The notes under the pieces were generated by a model. The model was not told the DNA's origin. It did not search any database and saw nothing but the letters and a program-made list of their open reading frames with translations. Source: Candidatus Roizmanbacteria bacterium (lineage in GTDB: Bacteria > Patescibacteriota > Microgenomatia > UBA1406 > GWC2-37-13). From it: 42,252 nt of DNA. Below, piece after piece: positions 1 to 42,252 of this stretch (positions within the stretch are counted from its first letter, which is position 1; the number at the start of each line of letters is the position of its first letter). The DNA lies in assembly GCA_016201695.1 (NCBI GenBank), contig JACQCK010000040.1:1-42252 (forward strand), given 5' to 3'. The position numbers and the translations under genes are program-made.

Positions 1-2
1 CT

Positions 3-878
3 TTGCTTTATATTTCCGATAAAGACGGTTCTTACGATCTTTATCAGATGAATGCCGACGGCAGCGGCGACAAAAGGCTGACAACCGGTAAAGCCATAGA
101 AAATGCGCGTTATTCACCCGACGACGGCCAGTCGATTGCATATGTTGACTGGTCGGGAAATACTAAGACTATCAATATCATTCCCGGCAACACCATCGGT
201 TCGTCTGTTCCACCGACACATAGTTTTACACTCAATGACCTGTATGTTTACTATGTGGCATTTTCGCCCGACGGTCAACGGCTCATTATTGATAAAGTTC
301 AGTCAGCGGGAGCGCCGGAAAATTTATTCACCTCAACGCTTGACGGGGCGGACATGCAACCGCTTGACTCGGCGATAAGCAGCGGTTCTCTGGGGTATGG
401 CTATAGTTGGTATACGGTGCCGACTTCCTGTCAGAAGGCGAGCGGCGACGCCAACTGTGACGGTAAAGTAGACGACGCCGACTATGCGATCTGGCAGTGC
501 GAGTTCGTCGGTAACGGCAGCTGCGCCAGTCCGGCCAGTACCTTAACGGCAGATTTTAACAACGACGGTTGGGTGTCGCTCGTCGATTTTGAGGTCTGGC
601 GGCTGCATTTGAATGAAAGCCCGACGGCCACGCCGGTACCGACGGTGCCGCCGAGCCCGGCGTCAACCAATCAGGAGACCCCGACGCCGGGCCCAACCAA
701 TACACCTGGGACAAAACCAACCCTTACCCCGACGCCGACAGTCGTGTCTGACACCACGCCAACGCCGTCATTTACGCCGGTACCAAGACCAACCGAAACC
801 CCCGTACCAAGGCCGACAAATACGCCTGTACCTAAACCGACCAACACACCGGCGCCAAAACCAACGAGCCCGCCATAA
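3..878 (+). CDS. Secreted TolB/WD40-like propeller protein with C-terminal dockerin pair and PT-rich tail (5' partial)
   Basis: The reading frame is open at the left edge, so the true start lies outside the window. The first ~135 residues resemble TolB/WD40 propeller blades (YISDKDGSYDLYQMNADGS and AFSPDGQRLIIDKVQSAG are typical blade strands). Residues ~148-205 contain two calcium-binding dockerin half-motifs (DANCDGKVDDADYAIW and DFNNDGWVSLVDFEVW), in the type I D-x-N-x-D-G order. From ~210 to the end the protein is a Pro/Thr linker with tandem PVPRPTNT-like units. Dockerins bind cohesins, and cohesin-like domains are encoded just downstream, so an extracellular complex is plausible. The stop is 3 bases before the next start, indicating one operon. 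Domain calls are by motif only. Confidence 0.8.
   Translation: MLYISDKDGSYDLYQMNADGSGDKRLTTGKAIENARYSPDDGQSIAYVDWSGNTKTINIIPGNTIGSSVPPTHSFTLNDLYVYYVAFSPDGQRLIIDKVQSAGAPENLFTSTLDGADMQPLDSAISSGSLGYGYSWYTVPTSCQKASGDANCDGKVDDADYAIWQCEFVGNGSCASPASTLTADFNNDGWVSLVDFEVWRLHLNESPTATPVPTVPPSPASTNQETPTPGPTNTPGTKPTLTPTPTVVSDTTPTPSFTPVPRPTETPVPRPTNTPVPKPTNTPAPKPTSPP
775..873 (+). repeat. Tandem PT-rich coding repeat
   Basis: Near-periodic units encode variants of T-P-V-P-(R/K)-P-T-(N/E), with about 24 bases per unit and third-position drift. They make the extended C-terminal linker of the upstream propeller/dockerin protein. Such low-complexity linkers recur in neighbouring genes at about 1470-1670 and 3390-3470. 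Confidence 0.7.
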
Positions 879-881
879 CCT

Positions 882-2237
882 ATGGACGACAACCAAAACA
901 ACAACGCTAAAGTCAAAAAAATCAAAGCCGTACTGATGATACTGGTGGCGGTTCTTGTTGGCGGCGTTCTATTAAGGTACATAAACCGTTATCTGTTCCG
1001 GTCGCACGCGTCAGGTGATACGGTGAGCCTGGCTCTCAATCCGAAAACGGCTACGATGCCGGTCGATGCCGATACGACGATTAGTCTGGTGCTAACGACC
1101 GTCAGTAGCGACGGTAAAGTAAAGGGGATCTCCGGTTTTGATATTACTCTGGCAAAATCGGACAGCCTCGAGATTACCTCGGCCGACCTTCCCCGCGACG
1201 GCACCGGCAATACCTCGCTCTACTCGCTGGTCTACTCGGGCGGTAACCGCTATGTTTATACTGCCAAATATCCCGATGCGCAGTTGCCGGCGAGCGTCAT
1301 TCTGCCACTTCACGTTAAGGGCAATACAAACGCTAATGCCACCCTGTCATTTTTAAACAACACCGGACAGGTCACCGGAACAACTCAAGGATACGTCTTT
1401 ATGGTGGCTTCGGCCGATACCGGCAGTTATACCGTTGGTACGGGAACGCCCCCGACGCCGTCATTGACGCCGGCGCCAACGCCAACCGATACGCCAACGC
1501 CGCCCCCCGGCGCGAGTCCGACTCCGAATCCGACTCTTCCTCCCGGGGTTAGTCCTTCGCCGACTCCAACTGCTCCACCAGGCGTCAGTCCGTCAGCCGT
1601 CCCAACGCCAACCATCGCTAGTCCGACCGCAGGATTAACCGGGACGCCGAGCGTAACCCCAACTCCGGGTGCGGCCGGCAGCGTCAGCCTCGCCTTGAAA
1701 GTAAAGTTCCAGGGCGTGACCGGCAGCTTTACGCCGACAGTCACGTCGTTGCCCGTCAAAGTGACGGTAAGCGGAGGAAGTCTAAGCGCCCCGCTTACTC
1801 AAACGGTAACTTTTGCTTTAGGCAGTAATGGAGTCTGGGCCGCTGATGCCACCTTTGACGGATTGGATACCGCCGGCCAGTACGCCGTTCTTATCAAAGG
1901 TCCCAAGCATCTTCAGAAACGCGTCTGCGTCGCCGCGCCGGCCGAAGACCCGGCCGCCTCCTACCACTGCGATTCGGGGACAATCAAGCTTACGCCCGGC
2001 GTAAACGATCTGGATTTCAGCGGCGTTATCATGCTCGCCGGCGACATCCCGGCGCAGGACGGAATAGTCAACTCAATCGACGCCTCAACCGTGTACAATA
2101 ATATAGGGAAGACCGACCAGGAAGCGCTTGACTCTTCGGACTTAAACTATGATGGAGTAGTTGATACCCAGGACTATTCGCTAATTCTGGCGACGCTTGG
2201 TATCAGATACGACGACGGGGCGGTCACCGGACAGTAA
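882..2237 (+). CDS. Membrane-anchored cohesin-like protein with PT linker, Ig-like domain and C-terminal dockerin
   Basis: A 451-residue protein. An N-terminal membrane segment lies at about residues 11-27 (VLMILVAVLVGGVLL), followed by a beta-rich domain (about 43-185) that looks like a cohesin or cohesin-related fold: VSLALNPKTATMPV start, GISGFDITL core. A Pro/Thr-rich linker spans ~190-265. A second beta domain (about 270-385) has two cysteines near its end. The C-terminus carries a dockerin-like pair: one degenerate half (GDIPAQDGIVNSIDASTVY) and one good half (DLNYDGVVDTQDYSLILATL). A protein with both cohesin-like and dockerin-like parts could chain into polymers or bridge its operon partners. 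The start is 3 bases after the previous stop; I see no Shine-Dalgarno sequence. Function is inferred from motifs. Confidence 0.78.
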   Translation: MDDNQNNNAKVKKIKAVLMILVAVLVGGVLLRYINRYLFRSHASGDTVSLALNPKTATMPVDADTTISLVLTTVSSDGKVKGISGFDITLAKSDSLEITSADLPRDGTGNTSLYSLVYSGGNRYVYTAKYPDAQLPASVILPLHVKGNTNANATLSFLNNTGQVTGTTQGYVFMVASADTGSYTVGTGTPPTPSLTPAPTPTDTPTPPPGASPTPNPTLPPGVSPSPTPTAPPGVSPSAVPTPTIASPTAGLTGTPSVTPTPGAAGSVSLALKVKFQGVTGSFTPTVTSLPVKVTVSGGSLSAPLTQTVTFALGSNGVWAADATFDGLDTAGQYAVLIKGPKHLQKRVCVAAPAEDPAASYHCDSGTIKLTPGVNDLDFSGVIMLAGDIPAQDGIVNSIDASTVYNNIGKTDQEALDSSDLNYDGVVDTQDYSLILATLGIRYDDGAVTGQ

Positions 2238-2246
2238 TAAAAACCT

Positions 2247-2867
2247 ATGGATAATAACACCAGTTGGATAAAAACCCACGCAAAAATGCTTTGGCTGTTT
2301 GCCTTTGTCGTCTTGCTTGGGATCGTGCCCTTGATCCTAATAATTATGAAGGGCAAAAATGCGCCGGTCACCACCACCAATAATAATACCCGTCGTTATC
2401 TTGCCCCGCCGACGCCAACGCCAACGCCGCTCCCGCTCAATGCCGGTTACTCTTTCGAGCCGAAGACCGAGTTTGGCAAAACCCAGTTTGCCTTGACCGA
2501 TACGGTCAGTGTCATTATTGTCGGCGACAGTTCACAAAAAAACGTTACCGGTTTTGATATCGTACTGGCTTACGATCCGACGGTCGTGTCGTTTGTGTCC
2601 GTCCAGTCGGTTGACGCGCACTTTAAAGTCATCGCCATTCCCGGCCCAAAAAAAATCGTCTTTACGGCGGTTAGGAATTTGGGCAGTGCCGCCTCACCCT
2701 TGCTGGGAGACAGACCTCTTCTTAAAGTTGCCTTTAAGCCCCTTCGCAAGGGAAGCGTTGTGTTTGCGGTTGTTAAGAAAGACGGGTCTGACGTCACCGA
2801 AATAGTCGACGGGACATCAAAAGTTGAAGCCACAAAAGTAAGCGCCAAGACAGTGGAGATACTATAA
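2247..2867 (+). CDS. Membrane-anchored cohesin-like protein
   Basis: A 206-residue protein with one N-terminal transmembrane helix (about 13-34, LWLFAFVVLLGIVPLILIIM), a short PTPTPTPLP linker near residue 55, and a single beta-rich domain (about 70-200). The pattern VTGFDIVLAYDPTVVSFVSV matches the cohesin signature strand, where a conserved aspartate/tyrosine follows the hydrophobic strand. The domain probably faces outside. It is the third gene of the surface operon, 9 bases after the previous stop and 3 bases before the next start. It could serve as the anchoring cohesin for the dockerin-bearing neighbours; that pairing is inference. Confidence 0.72.
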   Translation: MDNNTSWIKTHAKMLWLFAFVVLLGIVPLILIIMKGKNAPVTTTNNNTRRYLAPPTPTPTPLPLNAGYSFEPKTEFGKTQFALTDTVSVIIVGDSSQKNVTGFDIVLAYDPTVVSFVSVQSVDAHFKVIAIPGPKKIVFTAVRNLGSAASPLLGDRPLLKVAFKPLRKGSVVFAVVKKDGSDVTEIVDGTSKVEATKVSAKTVEIL

Positions 2868-2870
2868 ACG

Positions 2871-3578
2871 ATGAAATATGCAACGGCAGCGACAATCGGA
2901 CTTTTTCTTTTTTTCTTCGGCTCTTTTTTTGTGCGGGCGAGCGAGGCGGCCAGTCTTAATTTCAGTCAGACTTCCTTTACGATCAATGTCGGCGACACGA
3001 TGACGGTTGACGCAAAAGTGGACGCCGGGACCGACAAAGTGTCGTCGGCCAATGTCTACGTCACCTACGACTCCACCGTTTTGGAAGCGACGAGCGTGAC
3101 CGACGGCTCCTTTTTTCCGGTTACGTCGCACTCGATTGCCGCCGGACGGATCTATATTTCCGGCGTGGTCAACGATATCAATCTGGCGCCAAGCGGTACC
3201 GGCAAATTGGCGACCATCATTTTCAAAAGCCTGAAAAGCGGCACGGCTACCCTGGCTTTTGACTGTTCCACCAGCTCAAACTCCACCTCAAAAGTCATTA
3301 AGAACGATGTCAACGCGACTAACGTTTTGATCTGCGCCCAAAACGGCACGGCGGCGGTCACGGTTGGAAGTGGCAGCGGCGGTAGTGGAACAGCGCCGAC
3401 TTCAACGCCGACCCCAACCACGGCGGCCGCCGGGCCGGCAGCGCCAACCAGCGCGCCGATAGTCAACCCGTCGACGCTGCCCCAAACCGGTTTTTTTGAT
3501 AACACCAAAAACTTCGCCACTTTTGGCGCTGTCCTTTTTGTGGCCGGAGTCTCGTTACGGATGTTATTAAAACTATGA
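2871..3578 (+). CDS. Secreted cohesin-domain protein with LPQTG-type C-terminal sorting signal
   Basis: A 235-residue protein. An N-terminal signal peptide (about 1-27, hydrophobic core IGLFLFFFGSFFV, likely cleaved after A-S-E-A-A) leads into a cohesin-like domain (about 28-165; SLNFSQTSFTINVGDTMTV and VYVTYDSTVLEATSV are typical first and third strands). A Gly/Ser/Pro/Thr linker follows. The C-terminus has LPQTG at 203-207, then a hydrophobic helix (FGAVLFVAGVSLRML) and a short basic tail, the layout of a sortase substrate. No sortase is encoded in this window, so it may equally be a membrane-retained tail. The stop overlaps the next start as ATGA, so the two genes are translationally coupled. 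Confidence 0.78.
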   Translation: MKYATAATIGLFLFFFGSFFVRASEAASLNFSQTSFTINVGDTMTVDAKVDAGTDKVSSANVYVTYDSTVLEATSVTDGSFFPVTSHSIAAGRIYISGVVNDINLAPSGTGKLATIIFKSLKSGTATLAFDCSTSSNSTSKVIKNDVNATNVLICAQNGTAAVTVGSGSGGSGTAPTSTPTPTTAAAGPAAPTSAPIVNPSTLPQTGFFDNTKNFATFGAVLFVAGVSLRMLLKL

Positions 3579-4234
3579 ATCAACATCATAAACTGATACG
3601 GATGATGGCGGTTGGTATCGGCGTTGTGATGTCGGGTGTCGTCGTCTTTATGGGCTTTACGGTCGCCGCCCGCTTTTTCACCAAAGCCAGTAACGATGCC
3701 CCAAGTGATGTTGCCATCACCAACATTACCCAAAACAGCGTCCGCCTTACCTGGACGACGGTGAGCGAGACGCAGGGAGTCGTTGAGTACGGGACATCCC
3801 TGACCGCGCTTAATTTTTTTGCCCCGGAGCCGGCCGCCAGCAAAAATCACGGCGTCGACCTGACGCTGCTGGCCAAAGACTCGACTTACTTATTTCAGAT
3901 CCGTATCGTCGATAGAAAGTATGGGATAGGCGGCACTAACGGTGCGGGAGTAGAGAACGGTCAGCCGTGGGACTTTAAAACCAAAAGTACGGCGACGACG
4001 ACCGTCTCAACCACCCCGACAGTCAATCCTTCCCCTTCGGAGGCCCCCCTTAGTAGCTTATCGCCGACACCGGTCTCGTCGGTCGTTATTCCTGACGCCG
4101 GCGGGAGCTGTACTTTTACCGACTGTCTCAAAATCTGTCAAAACAAACAACCGGCCGGCAGCTGCAGCACCCAGGAGTTCCAGAAAAGCGGCTGTATCGG
4201 CAAGGTGAGGTGGGATACCTGCGCGTCGCTCTGA
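3575..4234 (+). CDS. Membrane-anchored fibronectin type III-like protein with Cys-rich C-terminus
   Basis: A 219-residue protein with an N-terminal membrane helix (about 9-31, MAVGIGVVMSGVVVFMGFTV). Residues about 42-135 fit an FN3-like module: DVAITNITQNSVRLTW and TVSETQGVVEYG resemble the first strands of bacterial FN3 domains, and TYLFQIRIVD resembles the F strand. A Ser/Pro/Thr linker follows (~138-175). The last ~45 residues hold six cysteines (CTFTDCLKICQNK, CSTQEF, CIGKVRWDTC), probably a small disulfide-stabilised module. It is the last gene of the five-gene surface operon. The DsbB- and VKOR-like proteins elsewhere in the window could supply oxidation for such secreted cysteines (inference). 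Confidence 0.68.
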   Translation: MNQHHKLIRMMAVGIGVVMSGVVVFMGFTVAARFFTKASNDAPSDVAITNITQNSVRLTWTTVSETQGVVEYGTSLTALNFFAPEPAASKNHGVDLTLLAKDSTYLFQIRIVDRKYGIGGTNGAGVENGQPWDFKTKSTATTTVSTTPTVNPSPSEAPLSSLSPTPVSSVVIPDAGGSCTFTDCLKICQNKQPAGSCSTQEFQKSGCIGKVRWDTCASL

Positions 4235-4257
4235 AAAAGCCTTCGTCCCCGCCGCCA

Positions 4258-4911
4258 CTAGACAACGCCGCCGATATTGACCGGTAACAGGAGCTGTAAA
4301 ATAAAGTTTACCGCCGGACGGATAACCGCGTCGAGCATCGAACTCTGTCCCAAAGGCAAGATTAAAATTAGCAAAAATAGCAGTCCGTATCTTTCCAGCT
4401 CATACCATTCGCGCGCCCGCTCCCGCGGCAGCAGCCCGCCGACGATTTTAAAACCGTCCAAAGGATGGATCGGTAAAAGATTGAAAACGCCAAGAATAAC
4501 ATTGAGAGACAAAACCGGCGGCAGAAGGAGAAAGCCTATAGTTTGTAAAAATGAAAGATGTAAGAATATGATCGTTCTAATAAATATAGAGCAAATTAAA
4601 GCTAAAATAAAATTAGATACCGGACCGGCCAACGAGATGAGGGCGGCGTCTTGGCGCGGATGTTTCAGGTTGAACGGGTCAAACTGGACCGGCTTGCCCC
4701 AGCCGAAACCAAAAAGAAGTAAAAACAGGACACCCATGAGATCAAGATGAGAGCGGGGATTCAAAGTCAGCCTTCCCTGGAGCCTTGGGGTCGGGTCGCC
4801 CAGGCGGTCGGCGACATACGCGTGGGAAAACTCATGGATGGTTACGGCAACCAAGAGCCCAACCAGCGATAAAATAAAAAGGAGAGGGTTGGCGGCGAGC
4901 TGGGTAATCAT
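4258..4911 (-). CDS. Site-2 protease-like M50 membrane metallopeptidase
   Basis: A 217-residue multi-pass protein. The zinc-binding HEFSH (residues 26-30, HExxH class) lies in the first membrane segment, followed by AYVADRLGDPTPRLQGRLTL, the typical site-2 protease sequence of the YwhC/FtsH-associated small M50 type. The second metal site appears later as NLLPIHPLDGFKI, matching the family's NxxPxxxLDG motif. These enzymes cut transmembrane or membrane-proximal segments of substrate proteins; the substrate here is unknown. The gene is convergent with the surface operon (23-base gap) and divergent from rpmB. There is no PDZ insert, so this is the minimal form of the family. Confidence 0.9.
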   Translation of the reverse strand: MITQLAANPLLFILSLVGLLVAVTIHEFSHAYVADRLGDPTPRLQGRLTLNPRSHLDLMGVLFLLLFGFGWGKPVQFDPFNLKHPRQDAALISLAGPVSNFILALICSIFIRTIIFLHLSFLQTIGFLLLPPVLSLNVILGVFNLLPIHPLDGFKIVGGLLPRERAREWYELERYGLLFLLILILPLGQSSMLDAVIRPAVNFILQLLLPVNIGGVV

Positions 4912-4962
4912 TGCTTTTCGATACTGACTATGTTATCATAATACGAACTATTTTTCATCCAC

Positions 4963-5217
4963 ATGAACAGCAAATGTTACCACTGCGGCAAAGGCGTCAT
5001 TTTCGGCCGGTCGCACACCCATCACCGCGGAGTAGCCGGAGGCCGCTGGAAAAAACGCGCGCCAAAAACCCCCCGTCTCTTTATCCCTAATCTGCAAAAG
5101 GTAGCGGTCATGGTGAACCGCGAGGCAACGACCGTCAGACTGTGCGCCAAATGCCTAAAAAGAATGAGAAAAGACCGGCAGGACGGCGTCAGGCCGTTTC
5201 TGACTTTGGCTGCTTAA
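4963..5217 (+). CDS. rpmB: 50S ribosomal protein L28
   Basis: An 84-residue protein with the L28 pattern: CYHCGKGVIFGRSHTHHRGV at the start, RRW-like KRAPKTPRLFIPNLQ in the middle, and CAKCLKRMRK in the second half. The two CxxC pairs indicate the zinc-binding form. It is a structural protein of the large ribosomal subunit. The stop overlaps by two bases the stop of the convergent def gene, with no terminator between them, so rpmB transcripts probably continue antisense through def. Confidence 0.93.
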   Translation: MNSKCYHCGKGVIFGRSHTHHRGVAGGRWKKRAPKTPRLFIPNLQKVAVMVNREATTVRLCAKCLKRMRKDRQDGVRPFLTLAA

Positions 5218-5756
5218 ATTTCAACTTTCGTCAGTTTTTTTCCCTGTTCTTCGTAGACCGGAAGCGACTGCTCGATGGCGCGTTTCGTAAACAGTATCCC
5301 TTCAAGGTGGTCGACTTCATGCTGGATGATAACGGCCTCAAAAGAGGTAAACCATTTTGTATTTATTTTTCCCGCGAGGTCCTGATACTCGAGAGAGACT
5401 TTTATCGCCCGGCCGATCGGGCTCCAGATTTTGGGAATCGACAGACAACCTTCGAGTTTGTGGCGCCTGGTTTTTTTAGCGGAGGAGACCGGTTTTTTGG
5501 CTTTGGAAAAAATCAGCCGGCGGATTTTGGGATTGATAAACGCCCGGGGGGCCGCGTCGGGCGAGGGCTTCATAATAAAAAGAGCGAGCGATTGGCCGAT
5601 TTGTGGCGCCGCCAAGCCGACTCCCTGCGGGTCAACCTGGGCGTTTAGAGTGACCGCCATCTGTTTTATCAGTTGGCGGACTGGTTCATTGATGTTTTTT
5701 ACCGGTTGGGTCGGCGCCGTCAGGATCGGGTTGGGAACAGTAACAATTTTCAGCAT
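5214..5756 (-). CDS. def: Peptide deformylase
   Basis: A 180-residue metallo-enzyme that removes the N-formyl group from new proteins. All three family motifs are present: GVGLAAPQIG (45-54), EGCLSIP (102-108, metal-ligand cysteine) and QHEVDHLEG (145-153, HExxH-type metal ligands and catalytic glutamate). A Lys/Ser-rich stretch between residues ~84 and 100 is longer than usual before EGCLSIP. It lies 14 bases downstream of the DsbB-like gene on the same strand, so it may share that transcript. Confidence 0.95.
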   Translation of the reverse strand: MLKIVTVPNPILTAPTQPVKNINEPVRQLIKQMAVTLNAQVDPQGVGLAAPQIGQSLALFIMKPSPDAAPRAFINPKIRRLIFSKAKKPVSSAKKTRRHKLEGCLSIPKIWSPIGRAIKVSLEYQDLAGKINTKWFTSFEAVIIQHEVDHLEGILFTKRAIEQSLPVYEEQGKKLTKVEI

Positions 5757-5760
5757 AGAT

Positions 5761-5783
5761 AAGGGCTATTTTAGCCCTTTTTT
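5761..5783 (+). terminator. Candidate intrinsic terminator (forward strand)
   Basis: A perfect 8-bp hairpin, AAGGGCTA-TTT-TAGCCCTT, is followed by a run of T (5778-5783) in the forward direction. Forward transcripts reaching here would come from rpmB, running antisense to def. On the reverse strand the same hairpin sits between the DsbB-like stop and the def start but lacks a U-tract there. Confidence 0.5.
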
Positions 5784-6352
5784 AATAATCGGCCGGCTCC
5801 CGACCGTTGGGATCGGTGTCTGGCGGCCGCCAAGTGCAGCAAAACCAAGTTCAGCAAAAAGGCGGTCAACGCCATCATCGGGATGGTAATATAGCCGAAA
5901 TACAGGGTATAGGTTTTGGTGCACGAGACCTGGCCGCCGACCGAGCAGGGGAGAAAGGAAGAGCGCGGAGAGACCTGGATATAGTAGTGATAGCCGGCGA
6001 TCGCGGCACCGATAATGTTAAAAATCCTAAGGTAAGGGATCAGGATTTTTTCGTCCCGGAGGATTGAGATATAGAGAAGGAGCGCCTGCGGATACATCAA
6101 AATTCTTTGGTACCAGCATAAAAGGCACGGCGTAAACTTGGCGATTTCCGAAAAATACAGGCTGCCGAGCGTGGCCGTCAGCGAGACGACAAAAGACAGA
6201 AAGTAAGCTCGGGAAGAAAAATATTTGGCGAGGCGCGAATACAGCTTGCCGGCGGCGAGTTTTTCGAGTATAAAAAAGACAACGACGGCGGCGAGGAAAA
6301 CATCGCTTCCAACCGTCAGAAAGGCTAAAATATCGGGTACGACTTTGATCAT
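5771..6352 (-). CDS. DsbB-like disulfide bond formation membrane protein (BdbC type)
   Basis: A 193-residue four-helix membrane protein. It has the DsbB active-site pair CLLC (76-79) in FTPCLLCWYQRILMYPQALL and the second cysteine pair C136/C144 in FLPCSVGGQVSC. DsbB proteins re-oxidise a thioredoxin-like DsbA partner and pass electrons to quinone; no DsbA is seen in this window. I prefer the ATG at 6352 over a longer frame starting at 6376: a TATAAT box (6364-6359, reverse strand) ends 6 bases before it, which would make the mRNA leaderless and put the longer start inside the promoter. def follows 14 bases later. Confidence 0.88.
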   Translation of the reverse strand: MIKVVPDILAFLTVGSDVFLAAVVVFFILEKLAAGKLYSRLAKYFSSRAYFLSFVVSLTATLGSLYFSEIAKFTPCLLCWYQRILMYPQALLLYISILRDEKILIPYLRIFNIIGAAIAGYHYYIQVSPRSSFLPCSVGGQVSCTKTYTLYFGYITIPMMALTAFLLNLVLLHLAAARHRSQRSGAGRLLKKG

Positions 6353-6358
6353 GGGGAT

Positions 6359-6368
6359 ATTATATAAT
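6359..6368. promoter_or_regulatory. Back-to-back -10 boxes of the divergent DsbB-like/GT2 pair
   Basis: The AT-rich core gives TATAAT on the reverse strand (6364-6359, 6 bases before the 6352 start) and TATAAT on the forward strand (6363-6368, 13 bases before the 6382 start). The two boxes overlap, so the divergent genes probably compete for polymerase. I see no convincing -35 on either side. Confidence 0.5.
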
Positions 6369-6381
6369 AAAGTCAAAAGTT

Positions 6382-7167
6382 ATGACGCTTTCCTTATGTA
6401 TCGCCGCTTTTAATGAAGAAAAATTCATCCACTACCCGCTGGACGCGGCCTACGCGATAGCCGACGAAGTGATTTTGGTCGACGGCGGTTCAACAGACGG
6501 CACCGTCAGAGTGGCCAAATCGTATGGAAAAAAAGTCGCGGTTATCCTCTCTGATAATCCGAAAATGTTCCATTTGAATAAACAGAAAACGATCGAGGCG
6601 GCTTCAAGCGACTGGATACTGCAGCTTGACGCCGATGAAACACTCTCACCCGAACTGGCCGAAGAGATCAAGGCGGTCGTTCAGGATCCGACCCGACACT
6701 TTGCCGGTTACCAAATCCCGCGCCGCAATTTTTTCCTCACCCGGTTTCTTCGGAAGGGCGGGCAGTACCCCGACTACACCATCCGCCTTTACAAAAACGG
6801 GGCGGCCAAATTTGCCTGCCGCGATATTCACGAAAATGTCGAGCTGAAAGGAGAGCTCGGGACGTTGGAGTTTCCGATTCTTCACTACGCCGATCAGACG
6901 TTTGGCCGTTATCTGGCCCGGTGGAATCGGTATATCTCGCTTGAAGTCCTGGCGATGAAAAAAAAGAACGTCAAGCCGTGCCGGCCATGCTATTTTATCG
7001 GCAAACCGCTGTATACTTTTTTGAATATGTATTTCCGGCACCTCGCCATTCTTGACGGATTCCCCGGATTTGTCTTCTCCCTGTTTTCGGCGATCCGCTT
7101 CTGGGCGATTTACATTAAATGGTGGCAGATGAGTAAAATCAAGGCGGGGTTGAAGTTATCCCGGTGA
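6382..7167 (+). CDS. Family 2 glycosyltransferase (WaaE/KdtX-like)
   Basis: A 261-residue GT-A enzyme. It opens with SLCIAAFNEEKFI, the nucleotide-binding start of GT2 enzymes, has DEVILVDGGSTDGT (28-41), and a QLDADE metal/nucleotide motif at 81-86. The later YPDYTIRLYKNGAAKF and DIHENVEL segments match the branch that includes the LPS core glucosyltransferase WaaE/KdtX. It probably adds a sugar to a cell-envelope glycan from a nucleotide-sugar donor; the acceptor is unknown. The C-terminal ~50 residues contain a hydrophobic, probably membrane-associated segment. It is transcribed divergently from the DsbB-like gene. Confidence 0.88.
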   Translation: MTLSLCIAAFNEEKFIHYPLDAAYAIADEVILVDGGSTDGTVRVAKSYGKKVAVILSDNPKMFHLNKQKTIEAASSDWILQLDADETLSPELAEEIKAVVQDPTRHFAGYQIPRRNFFLTRFLRKGGQYPDYTIRLYKNGAAKFACRDIHENVELKGELGTLEFPILHYADQTFGRYLARWNRYISLEVLAMKKKNVKPCRPCYFIGKPLYTFLNMYFRHLAILDGFPGFVFSLFSAIRFWAIYIKWWQMSKIKAGLKLSR

Positions 7168-7264
7168 GGAACGAAAGGCGGGTGGTAGGACGGTTGCCCC
7201 GATGGCGGCGGCAAGATTTGGCCACTTCGCGCCCGCCGGTTTTTTGGGGTCAGGTAGTGGAGGG

Positions 7265-7525
7265 TTAATTTCCGACGTCGGTTTTGGCGCGGTCGAGGTA
7301 AGAGACGGTTTTTTCAAAAACCGACATAAACTGGGGATTTTCTTTGGTAAATCCGAAAAGAGCTTCTTTTATTTTTTCTTCATCACGGATGACAAAAACA
7401 GAGAGAAATCTGGTAGCGATCGATTTCGCTTGGCGGTCATCAATCAGGCGAGAGTCGAGTAATTTAAGCAAGCCTTCGGTAAAGTCAGCGCTGATCTTTT
7501 CCTCAAGCGAATCAACGGCGATCAT
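7265..7525 (-). CDS. Small hypothetical protein downstream of ychF
   Basis: About 86 residues from the ATG at 7525; a longer version from 7564 would overlap ychF. The sequence is soluble and mostly helical (DSLEEKISADFTEGLLKLLD, KIKEALFGFTKENPQFMS), with no membrane segment. I do not recognise a family. The shorter start is favoured because a TATACT hexamer lies just upstream on the reverse strand inside the end of ychF, but transcription from the ychF promoter is also possible. Composition matches its neighbours, so it is probably a real gene. Confidence 0.6.
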   Translation of the reverse strand: MIAVDSLEEKISADFTEGLLKLLDSRLIDDRQAKSIATRFLSVFVIRDEEKIKEALFGFTKENPQFMSVFEKTVSYLDRAKTDVGN

Positions 7526-7541
7526 ATAAAGTTTAGTATAC

Positions 7542-8696
7542 TCACAGGCCGACTTTAAATTCAACGACGTCGCCGTCCTTCATCACGTAATCCCGGCCGA
7601 CGATTTGCACCAGTCCCATTTCGCGGGCTTTTGCCCAACCGTTGGCGTTGACAAATTCTTGAAAGGGGATGACGTCGGCTTTGATAAATTTTTTTTCGAA
7701 ATCGCTGTGAATGGTTCCGGCCGCTTGGGGAGCGCGGGTGCCGCGGGCGACCGTCCAGGCGCGCGCTTCGAGCTCGCCGGCGGTGAGAAAAGAAATGAGT
7801 CCGAGCGTCTCATAGGCTTTTTTAATGAGACGATTCAAACCGGTTTCGGCCAGACCATACTGTTTTAAATAGTCCTGTTGCTCCGGGGGAGAGAAGGCGG
7901 TGATTTCGCTTTCCAGTTTGGCGTTTAAGTACAGGTAATCATCCCGGCCCGGGCGGGGAGTCGGCGGCGGCGATGCGGCCTGATTTTGAGACGGAGGCTG
8001 TAATCCGTTCGCCGTAACGGTGAGCGCCGCTTCAATTTGGTTTACGGTCGCGGACTTATCCTCCAGCTGTTTTTCGGAAACGTTGAAAACATAAATAACC
8101 GGCTTGGCGGTCAGGAGTTGGAGCGGCCTTATCGCGTCTTTTTCTTCGGCGGTTAACGCCTGGCGTCGGACCGGTACTCCCTGATTGAGGTCGTTTCGTA
8201 CTTTGACCGCCGTTTTATAATTGAAGTGTTCGGTTTTGGCCGCGCTTTGGCGCGGTTCTTTCTGTTTTTCCAGAGTTGCCAGGTCGGCGAGCATGAGTTC
8301 GGCTTCGATAACCTGGATGTCGTTTTCCGGCCTGATTTCGCTTCCGACGTGGACGACATTTGCGTCGGCAAACAGACGAACGACGTGAACAATCGCGGCC
8401 ACTTCCCGAATATGCGACAGAAATTTATTTCCCAAACCTTCGCCCTGCGAGGCGCCCTTTACCAGACCGGCGATATCATAAAACTCAACGACCGCCGGTA
8501 CGATTTTTTCGGTTTTGACAATTTTGGCGAGGACGGCCAGCCGTTCGTCCGGGACCGCGATGACGCCGACATTCGGTTCGATGGTGCAGAAAGGGTAGTT
8601 GGCCACATTGGCGACCTGTTTTTTCAAGACGGCGTTGAAAAGAGTCGATTTGCCGACATTCGGCAGCCCGACAATTCCGATCGAAAGCTTAGCCAT
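7542..8696 (-). CDS. ychF: Redox-regulated ATPase/GTP-binding protein YchF
   Basis: A 384-residue Obg-like P-loop NTPase. The P-loop GLPNVGKST is at 10-18, followed by the TIEPNVGVI switch region and [20 protein letters not shown], the hallmark G3 region of YchF/OLA1. The base-specificity motif reads NVSE, the family's NxxE form associated with ATP preference. The C-terminus ([18 protein letters not shown]...[18 protein letters not shown]) is the TGS domain. It binds ribosomes and is linked to stress and redox control in other bacteria. A short Pro-rich insert ([17 protein letters not shown]) before the TGS region is unusual. A TATAAT (8705-8710 reversed) ends 8 bases before the start. Confidence 0.96.
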
Positions 8697-8732
8697 GGTT
8701 ACTTATTATAGCACTCAAGGTAGTTGCGGTCA

Positions 8733-8864
8733 CGCCACTTCCGAAGTGGCGAATTATACTAAGGCCGTCATGACAAGATAATAAAATTCGTCTCCGTACA
8801 TTTACAGCCTGCCGTTTACAGTAGAGAAGAGAACGGCGGGCTAAACGCCACTTCGGAAGTGGCG
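8733..8864 (+). repeat. 132-bp palindrome-ended repeat, family A copy 1
   Basis: Both ends are 19-bp palindromes with 9-bp arms: CGCCACTTCCGAAGTGGCG (8733-8751) and CGCCACTTCGGAAGTGGCG (8846-8864). The 94-bp core contains an inner stem AGCCTGCCGTT / AACGGCGGGCT around a 15-base loop. A second copy of the same length and orientation lies at 12364-12495 with 5 differences, all in the core. It sits between the ychF promoter and the 3' end of the 979-residue gene, whose stop is only 7 bases away. It codes for nothing I can see. It could be a miniature mobile element or a structured RNA/terminator. Confidence 0.9.
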
Positions 8865-8871
8865 CCGAGTC

Positions 8872-11811
8872 TTAGGATTTTTGTTTTCGTTCTTGAGCCG
8901 CGCCGAGTATGCTATTGAGGCTATCCTGTATGCGGGAAGTATTATAATCATCTTTGGCCAATAGTTTAATAACCGGTTCGAGCCGTACAGCGGAAAGATC
9001 AAGCCCGTCGAGCCTTGCCGCAATTGATGATTGAATAAGCCGCTGTAGCGCTTGCCGTAAGGGCTCATTAATATCGCCGAATTTTGCTTCATAGTCACTA
9101 CTTCCATAATAGACTGGTTTGCCGAGTTTCTCTTGATAGGCCTTGATGGCCTCACTTATTGTTGGCGGCATATAATTGGCATACATTTGATTTATTAATT
9201 TAGCGAGTGCGTCTAACTGCCAACGATTAACAGCGGCCTGCTGATCACGCAATTCATGAAAAAGTGGGGCGAGTAAATGGCCTCCTTCGCCATCCGGGCC
9301 GATATTCCAGTTAGTAGCACCTAAATTCAGGACTTGTGTCTCGGTTGGTTGCTCGAATCGCGATCTAAGCGGTGGAACGGTAAGCGTATTTGGTTTTTCG
9401 GCGGCGTTCGGATCAAACGGCGGGTTGGTCCGGTTCTTTAGATAGGCCGCGACAACGTCGGCCGGATCTTCTACTTCGTTACTCAATAGCGTTAACCGAC
9501 CGGCGACCTCGGCGGCTTTTGCGGTCACTAGACTGTCCAAAAAAGTTAAAATATTAGGGTCGGCAATATTTATGCCTATTTTTAACTTGTCCCCTACTGA
9601 CTCTTCAATTAATGCTTTTATTTTATTGGCCTGTTTTCTGTCGCCAATCTTGAGTAGACTTATACTCTTTGCCGCCGCCTGCCATTCACGTTGCCATGTC
9701 TTTATCTTTTTTTTAGCGTATTCTACATCAGCTTGAACGACTATGGCTCCGTTGATATCGGGTAGAAACGATTCTATCTTGGCCGCTCGTGCCTGTGCCT
9801 TTGATTCACGGCTGCGATAAGCCGCATCACCAACCGGTTCTTTGTTGGGCGAATAATAGTCGGAAACCTTTAGACCGGCGACTAGAGTAAGAGCGTTTTC
9901 AGCGCCGATATGCTTTTCTTGATCCAAGAGCAGTTTCGCCTTCCTTAAGGCGCCCAATTGCCTTAACGGGTCAAGAGCTTCGCTTACCTGTGCATCAATT
10001 ACCGACTTTTCTTCGCGACGCGCGTAATCGTTATATGGACGTGACTCTGCATCCCTATGCCGATATTTACCCATTCCGTTTGATGTCTGGCCGTCTTGAT
10101 ACATATTGCAACCGGGCATTGCGTATACTGTTTCTTCGAGAATTGCTTCCGTAGTCGCGGCACCAATCTGGCGGAGAGTGTCAAGAAAACCGAGGGGATG
10201 GTTGTAATATCTGTTTTGCTCCGGCTGAAAGATAGTTACGATTGCCGAGTTGGCCGCGCCCACCATCAGGCCGACCCGATTATGAATATCAATCAGTAGT
10301 TCTTTTTCAATTCCGAATTTCTTTGCCTGATTAAAATATTCGGTAATCTGTTGGCTAAAGGCATGGGCATGGCTTCCTTGAGGCCCGGCAAGAAGTGTTC
10401 GGGTATAGTCGGTGACAAAGGCAAGTGGTTTCATGTTGTCAGGTGTATTTTCAGGCTCCTGCAAACTGAACTTGGGATTCAGACCATTTGTTAGCAACCG
10501 GAACATATCGGCCGCAGCTTTAAGCTGCGGAAGAGCGGCGCCGATACCGGTCCCACCGGCCGCTTTTTGCTTAAAGACATCTTCAAGGTAGCCGCTTATT
10601 ACCTGCGCGAAAATTATCTTCCGGGCGACGGCTCCGGCATTGCCGATTATAACGGATTCGTTGTTATGATCTGCCGAGATCATATTTTCGATATGATTAG
10701 CCATTGAGTTAGAGTCGTTAAATCCCGGGATATTGCTTTTGAGGATTGCCGACCCTATCTTTTCTTTTGTCTCATCAAGAAGCCGCCGGGAGAGATCAAG
10801 TTCGATCGATCCAACGTCGCTCTTGCCGACAATATCGATGCTTTGCCGATCTCCGGACAGATTAATGAGTTTGGCAATTTCTGATTTTTGTTCTTCGTGA
10901 CCGTCTGGCACCGACCGCCATACCGCGATTGAAATATTAAGCAACTCTTTTTGTCGTTGCGAGGACAAGGAGGATAAAGCGACCATAAATTTTTCAGAAT
11001 CATAGTTGCCGTTGGCTCCCGGCTGACAAACCGCCTGAATGCCAAGACCCATGGCAAAGGAAGCTAGCTGTACCTCGTCTTTTGAGCGAATTATTGTTGA
11101 TAAATTAGATCCCAATGGTACATTAAATGAATATTGTATCCCAGCAAAAAGCTTGACCATGAGCCGTTCATGGGCTTGAATAATCGGGTCGTTACCCAGC
11201 AGTTGTTGTTTCTGCCAGTCCTCCGGAGACATTTGCAGTCCGGCGTGGGTCGTGTCTATTGCGGTCACAAGGGCGACGGCAAGACTGGTTTTTACTTCCG
11301 GGTCGGTATTTATTGGTAAAGTCAATCCTGCTTTTTCACCGGTCCCGGCAATCGCGAGGGCCGGATCAGTTAGAGTCGCGAGCATACGGTCATCGATATA
11401 ATCACGGATACTCGCAGACAACTTAGCCCCTTCCCCCTGCTCGACGCGTTTTGTCGTCTCTGTTCTGACAGCTGTGGAAACAAGTTGCCGCAACCTATCA
11501 AGGATTATTACTTCGGTCAAGTGTCCCGACTCCTTCTGCAACTTGTTGTTAAGCTCGTTTATTCTTTCAAGCCAAAATCCGGAGGTTCCCATGGCGGCGG
11601 TTATAAACCTGTGTGCTTCTACTGAAGCCAAGTCCACCGATCGTATCATCTCCGGAATTTCTCTTTCCTCCGTTGGGATCAATCTGCCAAATAGATTCTC
11701 GGTCATTTCTTGTCCGGCGCTGATTTCAACATCCTTCATAGCGACCGAAACAATCCGTGCTTTCAACGCAGGTCCTAAAGGAATTTGTGGAAGAATTTCT
11801 TGTGATGACAT
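8872..11811 (-). CDS. Large soluble protein of unknown function (979 aa)
   Basis: A 979-residue protein I do not recognise. It has no signal peptide, membrane helix, P-loop or HExxH motif. It is predicted to be largely alpha-helical, with Gln/Ala/Leu-rich stretches; a short Gly-rich segment (AAGGTGIGAALPQLKAAADM) lies in the first half, and the middle has an aromatic/polar stretch (CNMYQDGQTSNGMGKYRHRD). The last ~150 residues have repeated amphipathic helices. It follows the 147-residue gene with a single base between stop and start, so the two are surely co-transcribed from the consensus promoter at 12277-12305. The pair is bracketed by two 132-bp repeats. A structural or scaffold role is possible but unsupported. 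Confidence 0.85.
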   Translation of the reverse strand: MSSQEILPQIPLGPALKARIVSVAMKDVEISAGQEMTENLFGRLIPTEEREIPEMIRSVDLASVEAHRFITAAMGTSGFWLERINELNNKLQKESGHLTEVIILDRLRQLVSTAVRTETTKRVEQGEGAKLSASIRDYIDDRMLATLTDPALAIAGTGEKAGLTLPINTDPEVKTSLAVALVTAIDTTHAGLQMSPEDWQKQQLLGNDPIIQAHERLMVKLFAGIQYSFNVPLGSNLSTIIRSKDEVQLASFAMGLGIQAVCQPGANGNYDSEKFMVALSSLSSQRQKELLNISIAVWRSVPDGHEEQKSEIAKLINLSGDRQSIDIVGKSDVGSIELDLSRRLLDETKEKIGSAILKSNIPGFNDSNSMANHIENMISADHNNESVIIGNAGAVARKIIFAQVISGYLEDVFKQKAAGGTGIGAALPQLKAAADMFRLLTNGLNPKFSLQEPENTPDNMKPLAFVTDYTRTLLAGPQGSHAHAFSQQITEYFNQAKKFGIEKELLIDIHNRVGLMVGAANSAIVTIFQPEQNRYYNHPLGFLDTLRQIGAATTEAILEETVYAMPGCNMYQDGQTSNGMGKYRHRDAESRPYNDYARREEKSVIDAQVSEALDPLRQLGALRKAKLLLDQEKHIGAENALTLVAGLKVSDYYSPNKEPVGDAAYRSRESKAQARAAKIESFLPDINGAIVVQADVEYAKKKIKTWQREWQAAAKSISLLKIGDRKQANKIKALIEESVGDKLKIGINIADPNILTFLDSLVTAKAAEVAGRLTLLSNEVEDPADVVAAYLKNRTNPPFDPNAAEKPNTLTVPPLRSRFEQPTETQVLNLGATNWNIGPDGEGGHLLAPLFHELRDQQAAVNRWQLDALAKLINQMYANYMPPTISEAIKAYQEKLGKPVYYGSSDYEAKFGDINEPLRQALQRLIQSSIAARLDGLDLSAVRLEPVIKLLAKDDYNTSRIQDSLNSILGAAQERKQKS

Positions 11812-11812
11812 A

Positions 11813-12256
11813 TTAGTTAAGGTATCCGGAATTGGCTAAAAAAGCGTCAAACTCTCGAAGCAGCGTTGAAAATTCGTTGATAAGCGCTAACTTAAGATAA
11901 GTGGCGGTAGTCATCATCCCGGTCTGTCGGCGACCTGGATCTTCTTTTTCTCGTGATGTTTTATTCAGCTCCTCAAGTAACGAGCGAAGAATTGATAAAT
12001 TTGTCTGAAAGGTAACATACTTGTTTAACAATCTTTCCTGTGAGTCCTTATCATTTCTCTGAAACTTTTTGACCTCATTTTTTAACGATCTTTCTGTCGC
12101 GGCAATATGATTCAAAAGATCTTGACGCGAAAGGAGAAACTTTATTTCTGGATTCATTTTTACGACAGTAGACGGATCAGGATCGGTGCTCTGGCTAAGG
12201 TAGAGTTTACGAAGAATTTTTTCAACCGAAGAGTAGGTAGAATCGTGTGTGTTCAT
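11813..12256 (-). CDS. Small helical protein of unknown function, partner of the 979-aa protein
   Basis: A 147-residue soluble protein with no recognised family. The central part (NHIAATERSLKNEVKKFQRN and RLLNKYVTFQTNLSILRSLL) looks like a two-helix coiled coil, and the C-terminal helix (YLKLALINEFSTLLREFDAF) is strongly amphipathic, so it may form oligomers or bind its neighbour. It is the first gene of a two-gene operon: its stop is one base before the 979-residue protein's start. A TTGACA-17-TATAAT promoter lies 20 bases upstream, the best consensus promoter in the left half of the window, suggesting strong expression. Confidence 0.82.
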   Translation of the reverse strand: MNTHDSTYSSVEKILRKLYLSQSTDPDPSTVVKMNPEIKFLLSRQDLLNHIAATERSLKNEVKKFQRNDKDSQERLLNKYVTFQTNLSILRSLLEELNKTSREKEDPGRRQTGMMTTATYLKLALINEFSTLLREFDAFLANSGYLN

Positions 12257-12276
12257 ATTTGAACAGCCTTTACCCG

Positions 12277-12305
12277 ATTATAAATCAACCGTCATATGTT
12301 GTCAA
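12277..12305 (-). promoter_or_regulatory. Consensus sigma-70-type promoter of the 147/979 operon
   Basis: On the reverse strand, TTGACA (12305-12300) is separated by exactly 17 bases from TATAAT (12282-12277). The ATG follows 20 bases later, leaving a leader of about 13 bases with no clear Shine-Dalgarno sequence. Repeat copy 2 begins about 60 bases upstream. Confidence 0.85.
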
Positions 12306-12363
12306 GGAAAATTATCGTACTCGGGGGTAAGTCGGAGGCATGTGTGTAAACAGTCGCGTGTCA

Positions 12364-12495
12364 CGCCACTTCCGAAGTGGCGAATTATGTTAAGGCCGTC
12401 ATGACAAGATAATAAAATTCGTCTCCGTACATTTACAGCCCGCCGGTTGCAGTAGAGAAGAGAACGGCGGGCTAAACGCCACTTCGGAAGTGGCG
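12364..12495 (+). repeat. 132-bp palindrome-ended repeat, family A copy 2
   Basis: Same length and orientation as the copy at 8733-8864. The end palindromes (12364-12382 and 12477-12495) are identical to those of copy 1. The core differs at 5 positions. The inner stem reads AGCCCGCCG / CGGCGGGCT, so the T of copy 1 opposite G is C here and pairing is kept. It lies between the promoter of the 147/979 operon and the flavin reductase-like gene. With copy 1 it brackets the cassette as direct repeats. Confidence 0.9.
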
Positions 12496-12544
12496 CGCAA
12501 TCAGTATGTCGGAATCGTTTGCTATACTTTCATTTGGTATTTTT

Positions 12545-13243
12545 ATGTTTTATTCCTATCGGGTACAAAGCGTCGTTAAAGACGCGCTTGATACCTATGT
12601 TGTCCGCGTCGGTGCGGCGGAAAATTCGCTTGGGCCTTTTTTACCCGGCCAGTTTTGCAATATTGTCAACCCGGGTTATATCCGTTCCACCGAAGCGCAC
12701 CCTTTTTCGATCGCCTCGTCTCCGTTGGCAAAAAATTATCTTGAGTTTTGCGTAAAAGTTTACCACGACTGGACCCGTGCCTTAGCGGCGCTTCCCAAAG
12801 ACGCCGAAATAAAAGTCGAGGGGCCGTTGGGACAGCCGCTTACTGGTGTTACTTCGCCTTATATGGTTTTTTTGGTCGGCGGAGTCGGGATCTCGCCGGT
12901 TATTTCCTACCTAAGATACCTTCACGACCAACAAGAGAAAAAAGATTTTCTTCTGCTCTACGGCAATCGGGACGAGCCGTCGGTTGTCTACCGCGCCGAA
13001 CTGGAAAAACTGGCCAAAGAGCTCGGGGGAAGAGTCGTCCACCTTCTATCAGATTTACCGCCAGACAGTCCCTGGACGGGGTACCGCGGTTTTTTAACAA
13101 AAGAGATACTTAAAAAAGAAGTTGATTTTGAGAAAAACCCGACTTTCTATCTGCGGGGTCCGCCGGTTTATGTTGAAAAGACAACGGAACTGCTATACGC
13201 ACTTCAGGTCCCGGCAACAAAGATTAATCAGGAGTCTTACTAA
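12545..13243 (+). CDS. FAD/NAD(P)-binding oxidoreductase (ferredoxin reductase-like)
   Basis: About 232 residues. The N-terminal half is a ferredoxin-reductase-type FAD barrel: FLPGQFCNI (33-41) and HPFSIASSP (52-60), the equivalent of the flavin-binding RxYS motif and closest to the HPFT/S form of ferric reductases and NADPH oxidases. The C-terminal half is an NAD(P) domain with GGVGISPVISYLRYL (112-126), LLYGNRDEPSVVYRAEL and a final YLRGPPVYVEKTTELL. It probably moves electrons between NAD(P)H and a flavin or iron partner that is not visible nearby. I prefer the ATG at 12545 over 12506 because a TATACT box lies at 12523-12528. The stop overlaps the hflX stop by 4 bases. Confidence 0.85.
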   Translation: MFYSYRVQSVVKDALDTYVVRVGAAENSLGPFLPGQFCNIVNPGYIRSTEAHPFSIASSPLAKNYLEFCVKVYHDWTRALAALPKDAEIKVEGPLGQPLTGVTSPYMVFLVGGVGISPVISYLRYLHDQQEKKDFLLLYGNRDEPSVVYRAELEKLAKELGGRVVHLLSDLPPDSPWTGYRGFLTKEILKKEVDFEKNPTFYLRGPPVYVEKTTELLYALQVPATKINQESY

Positions 13244-14352
13244 ACAGTGCCAAAATACGTCGCGATTGTTTTTTTTAGATCGTCGATTCCGATACCTTTC
13301 TCTGCCGAGATAAACTGCGGGCGGTGCCGGCCGTAGTCGATAAGAAGAGTCTGTTGGGAGATGGGGGAAGGCCGGTCGACTTTGTTAAAAACATACAGGT
13401 GGTCTTTAAACTCTATCTGCAGATCGTGAAGAATGTTTTCGACGGCGATGATTTTCTCGCGTATCTTCGGGTCGGAACTGTCGATGACATGAAGAAGAAG
13501 TCGGGAATGAATTGACTCGGTGAGGGTCGACTTAAAAGCCTGGATCAGCGCCGGCGGTAAATTTTGGATAAAACCGATCGTATCAGAAATAAGCACCTCT
13601 TTTTTTATCGGCGCAAGATACATTTGTCCAACGCTGCTGTCAAGAGTGGCAAACAGGATATCGGAGGCCAGTTTTCGCTTGTTGGCGAGACGATTGAACA
13701 GAGTCGTTTTGCCGGCATTCGTATAGCCGACGAGAGAAACGGTCTGCAGTCCGAGTTCTTGTCTGCGCTTCAGCCGTTGTTCCCGGCCTTGTTCGTATTT
13801 TTCGAGTTGGTCGGCGACTTTTTTTATCTGAATTCGCCAGTGACGTTTCATCAGCTCAATATTCGTTTCGCCAAGGCCCCGAGTGCCGATGCCTCCGCCC
13901 TGGCGGGAAAAATAAGTCTCACCCAGGCCGTATATACGCGGGCCCATATGTTTCATCCGGGCGAGCTCAATCTGGAGTTTGGCCTCGGCCGAAACCGCGT
14001 GTTTGTAAAAGATATTTAAAATTAGACCGACTCGATCCCAGACTTCGGTTTCGGGACGGGTGGACCAAAAAAGTTTTTGTAAGTTAAATATCTGCATCGG
14101 GTTAACCAAAGCGTCAAGCACGACGACGTCAATCCGTTCCCGCTTGACCATTTCGCTAAGTTCGAGAGCCTTACCGGTGCCGATAAATGTTTTGGGGTGG
14201 GGGGAATTGCGGTGCTGAATAACGCGGACGATGTCGGCCCCACCGTAAGTTGTCACCAGTGAGTGTAGTTCGTCCATGTCTTCGGCCGCGTCGGCGTGGC
14301 GGACGTGCGGATCGATAACCCGGACCAAAATAAATCGTTTGGCATTTTGCAT
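13240..14352 (-). CDS. hflX: GTPase HflX
   Basis: A 370-residue ribosome-associated GTPase. The N-terminal HflX domain contains HPKTFIGTGKALEL and the family signature GGIGTRGLGETNIELMKRHW. The G domain has the P-loop GYTNAGKTTLFNRL, the G3 motif DTIGFIQNLPP and the G4 motif NKVD. HflX splits stalled or stress-damaged 70S ribosomes. Length is typical. It converges on the flavin reductase-like gene with a 4-base overlap and diverges from the SGNH-type gene. Confidence 0.96.
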   Translation of the reverse strand: MQNAKRFILVRVIDPHVRHADAAEDMDELHSLVTTYGGADIVRVIQHRNSPHPKTFIGTGKALELSEMVKRERIDVVVLDALVNPMQIFNLQKLFWSTRPETEVWDRVGLILNIFYKHAVSAEAKLQIELARMKHMGPRIYGLGETYFSRQGGGIGTRGLGETNIELMKRHWRIQIKKVADQLEKYEQGREQRLKRRQELGLQTVSLVGYTNAGKTTLFNRLANKRKLASDILFATLDSSVGQMYLAPIKKEVLISDTIGFIQNLPPALIQAFKSTLTESIHSRLLLHVIDSSDPKIREKIIAVENILHDLQIEFKDHLYVFNKVDRPSPISQQTLLIDYGRHRPQFISAEKGIGIDDLKKTIATYFGTV

Positions 14353-14392
14353 AGTTATTTAGACCATTATAACAATCTTAAAAAATATTCGC

Positions 14393-14421
14393 TTGACAAC
14401 TTCGTCAATATCAATCACCAT
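14393..14421 (+). promoter_or_regulatory. Promoter giving a leaderless mRNA for the SGNH-type gene
   Basis: TTGACA (14393-14398), a 17-base spacer and CACCAT (14416-14421) are followed 6 bases later by the ATG at 14428. The same arrangement with TACCAT occurs at 35630-35658. It decides the start, because the longer frame from 14296 would run through the promoter and into hflX. Confidence 0.65.
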
Positions 14422-14427
14422 AAAGAC

Positions 14428-16086
14428 ATGAAGTCTTCCTTAGAAGAAGTATCGCACGAACTCGAACGTCATCGTATCGCCGTTTTTGCCATAATTGGTT
14501 TTCTGACGTTGTTTTCCCTGTTGTTTATCCTTCTCGCCAAAGACTTTTCTCGTCAACAGTCGCAAAATAAGCTGGGCAATTATTTGAACGCTGCCACAGC
14601 CGCGGCCGCAGCCGCCCCTTCGGGTATCGAACTACTGGGAAATCCTGGTTTTGAAAGGTCAAAAGCCTGGAAGCTGCCAACAGGCGGCGTCACCATTACA
14701 ACGACTACCTTTCATTCCGGTTTAAGATCGGCGCAGTTCGCCCTTTCCAGTACGGCCGCGCGGACAATTTACCAAGATGTAAATGCCAGCGCCAATGTCC
14801 AGTACCAGGCTTCGGGGTGGATCAATACTTCGCTCATTGTTTCCGGCGGGGCCGGAATCAGTCTGCAGTGGTTAAATGCAACGGGCGTCGTCTATCCGGC
14901 GCCGGCCACGGCAATTTTGCGGACTGACACAGTGGCCACAAATGTTATCGGTACCAATCCCTGGGCACAGTTTACGGCACAACTGACCGCCCCGGCCGGC
15001 GCCGTTGGCGCCCGACTTCTTCTGACTGCGGCAAAAAATAGCGGCGCTTCGGGAAAAGCCTGGTTTGACGACCTTAGCTTTCAGCAAATGAACAGCACGC
15101 CCGGACCGTCTTTTGTGGCGACTCCGCTTATGGATCTTGGCAATCAGACCTACCTTGGTTTCGGCGGCGGCTTGTATCCGAACGGAAGTAACGCCGTCCC
15201 GGCCGCCGGCGATTCGGCCGGAAAAATGCGAAGTAGCGCCATCCTCCCGCTTGACGGAAACGGCGTGGCGACGTCCGGCGGGCAAATTGTCATGCTCTCA
15301 ATCGGAATGTCCAATACGTCTTATGAATTCTGCGGTAACTCAACCGGCTGTACGACGACGGCCCAGGCGGCCAACTCGTTCATGGGCCAGGCCGAAGCCA
15401 ATCCCAGCGTCAACCACGTTAATCTTAAAATTCTGAATGGAGCGCTGGCCTTGCAGGACGCGTCGAAATGGACGAGTCCGACCTTACCGGCCTATAATTA
15501 TGTCCGGGATTCGGTACTGACGCCGGCCGGAGTGACGGAAAAGCAGGTACAGGTTGTTTGGTTAAGGGATGCCGATGCTTTTCAGACCGTGTCGCTGTCG
15601 GGCGGGTCGGGCGCCGACGCCTATACGCTTGAAAATGAGATGGGACAGGTTGTCCGCGCCGCCAAAGTCCGCTATCCGAATCTACAGATGGTTTTTCTTT
15701 CCAACATGACATACGGCGGTTACTCAACCGGTTCGCTTAACCCCGAGCCGTACGCTTATGAGAATGGTTTCGGAATAAAGTGGCTTATTCAGGCCCAGTT
15801 GGACCAGATGGCCAACGGAGGCACTGTCGTTGACGCCCGGGCGGGCGATTTGAATTACAATACCGGCGTCGCCCCCTGGGTTGCCTGGGGTCCCGACCTG
15901 TGGGCCGACGGCATTACCCCGCGGTCGGACGGTTTTACCTGGTTGGCGGAAGACGTGCGGTCGGACGGTATTCACCCAAGCGCAAGCGGCATCGGAAAAG
16001 TCGCCGGACTGCTCATGAACTACTTCACCAAATCTCCATACACTTCTGCGTGGTTCATGGCCACCGGCGGAGTCCCGGTCAAGTAG
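14428..16086 (+). CDS. Membrane-anchored protein with carbohydrate-binding-like and SGNH-hydrolase-like domains
   Basis: A 552-residue protein. A transmembrane helix lies at about 19-38 (VFAIIGFLTLFSLLFILLAK), followed by an Ala-rich linker and a jelly-roll, CBM-like domain (about 60-220; GNPGFERSKAW start, WFDDLSFQ end, typical of CBM4/9/22-like folds). The C-terminal region (about 235-540) resembles an SGNH/GDSL fold: VMLSIGMSNTSYEF as a possible block I with its serine, and SDGIHPSASGIGKVAGLL as block V with the DxxH pair. It probably acts outside the cell on an esterified or acylated glycan, or on a cell-wall polymer. The substrate is unknown and the catalytic assignment is by motif only. 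Confidence 0.72.
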   Translation: MKSSLEEVSHELERHRIAVFAIIGFLTLFSLLFILLAKDFSRQQSQNKLGNYLNAATAAAAAAPSGIELLGNPGFERSKAWKLPTGGVTITTTTFHSGLRSAQFALSSTAARTIYQDVNASANVQYQASGWINTSLIVSGGAGISLQWLNATGVVYPAPATAILRTDTVATNVIGTNPWAQFTAQLTAPAGAVGARLLLTAAKNSGASGKAWFDDLSFQQMNSTPGPSFVATPLMDLGNQTYLGFGGGLYPNGSNAVPAAGDSAGKMRSSAILPLDGNGVATSGGQIVMLSIGMSNTSYEFCGNSTGCTTTAQAANSFMGQAEANPSVNHVNLKILNGALALQDASKWTSPTLPAYNYVRDSVLTPAGVTEKQVQVVWLRDADAFQTVSLSGGSGADAYTLENEMGQVVRAAKVRYPNLQMVFLSNMTYGGYSTGSLNPEPYAYENGFGIKWLIQAQLDQMANGGTVVDARAGDLNYNTGVAPWVAWGPDLWADGITPRSDGFTWLAEDVRSDGIHPSASGIGKVAGLLMNYFTKSPYTSAWFMATGGVPVK

Positions 16087-16113
16087 GCCGTTATAACGAT
16101 AAGAAAAATAGTG

Positions 16114-16142
16114 TTGACAAAATACTAGTATACTAGTATACT
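16114..16142 (+). promoter_or_regulatory. trpR-type promoter with embedded trp operator-like palindrome
   Basis: TTGACA (16114-16119), a 17-base spacer and TATACT (16137-16142) form a strong promoter 9 bases before the ATG. Inside it, 16123-16138 is a perfect 16-bp palindrome, TACTAGTATACTAGTA. The classical trp operator core known from E. coli, TACTAGTTAACTAGTA, differs only at the two central bases. It overlaps the spacer and the -10, where a bound repressor would block polymerase. Autoregulation by the TrpR-like product is therefore likely. Confidence 0.8.
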
Positions 16143-16151
16143 ATTCAGATT

Positions 16152-16412
16152 ATGAATAATTCTCAGCGCAAATTGCGACTCTTAATCGACGAAATAATGA
16201 AAATAAATGACCGTAAAACTATGGAAAACTTTTTGTTGGGGTTATTAACGCCGCAAGAGATTATGGAACTGCCAACACGGATTGAGATTGTAAAACTGTT
16301 AAAAAAAGGAATCCCGCAGGTGCAGATTGCCAAGAAGTTAGGAATTGGTGTGGCGACGGTCACCCGCGGTTCAACCGAAATAAAAAAAGGCAGATTTATC
16401 AACATTAAGTAA
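16152..16412 (+). CDS. TrpR-family transcriptional repressor
   Basis: An 86-residue helix-turn-helix protein of the Trp repressor superfamily. The match to E. coli TrpR is direct in LLTPQEIMELPTRIEIVKLL and in the reading-head segment QVQIAKKLGIGVATVTRGS. Residues equivalent to Trp-contacting T44, R54 and R84 are present (T33, R43, R72), but the equivalent of S88 is glutamate (E76), so ligand preference may differ from L-tryptophan. An operator-like palindrome sits in its own promoter. The TrpD-like/BtpA pair lies 167 bases downstream on the same strand and may be co-regulated. It could also belong to the less characterised YerC/YecD branch, but the TRGS signature favours TrpR. Confidence 0.88.
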   Translation: MNNSQRKLRLLIDEIMKINDRKTMENFLLGLLTPQEIMELPTRIEIVKLLKKGIPQVQIAKKLGIGVATVTRGSTEIKKGRFINIK

Positions 16413-16579
16413 TTATCAACCCCCGGGGTTGCAGGTCCAAACATATGCATGCATTTGATTTTGCCTCCTTAATTTTGTGGCGGCCCCAATCGCGCGGGGT
16501 TATTCTTTGGTGAATTAAATTCGTTTTTTTAGAAGTAAACCCCGCCCAACCGGCGGTTATTAGTATTTTTACTATTATT
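16413..16579 (+). other. 167-base hairpin-rich intergenic leader
   Basis: This is the gap between the TrpR-like and TrpD-like genes. It contains CAACCCC-C-GGGGTTG (a perfect 7-bp inverted repeat near 16428), a CCCC...GGGG stem around 16483-16498, and CCGCC-CAACC-GGCGG just before the start. The GC-rich hairpins stand out in an otherwise AT-rich stretch. It may hold a terminator for the repressor gene or a regulated leader for the downstream pair. I see no U-tract directly after a strong stem and no known riboswitch signature. Confidence 0.4.
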
Positions 16580-18052
16580 ATGAAAGACAAAATAGATTTT
16601 GCTATATCACCTCGCCCGGTGGCGACAATTAGGCTACACGGTTTTCCTTATGATCGGGAAGTTGACGGCAGACGAATCAGCTGTACCGACACTCTTGAAC
16701 TCTTAGCGCAATCATCAGATTATGAAGGTAGGCTCCGACGAAATATAGGTCGATACGACAAAGAGCTTCAACCACTATTCAGTCTTGGATTTCACGGATT
16801 GGACGGACTTGTAAAATCAAGAAAGCCCTTAACATATGATCAGGCATTTAGCCTCTTGGCTTTTGTTAGTTTGTCGTCAAATCGTGCTTTGAAAGATATT
16901 CTTGTGTCTCAAGTAAAGGGACATGAAATGTACCACGACGTAAACACACTGCTTTTACAATCGGTATCACTCCTTCAGTCAATGTCTACACGAGAGGCAA
17001 TCGTCGGACTCCAACCACAGGAAGTCGCCGGAATGATTGCCGCAACCCTAGAGTTAGATACTATTTGCCGGCCAGGAATAGCTTCTGCTGATCCGATTAT
17101 TGGGATTGGTGGAATGGGGGGAGATAAGGGCGTCCATGTCAACGGCGAAGTCACAAAACTGTTTAGTGTTTCAACGTTATCGGCGATCGGCTTAGGTTCT
17201 CATGGATATGTACACAAACATCATTCATATCCCAATACTTCAAAAGTGGCCGGTCAATCAGCGATTGAAGCGATGGGTGCGCGATCAGACTTTACCACGA
17301 GGGAGCAGATGCAGAATGTTCAACGAAGTTCAAAAATATTAATGTCAAGTTGTCATACAACGAGGACCATTCATACGATTTCCCATATGTTAAAGGGAGA
17401 GACAATTAATCACGTGATTGGACCGGGAGCAGTTCCACATGATGAAAAAGATATTTTATCAATGTTTATTGGAGTTAATCATAATATTCATCCGGCAACG
17501 TTCATAAAAGCACTTCGTATTCTCGCCGAAAAAGGAGTAGCCCGATACACAAATTCCGTTGCCTTCTGTACGGTAGACAACAGGAAGGGAGTGAGTACTC
17601 ATATTCTAAGTGACGACCGATTCTATCAAGACGACGATTTAAAAGCGGCCATCGTTTTGGATGAAGTTGCCCCTCCTCCGTTTGTTACGCTCGCATCATT
17701 TTTGATAGACGGACGGGTTGAGACAGCTTTCATTCACGCTGCAGATTTTGATCCCGATCTACATAATCTTGATTTTCACAGTCTTGCTGTCCCAAATTCT
17801 CAAGACGCCATACTTGAAGCAAACGAAAAAGTCGTACGGGCCGAAGACCCGGCAAGAGTTGCCTATGTGGCCATGTCGATGGCCTTGGCGCTTTTTACCC
17901 GCGACTTTGCTCAGACGAAAGACGCAATATTAGACGATAATGCAAGAAAATATTTATTGGGGCAATGCTATAAGAGGGCACATGAATCCATTATGAATGG
18001 AGAGCTGGCAAAAAAGTTAGATAATTATGTAAATGCCACAAATAATCTATGA
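16580..18052 (+). CDS. TrpD/nucleoside-phosphorylase-like (glycosyltransferase family 3 fold) protein
   Basis: A 490-residue protein related to the anthranilate phosphoribosyltransferase/pyrimidine-nucleoside phosphorylase superfamily. GIGGMGGDKG (175-184) corresponds to the phosphoribosyl-binding GTGGDG loop, KLFSVSTLSA (193-202) to the NxSTxxA segment, and KHHSYPNTSKVAGQSAIEAM (213-232) to TrpD's KHGNRSVSSKSGSADVLEAL. A helical region at about 85-165 precedes the catalytic core, as in the family. It is longer than TrpD (~340) and close to archaeal-type AMP phosphorylases, but matches neither exactly, so the substrate is open. It overlaps the next gene by ATGA. The first ~80 residues are unassigned. 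Confidence 0.68.
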   Translation: MKDKIDFAISPRPVATIRLHGFPYDREVDGRRISCTDTLELLAQSSDYEGRLRRNIGRYDKELQPLFSLGFHGLDGLVKSRKPLTYDQAFSLLAFVSLSSNRALKDILVSQVKGHEMYHDVNTLLLQSVSLLQSMSTREAIVGLQPQEVAGMIAATLELDTICRPGIASADPIIGIGGMGGDKGVHVNGEVTKLFSVSTLSAIGLGSHGYVHKHHSYPNTSKVAGQSAIEAMGARSDFTTREQMQNVQRSSKILMSSCHTTRTIHTISHMLKGETINHVIGPGAVPHDEKDILSMFIGVNHNIHPATFIKALRILAEKGVARYTNSVAFCTVDNRKGVSTHILSDDRFYQDDDLKAAIVLDEVAPPPFVTLASFLIDGRVETAFIHAADFDPDLHNLDFHSLAVPNSQDAILEANEKVVRAEDPARVAYVAMSMALALFTRDFAQTKDAILDDNARKYLLGQCYKRAHESIMNGELAKKLDNYVNATNNL

Positions 18053-18885
18053 AAAAAAATAAATTTTTATCACTATTCTCTGTGTCAAATCCAGTGATCG
18101 GTGTCGTTCATTTTTTACCCCTTCTCGGATTTACAAATCATTCATCAATGGATAAAGTCTACGGAGCGGCAAAAATTGATACTGAGAGATTTATAAAAGG
18201 CGGAATATCCGGTATTTTTTTTGAAAATAACTATGATCTTCCCCATAGGATTTATGTTGGTCCAGAAACGATCGCTTCAATGACCTATCTTATTTCGCGT
18301 TTGACTGAAACAATCAAGATTCCATTTGGAGTAAGCGTGCTCTGGAACGACTATAAAAGCGCTTTTGCCATCGCCAAAGCGACCGACGCATCTTTTATCC
18401 GAATCCCGGTATTTGTTGATGATGTGAAAACCAGTTTCGGAAATATTCATAAAGTTGCCAAACAAGCTTTAGGTTATCAAAAGAAAATAAATGCCGAAGC
18501 GATAGCAATCTGTTCAGATATCCAGGTTAAGCACTCAGTTATGTTGAATAAAACAAAAAGCATTACTCGTTCCGCTATACAAGCAATAAAGGCTGGAGCC
18601 GATGCGCTTATTATTACCGGTCAATGGACAGGAAAAGCGCCGGAAATAAATAAACTTAAACAGGTGCGAAAAAAAGTAGGTGGTTTTCCGATTCTTATCG
18701 GAAGCGGCATAAATCAGAAAAATATTCAATCACTCAAGCCGCTTTGTAATGGAGTGATCGTTTCGACTTCATTAAAGGCGGGGTACGATCAGTCGGCCGA
18801 TATTAATAGAAATATAAAAAGCTATAAGCAAAGGATAAGTCTAAAAAAAGTTAAAACCCTTATGAAATCCTATGTCGGTCGGTAG
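18049..18885 (+). CDS. BtpA/SgcQ-family TIM-barrel protein
   Basis: A 278-residue TIM barrel. NPVIGVVHFLPLLGF (start), GGISGIFFENNYDLPHR, IPFGVSVLWNDYKSAFAIA, ASFIRIPVFVDD, ICSDIQVKHS, GADALIITGQWTG and PILIGSGINQKNI follow the order of conserved blocks in the BtpA family. BtpA is linked to photosystem I in cyanobacteria, but most homologues, including this one, are in organisms without photosynthesis and have no settled function. The fold is that of TrpF/TrpC-type phosphate-binding barrels. The ATGA overlap with the TrpD-like gene suggests coupled translation and a shared pathway, possibly acting on a phosphoribosyl compound (inference). Confidence 0.85.
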   Translation: MKKNKFLSLFSVSNPVIGVVHFLPLLGFTNHSSMDKVYGAAKIDTERFIKGGISGIFFENNYDLPHRIYVGPETIASMTYLISRLTETIKIPFGVSVLWNDYKSAFAIAKATDASFIRIPVFVDDVKTSFGNIHKVAKQALGYQKKINAEAIAICSDIQVKHSVMLNKTKSITRSAIQAIKAGADALIITGQWTGKAPEINKLKQVRKKVGGFPILIGSGINQKNIQSLKPLCNGVIVSTSLKAGYDQSADINRNIKSYKQRISLKKVKTLMKSYVGR

Positions 18886-19282
18886 CGCGGAATTGTTTTA
18901 TTGATAATAAGAAGAGTATTAACATAATTATCTGACAGGCGAGACAAATGGGACAGAGGACCTTGAGAAAAAACACTTCGATTACTGTCACTCGCAGGCA
19001 AAACAGCACTCCGAAAGAAGTCATTCCTAAAAGAAGTTTTTTCCGTTTTGTCAGTCCCGCAAAAAGAATTACTATATATCCAACCAATCCGTATAACGCG
19101 GTGGGAATACCAAATAAGGTCGAGACCGGCCCTTTTATTACTGCGTCGCAGTTGACGACGGTATTGATTGAGCAGGGTTGAAAAGCCGGCTGATACCAGT
19201 AGCTGTAAAAAAGATATGAGGCAAGGATGATGCCAACAACAGAGAGAAAAACGACGGAGGTCCAGATTTTTTTTTGGCTCAT
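18860..19282 (-). CDS. Vitamin K epoxide reductase (VKOR) family protein
   Basis: About 140 residues with four membrane helices. It carries the VKOR cysteines C37 and C45 (PCSINTVVNCDAVIKGPVST) and the active-site CPIC at 110-113. GIPTALYGLVGY is the conserved helix after the first cysteine pair. Bacterial VKORs oxidise a periplasmic thioredoxin-like partner and reduce quinone, like DsbB. The start at 19282 is chosen because the longer frame would run into the upstream regulator and begins with non-membrane sequence. The 3' end overlaps the convergent BtpA-family gene by 26 bases. Confidence 0.88.
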   Translation of the reverse strand: MSQKKIWTSVVFLSVVGIILASYLFYSYWYQPAFQPCSINTVVNCDAVIKGPVSTLFGIPTALYGLVGYIVILFAGLTKRKKLLLGMTSFGVLFCLRVTVIEVFFLKVLCPICLACQIIMLILFLLSIKQFRATDRHRIS

Positions 19283-19335
19283 TGTATTCGCTACCGAATA
19301 GTAATATTTTTCACAAGGATAATAAGTGATGGCAG

Positions 19336-19983
19336 TCACAGGCCGTTTTCTCTTTCGAGCAAGGCGACATCGGGGAGGAGAATATGGCGGGAGTAGTAGG
19401 CGGTTAATTTTTTCCGTTCCAGCTGTTTCCACTGGCGGCTGGTCGTCTCGCGGGTAAGCCCGGTCAGAGCGGCCAGATCGCTATGGGTAAATTTGTGAGT
19501 AATCAGGTCTCCCTGCGGGGTACTCTTGCCGAAGTGACGGGCAAGGAAAACGAGCGTCGAAATGAGGCGCTCTTTGGCGTTCATAGTGGAAGTCCGCTCG
19601 AGGCGAAGGGCCAAACGGTCGAGGCCGCCAAGAAGACGTTTGCTCAGGTCCATGAGGACCGGCGGATTTTCCAGCAAAAATTTTATCACCCTCGCTTTGG
19701 GGCATATGTTGAGTTTGACTTCGCCGACGGTTTCATAGTAATAACGGTTGGGGATGCCGGCCAGGGCTTCAGTCATCGGAAAAAAGGCGCCGGCGGTAAA
19801 AATATGTACCGTCAGTTCGACGCCGTGTGTCGTGACCATGTAGTTTCGGACGTGTCCCTTTTTCAAATAAAATACCGCGGTCAGGGTTTTGTCGGGGTGA
19901 ATAAGCGGTTCTTTATGGGGGAGAGTTTGAGCGGGAAATTGCGCGAAAAAACGGGAGACGGTTTGCTGGATGGCAGCATCCAT
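19336..19983 (-). CDS. Crp/Fnr-family transcriptional regulator
   Basis: About 215 residues. The N-terminal cyclic-nucleotide-binding-like barrel is visible in TAVFYLKKGHVRNYMVTTHG and GAFFPMTEALAGIPN. A dimer helix (RLLGGLDRLALRLERTSTMN) links it to a winged helix with FTHSDLAALTGLTRETTSRQWKQLER as the recognition region. It lacks the N-terminal cysteine cluster of FNR, so it is not an iron-sulfur sensor of that type; the ligand is unknown. The start at 19983 is decided by the promoter: the longer frame's TTG start falls inside the -35 box. The VKOR gene follows after 53 bases and may share the transcript. Confidence 0.87.
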   Translation of the reverse strand: MDAAIQQTVSRFFAQFPAQTLPHKEPLIHPDKTLTAVFYLKKGHVRNYMVTTHGVELTVHIFTAGAFFPMTEALAGIPNRYYYETVGEVKLNICPKARVIKFLLENPPVLMDLSKRLLGGLDRLALRLERTSTMNAKERLISTLVFLARHFGKSTPQGDLITHKFTHSDLAALTGLTRETTSRQWKQLERKKLTAYYSRHILLPDVALLERENGL

Positions 19984-19990
19984 ATGGGCA

Positions 19991-20019
19991 AGTATACAAA
20001 TCTTTACCCTTTGAATCAA
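19991..20019 (-). promoter_or_regulatory. Leaderless promoter of the Crp/Fnr-family gene
   Basis: On the reverse strand, TTGATT (20019-20014), a 17-base spacer and TATACT (19996-19991) are followed 7 bases later by the ATG at 19983. The predicted transcript starts at or next to the start codon. Confidence 0.75.
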
Positions 20020-20165
20020 TCAAATCGGCATTTAAGTCGGGGATGAATGGCTGAATCTTAGATTGCCATGCTGTTTAAGTCGTCAGTCTGCTATTAAAAA
20101 ATTAATAGACTTTGGATACTTGGCTATGGTATATTTATAAAATATTACCAATTTTCCGTTACGTT

Positions 20166-20636
20166 ATGACAGACAATAAAAAAGGTTCTTCTTTTGGGAT
20201 CGGCGTGCTGATCGGTACAATTTTAGGCGGTTTGGCCGCCTTCTTTTTTTCGCCAAACAGTGGTGAAGAAAACCGGGAAATAGTGGCCAAGAAAATCAAA
20301 GAAGTGGAAAAATGGCTGGACCAGGCCGACATTCCCGGTCAACTCAAGGAAATTTATGGGGAAGTCAGCGACGAAGGAATCAGGCTTTACAAACAGGTGG
20401 CCAAAGAACTGAAGGTTAAGCTGAATGAGGCCAAAAAGGCGATCGATAATTTTGACGGTGACAAATATCAGGCAATGGTGGGCGAGGCGGTGGATAAAGT
20501 GCGCAAAGAAACCGACGCGACGATTGAACTCGCTGATAAACTAAAGAGATATCTTGTCAACAAGTGGGACGAGCTCAAGGACATAAGTGAAAAAGACATA
20601 AAAAAAGCAGTTAAAAAAAGATTGAAAAAAAGCTAA
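20166..20636 (+). CDS. YtxH-like membrane protein
   Basis: About 156 residues from the ATG at 20166. The N-terminus is a Gly-rich membrane helix (GIGVLIGTILGGLAAFFFSP) followed by NSGEENRE, the signature of YtxH-domain proteins. The rest is a long charged helical region (IKEVEKWLDQADIPGQLKEI, AKELKVKLNEAKKAIDNFDG) ending in a lysine-rich tail. Such proteins sit in the cytoplasmic membrane and are tied to stress responses, but their biochemical role is not known. The longer frame from 20112 adds residues encoded by the AT-rich upstream region and is unlikely. The serine hydrolase gene starts 14 bases after the stop. Confidence 0.75.
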   Translation: MTDNKKGSSFGIGVLIGTILGGLAAFFFSPNSGEENREIVAKKIKEVEKWLDQADIPGQLKEIYGEVSDEGIRLYKQVAKELKVKLNEAKKAIDNFDGDKYQAMVGEAVDKVRKETDATIELADKLKRYLVNKWDELKDISEKDIKKAVKKRLKKS

Positions 20637-20650
20637 AAGTTATTAAAACC

Positions 20651-21448
20651 GTGAACGGCAAAAAAGGCGAAGTCGCAACAATTATTACCATTGGTACGGT
20701 TATCATACTGGGGATCTCTATTTTGCTTCCCCAACTTTTTGGGAGCAAAAATAAAATATACAAAACAAAAGCGGCCGAAAGCGCTTTTAATCGAAGAAGC
20801 TGTGAGGGTCTCGGCGGCTGGTTTTGTGCGGGAGAATGCGCCGATAAGAGCGTCCGGGCAAACTACGAGGGGGTGTATGGAACTAGCGGCAAGAGTCAAT
20901 GGTACCGCGACAAAGCCGTAGCGGGCGGTTTTGATCCGGCATATTGTGAAAGCGCAAATATTAAATGTACCAGCGGTTGGTACTGCTACCAGGACGACAG
21001 CTGTCTTTCGCTTGACGAAGTAAACATTTGGACCAATACTTATGCCGCTTTTGGTAATGGAGCGGGATTTAACCAATGGATTAAACAAAAAGAAGAATCG
21101 GTCGGCCAAAACCAGTGTAAAAAATATAGCGCCGACGGAGGCTTAATCACAGCAGGTACTATAACGCCGACACCGTCTTCAACCGATCGGAGTGCAGCAT
21201 CTTGGAAGCAAAAGGAGCGAATGGTCGCGGCGGGAAAAAGGACATCACCGGCAACTGCAATCCGGAGTGTTGTGAACAGTCTTCCCAATGTGAAAATGGT
21301 CGAACCTGTGGAATATATGACGGAAAGGGTAATGGATACTGCCAAAGCAGGTCTTCTTGTGATAATATCGTGCCGACGATTGCGCCAATTAAAATACCAA
21401 CGGCGCCGCCCGTTCCAACCGCAGTTCCAACCGCTACTCCAACCGTAA
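20651..21448 (+). CDS. N-terminal part of a frameshifted surface serine hydrolase/VanY protein
   Basis: GTG start at 20651. The genuine part appears to be residues 1 to about 180: a membrane helix (about 8-27, ATIITIGTVIILGISILLP), then a Cys-rich region (CEGLGGWFCAGECAD, CTSGWYCYQDDSC) and the start of a linker (TITPTPSSTD). After about 21190 the sequence in this frame loses protein-like character and runs to a stop at 21448, while the next frame carries a matching Cys-rich and PT-rich continuation. I read the two frames as one protein of roughly 790 residues interrupted by a -1 shift or a missing base. An in-phase GGGAAAA slippery heptamer lies in the overlap. Confidence 0.7.
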   Translation: MNGKKGEVATIITIGTVIILGISILLPQLFGSKNKIYKTKAAESAFNRRSCEGLGGWFCAGECADKSVRANYEGVYGTSGKSQWYRDKAVAGGFDPAYCESANIKCTSGWYCYQDDSCLSLDEVNIWTNTYAAFGNGAGFNQWIKQKEESVGQNQCKKYSADGGLITAGTITPTPSSTDRSAASWKQKERMVAAGKRTSPATAIRSVVNSLPNVKMVEPVEYMTERVMDTAKAGLLVIISCRRLRQLKYQRRRPFQPQFQPLLQP

Positions 21449-23046
21449 CTCCAACTATGGTTCCAACTTACGCCGTGATTCCAACCACCGCTCCAACCGT
21501 GATTCCGACCCCAACAGCACCGATTAGTACTCCGGATTATTCGGTGATTGATCTAAATAATGGTGCCGTTAAATCCTTAAGCTACACGGTAAAATCGTCA
21601 GGACAATCTTTTTCACCTGTAAATATCACTCTGCAAGAAGACAGTGAATTAAAAAATTCCCTACAGTCAATAATTAATAAATATCCGGCGATTACGCAAG
21701 CGTCGATAGTCGCAAAAGATTTGTCGAGCGGAAGAGGAGTCGTCATTAACGGTGATTATGTTTATACGGCGGCGAGTGCAGGGAAATTATTTCCGGCAGT
21801 ATTTTTGCTGCGGATGGTTGATAGCGGGGACCTTCGTTCCGACAATTTATTTAAAGGCAACGGTTTTGGTCAGTTGGATATGAATCAACTACTCTACCAT
21901 TTACTAAACGGCAGAGGTACGAATTATTATTCGGAGTCCGGCCAAATTTGGACTTTTCTAAAAAACATGATATCTTTGCCGACAATACAAGACAGTGCTT
22001 CTGCCTGGCAGGCAACTTCATATAATGCAGAGGACAATACCATAACGCCGAGAGCTATGCTGGATTTCCTGACTCAAGTCGAGAAATCCAATATTCTTCA
22101 GGGTCAAACAAAAAGTACTCTTTATAATGTTTTACAAAATACAAATAACGATAGTTTGATTGCAAAAGGGGCGCAGGGTTATACAACCATTCATAAATGG
22201 GGACTGCTTTCTGATACGCTGGTTGATACGGGACTTATCCAAGGTAAGGGTAAATCGGTTGCAGTTGCGATTTTTACGAAAGGCGATACAAAAAATTTTG
22301 CGATTTTTCAAGAAGCGACAAGAGAGATTGTGCAAAAGCTTATCGAAAATATCTCGAGTAATATTAATACAAATCCGCCTGGAGGCAATATAACACCATC
22401 GAACTGTAAAGCAAAAGAATTAGATCCATATTTGCCTCAGCCGCAGCACTTGGACGATAACGAATTATGTAACGATGGTTCGTTGGCAAAATTATTCAGT
22501 CCTTCATACACGCCGGCTAACTTAGTCAACTTAAGAACGGTACTCGGCAGTAAATATTTATTACTAGAAGGGTTAAGCGAAAATAATCAGATATTAGTTA
22601 AAGACGCGATGGTTAATGATTTAAAGAAACTGCTAGACTATATTACCGATAAATATAATCAGAGCGGGCAAAGTGCCTGTATACCGGCGGTTGCTTATGG
22701 ATATAGAAGTTTCGCTTTACAACAGCAACTGTATGACAAGAACAACTGCATCTGGGATCCCGAAACCGCATCAAGCGTGGTTAAAGATCAATACGGCAAA
22801 ATTCCCCAGAATAAACAAGATCGTCGGTGGTGTGGAGCGGGAAGACCTGGCGGGAGTACCCACCAATCAGGTCTGGCGGTTGATCTCTATTGTGCGAAGC
22901 TAACCTGTAGCGATCAATCAAATTGCAAAATAGATCTAGACTATAATAGAAGTATAAAACAGTTTTTGACCAATGTAGAAATGAATAATTTCGGCTTTAT
23001 CAAATCGTTACCGCAAGATACACCGCATTATGAGTATTTTCGTTAA
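21202..23046 (+). CDS. Serine beta-lactamase-like hydrolase fused to VanY D,D-carboxypeptidase (C-terminal part of frameshifted gene)
   Basis: This frame is open from 21130; the TTG at 21202 is only its first possible start. Order of parts: Cys-rich module (CNPECCEQSSQCENGRTC), PT linker (about 57-110), a serine hydrolase domain (about 140-390) of the class A beta-lactamase/penicillin-binding type with the S-x-x-K motif SAGK at 192-195, then a VanY/M15 domain (about 430-614). The VanY metal site is visible in GGSTHQSGLAVDLY (H and D ligands) and the final PHYEYF (H ligand). Both activities fit peptidoglycan processing outside the cell. HKWG may be the equivalent of the KTG motif. It probably continues the protein starting at 20651. 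Confidence 0.8.
   Translation: MEAKGANGRGGKKDITGNCNPECCEQSSQCENGRTCGIYDGKGNGYCQSRSSCDNIVPTIAPIKIPTAPPVPTAVPTATPTVTPTMVPTYAVIPTTAPTVIPTPTAPISTPDYSVIDLNNGAVKSLSYTVKSSGQSFSPVNITLQEDSELKNSLQSIINKYPAITQASIVAKDLSSGRGVVINGDYVYTAASAGKLFPAVFLLRMVDSGDLRSDNLFKGNGFGQLDMNQLLYHLLNGRGTNYYSESGQIWTFLKNMISLPTIQDSASAWQATSYNAEDNTITPRAMLDFLTQVEKSNILQGQTKSTLYNVLQNTNNDSLIAKGAQGYTTIHKWGLLSDTLVDTGLIQGKGKSVAVAIFTKGDTKNFAIFQEATREIVQKLIENISSNINTNPPGGNITPSNCKAKELDPYLPQPQHLDDNELCNDGSLAKLFSPSYTPANLVNLRTVLGSKYLLLEGLSENNQILVKDAMVNDLKKLLDYITDKYNQSGQSACIPAVAYGYRSFALQQQLYDKNNCIWDPETASSVVKDQYGKIPQNKQDRRWCGAGRPGGSTHQSGLAVDLYCAKLTCSDQSNCKIDLDYNRSIKQFLTNVEMNNFGFIKSLPQDTPHYEYFR
21232..21238 (+). promoter_or_regulatory. Candidate -1 slippery heptamer
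   Basis: GGGAAAA lies in the correct phase for the upstream frame (G GGA AAA), within the overlap of the two frames (21130-21448). A weak stem, CACCGG with CCGG-A-GTG, starts a few bases downstream. It would join the two halves in the -1 frame. A simple one-base deletion or assembly error near 21180-21195 explains the same data and reads more naturally. Confidence 0.3.
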
Positions 23047-23049
23047 AAT

Positions 23050-23370
23050 ATGAAAAGACTTATTATTTTGCTTAGTTTAATTTTTATATCTCTAGTCGTC
23101 ATTTTGGTCGTTTATTTATCGGCGAGGCCAGTGATAAATCAAAAAAAGCAAGTTTCCGATACACCAGTTATAAAAATCAATAAAACCAATAATAGAGATA
23201 TTGTCGAGCCGAATATAACTAACAAAATTTCCGAAAAAGATACCTTGCAGAAGCAAATTACTTTATCCAACGGCAAACAAGTTAATATAGAAGTTCCAAC
23301 AAATATGTCGAATAGTATTTCCTCTGACTTAATCGAGCGATATCTGCCAAAAAATAGCGAAAAAAAGTGA
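23050..23370 (+). CDS. Small membrane-anchored hypothetical protein
   Basis: A 106-residue protein starting 3 bases after the VanY stop, so it belongs to the same operon. It has one N-terminal transmembrane helix (about 4-25, LIILLSLIFISLVVILVVYL) and a polar, Lys/Asn-rich external part with no recognised domain. The region QITLSNGKQVNIEVPTNMS may form a small beta hairpin. It is AT-rich like the end of the preceding gene. It may be an accessory to the cell-wall hydrolase, but nothing in the sequence proves that. Confidence 0.68.
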   Translation: MKRLIILLSLIFISLVVILVVYLSARPVINQKKQVSDTPVIKINKTNNRDIVEPNITNKISEKDTLQKQITLSNGKQVNIEVPTNMSNSISSDLIERYLPKNSEKK

Positions 23371-23375
23371 CGGGG

Positions 23376-24077
23376 TTAATATTTCTTCAATAGTACCGCT
23401 ACTCCCGATATCATTGCCGCTAATCCCAAAACTTCCCAGTACTGCGACAAAAATACGAGGACGATTGACTGTGAGTTTTGTTGCATTGACAGCAAGGTAC
23501 CCGGAGCAACGGCCCAGCCGTTTTCCCAATTATTAAGTAACACGTGTTGATCAATTTTCCGTCCAAATATAAATGGAAACGCCTGCGACAGGAAGTTGTA
23601 AACGCGATTACCGGGATAAGTTTTGATAATATAAGCGTGCCAGCCTTGGTGAAATGACTGTGAAAGAACAAGGTAGGGATTTTTTAGAATCCCGGGTTCA
23701 TTGTCAATCGTAACCGCGTACACGGACGGAAGCGGATGGGCAACCGACAAAACATTTTCGGTATTGTTAGATGGCGGCTTGGGTTGATTACCTGGGGCAT
23801 CAAGCCTTAAGGAAGACAGGAAGAGGAAGGGGAGCGGATAGACTGCAACTTCAGACAGATCGTTTATGGTGGCCGAATCGTTTTTAGAAAGATTATCAAA
23901 ATATAGCGTGTAGCCGAGGCCGTACTGTTGGCCGGGCGGGAGTATGAGATACGAGGTCTGGAAATTTTTAGGCAGATATTCTTCGATGTCCGATCTTTTT
24001 GAGTCGTTGTTGTTGACCCGCAAGAGCAGCGGGTTTCCGGCCACGTTTTTAGATTTTATACCGATAATATAACTCAA
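23376..24077 (-). CDS. C-terminal part of a frameshifted large membrane protein
   Basis: 233 residues from the nominal TTG at 24077, but the frame is open upstream through about 24130 and encodes a natural continuation of the neighbouring gene (KEGGFEIKLDNFLTRLSYII). The part shown ends with LVLSQSFHQGWHAYI, typical of the C-terminal region of large YfhO/AftD-like membrane proteins, and a last transmembrane helix (EVLGLAAMISGVAVLL) with a KKY tail. I consider it the end of the gene at 24074-26482, separated by a single missing A in an A6 run (T6 at about 24131-24136 on the forward strand). Confidence 0.72.
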   Translation of the reverse strand: MSYIIGIKSKNVAGNPLLLRVNNNDSKRSDIEEYLPKNFQTSYLILPPGQQYGLGYTLYFDNLSKNDSATINDLSEVAVYPLPFLFLSSLRLDAPGNQPKPPSNNTENVLSVAHPLPSVYAVTIDNEPGILKNPYLVLSQSFHQGWHAYIIKTYPGNRVYNFLSQAFPFIFGRKIDQHVLLNNWENGWAVAPGTLLSMQQNSQSIVLVFLSQYWEVLGLAAMISGVAVLLKKY

Positions 24078-26482
24078 ACGGGTAAGAAAATTGTCCAGTT
24101 TAATCTCAAAACCTCCTTCTTTAAGTAAGAATTTTTTAGCGTCGGGTCGCAGCTTCGGTCAGGTTGACTGGCCAATTGGTTAAAACGGCTATTTTGATAG
24201 CTGTAATAGCCGCGTATCTTGGGAATGATTACTTCCAAACGGGCGGTTTTAGCGATTGTCGGTAAGGCAAATGAAGTTGGGCTAGCGGTTGATTCCTGTT
24301 TGTCTGACCATTTGATTTCCTGGCCGTTAATGGATATTTTTGGCGGCTTGAGTATTGTCTTGGCAAGATTGATCTTTTCGGTTTCGGCGAACTCCGGGGC
24401 AGATATTTTGGGAAGACCAAGCCGGCCCCGGCTAAAGACAGGATCAATGTCGGTATAAAAAATAAAGTTATTGTCGTTTTCCCGAAGGTTGAATTCGATT
24501 TCACTCTGCCGGCGCAGGGTGAATAAACTTCGGAAAGGATATGAGACCAAATTTTCAGCATGAGGCTTGGTTAAATTTGCTGTAATATAATTACCGTTTT
24601 CCAGATGAGCCTGATCGTACTGTGACCACTGGTAGTTCGGGTAGACGGCGGTTGGGTCTTGTTCAATAAATACATAATTATTCGGCCGCGTTTTAAGATT
24701 AACCTCATAGACCGCGATTTTCCCGAAGATATTTTTTATGGTAATTAAATCGGGAGACCTTAAAATGAGGTCTTTTACCTGGTCCAGGTAGAGCGATTTC
24801 GGTGACGAATAACTGGTGACATTCTGATCCAAAACCAGCCACCTGATCTGATATTTTTCCAGGACCGACCGGAACTGTTGAAGACTCTGCGAATAGACGG
24901 TTTGTGATATTTCCCAATAATAATTTTCATTAGATTTGTTCCAGACGTCAAAGGCCCGGTCGAGGATCGGTTGCGTTATCCCGTACCATAAGAAGCCCGA
25001 GCCGCTGTAGCCCCAGTGGTAATACAGCCAGCCGTTTGGCGTATTTTGAGGAAAATTGGCGATCCGGCCGGCGCTCTGATTCTTAAAAAAATCAAAAAGA
25101 GCAAAATACTCATCCGGAACTTCATGACGTAGTCGGGGATAGATCAGATTGCCGCTCCAAACAGGGGAGAGGTAAATTAATTGATAAGAAAGTAAGAAGA
25201 CGGAGAAAAACATAAGGAGTGATTTTAATAGATGTGCCCTGGCATAAAAATTGGGGATAAGCGAAGAAATTGACTTAGCCAGCCAGTATAGGCCGTAGGC
25301 AAATAATATGCTGTTGACGAAATGTAAGCCGCCGGCGACTTTGGTGAACGGATTTCTAAATATCTGGTTAAAAAAATTAATTTTTCTCAATAACTCATTC
25401 AGAAAAGAAAAGGGAAAAACATTAACGGCAATCAGCGCAAAAAAAGAAAAGAAGAGAAACGACCAAAAGCGATTTTTTTTAGCGGCAAAAAGACAGTGCA
25501 ACAAACCTAGTCCGATAACAACCGCCATAAAGTAGGCGAAAAAAAGAACGTACGGTTGCTGAAGATGTTTATCCCAGACCTTCATCATTAAGTCGTTCTC
25601 ATAGACATAGCTGAAAAGATAACCCTTGGCTAAAACCGCACTGTTCAGATCCCCGTAGTTGGCGTTTTTAAGATAAATGTCTTGGCTGTAAAGAATATTA
25701 TTATACGCCTCCAGTTGCGAGTTGATATTGGTCCTGACATAGTTAATAAAAGGGAAAAGCCAGTTGAGGTTTGTTATTATCAGGACAAAAAAAATTACCA
25801 ATATTTTTTTCAGTTTATTTTTGTCGGCCCGTTGCTTTAAAAAGCCAATGCTTAGCATTGAGACAAAGAAGATATAAACCAAAAAAAGAGTCGGTACATA
25901 AAATTGTGAAGAAAAAATAAGATTGACCAGTATTAGGAAAGCTAAGGATTTTTTATTGTCATTTTTAATAAATAAGTAAAGACCGTAAGCCATCCAGGGG
26001 AGCCCCCCGTACTGGACGATAAAAGCTTCATACGGAGTGTAAAAAATCTGAACGGTAATAAGGTGAAGCAGGTAGAAACTGCCGGCAAAAAAACCGAGCG
26101 CCCGCTTATATGTTTCCTTTATTTCCGGGAAAAGGCAGCGGCTGACAAAAAAATAACAACCGGACGCACCGCTAAACAGCATGAGCGCCACAAAAATTTT
26201 TCTGATCAATATTGGCTGGAATATCAGGGATAGTGCGCCCAAGAACAATTCTCGTAACAGTTCCGACCCGTGGCCGTGCCCCGCCGGCAGGCCGAGGCCC
26301 TGGTACTCCTGCCAGGATGAAAAAAAGGCCCGGATGAGGTTTGCTTTATAATTGAATTCGGGATGAAGATTGTCCCATCCGGTCAGCCAGAAATTCCCCT
26401 GAAGATTGGTGCGATAAATTAATAAAACAATACCTGTTAAAATAATTAACGGAAACAGGAACCGGTATTTTTTGGTAATCAT
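24074..26482 (-). CDS. Large multi-pass membrane protein, GT-C glycosyltransferase-like (AftD/YfhO type)
   Basis: About 802 residues from the ATG at 26482. At least ten membrane helices lie in the first ~440 residues. The first outside loop has the WDNLHPEFNYKANLIRAFF and GLGLPAGHGHGSELL segments, like the D-containing loop of GT-C polyprenyl-phosphate-sugar transferases. A large external region follows (AGRIANFPQNTPNGWLYYHW and later beta-rich sequence). The frame ends abruptly at 24074, overlapping another frame that supplies the missing C-terminus, for a full protein of about 1,040 residues. It probably transfers sugars to a surface polymer; the donor and acceptor are unknown. A start at 26518 would overlap the divergent gene. 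Confidence 0.72.
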   Translation of the reverse strand: MITKKYRFLFPLIILTGIVLLIYRTNLQGNFWLTGWDNLHPEFNYKANLIRAFFSSWQEYQGLGLPAGHGHGSELLRELFLGALSLIFQPILIRKIFVALMLFSGASGCYFFVSRCLFPEIKETYKRALGFFAGSFYLLHLITVQIFYTPYEAFIVQYGGLPWMAYGLYLFIKNDNKKSLAFLILVNLIFSSQFYVPTLFLVYIFFVSMLSIGFLKQRADKNKLKKILVIFFVLIITNLNWLFPFINYVRTNINSQLEAYNNILYSQDIYLKNANYGDLNSAVLAKGYLFSYVYENDLMMKVWDKHLQQPYVLFFAYFMAVVIGLGLLHCLFAAKKNRFWSFLFFSFFALIAVNVFPFSFLNELLRKINFFNQIFRNPFTKVAGGLHFVNSILFAYGLYWLAKSISSLIPNFYARAHLLKSLLMFFSVFLLSYQLIYLSPVWSGNLIYPRLRHEVPDEYFALFDFFKNQSAGRIANFPQNTPNGWLYYHWGYSGSGFLWYGITQPILDRAFDVWNKSNENYYWEISQTVYSQSLQQFRSVLEKYQIRWLVLDQNVTSYSSPKSLYLDQVKDLILRSPDLITIKNIFGKIAVYEVNLKTRPNNYVFIEQDPTAVYPNYQWSQYDQAHLENGNYITANLTKPHAENLVSYPFRSLFTLRRQSEIEFNLRENDNNFIFYTDIDPVFSRGRLGLPKISAPEFAETEKINLAKTILKPPKISINGQEIKWSDKQESTASPTSFALPTIAKTARLEVIIPKIRGYYSYQNSRFNQLASQPDRSCDPTLKNSYLKKEVLRLNWTIFLPV

Positions 26483-26488
26483 GCGAAT

Positions 26489-28351
26489 ATGGATAAACCT
26501 GCCTATATTATAATTCATAACGGTATCGATAAAACAATTTTGCTTATCGTTTCTTTCGTATTCATATTCTTGTATTCGGGTTGGTTTTTGGTCAATGCGT
26601 TTGCTTTGGGCAACAACCGGTTGATCTGGTTCGTGAACTTGATACTGTCGTTTCTTCTGACCGCGATCTTAGTTAAGAAATATAAGATCGAGACAAAAAA
26701 AATAACGAAAAAAGAAGCGGTCGCTTTCCTAATTTTTATGCTTTTATCCGGCGCGGTTTTGCTTTTTTTTCTTGAGCCGGTGATCCGGTTTCCGGCCAGC
26801 ACCGTTGGGATACCTAACAAGGATTTGCACGACGGGATCGCGGCGTTTATAAGTCAATACGGTTATGCTCCGGCTGAAGCGGCGCATTCAGACAAGGCTG
26901 ACTTTATACTAAACGCCAACGGCGGTCTGTATTTAGGTTACCCCAATGTTCTTCATGTTCTAAGTGCGTTTTTTAACAAAATCGGAGTGTCTGTTTTTCA
27001 CGCCACCTGGGTGGCTGCTTCCGGGATGATTCTTCTTGACTCGCTGGCCTTATACCTCCTGCTGAAGCATTTTTTTAAGGATCCTTATTACGCGGCTATT
27101 CTGGCCGGATTATTCGGCGTTTCGACGATGAGAATTCCTTATGCGATGGTTACTTCTCTGCCGATGTTTTTTTCATTTTCCCTGATAATTCCGGCGTTAC
27201 TGTTGCTATTTGTTTCCGTTCACCAGTTGCGGGGGAAACTGTCATCTTTGCTTCCGTCGGTTGCGTTCTCACTGGTCGCCGCTTCGTACTCCGGGACGAT
27301 TTTCGTTCTGTTGTCTGTGTTTTTAGTTTACGCGGGGATTTTATTAGCTTTAAAAATGAACCGGGAAGCGGGGATAGTTCTCAAGATTTTAGTCGCCGGT
27401 TTACCCCTTCTTATTTTAACGCTGCTCTTTCAGTATCCGATCTACTGGCGCAATACCTTTGCCACCAAGCTGGACTTTGATCCAAGCGAACTGTCTCAAC
27501 AGCTCTGGCCCGCCGAGTCGTTCCTGTATTTTCTTTTTCTAATAGTCTCGCTGATAAGTTACATTGCTCTCGCCTTTAAGGAGAGAGCTTATTCACGGGA
27601 AAAAGCAATCGGTCATCTTATTTTTTTTGTTAACGCCGGCCTTGTCCTGCTACTTGTTTATGAGCTCTTTTTTTATCGGGTTAACCAGATAAGTAGTTGG
27701 ACGCAGATACAGGGTGTAAATGTCGACGGGTTTTTCGGCGGACTGAACCACCAAAAAATAGCCAGGCTGGCCCTCCTGCAGCCGTATTTTTTCATTTTTC
27801 CGGTCGGGTATTTTTTTTACCGGTTTTTCCCCCCCAAATTACGGCTTATTTTTGTCACGGTTTTGCTTCTTGTCAATTTTGTCATCAAAGCCCCCGGACA
27901 GCCTTACTCACTAATAAGGAATGATGATTTAAGAAAATATTTTTACAACGGCCGGGACAGCGGTAAGCCGTTTACCCTGCTTTCGGATATCCGGCTTATT
28001 CTCAATAAAGAGTTATGGACAGCGCCGATGTTGGCGGTCTTAGACGACTTGAAAAAACTGAAGACGCCTACGGAAAAAATCCTCATTCTGGACAGTAGAG
28101 GTTGGTCGGAGCAGTCGCTCGTTAACTGGAGCTCGATATACCTTTTAGGGAAAATTTATGGCGCCAACGATATAAAGGCCGATCTAAACCGGTTTAGCCC
28201 GACGTCACTGACGAACATACCAACCGATATCGACTATGTTTTTTTTCTGTTTCCGTCGGAAGAGACAGTGTCATTTGTCAAATCCCGCCTGTTTTGGCCG
28301 GAGATTTATCACCGCGGTTCCCTGGTTGTTTACAAGCGTTTGAAGAAGTAG
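26489..28351 (+). CDS. Multi-pass membrane protein, possible GT-C glycosyltransferase
   Basis: A 620-residue protein with about twelve predicted membrane helices and a soluble C-terminal tail of about 130 residues. The first large loop (GIPNKDLHDGIAAFISQYGY) has an acidic residue after the first helices, the position of the catalytic aspartate in GT-C enzymes, and is followed by LYLGYPNVLHVLSAF. I do not recognise an exact family. It is divergent from the large glycosyltransferase-like gene, the two starts being 6 bases apart, and convergent with the GT4-type gene, so the three form a surface-glycan neighbourhood. The start codon is not certain: a TATAAT lies just inside the frame at 26509-26514. 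Confidence 0.7.
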   Translation: MDKPAYIIIHNGIDKTILLIVSFVFIFLYSGWFLVNAFALGNNRLIWFVNLILSFLLTAILVKKYKIETKKITKKEAVAFLIFMLLSGAVLLFFLEPVIRFPASTVGIPNKDLHDGIAAFISQYGYAPAEAAHSDKADFILNANGGLYLGYPNVLHVLSAFFNKIGVSVFHATWVAASGMILLDSLALYLLLKHFFKDPYYAAILAGLFGVSTMRIPYAMVTSLPMFFSFSLIIPALLLLFVSVHQLRGKLSSLLPSVAFSLVAASYSGTIFVLLSVFLVYAGILLALKMNREAGIVLKILVAGLPLLILTLLFQYPIYWRNTFATKLDFDPSELSQQLWPAESFLYFLFLIVSLISYIALAFKERAYSREKAIGHLIFFVNAGLVLLLVYELFFYRVNQISSWTQIQGVNVDGFFGGLNHQKIARLALLQPYFFIFPVGYFFYRFFPPKLRLIFVTVLLLVNFVIKAPGQPYSLIRNDDLRKYFYNGRDSGKPFTLLSDIRLILNKELWTAPMLAVLDDLKKLKTPTEKILILDSRGWSEQSLVNWSSIYLLGKIYGANDIKADLNRFSPTSLTNIPTDIDYVFFLFPSEETVSFVKSRLFWPEIYHRGSLVVYKRLKK

Positions 28352-28362
28352 GGACAGAAGAC

Positions 28363-29607
28363 TTAAGTTAGCAGAAAGGTAAGTTTTTTGGTTACCTTGA
28401 GATAATTTCTTTTCCGCCTTATCAGTTTGGAAAAAAGAATCAGCTTGTTCTTCTTTAGTTGGTTGATCTTTTTTTTCAGTCCGCCAAACTTAAAGTTAAA
28501 GTATAAATCAGCCGGTTTGACTTTGGCTTTTTTCAGGGACTCGGCAAAGTCAGCCGAATACAAATAAGGATGAAGTTTTTCCGACAACAGGACCGCCTTG
28601 GCGTAGGAAAAGGCGAACGAAAGAGGTCCGGAAGACGACATCATCGTCCGATAGGGGAAAACAACCAGATCGGCGGCGCCGTAATAGAGACTGATTTTAT
28701 CTTCCGGTATGAACCCGGTCAGCCGGATATTTTTTGGCAGAGCCTTGAAGTTGTCAAGATACCTTTGGTAGTGGGATTTTGCCTTATTGCTAAACGACTG
28801 GCCGCCGGCCAGCAAAAATAACAACGATTTGTCTCTCGTTTTTTTGGCCGATCTCGCCAAAAAGTCAGCCCCCTTGTACCAGGTTAAATAACCGAAATAG
28901 AGTACGACAAACTTATTTTTGGCGATCCCAAGTGTTTTTCGGCTTTTAAGTCTGTCCAGTTCCCTGACATTGGTATCGACGCCGTGGCTTATGACCGCGA
29001 TTTTTTGATCGCCCCCGGCTATCTTTTTGAGTTTCCGCTTGAATACTTCCTCGGTCACAACAATCTTATCCGCCAAGTAGACCAAAGTCTTATAGAATAT
29101 TGACAGTAAGGGATTAAATAAAAGGACTCTGATATCGTTTTTCTTCCAGCCCAAATGTCCGGACAAGTCATCCAGGTTTTCGATTACCTGGTGGATAACG
29201 ATGATTTGTTTCTTGCCGAGCAGTTTTAACAGAAGCGGAATAAAGATAAAAAAAGCGGCGACGGCGATATTGCCGAAAGATCCGAACTCAAACTCGATCA
29301 CTACTTTTTTTACTTTCCCAAAGCGGAGAACTTCTCTGGCTAAGTTCAGGTAGGAAAAAGGATTGTTTCTTTCAAAAACACGGTCAACCAGAACGCGATC
29401 TTCCTCGTACCGGTCGTCGGCGCCGGACTTCATCGTCAGCACAATATAGGAATTTTTTGCGTACAGTTTTTTTAACGAATCGATCGTGTTTTTTGTAAAG
29501 CCGGAAACGGCGCAGACGTTCGGACTATAGCGTGATTTTTGCTCCGGGTAGGACGAAATAAAAATGACGTTTCCAGGGCGGTTATACTTTCTTATAAGAT
29601 ATGTCAT
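28363..29607 (-). CDS. Family 4-type (GT-B) glycosyltransferase
   Basis: A 414-residue two-domain GT-B enzyme. The C-terminal domain shows KFVVLYFGYLTWYKGADFLA (donor-domain first strand), LLFLLAGGQSF, NIRLTGFIPEDKISLYYGAA and DLVVFPYRTMMSSSGPLSFA, the usual nucleotide-sugar-binding order. The expected E-x7-E motif is poorly kept (SGPLSFAFSYAKAVLLSE). The N-terminal domain has a hydrophobic patch (AVAAFFIFIPLLLKLLGK) that may contact the membrane. It likely builds a surface polysaccharide with its neighbours. A TATAAT ends 8 bases before the ATG. Confidence 0.84.
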   Translation of the reverse strand: MTYLIRKYNRPGNVIFISSYPEQKSRYSPNVCAVSGFTKNTIDSLKKLYAKNSYIVLTMKSGADDRYEEDRVLVDRVFERNNPFSYLNLAREVLRFGKVKKVVIEFEFGSFGNIAVAAFFIFIPLLLKLLGKKQIIVIHQVIENLDDLSGHLGWKKNDIRVLLFNPLLSIFYKTLVYLADKIVVTEEVFKRKLKKIAGGDQKIAVISHGVDTNVRELDRLKSRKTLGIAKNKFVVLYFGYLTWYKGADFLARSAKKTRDKSLLFLLAGGQSFSNKAKSHYQRYLDNFKALPKNIRLTGFIPEDKISLYYGAADLVVFPYRTMMSSSGPLSFAFSYAKAVLLSEKLHPYLYSADFAESLKKAKVKPADLYFNFKFGGLKKKINQLKKNKLILFSKLIRRKRNYLKVTKKLTFLLT

Positions 29608-29689
29608 TAACTAGAATTATACCATAAAATTAGTTCTTTTTCTATACTATAAGATATATTGAGGAAGGATAAGTTCAGTGAAAAAACAG

Positions 29690-30859
29690 TTATTCGTCCT
29701 TCGTTTTCACCACCTTGAATTGAGGTTCAAATCCGGCTAGAGGCACCGTTACTGCAGTATTTTTGCGCCAGGCAAACCACGACGTTTTTGCGTCTTTTTT
29801 CTGCGGGTAAGCGCCACCGGTTCTCACAAAAAGGTAGGCGTTAGGGTGGCCGACTGTCATAGTCTTGGGAGCGGTTTTTAATAGTCCATAATTATTAAAG
29901 TCGTAAATTGTATTGGGATCAGTCAGAATAATCCAGTTTTTAACATATAGTCCGTTTGCGTCGTCGTATTGAACGCCGGGTTTAAGCGGAAAGACCTCCA
30001 TTTGCCAGCGTCCGGTCCAACGGCCGTCGTTAACTTCCGCCCGCCAATATTTTTCCTCACCGCCGACTTTGGCGGCCAGTTGTTTGGTCGTAAGCGGCCA
30101 GTCGGCCGGCAGAGACCAAATAACGTCAATGTTTATATTCTGCTCGACCAAACGGGCCAGCGTGCCTAGCTCGAGTGGGACAAAATTATTTTGGTCCGGA
30201 TCATACCACTGAACAGTTACCCGACCTTTACGGACATCTTCATTCCAGCTAACTTCGGAGACGGCTTGTCTCCAGGCGGCTACGGATGAAGGGCCGTTGT
30301 CCGGACAAACGAGGCGGGGCGGCGGAATAAGCGCCGCCTGTTCGACTTTTTCTGCGGTTGCTCCTTTTGTGCCGGCGAAACGGCTGATGTTTATTAGTTT
30401 GGGGTTTGGGGCGTTACCGCCTGACCTCATAAACGCAACCGCCGAGTCGGTCTGCAAAGTTAAGGTCAACCAGTCGGGCTGACGACCAAAATCAAAAATG
30501 TCACGAGGATCGGTTATTCTATTGCCTGTAGGATCAACATGAAATCCTTGTCGGGCGTCGTAACGGACACCCGGTTTGAGCGGGAAGGCTTCGACATCCC
30601 ATATTCCAGTCCATTTATTGTTTGCATCCAACTTTTTTACCACGTACTCCGGCTTCAGCTTTCCGCCCAGTGCGCTCACGACTTGTTCCGGAGTTGACGG
30701 CCAGTCGCCGGGGAGTGATAAACCCTCGACTAGACTAATAGCGCCCGAAGGTGGAACTGCCGTTAAAGTGATGGGGAACTTGTCGAGGAGGGCGCACGCA
30801 GCCGCTCCAAGGAATGCGGTCCCTAAACCTATTCCAAACTCTCTTCTTGTAACGGTCAT
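29690..30859 (-). CDS. Tat-signal secreted protein with a duplicated ~100-residue domain, function unknown
   Basis: A 389-residue protein with a twin-arginine-type signal (TRREFGIGLGTAFLGAAACAL). The rest holds two copies of one domain, about residues 48-148 and 249-349. Both run in the same order: LP-(G/A)-DWP near the start, a W-T-G-x-W strand, FPLKPGV-(R/Q)-YD, TDP-x-x-I-(F/Y)-DF, and a closing (F/V)-x-R-(S/T)-GG. The 100 residues between the copies contain the only cysteine after the signal (LVCPDNG). I do not know the family. It is 18 bases downstream of the DUF11-like gene and so probably part of that operon. No Tat translocase is visible in the window. Confidence 0.75.
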   Translation of the reverse strand: MTVTRREFGIGLGTAFLGAAACALLDKFPITLTAVPPSGAISLVEGLSLPGDWPSTPEQVVSALGGKLKPEYVVKKLDANNKWTGIWDVEAFPLKPGVRYDARQGFHVDPTGNRITDPRDIFDFGRQPDWLTLTLQTDSAVAFMRSGGNAPNPKLINISRFAGTKGATAEKVEQAALIPPPRLVCPDNGPSSVAAWRQAVSEVSWNEDVRKGRVTVQWYDPDQNNFVPLELGTLARLVEQNINIDVIWSLPADWPLTTKQLAAKVGGEEKYWRAEVNDGRWTGRWQMEVFPLKPGVQYDDANGLYVKNWIILTDPNTIYDFNNYGLLKTAPKTMTVGHPNAYLFVRTGGAYPQKKDAKTSWFAWRKNTAVTVPLAGFEPQFKVVKTKDE

Positions 30860-30877
30860 AGTGATTTTTTAGTTGAT

Positions 30878-31528
30878 TTAATTTGTAAATTTATGTTTCA
30901 GGTACAGTCCGATTCCCAAAGCCGTCAGCTCGCCGGCAAAAAGAGGCACAGCCAGGTCCGGTCCGGACGAGGGGACCCTGACCAGATTAACGACTTCTTT
31001 TTCAACACAGAATTGAGCGCTGTCCTCGTCGCCGACGCGGTTATTGGTAACTTTGACTCTGTTGATTATACAGAAGAGGCCTTTGTCGGCCGGCAGCTGA
31101 TTTTGCGAAACCAACTGCATCTTCAGGTAATAAAATTTTTCCTCACCCGCGGCCAGGTCGCCGGCCGGAAAAGTAATGGTTCTGGTAGCTGCATTAAATG
31201 AGCCCGGTCCGTCAATCGGCCTTATAAAAAACGGGACAAAGTCCTGGACGACGATGTTATTCAGAAAGGTAGTTGAAGTATTTTTGACTTTTATCCGGAA
31301 ATAAACCGTTTGATCGGGACGAAACCGCGGGTCAGACGGTGAGAGATTATCGACATAAGTGGCCGCGGCCGCCTCTCCTTTATCGGAACTAGGCATCCCG
31401 ACAGCCTTTTCAACGACGATCGATAACGAAGGCGGCGGTTGACCGTACTGGGCGGAAACCGTTTTTTGAGAAGCAAAAAACAGGACGACTGTTGCGGGAA
31501 CTGCGGCCAATAAAGCTAAGAATTTCAC
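30878..31528 (-). CDS. Secreted DUF11-like protein with C-terminal membrane segment
   Basis: A 216-residue protein with a GTG start. The signal peptide is residues 1-26 (FLALLAAVPATVVLFFASQ, likely cleaved after VSA). A beta-sandwich domain (about 35-180) resembles DUF11/CARDB-type surface modules: VYFRIKVKNTSTTFLNNIVV then a later VNRVKV-like strand. A hydrophobic stretch near the end (VPLFAGELTALGIGLYL) with a KHKF tail probably anchors it. Its promoter gives a leaderless GTG mRNA. The Tat-signal protein follows 18 bases after the stop. Confidence 0.75.
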   Translation of the reverse strand: MKFLALLAAVPATVVLFFASQKTVSAQYGQPPPSLSIVVEKAVGMPSSDKGEAAAATYVDNLSPSDPRFRPDQTVYFRIKVKNTSTTFLNNIVVQDFVPFFIRPIDGPGSFNAATRTITFPAGDLAAGEEKFYYLKMQLVSQNQLPADKGLFCIINRVKVTNNRVGDEDSAQFCVEKEVVNLVRVPSSGPDLAVPLFAGELTALGIGLYLKHKFTN

Positions 31529-31534
31529 GTCTGC

Positions 31535-31563
31535 ATTATACTATAGTACTATTCAATTATCAA
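31535..31563 (-). promoter_or_regulatory. Leaderless promoter of the DUF11-like gene
   Basis: On the reverse strand, TTGATA (31563-31558), exactly 17 bases and TATAAT (31540-31535) are followed 6 bases later by the GTG at 31528. There is no room for a ribosome-binding site. Confidence 0.8.
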
Positions 31564-31634
31564 CTATAGGTCATATTTATGATTCCAATTGGTATGGACA
31601 CGATGAAGCAGAGGATAAATTTGTATAATACGTC

Positions 31635-32255
31635 ATGAAACTAAACGCCCGGGAGCTTCGTGAAGTCAGCGAGGAAGAAATTCAGGCGAAACTGCCGCCG
31701 ACCAGGCGCCGGCCGATTTTTTTTATCCTTGAAAATATTTACGACACCTATAATGTCGGCGGATTATTCCGGTTGGCGGACGCTTTGGCGATTGAAAGAA
31801 TATATCTTTGCGGCGAAATTGAGATCCCGCCGCATCCGCGGATCAAAAAAGCCTCGATCGGAACGTATAAAGTGGTGCCGTGGGAGTATCGTAAATCAGC
31901 GAAAGAGGCGATCGAGGATGTAAAAAACCGCCATAAAGAAATGTCATTCCCGCCAAAGCGGAAATCTCATGAAAAGAGCGTTGGTCTGATCAAGGACGGG
32001 ATTAGAATAATCGCAGTTGAGCAATCAAAAAAAGCCGTCGACTACACGAAGGCCGACTTTACTCTTCCGTTAGCCCTAGTTTTTGGCAACGAGACGTCGG
32101 GCATAAGCGCCGAAACGCTCGTTATGTGTCAACAGATTGCCGAGATTCCGATGTGGGGAGTGAATAAGTCGCTGAATGTAATTGTTTCGGCCGCCGTCGT
32201 TGGCTACTGGATAGCGGGGCTGGAGCCCGGAGTGGGAATCGGACCCACACTCTAA
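31635..32255 (+). CDS. SpoU/TrmH-family RNA 2'-O-methyltransferase
   Basis: A 206-residue SPOUT-fold methyltransferase. Motif 1 is FILENIYDTYNVGGLFRLAD (N and R catalytic positions), motif 2 is LALVFGNETSGIS, and motif 3 is EIPMWGVNKSLNVIVSAAVV, the SAM-binding knot. It methylates a ribose of tRNA or rRNA; the exact target cannot be told. There is no N-terminal RNA-binding extension. The last 11 codons and the stop are written in the antisense of the tRNA-Thr gene (overlap 32221-32255), so the C-terminal GLEPGVGIGPTL is derived from tRNA sequence. A TATAAT ends 5 bases before the ATG. Confidence 0.92.
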   Translation: MKLNARELREVSEEEIQAKLPPTRRRPIFFILENIYDTYNVGGLFRLADALAIERIYLCGEIEIPPHPRIKKASIGTYKVVPWEYRKSAKEAIEDVKNRHKEMSFPPKRKSHEKSVGLIKDGIRIIAVEQSKKAVDYTKADFTLPLALVFGNETSGISAETLVMCQQIAEIPMWGVNKSLNVIVSAAVVGYWIAGLEPGVGIGPTL

Positions 32256-32295
32256 CCCTTACCAAGGGTTTGTTTTACCACTAAACTATCCGGGC
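32221..32295 (-). tRNA. tRNA-Thr (anticodon GGT), CCA encoded
   Basis: Reverse strand from 32295 to 32221, 75 bases with 3' CCA. The acceptor stem GCCCGGA/TCCGGGC is a perfect 7 bp, the D stem is GTTT/AAAC, the anticodon stem is AACCC/GGGTT around TTGGTAA (anticodon GGT), and the T stem is GTGGG/CCCAC. The T loop reads TCCGATT, so the almost universal T55 is C. The discriminator base is T. The 3' 35 bases overlap the end of the convergent methyltransferase gene. Confidence 0.93.
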
Positions 32296-32322
32296 AGTCA
32301 GAAAATTATTATATAACATAAG

Positions 32323-33477
32323 ATGGCCAAGATGAAGCTGTTTTGTCGTCCCGAATCTGTTTCCGGATCCAGGATCAAGTTCGCGGCGACAGTCGTTTTC
32401 TATTTTTTTACGCTTCTTTTCCTGTCTTTTTTTTCCTTTTCCCAGGTCGACGCCGGCCTCCATTTGTTTTCAAATAAGGACGACCGGCTTCTTCAAAATT
32501 CGCTGGTGCGATTTGCTTCGGAAAAACGGCTCTATACCGGACTGATCTACACTTTTTTATTCATCGGGATGTTTGTTGCCTATTTTTTACTCATGAAACA
32601 GTGGAAAAGAATCTCCAAAAGGGTGCTGGCCGTTTTTATTATCGGCACAGTGGCGCTGACTTTTTTTGCTTTTCCGGCGTCGTTCTCACACGACATCTAT
32701 AACTATCTTATGTACGAAAAAATACTGCTGGTTTATCACGCCAATCCCTACACCGTTTTGCCCGCGCACTTTCGCGGCGATCCCTTATTAAACTATATTC
32801 ATTGGCCTAATGCCCCGTCGCGCTACGGGCCGGTGTGGCTGGCATTGGCAGGCGTCGTTTATTTTTTTACGCAAAACAGCCTGGCCGTATCGTTGTGGGG
32901 AGTCAAAGCGCTGTTAGTTGCGTGTTTTTTGGGAACGTTAATCGTTGTCGTTAAAATTGCCCGGCACTTAAGAGTTGATGTTTGCCGAACGCTGATTTTT
33001 ATAGTCGGTAATCCGCTTATTATCGTTGAGAGTTTGATAAATCCGCACGTTGACAGCCTGATGACTTTTTTGGCCGTGGCCGCCGTTTGGTTTGTTTTAA
33101 AAAGGCGCAACCTGAAAGCGGGCGTATTAATTATGATGTCGTTTCTGTCTAAAGCGGTCAGTCTGCCGGTGAGTCTGATTCTGATTGTCCGGTCTGTCCG
33201 GCTGTTTTTCTGGATTGCTCTTATTGGTGCAGTCGTCGAATCGGTTGTCCTCTCAATCGCCGCCTGGTATTTTGTCCTACCGGTTATCGCCGCGGCCTTT
33301 TTATACGCCTCAAAAAAGATTAGGTATTTGGTCTATGCCTTGTCAGCGGCGACTCTGGTCAGATACCTGCCGTATTTCTATCTTGGCTACTTTGATCCGA
33401 CAAATAAAATCAGACTAATTTTGTTTGTATTCGTTATGATTCTGTTCACCGCCTGGTCTTTTAGGAGTGACCTTTAG
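32323..33477 (+). CDS. GT-C-type polyprenol-phosphate-mannose-dependent transferase-like membrane protein
   Basis: A 384-residue protein with about ten membrane helices. FPASFSHDIYNYLMYEKILL followed by HANPYTVLP carries the acidic residue of the first outside loop typical of GT87/MptB-like mannosyltransferases, and SRYGPVWLALAGVVYFF is a conserved second block. NPLIIVESLINPHVDSLMTF matches the next family segment. It would use a lipid-linked sugar to glycosylate a surface polymer or protein. A TATAAC hexamer ends 5 bases before the ATG, and the tRNA-Thr gene starts 28 bases upstream on the other strand. Confidence 0.78.
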   Translation: MAKMKLFCRPESVSGSRIKFAATVVFYFFTLLFLSFFSFSQVDAGLHLFSNKDDRLLQNSLVRFASEKRLYTGLIYTFLFIGMFVAYFLLMKQWKRISKRVLAVFIIGTVALTFFAFPASFSHDIYNYLMYEKILLVYHANPYTVLPAHFRGDPLLNYIHWPNAPSRYGPVWLALAGVVYFFTQNSLAVSLWGVKALLVACFLGTLIVVVKIARHLRVDVCRTLIFIVGNPLIIVESLINPHVDSLMTFLAVAAVWFVLKRRNLKAGVLIMMSFLSKAVSLPVSLILIVRSVRLFFWIALIGAVVESVVLSIAAWYFVLPVIAAAFLYASKKIRYLVYALSAATLVRYLPYFYLGYFDPTNKIRLILFVFVMILFTAWSFRSDL

Positions 33478-33478
33478 A

Positions 33479-33507
33479 TTGACATATCAGGCCCTCTGAA
33501 CTATACT
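33479..33507 (+). promoter_or_regulatory. Promoter of the FAD-type oxidoreductase gene
   Basis: TTGACA (33479-33484), a 17-base spacer and TATACT (33502-33507) are followed 8 bases later by the ATG at 33516. The -35 box begins 2 bases after the previous gene's stop codon. Confidence 0.8.
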
Positions 33508-33515
33508 TCCTTTTT

Positions 33516-35375
33516 ATGACTCCTCATGTTGACAGGCGAAGCGGACATGTATTGGTAGGTGGGGGAGGACCGGTCGGTGTGTCGCTTGCGCGCTTTCTTA
33601 CGGGTCAATATGCTCAAGTTGATTTCGTCTCTCGTGAGATCGGTGGTAACGCAAAGTGGAGCAACGAGTTTTGGAGGCTATTTTTACATCTTGACGATCC
33701 GGGCGTCTGGAGAGTGTTGGTGGGTTTGGGCATGATTTTTCATTCTCTTCCCTTCGTTAAGGAGGAGGCGACCGGCTACTTGATTGAGAAGACAGGGAGG
33801 AATATTGATAAAGCCAGAAGAAGTCTGGCCGCGTTGAACAAGCCAGAGTTCAATTTGTTAACGGCTGACGAGAAAAATTATCTGTGTCAATTGGCGGAAG
33901 GAGCGGCGAATATAGTCCTAGAAGGGACAGATATAAACGACTGGCGTAAGGGAGACTATCCGTATCTTCACCCGGAGTGGGAAGCGGGGTTCTACTCTTC
34001 TGCCGGCGGCAAATTATATCAGGCCCAGGAACGCTTAGAATCCCCGGAAGGACAAAAAAACGCCGAGATTACCTATATTTTTCCGGGCCGACCAGGACAC
34101 CTGAAGGTCGCAACTCGGCAAAATAATCAAACTGTAATGTTAGACACAACCGATCTTGTTTTGGCGTTGGGTCCATGGATACACGATCTCGGCCTCCCGC
34201 CGGAAATACGCCTGCCGCCCGGTAAGACCGAGCTGCATAGCATTGTGAATGTTGATTTTTCCGACAAACTGATAAGAACTATCGCCGAAGTAACGGCGCT
34301 ACGCTATTTTGATCCGCAATTTCATAATAATGTTGCCGCATTGGGGCTTGTTGATGAACAAATTCCGGTTAGCGATGAAAATTATGAAGCAGTGACAGCG
34401 AGCATAGAAAAAAATTTGAGACAACAACTTATAAGCTATGCTAAAAACGGCCCGCTGATACAAAACAAGAATGGAGCCTACATAACAAGAAGTGGACCAA
34501 CTCTAAAAACCCTGTTCAAACAGAGCGGCCTAACCGAAGAGCAGTTTATCGAAGAAGGGAGATGGCGAAGGCTGATGTTGGGAAGGGAAGGCAGGGAAGA
34601 AGGAGATCTTACTAAATGGCCGCCTCATTTGAGCGCAACTGAAGAAAAAAATGACAAGCGACGCGACGAGATACTATCCTATTCTCACGGAATTATTCCT
34701 CCCCTTGATGCCCTACTGTTAACGATTGATTTTCTTAAAGAGCGCGAAGCTTCAGAATGGGATGAATGGAAAGATACGGTTAAAAACAGCATGCGTCTTC
34801 AGTCGGGTTTTTATCACGTAACGTCTGGAATCGAGGTTACTAAAAAAAACTTTATAAAATATCGACCGCTTCTTGTTCGGTACCTAAAGCGAGTATCCGG
34901 CTTTGACCTAAAGAGGATGACGGCAAATAAAAAACAGTTGACCGAAGCCGGGGTTGACCCGGAAAGACTGATCGATATTTCCCACGTAGTACCAGGCAAG
35001 AAGCCGATACCGTTGTATTTATTCCGATACCCGTTTGCGGTTTACCTCATGGATAAAGGACAAAATGACGGTCAAAGCGGAGAGGTGATAGCGACGATTG
35101 TTGATGCCGATCTTCCATATATGGATGTGCTGAAAGTTAACGACGGCGCGCTTATCGCGATCGTCGGCTGGCTTAGGGGCCGCGGGTATATGGCCGGCCC
35201 CGGAGCCGCAGACTTGCTTGCGAAAAAAATTCATGAGATCAAAACAGGTAAATATAACCCAGAATCCACATTCGGTAGATTCATGAGTAACTTTTCTTTC
35301 GATCGGTTGTATAATCCGGAACTTATGGACAGGCTTCTTCACGAGCGTGTCTTAGGGGGTAGCGGTGATATATAA
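33516..35375 (+). CDS. FAD/NAD-binding Rossmann-fold oxidoreductase-like protein, function unknown
   Basis: A 619-residue soluble protein. The N-terminus has a dinucleotide-binding signature, HVLVGGGGPVGVSLARFL, with the GxGxxG-like glycines and an acidic/polar end of the second strand (VDFVSREIGG). DLVLALGPWIHDLGLPP in the middle resembles the second FAD contact of DAO-type oxidoreductases. The C-terminal half (about 330-619) is not recognisable: mixed helices with SHVVPGKKPIPLYLFRYPFA and a final GYMAGPGAADLLAKKIHEIK that could be a flavin-contacting helix. Substrate unknown. It is a single gene under its own strong promoter. Its length is well above simple amine oxidases of this fold. Confidence 0.7.
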   Translation: MTPHVDRRSGHVLVGGGGPVGVSLARFLTGQYAQVDFVSREIGGNAKWSNEFWRLFLHLDDPGVWRVLVGLGMIFHSLPFVKEEATGYLIEKTGRNIDKARRSLAALNKPEFNLLTADEKNYLCQLAEGAANIVLEGTDINDWRKGDYPYLHPEWEAGFYSSAGGKLYQAQERLESPEGQKNAEITYIFPGRPGHLKVATRQNNQTVMLDTTDLVLALGPWIHDLGLPPEIRLPPGKTELHSIVNVDFSDKLIRTIAEVTALRYFDPQFHNNVAALGLVDEQIPVSDENYEAVTASIEKNLRQQLISYAKNGPLIQNKNGAYITRSGPTLKTLFKQSGLTEEQFIEEGRWRRLMLGREGREEGDLTKWPPHLSATEEKNDKRRDEILSYSHGIIPPLDALLLTIDFLKEREASEWDEWKDTVKNSMRLQSGFYHVTSGIEVTKKNFIKYRPLLVRYLKRVSGFDLKRMTANKKQLTEAGVDPERLIDISHVVPGKKPIPLYLFRYPFAVYLMDKGQNDGQSGEVIATIVDADLPYMDVLKVNDGALIAIVGWLRGRGYMAGPGAADLLAKKIHEIKTGKYNPESTFGRFMSNFSFDRLYNPELMDRLLHERVLGGSGDI

Positions 35376-35407
35376 CCCATAAAAAACTCTATAGGATAAA
35401 ATACCTC

Positions 35408-35437
35408 TTGACAAATAACTAAATATATGCGTAATAT
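35408..35437 (+). promoter_or_regulatory. Promoter overlapped by an AT-rich inverted repeat
   Basis: TTGACA (35408-35413) and TAATAT (35432-35437) are separated by 18 bases. An imperfect inverted repeat covers this promoter: AATAACT..ATATATG (35414-35429) against CATATAT....AGTTATT (35449-35466), 14 paired bases in all. It could be an operator or a 5' hairpin. The first gene downstream is 230 bases away, so the product may be the RNA itself. Confidence 0.5.
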
Positions 35438-35443
35438 GTATTT

Positions 35444-35618
35444 ATGGCCATATATTATAAGTTATTTAGAATATATGTATAGTCGGGATGTCAGCCTGTT
35501 CTGGAGTTTTGTCAGCTTATTTTCAGGCAGGCCGATTCACCTTTTCCGCTAGTTAATGTTCTTAACCATACGCCACCGGGTTCTTCAAGCATTTTGAAGG
35601 GCTCGGTGCGTTTTTTTT
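35444..35618 (+). ncRNA. Candidate small RNA, about 175 bases
   Basis: The stretch between the promoter at 35408-35437 and the strong terminator at 35571-35618 has no credible ORF. It contains an internal stem GCCTG-CTG / CAG-CAGGC (about 35493-35532). The size fits 6S-like RNA, but I cannot show the 6S bubble structure, and it does not match SRP RNA. It could equally be an untranslated 3' region of the upstream gene plus a terminator. Confidence 0.35.
35571..35618 (+). terminator. Intrinsic terminator
   Basis: The arms CGCcACCG and CGGTGCG, with the inner stem CTTCAA/TTGAAG, form a long hairpin directly followed by eight T (35611-35618). This is one of the two clearest terminators in the window. 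A TTG at 35594, which would start a longer version of the next gene, lies inside this hairpin. Confidence 0.85.
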
Positions 35619-35629
35619 GCAATAGTCGC

Positions 35630-35658
35630 TTGACAAATCAAAGCAGATTACTTACCAT
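35630..35658 (+). promoter_or_regulatory. Leaderless promoter of the 35666 gene
   Basis: TTGACA (35630-35635), a 17-base spacer and TACCAT (35653-35658) are followed 7 bases later by the ATG at 35666. It begins 11 bases after the terminator and decides the start codon. Confidence 0.7.
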
Positions 35659-35665
35659 CAATACA

Positions 35666-36319
35666 ATGATAAAGATAAAGTCGGCGAAAACCCTAGAAGA
35701 ACTCGTTTATCACCATAATAATCACAAAATTGTGACTTACGCGTTGGTGCTTTTCTGCGCAATCCTTAGCGTTTTTGTCATCGTCCTTCTCTCGGCCCAG
35801 TTTGGCCAAAATCAGGCGACCGGTTTAGCCACCCGGGCCGCCGGCAGAAGTGTTTGGAGCATAGCAAGTGCTCCAACGCCGATCCCAACCCCAGGCGGAG
35901 CCTTTAGCATTCTGCCAACGGTAAAAGTGAGTTTAACCTGCGTTGTGAATGACGCCAGCTGTAGCTATCAGGGGAGTATTATTGCCGCAAACCGAACCGG
36001 CAAAGCTCTTTACAACACTACCATGTACCAGAGTTCCTATAAAAATATTCTGTCATTTGTCGGTTTTGACAGCAAATGGACTACCCGTCAAAGCAAAACC
36101 GGTACAGTCTATCAGCCTGGTTACGGTCCGACCACGGTTTTCAAGGTGGCGAATCCAAAAGTGCCGGGCGTATTTTCCGCCTCATTTTATGTTGACGCCC
36201 AGACCTGTAACTTAAATACCAATCCGCCTAACTGTATTTATTACGGCGCCGCCAAAGTGGTCGCGACCGTCAATGTGGTTAAGTCTCTTCCGCCAACATC
36301 CGCCCAGCCGTCACCCTGA
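35666..36319 (+). CDS. Membrane-anchored secreted protein of unknown function
   Basis: About 217 residues from the ATG at 35666. A transmembrane helix lies at about 27-48 (ALVLFCAILSVFVIVLLSAQ) after a basic N-terminus, then a short PTPIPTPGG linker, then one beta-rich external domain (about 80-210). That domain has two cysteine pairs (SLTCVVNDASCSYQG and TCNLNTNPPNCIYYG) that probably form disulfides. The protein ends with SLPPTSAQPSP. I do not recognise the domain; an Ig-like fold is plausible. The 91-bp repeat begins 13 bases after the stop. Confidence 0.75.
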   Translation: MIKIKSAKTLEELVYHHNNHKIVTYALVLFCAILSVFVIVLLSAQFGQNQATGLATRAAGRSVWSIASAPTPIPTPGGAFSILPTVKVSLTCVVNDASCSYQGSIIAANRTGKALYNTTMYQSSYKNILSFVGFDSKWTTRQSKTGTVYQPGYGPTTVFKVANPKVPGVFSASFYVDAQTCNLNTNPPNCIYYGAAKVVATVNVVKSLPPTSAQPSP

Positions 36320-36332
36320 CCCCGCCTATTTC

Positions 36333-36423
36333 CGCCACTTCGGAAGTGGCAGTTGAATTAGGTCGATACAACAGTCGGAATTAAGACGTTAATTTGGTCT
36401 TTCCGCCACTTCGGAGGTGGCGG
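36333..36423 (+). repeat. 91-bp palindrome-ended repeat, family B copy 1
   Basis: The left palindrome GCCACTTCGGAAGTGGC (36334-36350) and the right palindrome CCGCCACTTCGGAGGTGGCGG (36403-36423, one mismatch) enclose a 52-bp core with two short stems: TCGAT-ACAACA-GTCGG and AATTAA-GACG-TTAATT. Copy 2 at 40115-40205 has the same length and orientation and only a few differences. The end palindromes are those of family A. The reverse-strand Nudix gene ends inside this element. Confidence 0.9.
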
Positions 36424-36991
36424 CAAAGAACTCAGAATATTTTCTTTTGGCGACTGTCCAGGCGGCGATTGTTACGGCTGTCGATATCTGATTTGTAATA
36501 ATCAACTCCTCGATTTCTTGTGGAGAGAGCGTAAGGACTTCGATTTCTTCAGTTTCGTCGAGATGTTGAACCGAGTTAAAACTCACCTCTTTGGCAAAAT
36601 AACAGTAAACTTTTTCAGTTCCTTTGGTGACAAAGCCAGCCAGAGTTGCAAAATATTCAAGACTATCGGTTTTGATCCCGGTTTCTTCCTCAAGTTCGCG
36701 GATGGCTTTTTCTTTGGGATCGTCTGAACTTGATTCAAGCCTGCCGGTGGGAAATTCAATCGTCATATCACCGAATCCTGGTTTAAACTGTCGTACCATA
36801 ACTACTAATTTGTCCGTTGTGACGGCCACAACCATCCCCACATCTTGAATAGTAGTGACGAGAAAATCATCAATTATCTTACCGTTGGGGAGTTGATAGG
36901 CGCGTTTCTCAAGAGAAAACCATTTGCTTGGCGAAATATCCTCCCCTTTCAACAGTCGCCATTTTTTAAGTTTAGTTGGACCGGGTGGCAT
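36389..36991 (-). CDS. Nudix hydrolase (ADP-ribose pyrophosphatase-like)
   Basis: A 200-residue protein with a Nudix box at about 83-106 (PTGRLESSSDDPKEKAIREL followed by EEETGI). The spacing from the first Gly to REL is one residue longer than the canonical Gx5Ex7REUxEExGU, as in some ADP-ribose pyrophosphatases. The preceding VVMVRQFKPGFGDMTIEFPTG is the usual ADPRase strand pair. It likely hydrolyses ADP-ribose or a related nucleoside-diphosphate sugar. The last eleven or so residues (AATSEVAERPN) are encoded by the repeat element, so the original C-terminus was probably replaced. A TACCAT hexamer ends 6 bases before the ATG. Confidence 0.9.
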   Translation of the reverse strand: MPPGPTKLKKWRLLKGEDISPSKWFSLEKRAYQLPNGKIIDDFLVTTIQDVGMVVAVTTDKLVVMVRQFKPGFGDMTIEFPTGRLESSSDDPKEKAIRELEEETGIKTDSLEYFATLAGFVTKGTEKVYCYFAKEVSFNSVQHLDETEEIEVLTLSPQEIEELIITNQISTAVTIAAWTVAKRKYSEFFAATSEVAERPN

Positions 36992-37026
36992 ATCTTTATG
37001 GTAGCAAAATGAATTATAATTATATA

Positions 37027-37583
37027 GTGAAACTGAAATTTCTCAATCTCAATATCTGGCTTGGTGGAATGCTTTTTCGCTCGGCACTGAAATTTTTGAA
37101 AGCAGAAAACGCCGATATCATCACTCTTCAAGAGGTTTATAATGGGCATGGCCCTATCTTGGAGAGTGGAATTTTTTTCCTAGAAATCTTCAACGAGCCA
37201 GTATCCAAATAGAAAAGCATACTATAAATGTCTATAATACCCAGGGTATTTACGGACTTGACGGTGGGGACAACCGGAGAAGACGACACATGAGTAAAGT
37301 AATTATAGACGAAATAAAAGATAAGGAAAATATTATTTTAGCCGGCGATTTCAATGTTAAGCCAAAAACAAAAACAATTACCGATATCGAAAATTATTTA
37401 GTCAATGTGTTTAAAAATGAATTAAAGTCTACGTTTAATATGCGGCAAAAAACCGATCCCGGCTACGCAACTGCTGTAGTAGATATGATCTTTGTCAGCC
37501 GAAATTTTAAAGTCGCTAAGCATTCTTGTCCAGATATCGACGTTTCCGACCACTTACCTTTGGTCGCTGAATTGACAATATAG
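37027..37583 (+). pseudogene. Broken endonuclease/exonuclease/phosphatase (EEP) family gene
   Basis: The N-terminal part, from a GTG at 37027, reads LKFLNLNIWLGG and ADIITLQEV (with the catalytic glutamate) and stops at 37212. The -1 frame then continues as PRNLQRASIQIEKHTINVYN and DGGDNRRR into the part from 37290, which has ILAGDFNV (catalytic D and N), STFNMRQKTDPGYATAVVDM and DVSDHLPLVAEL (the DH pair). The middle of the family is missing (roughly 70 residues), and the frame changes near a T7 run at 37172-37178, so this is most likely a decayed gene. A TATAAT ends 6 bases before the GTG. Confidence 0.75.
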
Positions 37584-37592
37584 TCCGTGGAA

Positions 37593-38291
37593 CTATTTTT
37601 CTAAAATCCAATCAATAACCATTTTTTTAACCCTAAAGTATTCGTCCTTTCCAAACTGCATATTGGCAATACAGTATTTCTTTGATCGGAGATGGGAACA
37701 AAAAAGGCATTCGTACAAATCAAAGCCGTCATGAATAAACATCGACCTGGATACCTTATTCGACCATGAGACTTCAAAGCAAGAAGAACAGTAAATGCTT
37801 TCTTTTACCCGGATTCCCAATGTACAAGATGAGTTATCACGAGAGGCAAGCATATAATTGTTGTCAAAAACCTTGTAAGAAAAAATTATATTCTTTGAAT
37901 CAAAGACAGAGACGCTATGATACACAAAAACGCTACTATATATGCCATCGGACTCTGACACTTCCCTCGAGTTAATATATTTCTCACCAGTAATATAATT
38001 GATTTGCTTCCACGCTCTAAGAACATCCTTAATAGAATTCAACGGTTGTTGTTTTTTCATCCATTCGTCCCTTTTAAATTTGTCGGCGATGGCTTTCTGC
38101 GAAGCAATCATCTCCGATTCTTGTGAAAAAGACCAGGTATTTTCGTGAGATAAAGCGCAGATAACTCTATTAGCCATTGGAATATCGAAGGCAAACATTC
38201 TTTTTAATTCCGTTAGCGAATGGATACTTTTCTTACTAAATATATCCATAAAAATATAATCGGCTATTTCTTTAGCTTTTTGGCTATTCAT
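37593..38291 (-). CDS. CxxC-containing protein linked to a HerA/TraC-like ATPase
   Basis: A 232-residue protein. The C-terminal third has a putative zinc site: SIYCSSCFEVSWSNK, then YECLFCSHLRSKKYC and FGKDEYFRVKKMVIDWIL. I have an impression that this C-x2-C-F, C-x2-C, KKYC, EYF pattern recurs in uncharacterised CPR proteins. The N-terminal part is helical and holds no known domain. Its start overlaps the stop of the upstream ATPase gene as ATGA, so both are made from one mRNA. It may be a DNA- or partner-binding accessory of the ATPase (inference). Confidence 0.72.
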   Translation of the reverse strand: MNSQKAKEIADYIFMDIFSKKSIHSLTELKRMFAFDIPMANRVICALSHENTWSFSQESEMIASQKAIADKFKRDEWMKKQQPLNSIKDVLRAWKQINYITGEKYINSREVSESDGIYSSVFVYHSVSVFDSKNIIFSYKVFDNNYMLASRDNSSCTLGIRVKESIYCSSCFEVSWSNKVSRSMFIHDGFDLYECLFCSHLRSKKYCIANMQFGKDEYFRVKKMVIDWILEK

Positions 38292-40003
38292 ACGTCCATG
38301 ATCCTACCTTTAAAACAGGGGTAAAATTTTAATTTAGAAAAAACTCTGACCAAGCATTCTCTTGGATTTAGATTAACCAATAAATCTCTCTTTAAGTCGC
38401 TCTCCGATAAGCCTTTGTCTTTTTCTGCTGCCAAAATTTCATCAGGGAACTTCATTTGCAAATTTTTAGTTAAAACTCTAGCGTCTTCGTCTGAAACTTT
38501 AAAAATGAAGTAGTTATAAATATTTGATAGGATTCCCCGTAATAGATCCGGCGAAATTTGGGTAAGGTATTGTTGAGATAAGAAAAGGGAAAGATTAAAT
38601 TTACGGGCTTCAGAAAGAATACTGATTAAACTTTCATTTTCAACGATAGAAACTTCATCGATAATGAGAATAAGTTTTTTATTAATCGATCTTCTTTGAG
38701 CGATGAGAAAAATTTGCTGAATAATCAATCCGGCGATAAGTCTGGTTGCTTTTTCTCCCAAATAGATTCTGTTTAAGGAAAAACAGGTCAAAAAATTATT
38801 AGACAGAATTGACTCAAGCTTATTTGATGAGGTTTTTGAAAAGGCGGGGATAAAGCTTAGCTCATCTATTAAAACGAGTATTGGCATAATAGCCACTTCA
38901 TAAAATTGCGTTTGCATTTCAACGAAGTCTGTCTCAAAAAAATGAGTCAGGTAGTCGTACTCTTCGGCCGAGTCTCTTAATATTTCCTGTCTAAACTCAA
39001 GTTCGGTTAAAAACTTTCTCAAGCTATAAAGAGTCATACGGTTTTTAAGAAATAGAATATAGACAACATATTTTAGGACTCTTTCCATTTTGGCATGGAA
39101 CTGATCCTTTAGAAGCGTCTTAAAAAGAAGAATGGTGAGTTCGGTTGCAATCTTTGGTTCGGAAACAGCCGGAAAAAGGTCGCATTGGGTGCGTATAAAG
39201 TCAAGGTTAATTTTGTTTGACACATTGAGAAACTGCGGATATAAAGCGGCATGAGGATCAATGATGATTATCCGATATTCGTTAGTTAGTCGGAAGCGGA
39301 CAATTTCCTTCACCAATAGTTCAATAAATTTCGATTTTCCGACTCCTGTCTGACCAACAGTAAGAGTGTGCTTACTCAACTCGAAATTTTTAAGGGGAAA
39401 ATATACAGAAGAAGAAAACTGCGGAAAACCAAATACTTCCAAAAAAGCTTCCTGTTTGATAGGGGTAAAAAGCTTTGCCGCTTCATCTATGCGCAGAAAG
39501 AGTGGAGGAAGCTTTTTTTTCAGTTTGGTGTCTTTTCTAAAATCGAACTCAAAATTAGGCAACGGGTTAGTCAACGTAAAATATCTGGAAAAGTATTGAT
39601 CTCCTCTTTTATTTCCAAAAAAGAGACTGACTCTATAAATCCGAATAAATAGTATCTCGTAGAATTGAATTACTACTTTCTGTATTTGCCGGTTTCTTTC
39701 AATTTCTTCCATCGCTCTGAACTCGTTTATATTTTTTTGAAAGGGTAATCTAAACGGTCGTTTTTTGTAAGAAGAATCGCCATTTATTAGTTGTCGATCG
39801 CTCGGCATTAGAAGAAAGTCTCCAAGTTTGGTTGTTAGAAGGGAGAGATTCTTTTGAGCATAGAGGAAGAACTCTATAATGTTGACGTCAAAAACTATTT
39901 CCAATGCTAGTTTTTTATCATACTCGGCAATATTTTCTATAAATCGTTGCCAGTCTGATGCTAACAGTTTTTCCGCTTTTATAAATAGCTCAAAGGCTTT
40001 CAT
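38288..40003 (-). CDS. HerA/TraC-type AAA+ ATPase (DUF87-like, conjugation/DNA-pumping family)
   Basis: A 571-residue protein. Walker A is GQTGVGKS (217-224), followed by RIIIIDPHAALYPQFL (the D-P-H motif of VirD4/HerA-type ATPases) and Walker B LILIIDEVSI (about 430-440), then LSLFLSQQYLTQISPDLLRG, the sensor-like S-Q-Q segment of the family. Such ATPases drive DNA transfer or pair with nucleases for end processing. The first ~165 residues are unassigned and hydrophobic in places. No relaxase, VirB or NurA partner is visible nearby; the downstream CxxC protein is its only partner. A TATAAT ends 6 bases before the ATG. Confidence 0.82.
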   Translation of the reverse strand: MKAFELFIKAEKLLASDWQRFIENIAEYDKKLALEIVFDVNIIEFFLYAQKNLSLLTTKLGDFLLMPSDRQLINGDSSYKKRPFRLPFQKNINEFRAMEEIERNRQIQKVVIQFYEILFIRIYRVSLFFGNKRGDQYFSRYFTLTNPLPNFEFDFRKDTKLKKKLPPLFLRIDEAAKLFTPIKQEAFLEVFGFPQFSSSVYFPLKNFELSKHTLTVGQTGVGKSKFIELLVKEIVRFRLTNEYRIIIIDPHAALYPQFLNVSNKINLDFIRTQCDLFPAVSEPKIATELTILLFKTLLKDQFHAKMERVLKYVVYILFLKNRMTLYSLRKFLTELEFRQEILRDSAEEYDYLTHFFETDFVEMQTQFYEVAIMPILVLIDELSFIPAFSKTSSNKLESILSNNFLTCFSLNRIYLGEKATRLIAGLIIQQIFLIAQRRSINKKLILIIDEVSIVENESLISILSEARKFNLSLFLSQQYLTQISPDLLRGILSNIYNYFIFKVSDEDARVLTKNLQMKFPDEILAAEKDKGLSESDLKRDLLVNLNPRECLVRVFSKLKFYPCFKGRIMDV

Positions 40004-40078
40004 GGGGCCATTATAAGTCCTTATATATTATATATTTTTATATTTCTGTTTGGGCTGTCAGAACAATAAAAAATGCAC

Positions 40079-40109
40079 TTGACAAAGATATGTACAGAGC
40101 GAGTATAAT
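40079..40109 (+). promoter_or_regulatory. Promoter pointing into repeat family B copy 2
   Basis: TTGACA (40079-40084) and TATAAT (40104-40109) with a 19-base spacer, slightly wider than ideal. The expected start point (about 40116) coincides with the first base of the left palindrome of the repeat. A weak hairpin and a T6 run follow at 40238-40259, so a short RNA of about 145 bases may be made. Confidence 0.5.
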
Positions 40110-40114
40110 AAATT

Positions 40115-40205
40115 CGCCACTTCCGAAGTGGTAGTTAAATTAGGCCGACACAACAGTCGGAATTAAGACGTTAATTTGGTCTTTCCGCCACCTCCGAAGT
40201 GGCGG
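40115..40205 (+). repeat. 91-bp palindrome-ended repeat, family B copy 2
   Basis: Same layout as the copy at 36333-36423: left palindrome GCCACTTCCGAAGTGGT (one mismatch at the end), core stems CCGAC-ACAACA-GTCGG and AATTAA-GACG-TTAATT, right palindrome CCGCCACCTCCGAAGTGGCGG. Core differences from copy 1 are transitions; two fall in the first stem, where C pairs with G here and T would pair as G-U in copy 1. The two copies bracket the Nudix/EEP/CxxC/ATPase block. Confidence 0.9.
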
Positions 40206-40284
40206 GCCGTCGGCTAAAGCAATTGTAGGATACGGACGAACGCACGTTCTCGGTTTTTTAAGCGAAAGAAAAAAATCACCCCAA

Positions 40285-40902
40285 TTAGTAGAATCTAGTT
40301 CTGTCTTTTAACCCAAAAACACTCTTTATCTCCACTTTGTTTCGAGCACATTCTAACTCGATATATCCAGCGTTTATAAGGGTAGTAAAAAATATTTTTT
40401 GATAAGGGATATATCCTAAACCGCCTAGTAATATTCTCATTAGTAAGCCGTGTGAGACCATACACACCGTCTGGCCGCTATTTTTTTTTGAAGTAAATTT
40501 AATAAACTTAATTATCCTTCTGTATGCCTCGGCGAAACTTTCAATATTATCGTTCAGTTTATAGTCCCATGCGTCTTTACCTTTTAAGGTTAAATAGTTT
40601 TTGTTTAAGTCTTTTGCTTGAGTATTTGATATGTTGCCGATATTACGTTCATTTAGATCAGTACAATATTGAACAGATGCATTAAATATATTGGCAACAA
40701 TTGTACTTGTATCTTTGGCATAATTAGTATTTGCAGAAAGTATTACGTCAAATTTGATGTTTCTTAGTATATTGGCCGTTTTTTCAGTCTGTCGCTTACC
40801 TTCTTCAGTAAGTTTAGCAGTGTGTAAATGAGAATAAGGGATAATGTTTTCGTCAGTCAGTCCATGGCGGATGATAAAAATTCGACAATTTGGTTTTAAC
40901 AT
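40285..40902 (-). CDS. Histidine phosphatase superfamily protein (phosphoglycerate mutase-like)
   Basis: A 205-residue protein. The catalytic RHG motif is in IFIIRHGLTDENI near residue 13, and the second catalytic histidine is in TVCMVSHGLLMRILLGGLGY. KLTEEGKRQTEKTANIL is the typical helix after the RHG loop, and FDVILSAN the following strand (usually SxxxRAxxT; here the arginine is replaced in SANTNYAKDT). The replaced arginine is odd and may change the substrate. It could act on small phosphates such as sugar or nucleotide phosphates. A TATAAT ends 6 bases before the ATG. Confidence 0.86.
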   Translation of the reverse strand: MLKPNCRIFIIRHGLTDENIIPYSHLHTAKLTEEGKRQTEKTANILRNIKFDVILSANTNYAKDTSTIVANIFNASVQYCTDLNERNIGNISNTQAKDLNKNYLTLKGKDAWDYKLNDNIESFAEAYRRIIKFIKFTSKKNSGQTVCMVSHGLLMRILLGGLGYIPYQKIFFTTLINAGYIELECARNKVEIKSVFGLKDRTRFY

Positions 40903-40950
40903 ATAGAAATTATACCCGACGTTGATATGATCTTACAGCTTATTGTGAGG

Positions 40951-41023
40951 ATTTAAATCTTTTGGGTGACTGGGTGAGGGAACTTAGCACTAATGTAATA
41001 TCTCTGTCTGTAAAGATTTAAAT
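40951..41023. repeat. Intergenic 12-bp inverted repeat enclosing a 17-mer that recurs at 41467
   Basis: ATTTAAATCTTT (40951-40962) and AAAGATTTAAAT (41012-41023) are perfect inverted arms. Between them lies ACTGGGTGAGGGAACTT (40969-40985), repeated exactly at 41467-41483 next to the NYN gene. Both 17-mers sit just beyond the 3' end of a reverse-strand gene or between two of them. No ORF or known RNA is seen. Confidence 0.6.
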
Positions 41024-41376
41024 TAAGGATTTGCTACTGTTATTCCCCCTATTATGGCTTTTGCAAAAAGATTTTCTTGTCGTGCATCTGATCTTATACC
41101 GTTAATTAGCTCTAAAGGAGTATGATTTGGCTGTCTCCTGGCAACTGAGGTAAAATAGCCAAATTGTGTCAATTGAAAAGCAAAACGAGTAAGTAACAGA
41201 GAATTAGATTTAATTAATAAATCGGTCAATAATTCTATAATTTTATCTGTTGGTAATGCATATGCTAAACAGGCAATACCAATTTGTCTCAACTGCCAAG
41301 AAGGAATATTTAGTCCTTCAGGCATTGAAAATTGGCTTGGATGAATTATTGCGCGAATAGCCTCAAATTTTGGCAT
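41023..41376 (-). CDS. Hypothetical helical protein (117 aa)
   Basis: A 117-residue soluble protein without a recognised family. It is rich in Leu and Ile helices (WQLRQIGIACLAYALPTDKI, IELLTDLLIKSNSLLLTRFA), perhaps a small HEAT-like or death-fold-like bundle; that is only an impression. The stop overlaps the right arm of the inverted repeat at 40951-41023. A good promoter is present: TTGAAA, 17 bases, TATAAT (41387-41382 on the reverse strand), 5 bases before the ATG, which supports it being a real, separately expressed gene. Confidence 0.7.
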   Translation of the reverse strand: MPKFEAIRAIIHPSQFSMPEGLNIPSWQLRQIGIACLAYALPTDKIIELLTDLLIKSNSLLLTRFAFQLTQFGYFTSVARRQPNHTPLELINGIRSDARQENLFAKAIIGGITVANP

Positions 41377-41466
41377 GTCCTATTATACTATGGGTTTAAA
41401 GTAATTTCAAGTAAGCGGCTACTATTTGAAATTTACTTATTATAACATGCAAAAGAATTTTTAGTA

Positions 41467-41483
41467 ACTGGGTGAGGGAACTT
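41467..41483 (+). repeat. Second copy of the 17-mer ACTGGGTGAGGGAACTT
   Basis: Exact match to 40969-40985. It lies 10 bases beyond the 3' end of the NYN-domain gene. Upstream of it is an imperfect inverted repeat (AAGTAATTTCAA with TTGAAATTTACTT, about 41399-41441). Confidence 0.7.
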
Positions 41484-41493
41484 CGAACCCAAA

Positions 41494-42033
41494 TTATTTC
41501 ATTTTAGCAAAAGGAACAAGATCCTCTCGCTTTAATAATCGAGATTCTGAACAATTGGCAATCATAGCAAGAGAAGGCGAGTGAGAGAATCCGATATATT
41601 CTACAGTTTTTTGTTTCTCCTTTGCCTTTTTTATTGCTGGAAGTAAATCGGTGTCTGATGAGACAAGGATAAAATGATCACATAAATTCTCGTATGTAGC
41701 GACCAACATATCGACGGCCATGTTTACATCCACACCTTTTTCATGGAACTTATTATCTGATTTAAGAAGATAACCAAGCGAATACTGTACCCGATGTAAT
41801 TTAAGATGAGCAAATAGCTTACGTTGATTATTAAATAATACCTGGGTTTTTTCTGTTCCATCAGTTCGTACTTTACCTATATAGTAAATACACTTAGTGA
41901 GTCTATATTCACCAATTAGCATTTTGCTGAAATGAGAAAAGTCAAAGTCAAGAAGATAATGCAGTTTCAAATATTTTAGTTTGAAGTAAAAGTTACTTCC
42001 ATCAATAAGAACAAAACAACGTTTTTGTCTCAT
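41494..42033 (-). CDS. NYN-domain (LabA/DUF88-like, PIN-fold) putative ribonuclease
   Basis: A 179-residue protein with the three acidic motifs of NYN/PIN-like nucleases: FVLIDGSNFYF (first Asp plus Asn), KGVDVNMAVDML (second acidic site) and ILVSSDTDLLPAIKKAKE (third). Proteins of this family are metal-dependent RNases or RNA-binding proteins acting on RNA turnover. The GKVRTDGTEKTQVLFNNQRK segment is the expected loop region. It is a stand-alone gene with a TATAAT ending 8 bases before the ATG. A promoter and intrinsic terminator directly upstream on the same strand suggest attenuation or a separate short RNA. Confidence 0.9.
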   Translation of the reverse strand: MRQKRCFVLIDGSNFYFKLKYLKLHYLLDFDFSHFSKMLIGEYRLTKCIYYIGKVRTDGTEKTQVLFNNQRKLFAHLKLHRVQYSLGYLLKSDNKFHEKGVDVNMAVDMLVATYENLCDHFILVSSDTDLLPAIKKAKEKQKTVEYIGFSHSPSLAMIANCSESRLLKREDLVPFAKMK

Positions 42034-42049
42034 TGGAAGTTATTATACT

Positions 42050-42086
42050 AAAAAAAATCCTGCGAAGACCTTTCGGTGTCGCAGGA
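42050..42086 (-). terminator. Intrinsic terminator upstream of the NYN gene (reverse strand)
   Basis: On the reverse strand, TCCTGCGA and TCGCAGGA (42086-42079 and 42065-42058) form a perfect 8-bp stem with an inner CC/GG around GAAA, followed by eight T (42057-42050). It ends 3 bases before the TATAAT of the NYN gene. It stops transcripts coming from the right, including those from the promoter at 42102-42130. Confidence 0.88.
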
Positions 42087-42101
42087 GAATTTAGTAACAA
42101 C

Positions 42102-42130
42102 ATTATATGGATTGATGAAACATTTGTCAA
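42102..42130 (-). promoter_or_regulatory. Perfect consensus promoter feeding directly into a terminator
   Basis: On the reverse strand, TTGACA (42130-42125), exactly 17 bases and TATAAT (42107-42102). The expected transcript would start near 42095 and meet the terminator within about 45 bases. The rest of the window to 42252 has no gene that I can support. Confidence 0.82.
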
Positions 42131-42252
42131 GGTCACGCAAAATTCTCCGTAGAAATCCGACAGTTTCAGCCTTGAGAAATTGATAACGGTGGTTTCATGT
42201 TAAGGCTCATATGGGGTCTGTGATAGTGATATCTTTGTAAAAATGATTCTAC

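Follow-up and report, generated by a model that had tools for sequence, protein, structure and literature searches.

This locus raises the question of what an operon of two genes without evident relatives is doing between two copies of a repeat, and of how the repeats came to stand on either side of it. The window, by which we mean the whole stretch of 42,252 nucleotides that was analysed, belongs to a 57-contig assembly that alone represents its genus among the genomes searched. We lean towards an account in which an accessory operon lies between sister copies of a REPIN-like element, the element is moved by a RAYT-like protein and the bracket has arisen from local copying. The features on which this account is built are collected in Table 1.

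Table 1. Positions of genes, promoter, repeat elements and palindrome-bearing ORFs (window positions unless another locus is named).
Feature	Position	Strand	Remark
979-aa ORFan gene P0001	8872-11811	-	Second operon gene, ATG start; no convincing relative
147-aa ORFan gene P0002	11813-12256	-	First operon gene, ATG start; no convincing relative
Sigma-70-type promoter TTGACA-17-TATAAT of the gene pair	12277-12305	-	Consensus match
REPIN-like element (inverted palindrome doublet)	8729-8865		6 nt past P0001 stop codon; single-strand fold z -7.55
Sister REPIN-like element	12360-12496		Same orientation, 96% identical, upstream of gene-pair promoter
91-nt REPIN-like element, left copy of second window pair	36333-36423		Contains 3' end of NUDIX gene
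91-nt REPIN-like element, right copy of second window pair	40115-40205		91% identical to left copy
Genes inside second window pair	36389-40003	-	NUDIX 36389-36991; 232-aa 37593-38291; HerA/TraD-like ATPase 38288-40003
97-aa ORF inside second window pair	37290-37583	+	
ORF with in-frame palindrome	L026 (C19) 5725-6180		
ORF with in-frame palindrome	L024 (C37) 2218-3981		
ORF with in-frame palindrome	36389-36991		
ORF with in-frame palindrome	L031 (C53) 3702-4772		
ORF with in-frame palindrome	L030 (C47) 1911-2585		

The gene pair and its promoter

The original prediction described a gene pair separated by one base under the best promoter in the left half of the window, and the anatomy agrees with this description. 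On the minus strand a single base lies between the stop of P0002 and P0001, with both genes starting at ATG, and the promoter matches the consensus at 12 of 12 positions, which places it first among the 16 promoter-like sites between 5 and 16 kb. Perfect TTGACA-(16..18)-TATAAT sites occur twice in the whole window, compared with a mean of 0.01 in shuffled sequences, and as the other one lies at 42102-42130 on the minus strand, the first remains the best of the left half. The other site is found upstream of a gene at 41494-42033 that we take to be NYN-like. From the promoter alone we infer that expression of the pair may be strong. We propose that this single promoter drives P0002 and then P0001, and that the 1-nt gap would couple their translation. 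The third-position GC of the two genes (0.46 in P0001, 0.40 in P0002) is below that of the nine genes measured to their left (0.56-0.66) and the three to their right (0.50-0.61), yet inside the range of the window. The oxidoreductase ORF to the right begins at 12506, 10 nt past the right-hand element; since the alignment with its best relative does not begin before residue 15, translation may in fact start at the ATG near 12545.

The two proteins

Both proteins are singleton ORFans and are probably all-helical and soluble. The solubility named in the original prediction is consistent with the hydropathy profiles, whose highest 19-residue values are 1.52 and 0.91 and in which no membrane segment is seen. 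Single-sequence AlphaFold models could be made for each protein as had been proposed, with mean pLDDT values of 35.9 and 54.4, at which they carry no fold information; DSSP assigns nothing but helices to these low-confidence models, in keeping with the predicted helical character.

At the level of profile libraries the claim that neither protein shows a known motif was borne out. Pfam and PHROGs gave no match to either protein at E up to 1, NCBIfam gave nothing for P0001 and one match at E 0.2 for P0002, and PADLOC, in which neither protein matched a described anti-phage protein, gave one weak P0001 match (E 0.032) and none for P0002. No confident assignment to a known family resulted from these searches, and Rfam had no match over positions 8000-13500. 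Across 96 genomes (its own and 95 relatives) P0001 matched only itself. Contig searches, which were seeded by exact short peptides and detect close relatives only, found no relative of P0001 in viral contigs, genome contigs, phages or plasmids, and none of P0002 in genome contigs or viral contigs. The absence of a convincing relative supports the description of both as proteins of unknown kind. With regard to co-occurrence of the two genes in other genomes, on which the original prediction rested its refutation, neither gene was found outside this genome in the collections searched.

Several weak matches were discarded. Six non-self matches to P0001 in a 379-genome sample of the phylum (own genome included; E 0.012-0.07, 46-153 residues) were rejected as chance, and three of them hold internal stops. 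The single match to P0002 among the 95 relatives (E 0.001) contains six internal stops. The PDB matches, to the phage cargo protein gp45 for P0002 (E 0.31) and at E 1.1 for P0001, were likewise set aside.

It is very doubtful that the pair forms a defence, virion or host-contact system. Its accessory distribution, its strong promoter match and the presence of a large protein without a known kind would fit such a role, but the searches of PADLOC, PHROGs, phages, plasmids and viral contigs were empty or weak, and the hydropathy profiles show no membrane segment. The suggestion of a new scaffold, defence or cell-interaction system found no positive evidence in the PADLOC matches or the models. 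In our account the small, helical P0002 and the large, soluble, probably all-helical P0001 would meet in a cytoplasmic complex; we put forward this soluble two-protein complex with low confidence, on the basis of gene adjacency. As P0001 and P0002 are singletons, nothing general follows from the proteins yet. Their setting outweighs them: an untagged REPIN-like family together with a RAYT-like gene in a genome of roughly 1 Mb, where sister elements stand around genes of patchy distribution.

A family of palindromic elements and a RAYT-like gene

The repeats said to bracket the gene pair are indeed present, as 137-nt direct repeats. They are REPIN-like elements, in a genome that also has a RAYT-like transposase gene. 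Each repeat is an inverted doublet of the palindrome CGCCACTTCNGAAGTGGCG, with one copy after the first 4 nt and one at the end. Allowing up to 2 mismatches, the palindrome is found 28 times in the 985-kb genome (reversed control pattern: 0) and in none of the 95 relatives, and the repeats had no match in phages, plasmids or viral contigs. Around the palindrome sites we found 11 doublets, with palindrome starts 71-121 nt apart, as well as singlets. The doublets fall into size classes of about 132-140 nt and 90 nt, and the mobile unit would be a 90-140-nt element with inverted palindromes at its ends. Eight of the 11 doublets were folded as single-stranded DNA, and all eight of these inverted-end doublets lie under the mean of their shuffled sequences, with z between -2.2 and -7.6. 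The copy downstream of P0001 probably caps its mRNA as a 3' hairpin. The family is dispersed and mostly extragenic, although 9 of 32 palindromes fall within an ORF of at least 150 aa or touch its edge, some of these ORFs being doubtful.

Only one of the 32 palindromes carries a GT[AG]G tag at its foot, and for this reason we do not count the family among the classic GTAG REPs. Target duplications of at least 4 nt are absent at 10 of the 11 elements, the exception being a single match of 4 nt, for which chance gives 5% per site. Such an absence would be anticipated for HUH transposition and not for the DDE kind.

The candidate for such an activity is a 224-aa protein encoded at C47 1911-2585 on the minus strand, which matches the NCBIfam family NF047646 (REP_Tyr_transpos) at E 3.5e-14 with 52.9 bits against a cut-off of 80, and Pfam Y1_Tnp at E 3.3e-4 with 21.2 bits, just under the cut-off of 23. 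It is the only Y1_Tnp (HUH) match of the genome, and was not matched in viral contigs. In a weak alignment to the E. coli TnpAREP structure 4er8 (E 0.55), the stretches H-x-H and Y-I-x-x-N-P can be located. The gene sits between the doublets at C47 1895-2028 and 2638-2728; the former covers its last 38 codons and thus encodes the C-terminus of the protein. Judged by sequence, and with the protein below both curated cut-offs, repeats and gene together look like a REPIN/RAYT system, or a TIRtron, that lacks the GTAG tag. We propose that this single RAYT-like HUH/tyrosine transposase disperses the element in trans, acting on single-stranded DNA.

Comparison with known systems

As far as REPIN/RAYT systems (REPtrons) are outlined in the relevant parts of PMC3116915 and PMC6006769, they share with our family the inverted doublets of short palindromes, a single hairpin, many copies, singlets beside doublets and, for our RAYT-like candidate gene, the position between repeats. 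Our elements differ in the missing tag and the low copy number (28 palindromes), and their sister doublets stand 2.8-3.8 kb apart around genes, where the same parts of those sources describe tandem REPIN clusters including flanks. RAYT subclasses with atypical repeats are mentioned in a section of PMC6006769. TIRtrons, as presented in part of PMC3733652, have RAYT-like genes (TIRYTs) between untagged, non-GTAG inverted repeats of a moderately abundant family, which resembles the situation here; compared with the terminal repeats by that description, the ends found here differ in being near-perfect palindromes themselves. The geometry of CGCCACTTCNGAAGTGGCG is near that of the S. maltophilia REP, given in an excerpt of PMC8266576 as an 8-bp palindrome with a 3-nt loop. 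A limited literature search returned no apparent report of RAYT or REPIN for CPR/Patescibacteria, to which this genome would belong according to the original prediction and its size.

Sister elements and the genes between them

Three sister pairs account for six of the 11 doublets; they lie at 8733/12364 and 36333/40115 in the window and at C37 20041/22889. Within these pairs the interiors are 95, 94 and 100% identical, whereas the next best element reaches 72, 81 and 72%. The members of each pair are on the same contig, adjacent and in direct orientation (3/3). Under random placement of the 11 elements all three pairs would be adjacent with P 0.00078, a value from a post hoc test that leaves orientation uncounted and uses elements obtained by pattern search. 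In all three pairs the shared sequence ends within 4 nt of the outer edges of the elements. Target duplications are absent from the outer ends of all three, including the 5-bp duplication of TIME-COMP and Tn3 MITEs. In the second window pair one right-hand palindrome (36404-36422) reads as the exact reverse complement of the other (40186-40204; three differences), with the interiors still direct, as if the palindrome had been flipped as a hairpin.

The bracketed genes look patchily distributed, as judged from sequence searches of relatives. The first window pair encloses the P0002/P0001 operon, with P0001 in 0 of 95 relatives; the operon would be specific to this genome, occupying the interval between the two sister copies. 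YchF, to the left of this pair, is found in 47 of 56 relatives. The C37 pair encloses metallo-beta-lactamase-fold, polysaccharide deacetylase and PRK08356-like genes, each matched once among 56 relatives and never within the same family, whereas a GH18 gene just outside it has matches at E below 1e-50 in 29 of the 56. From the second window pair, the 232-aa gene and the ATPase are adjacent in 2 of 56 relatives, there without flanking repeats and elsewhere in the genome; in the one of these two whose neighbours were read, the surroundings differ. A close ATPase without the 232-aa neighbour occurs in a third relative, and the HerA/TraD-like ATPase homologue of G034 (L101 6291-8015) is split into two ORFs of 210 and 360 aa. 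The sequences on either side of the second window pair do not clearly count as core, with the NYN gene in 7 of 56 relatives at E below 1e-50. Between 36.9 and 42.2 kb the GC content drops to 33-36% from about 46%; this drop crosses the outer limit of the second pair, and the AT-rich region therefore extends beyond the unit enclosed by the two elements.

Among 29 YchF loci and 28 loci from the oxidoreductase search, each extending at most about 1.5 kb beyond the match, no relative had the oxidoreductase of the window beside YchF as an empty site. The neighbour on the other side of YchF (gene 6382-7167) is retained in 13 of the 29 YchF loci.

Origin of the brackets

The simplest account of the sister pairs is local copying, with gene capture as the bold alternative and gene conversion as the dull one. 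Most likely the element was copied locally across a stretch of patchy genes and its orientation was kept. Transposases of the RAYT superfamily use single-stranded DNA, according to part of PMC6006769, and in our view such a substrate would favour one orientation nearby. A partial parallel is provided by TIME-COMP2, for which the available part of PMC4133298 ascribes a pair of identical miniature elements that share one orientation to a second copy transposing nearby, by a different transposase.

Conversion between close direct repeats is ordinary. Concerted evolution, in which gene conversion homogenised two unrelated copies that happened to be near each other, is a rival that would make the pairs uninformative on the origin of the genes. 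We consider it unlikely. In the C37 pair the interiors are identical and yet two palindrome positions differ, as conversion could produce, but each of the three pairs has a single size class and a single orientation, and the likeness stops at the element edges.

The same sharp edges would also be produced by gene capture at a REPIN. Here a RAYT-like nuclease would nick one strand at the first inverted palindrome of an element and the other strand at the second, so that the broken ends are staggered by about 100-130 nt. Foreign DNA would be joined to them, and fill-in would duplicate the whole element as direct repeats around the cargo. The identity within pairs, far exceeding that between them, fits this reading, as do the contents: P0001 in 0 of 95 relatives, P0002 also in 0 of 95 after discounting the match with six stops, the C37 genes set against their GH18 neighbour, and the displaced 232-aa/ATPase pair. 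However, no biochemical study in the literature consulted provides a precedent for TnpAREP cutting opposite strands, intergenic elements would often adjoin accessory genes anyway, and the second window unit lies in flanks that include the infrequent NYN gene. We regard capture as distinctly improbable, and the broader proposal that REPIN-like elements are landing sites for captured genes, with sister elements as scars that mark acquired genes such as this ORFan operon, as very improbable. If the brackets do mark acquired genes, they would be a simple finder of recent gains in small genomes, and would suggest a mechanism, open to testing, for the movement of host genes by domesticated HUH transposases.

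It is also improbable, and to a slightly greater degree than capture itself, that a DDE transposon has the repeats as its MITEs and that the RAYT-like gene is nearby by chance: TIME-COMP composites, in the portion of PMC4133298 that describes them, do have inverted-repeat ends and near-identical miniature elements on both sides of host genes, with the same orientation possible, but they differ in their Tn3-type 38-bp ends and 5-bp target duplications, neither of which is seen here, and the only Y1 transposase gene of the genome lies between two of the 11 elements.

Palindromes within genes and a duplicated tRNA stretch

At several places the palindrome lies in frame within or at the end of a gene (Table 1), where its translation is ATSEVA or ATSEVL. 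Its place in a greA-family gene is residue 70 of 151. A further direct duplication, at L031 (C53) 1861-2033 and 3564-3739, covers a stretch with tRNA-Lys and one palindrome (42 nt at 100% and 116 nt at 97% identity). Its copies are about 1.7 kb apart with a weakly BrnA-like gene in the interval, and the second tRNA-Lys copy reads as damaged.
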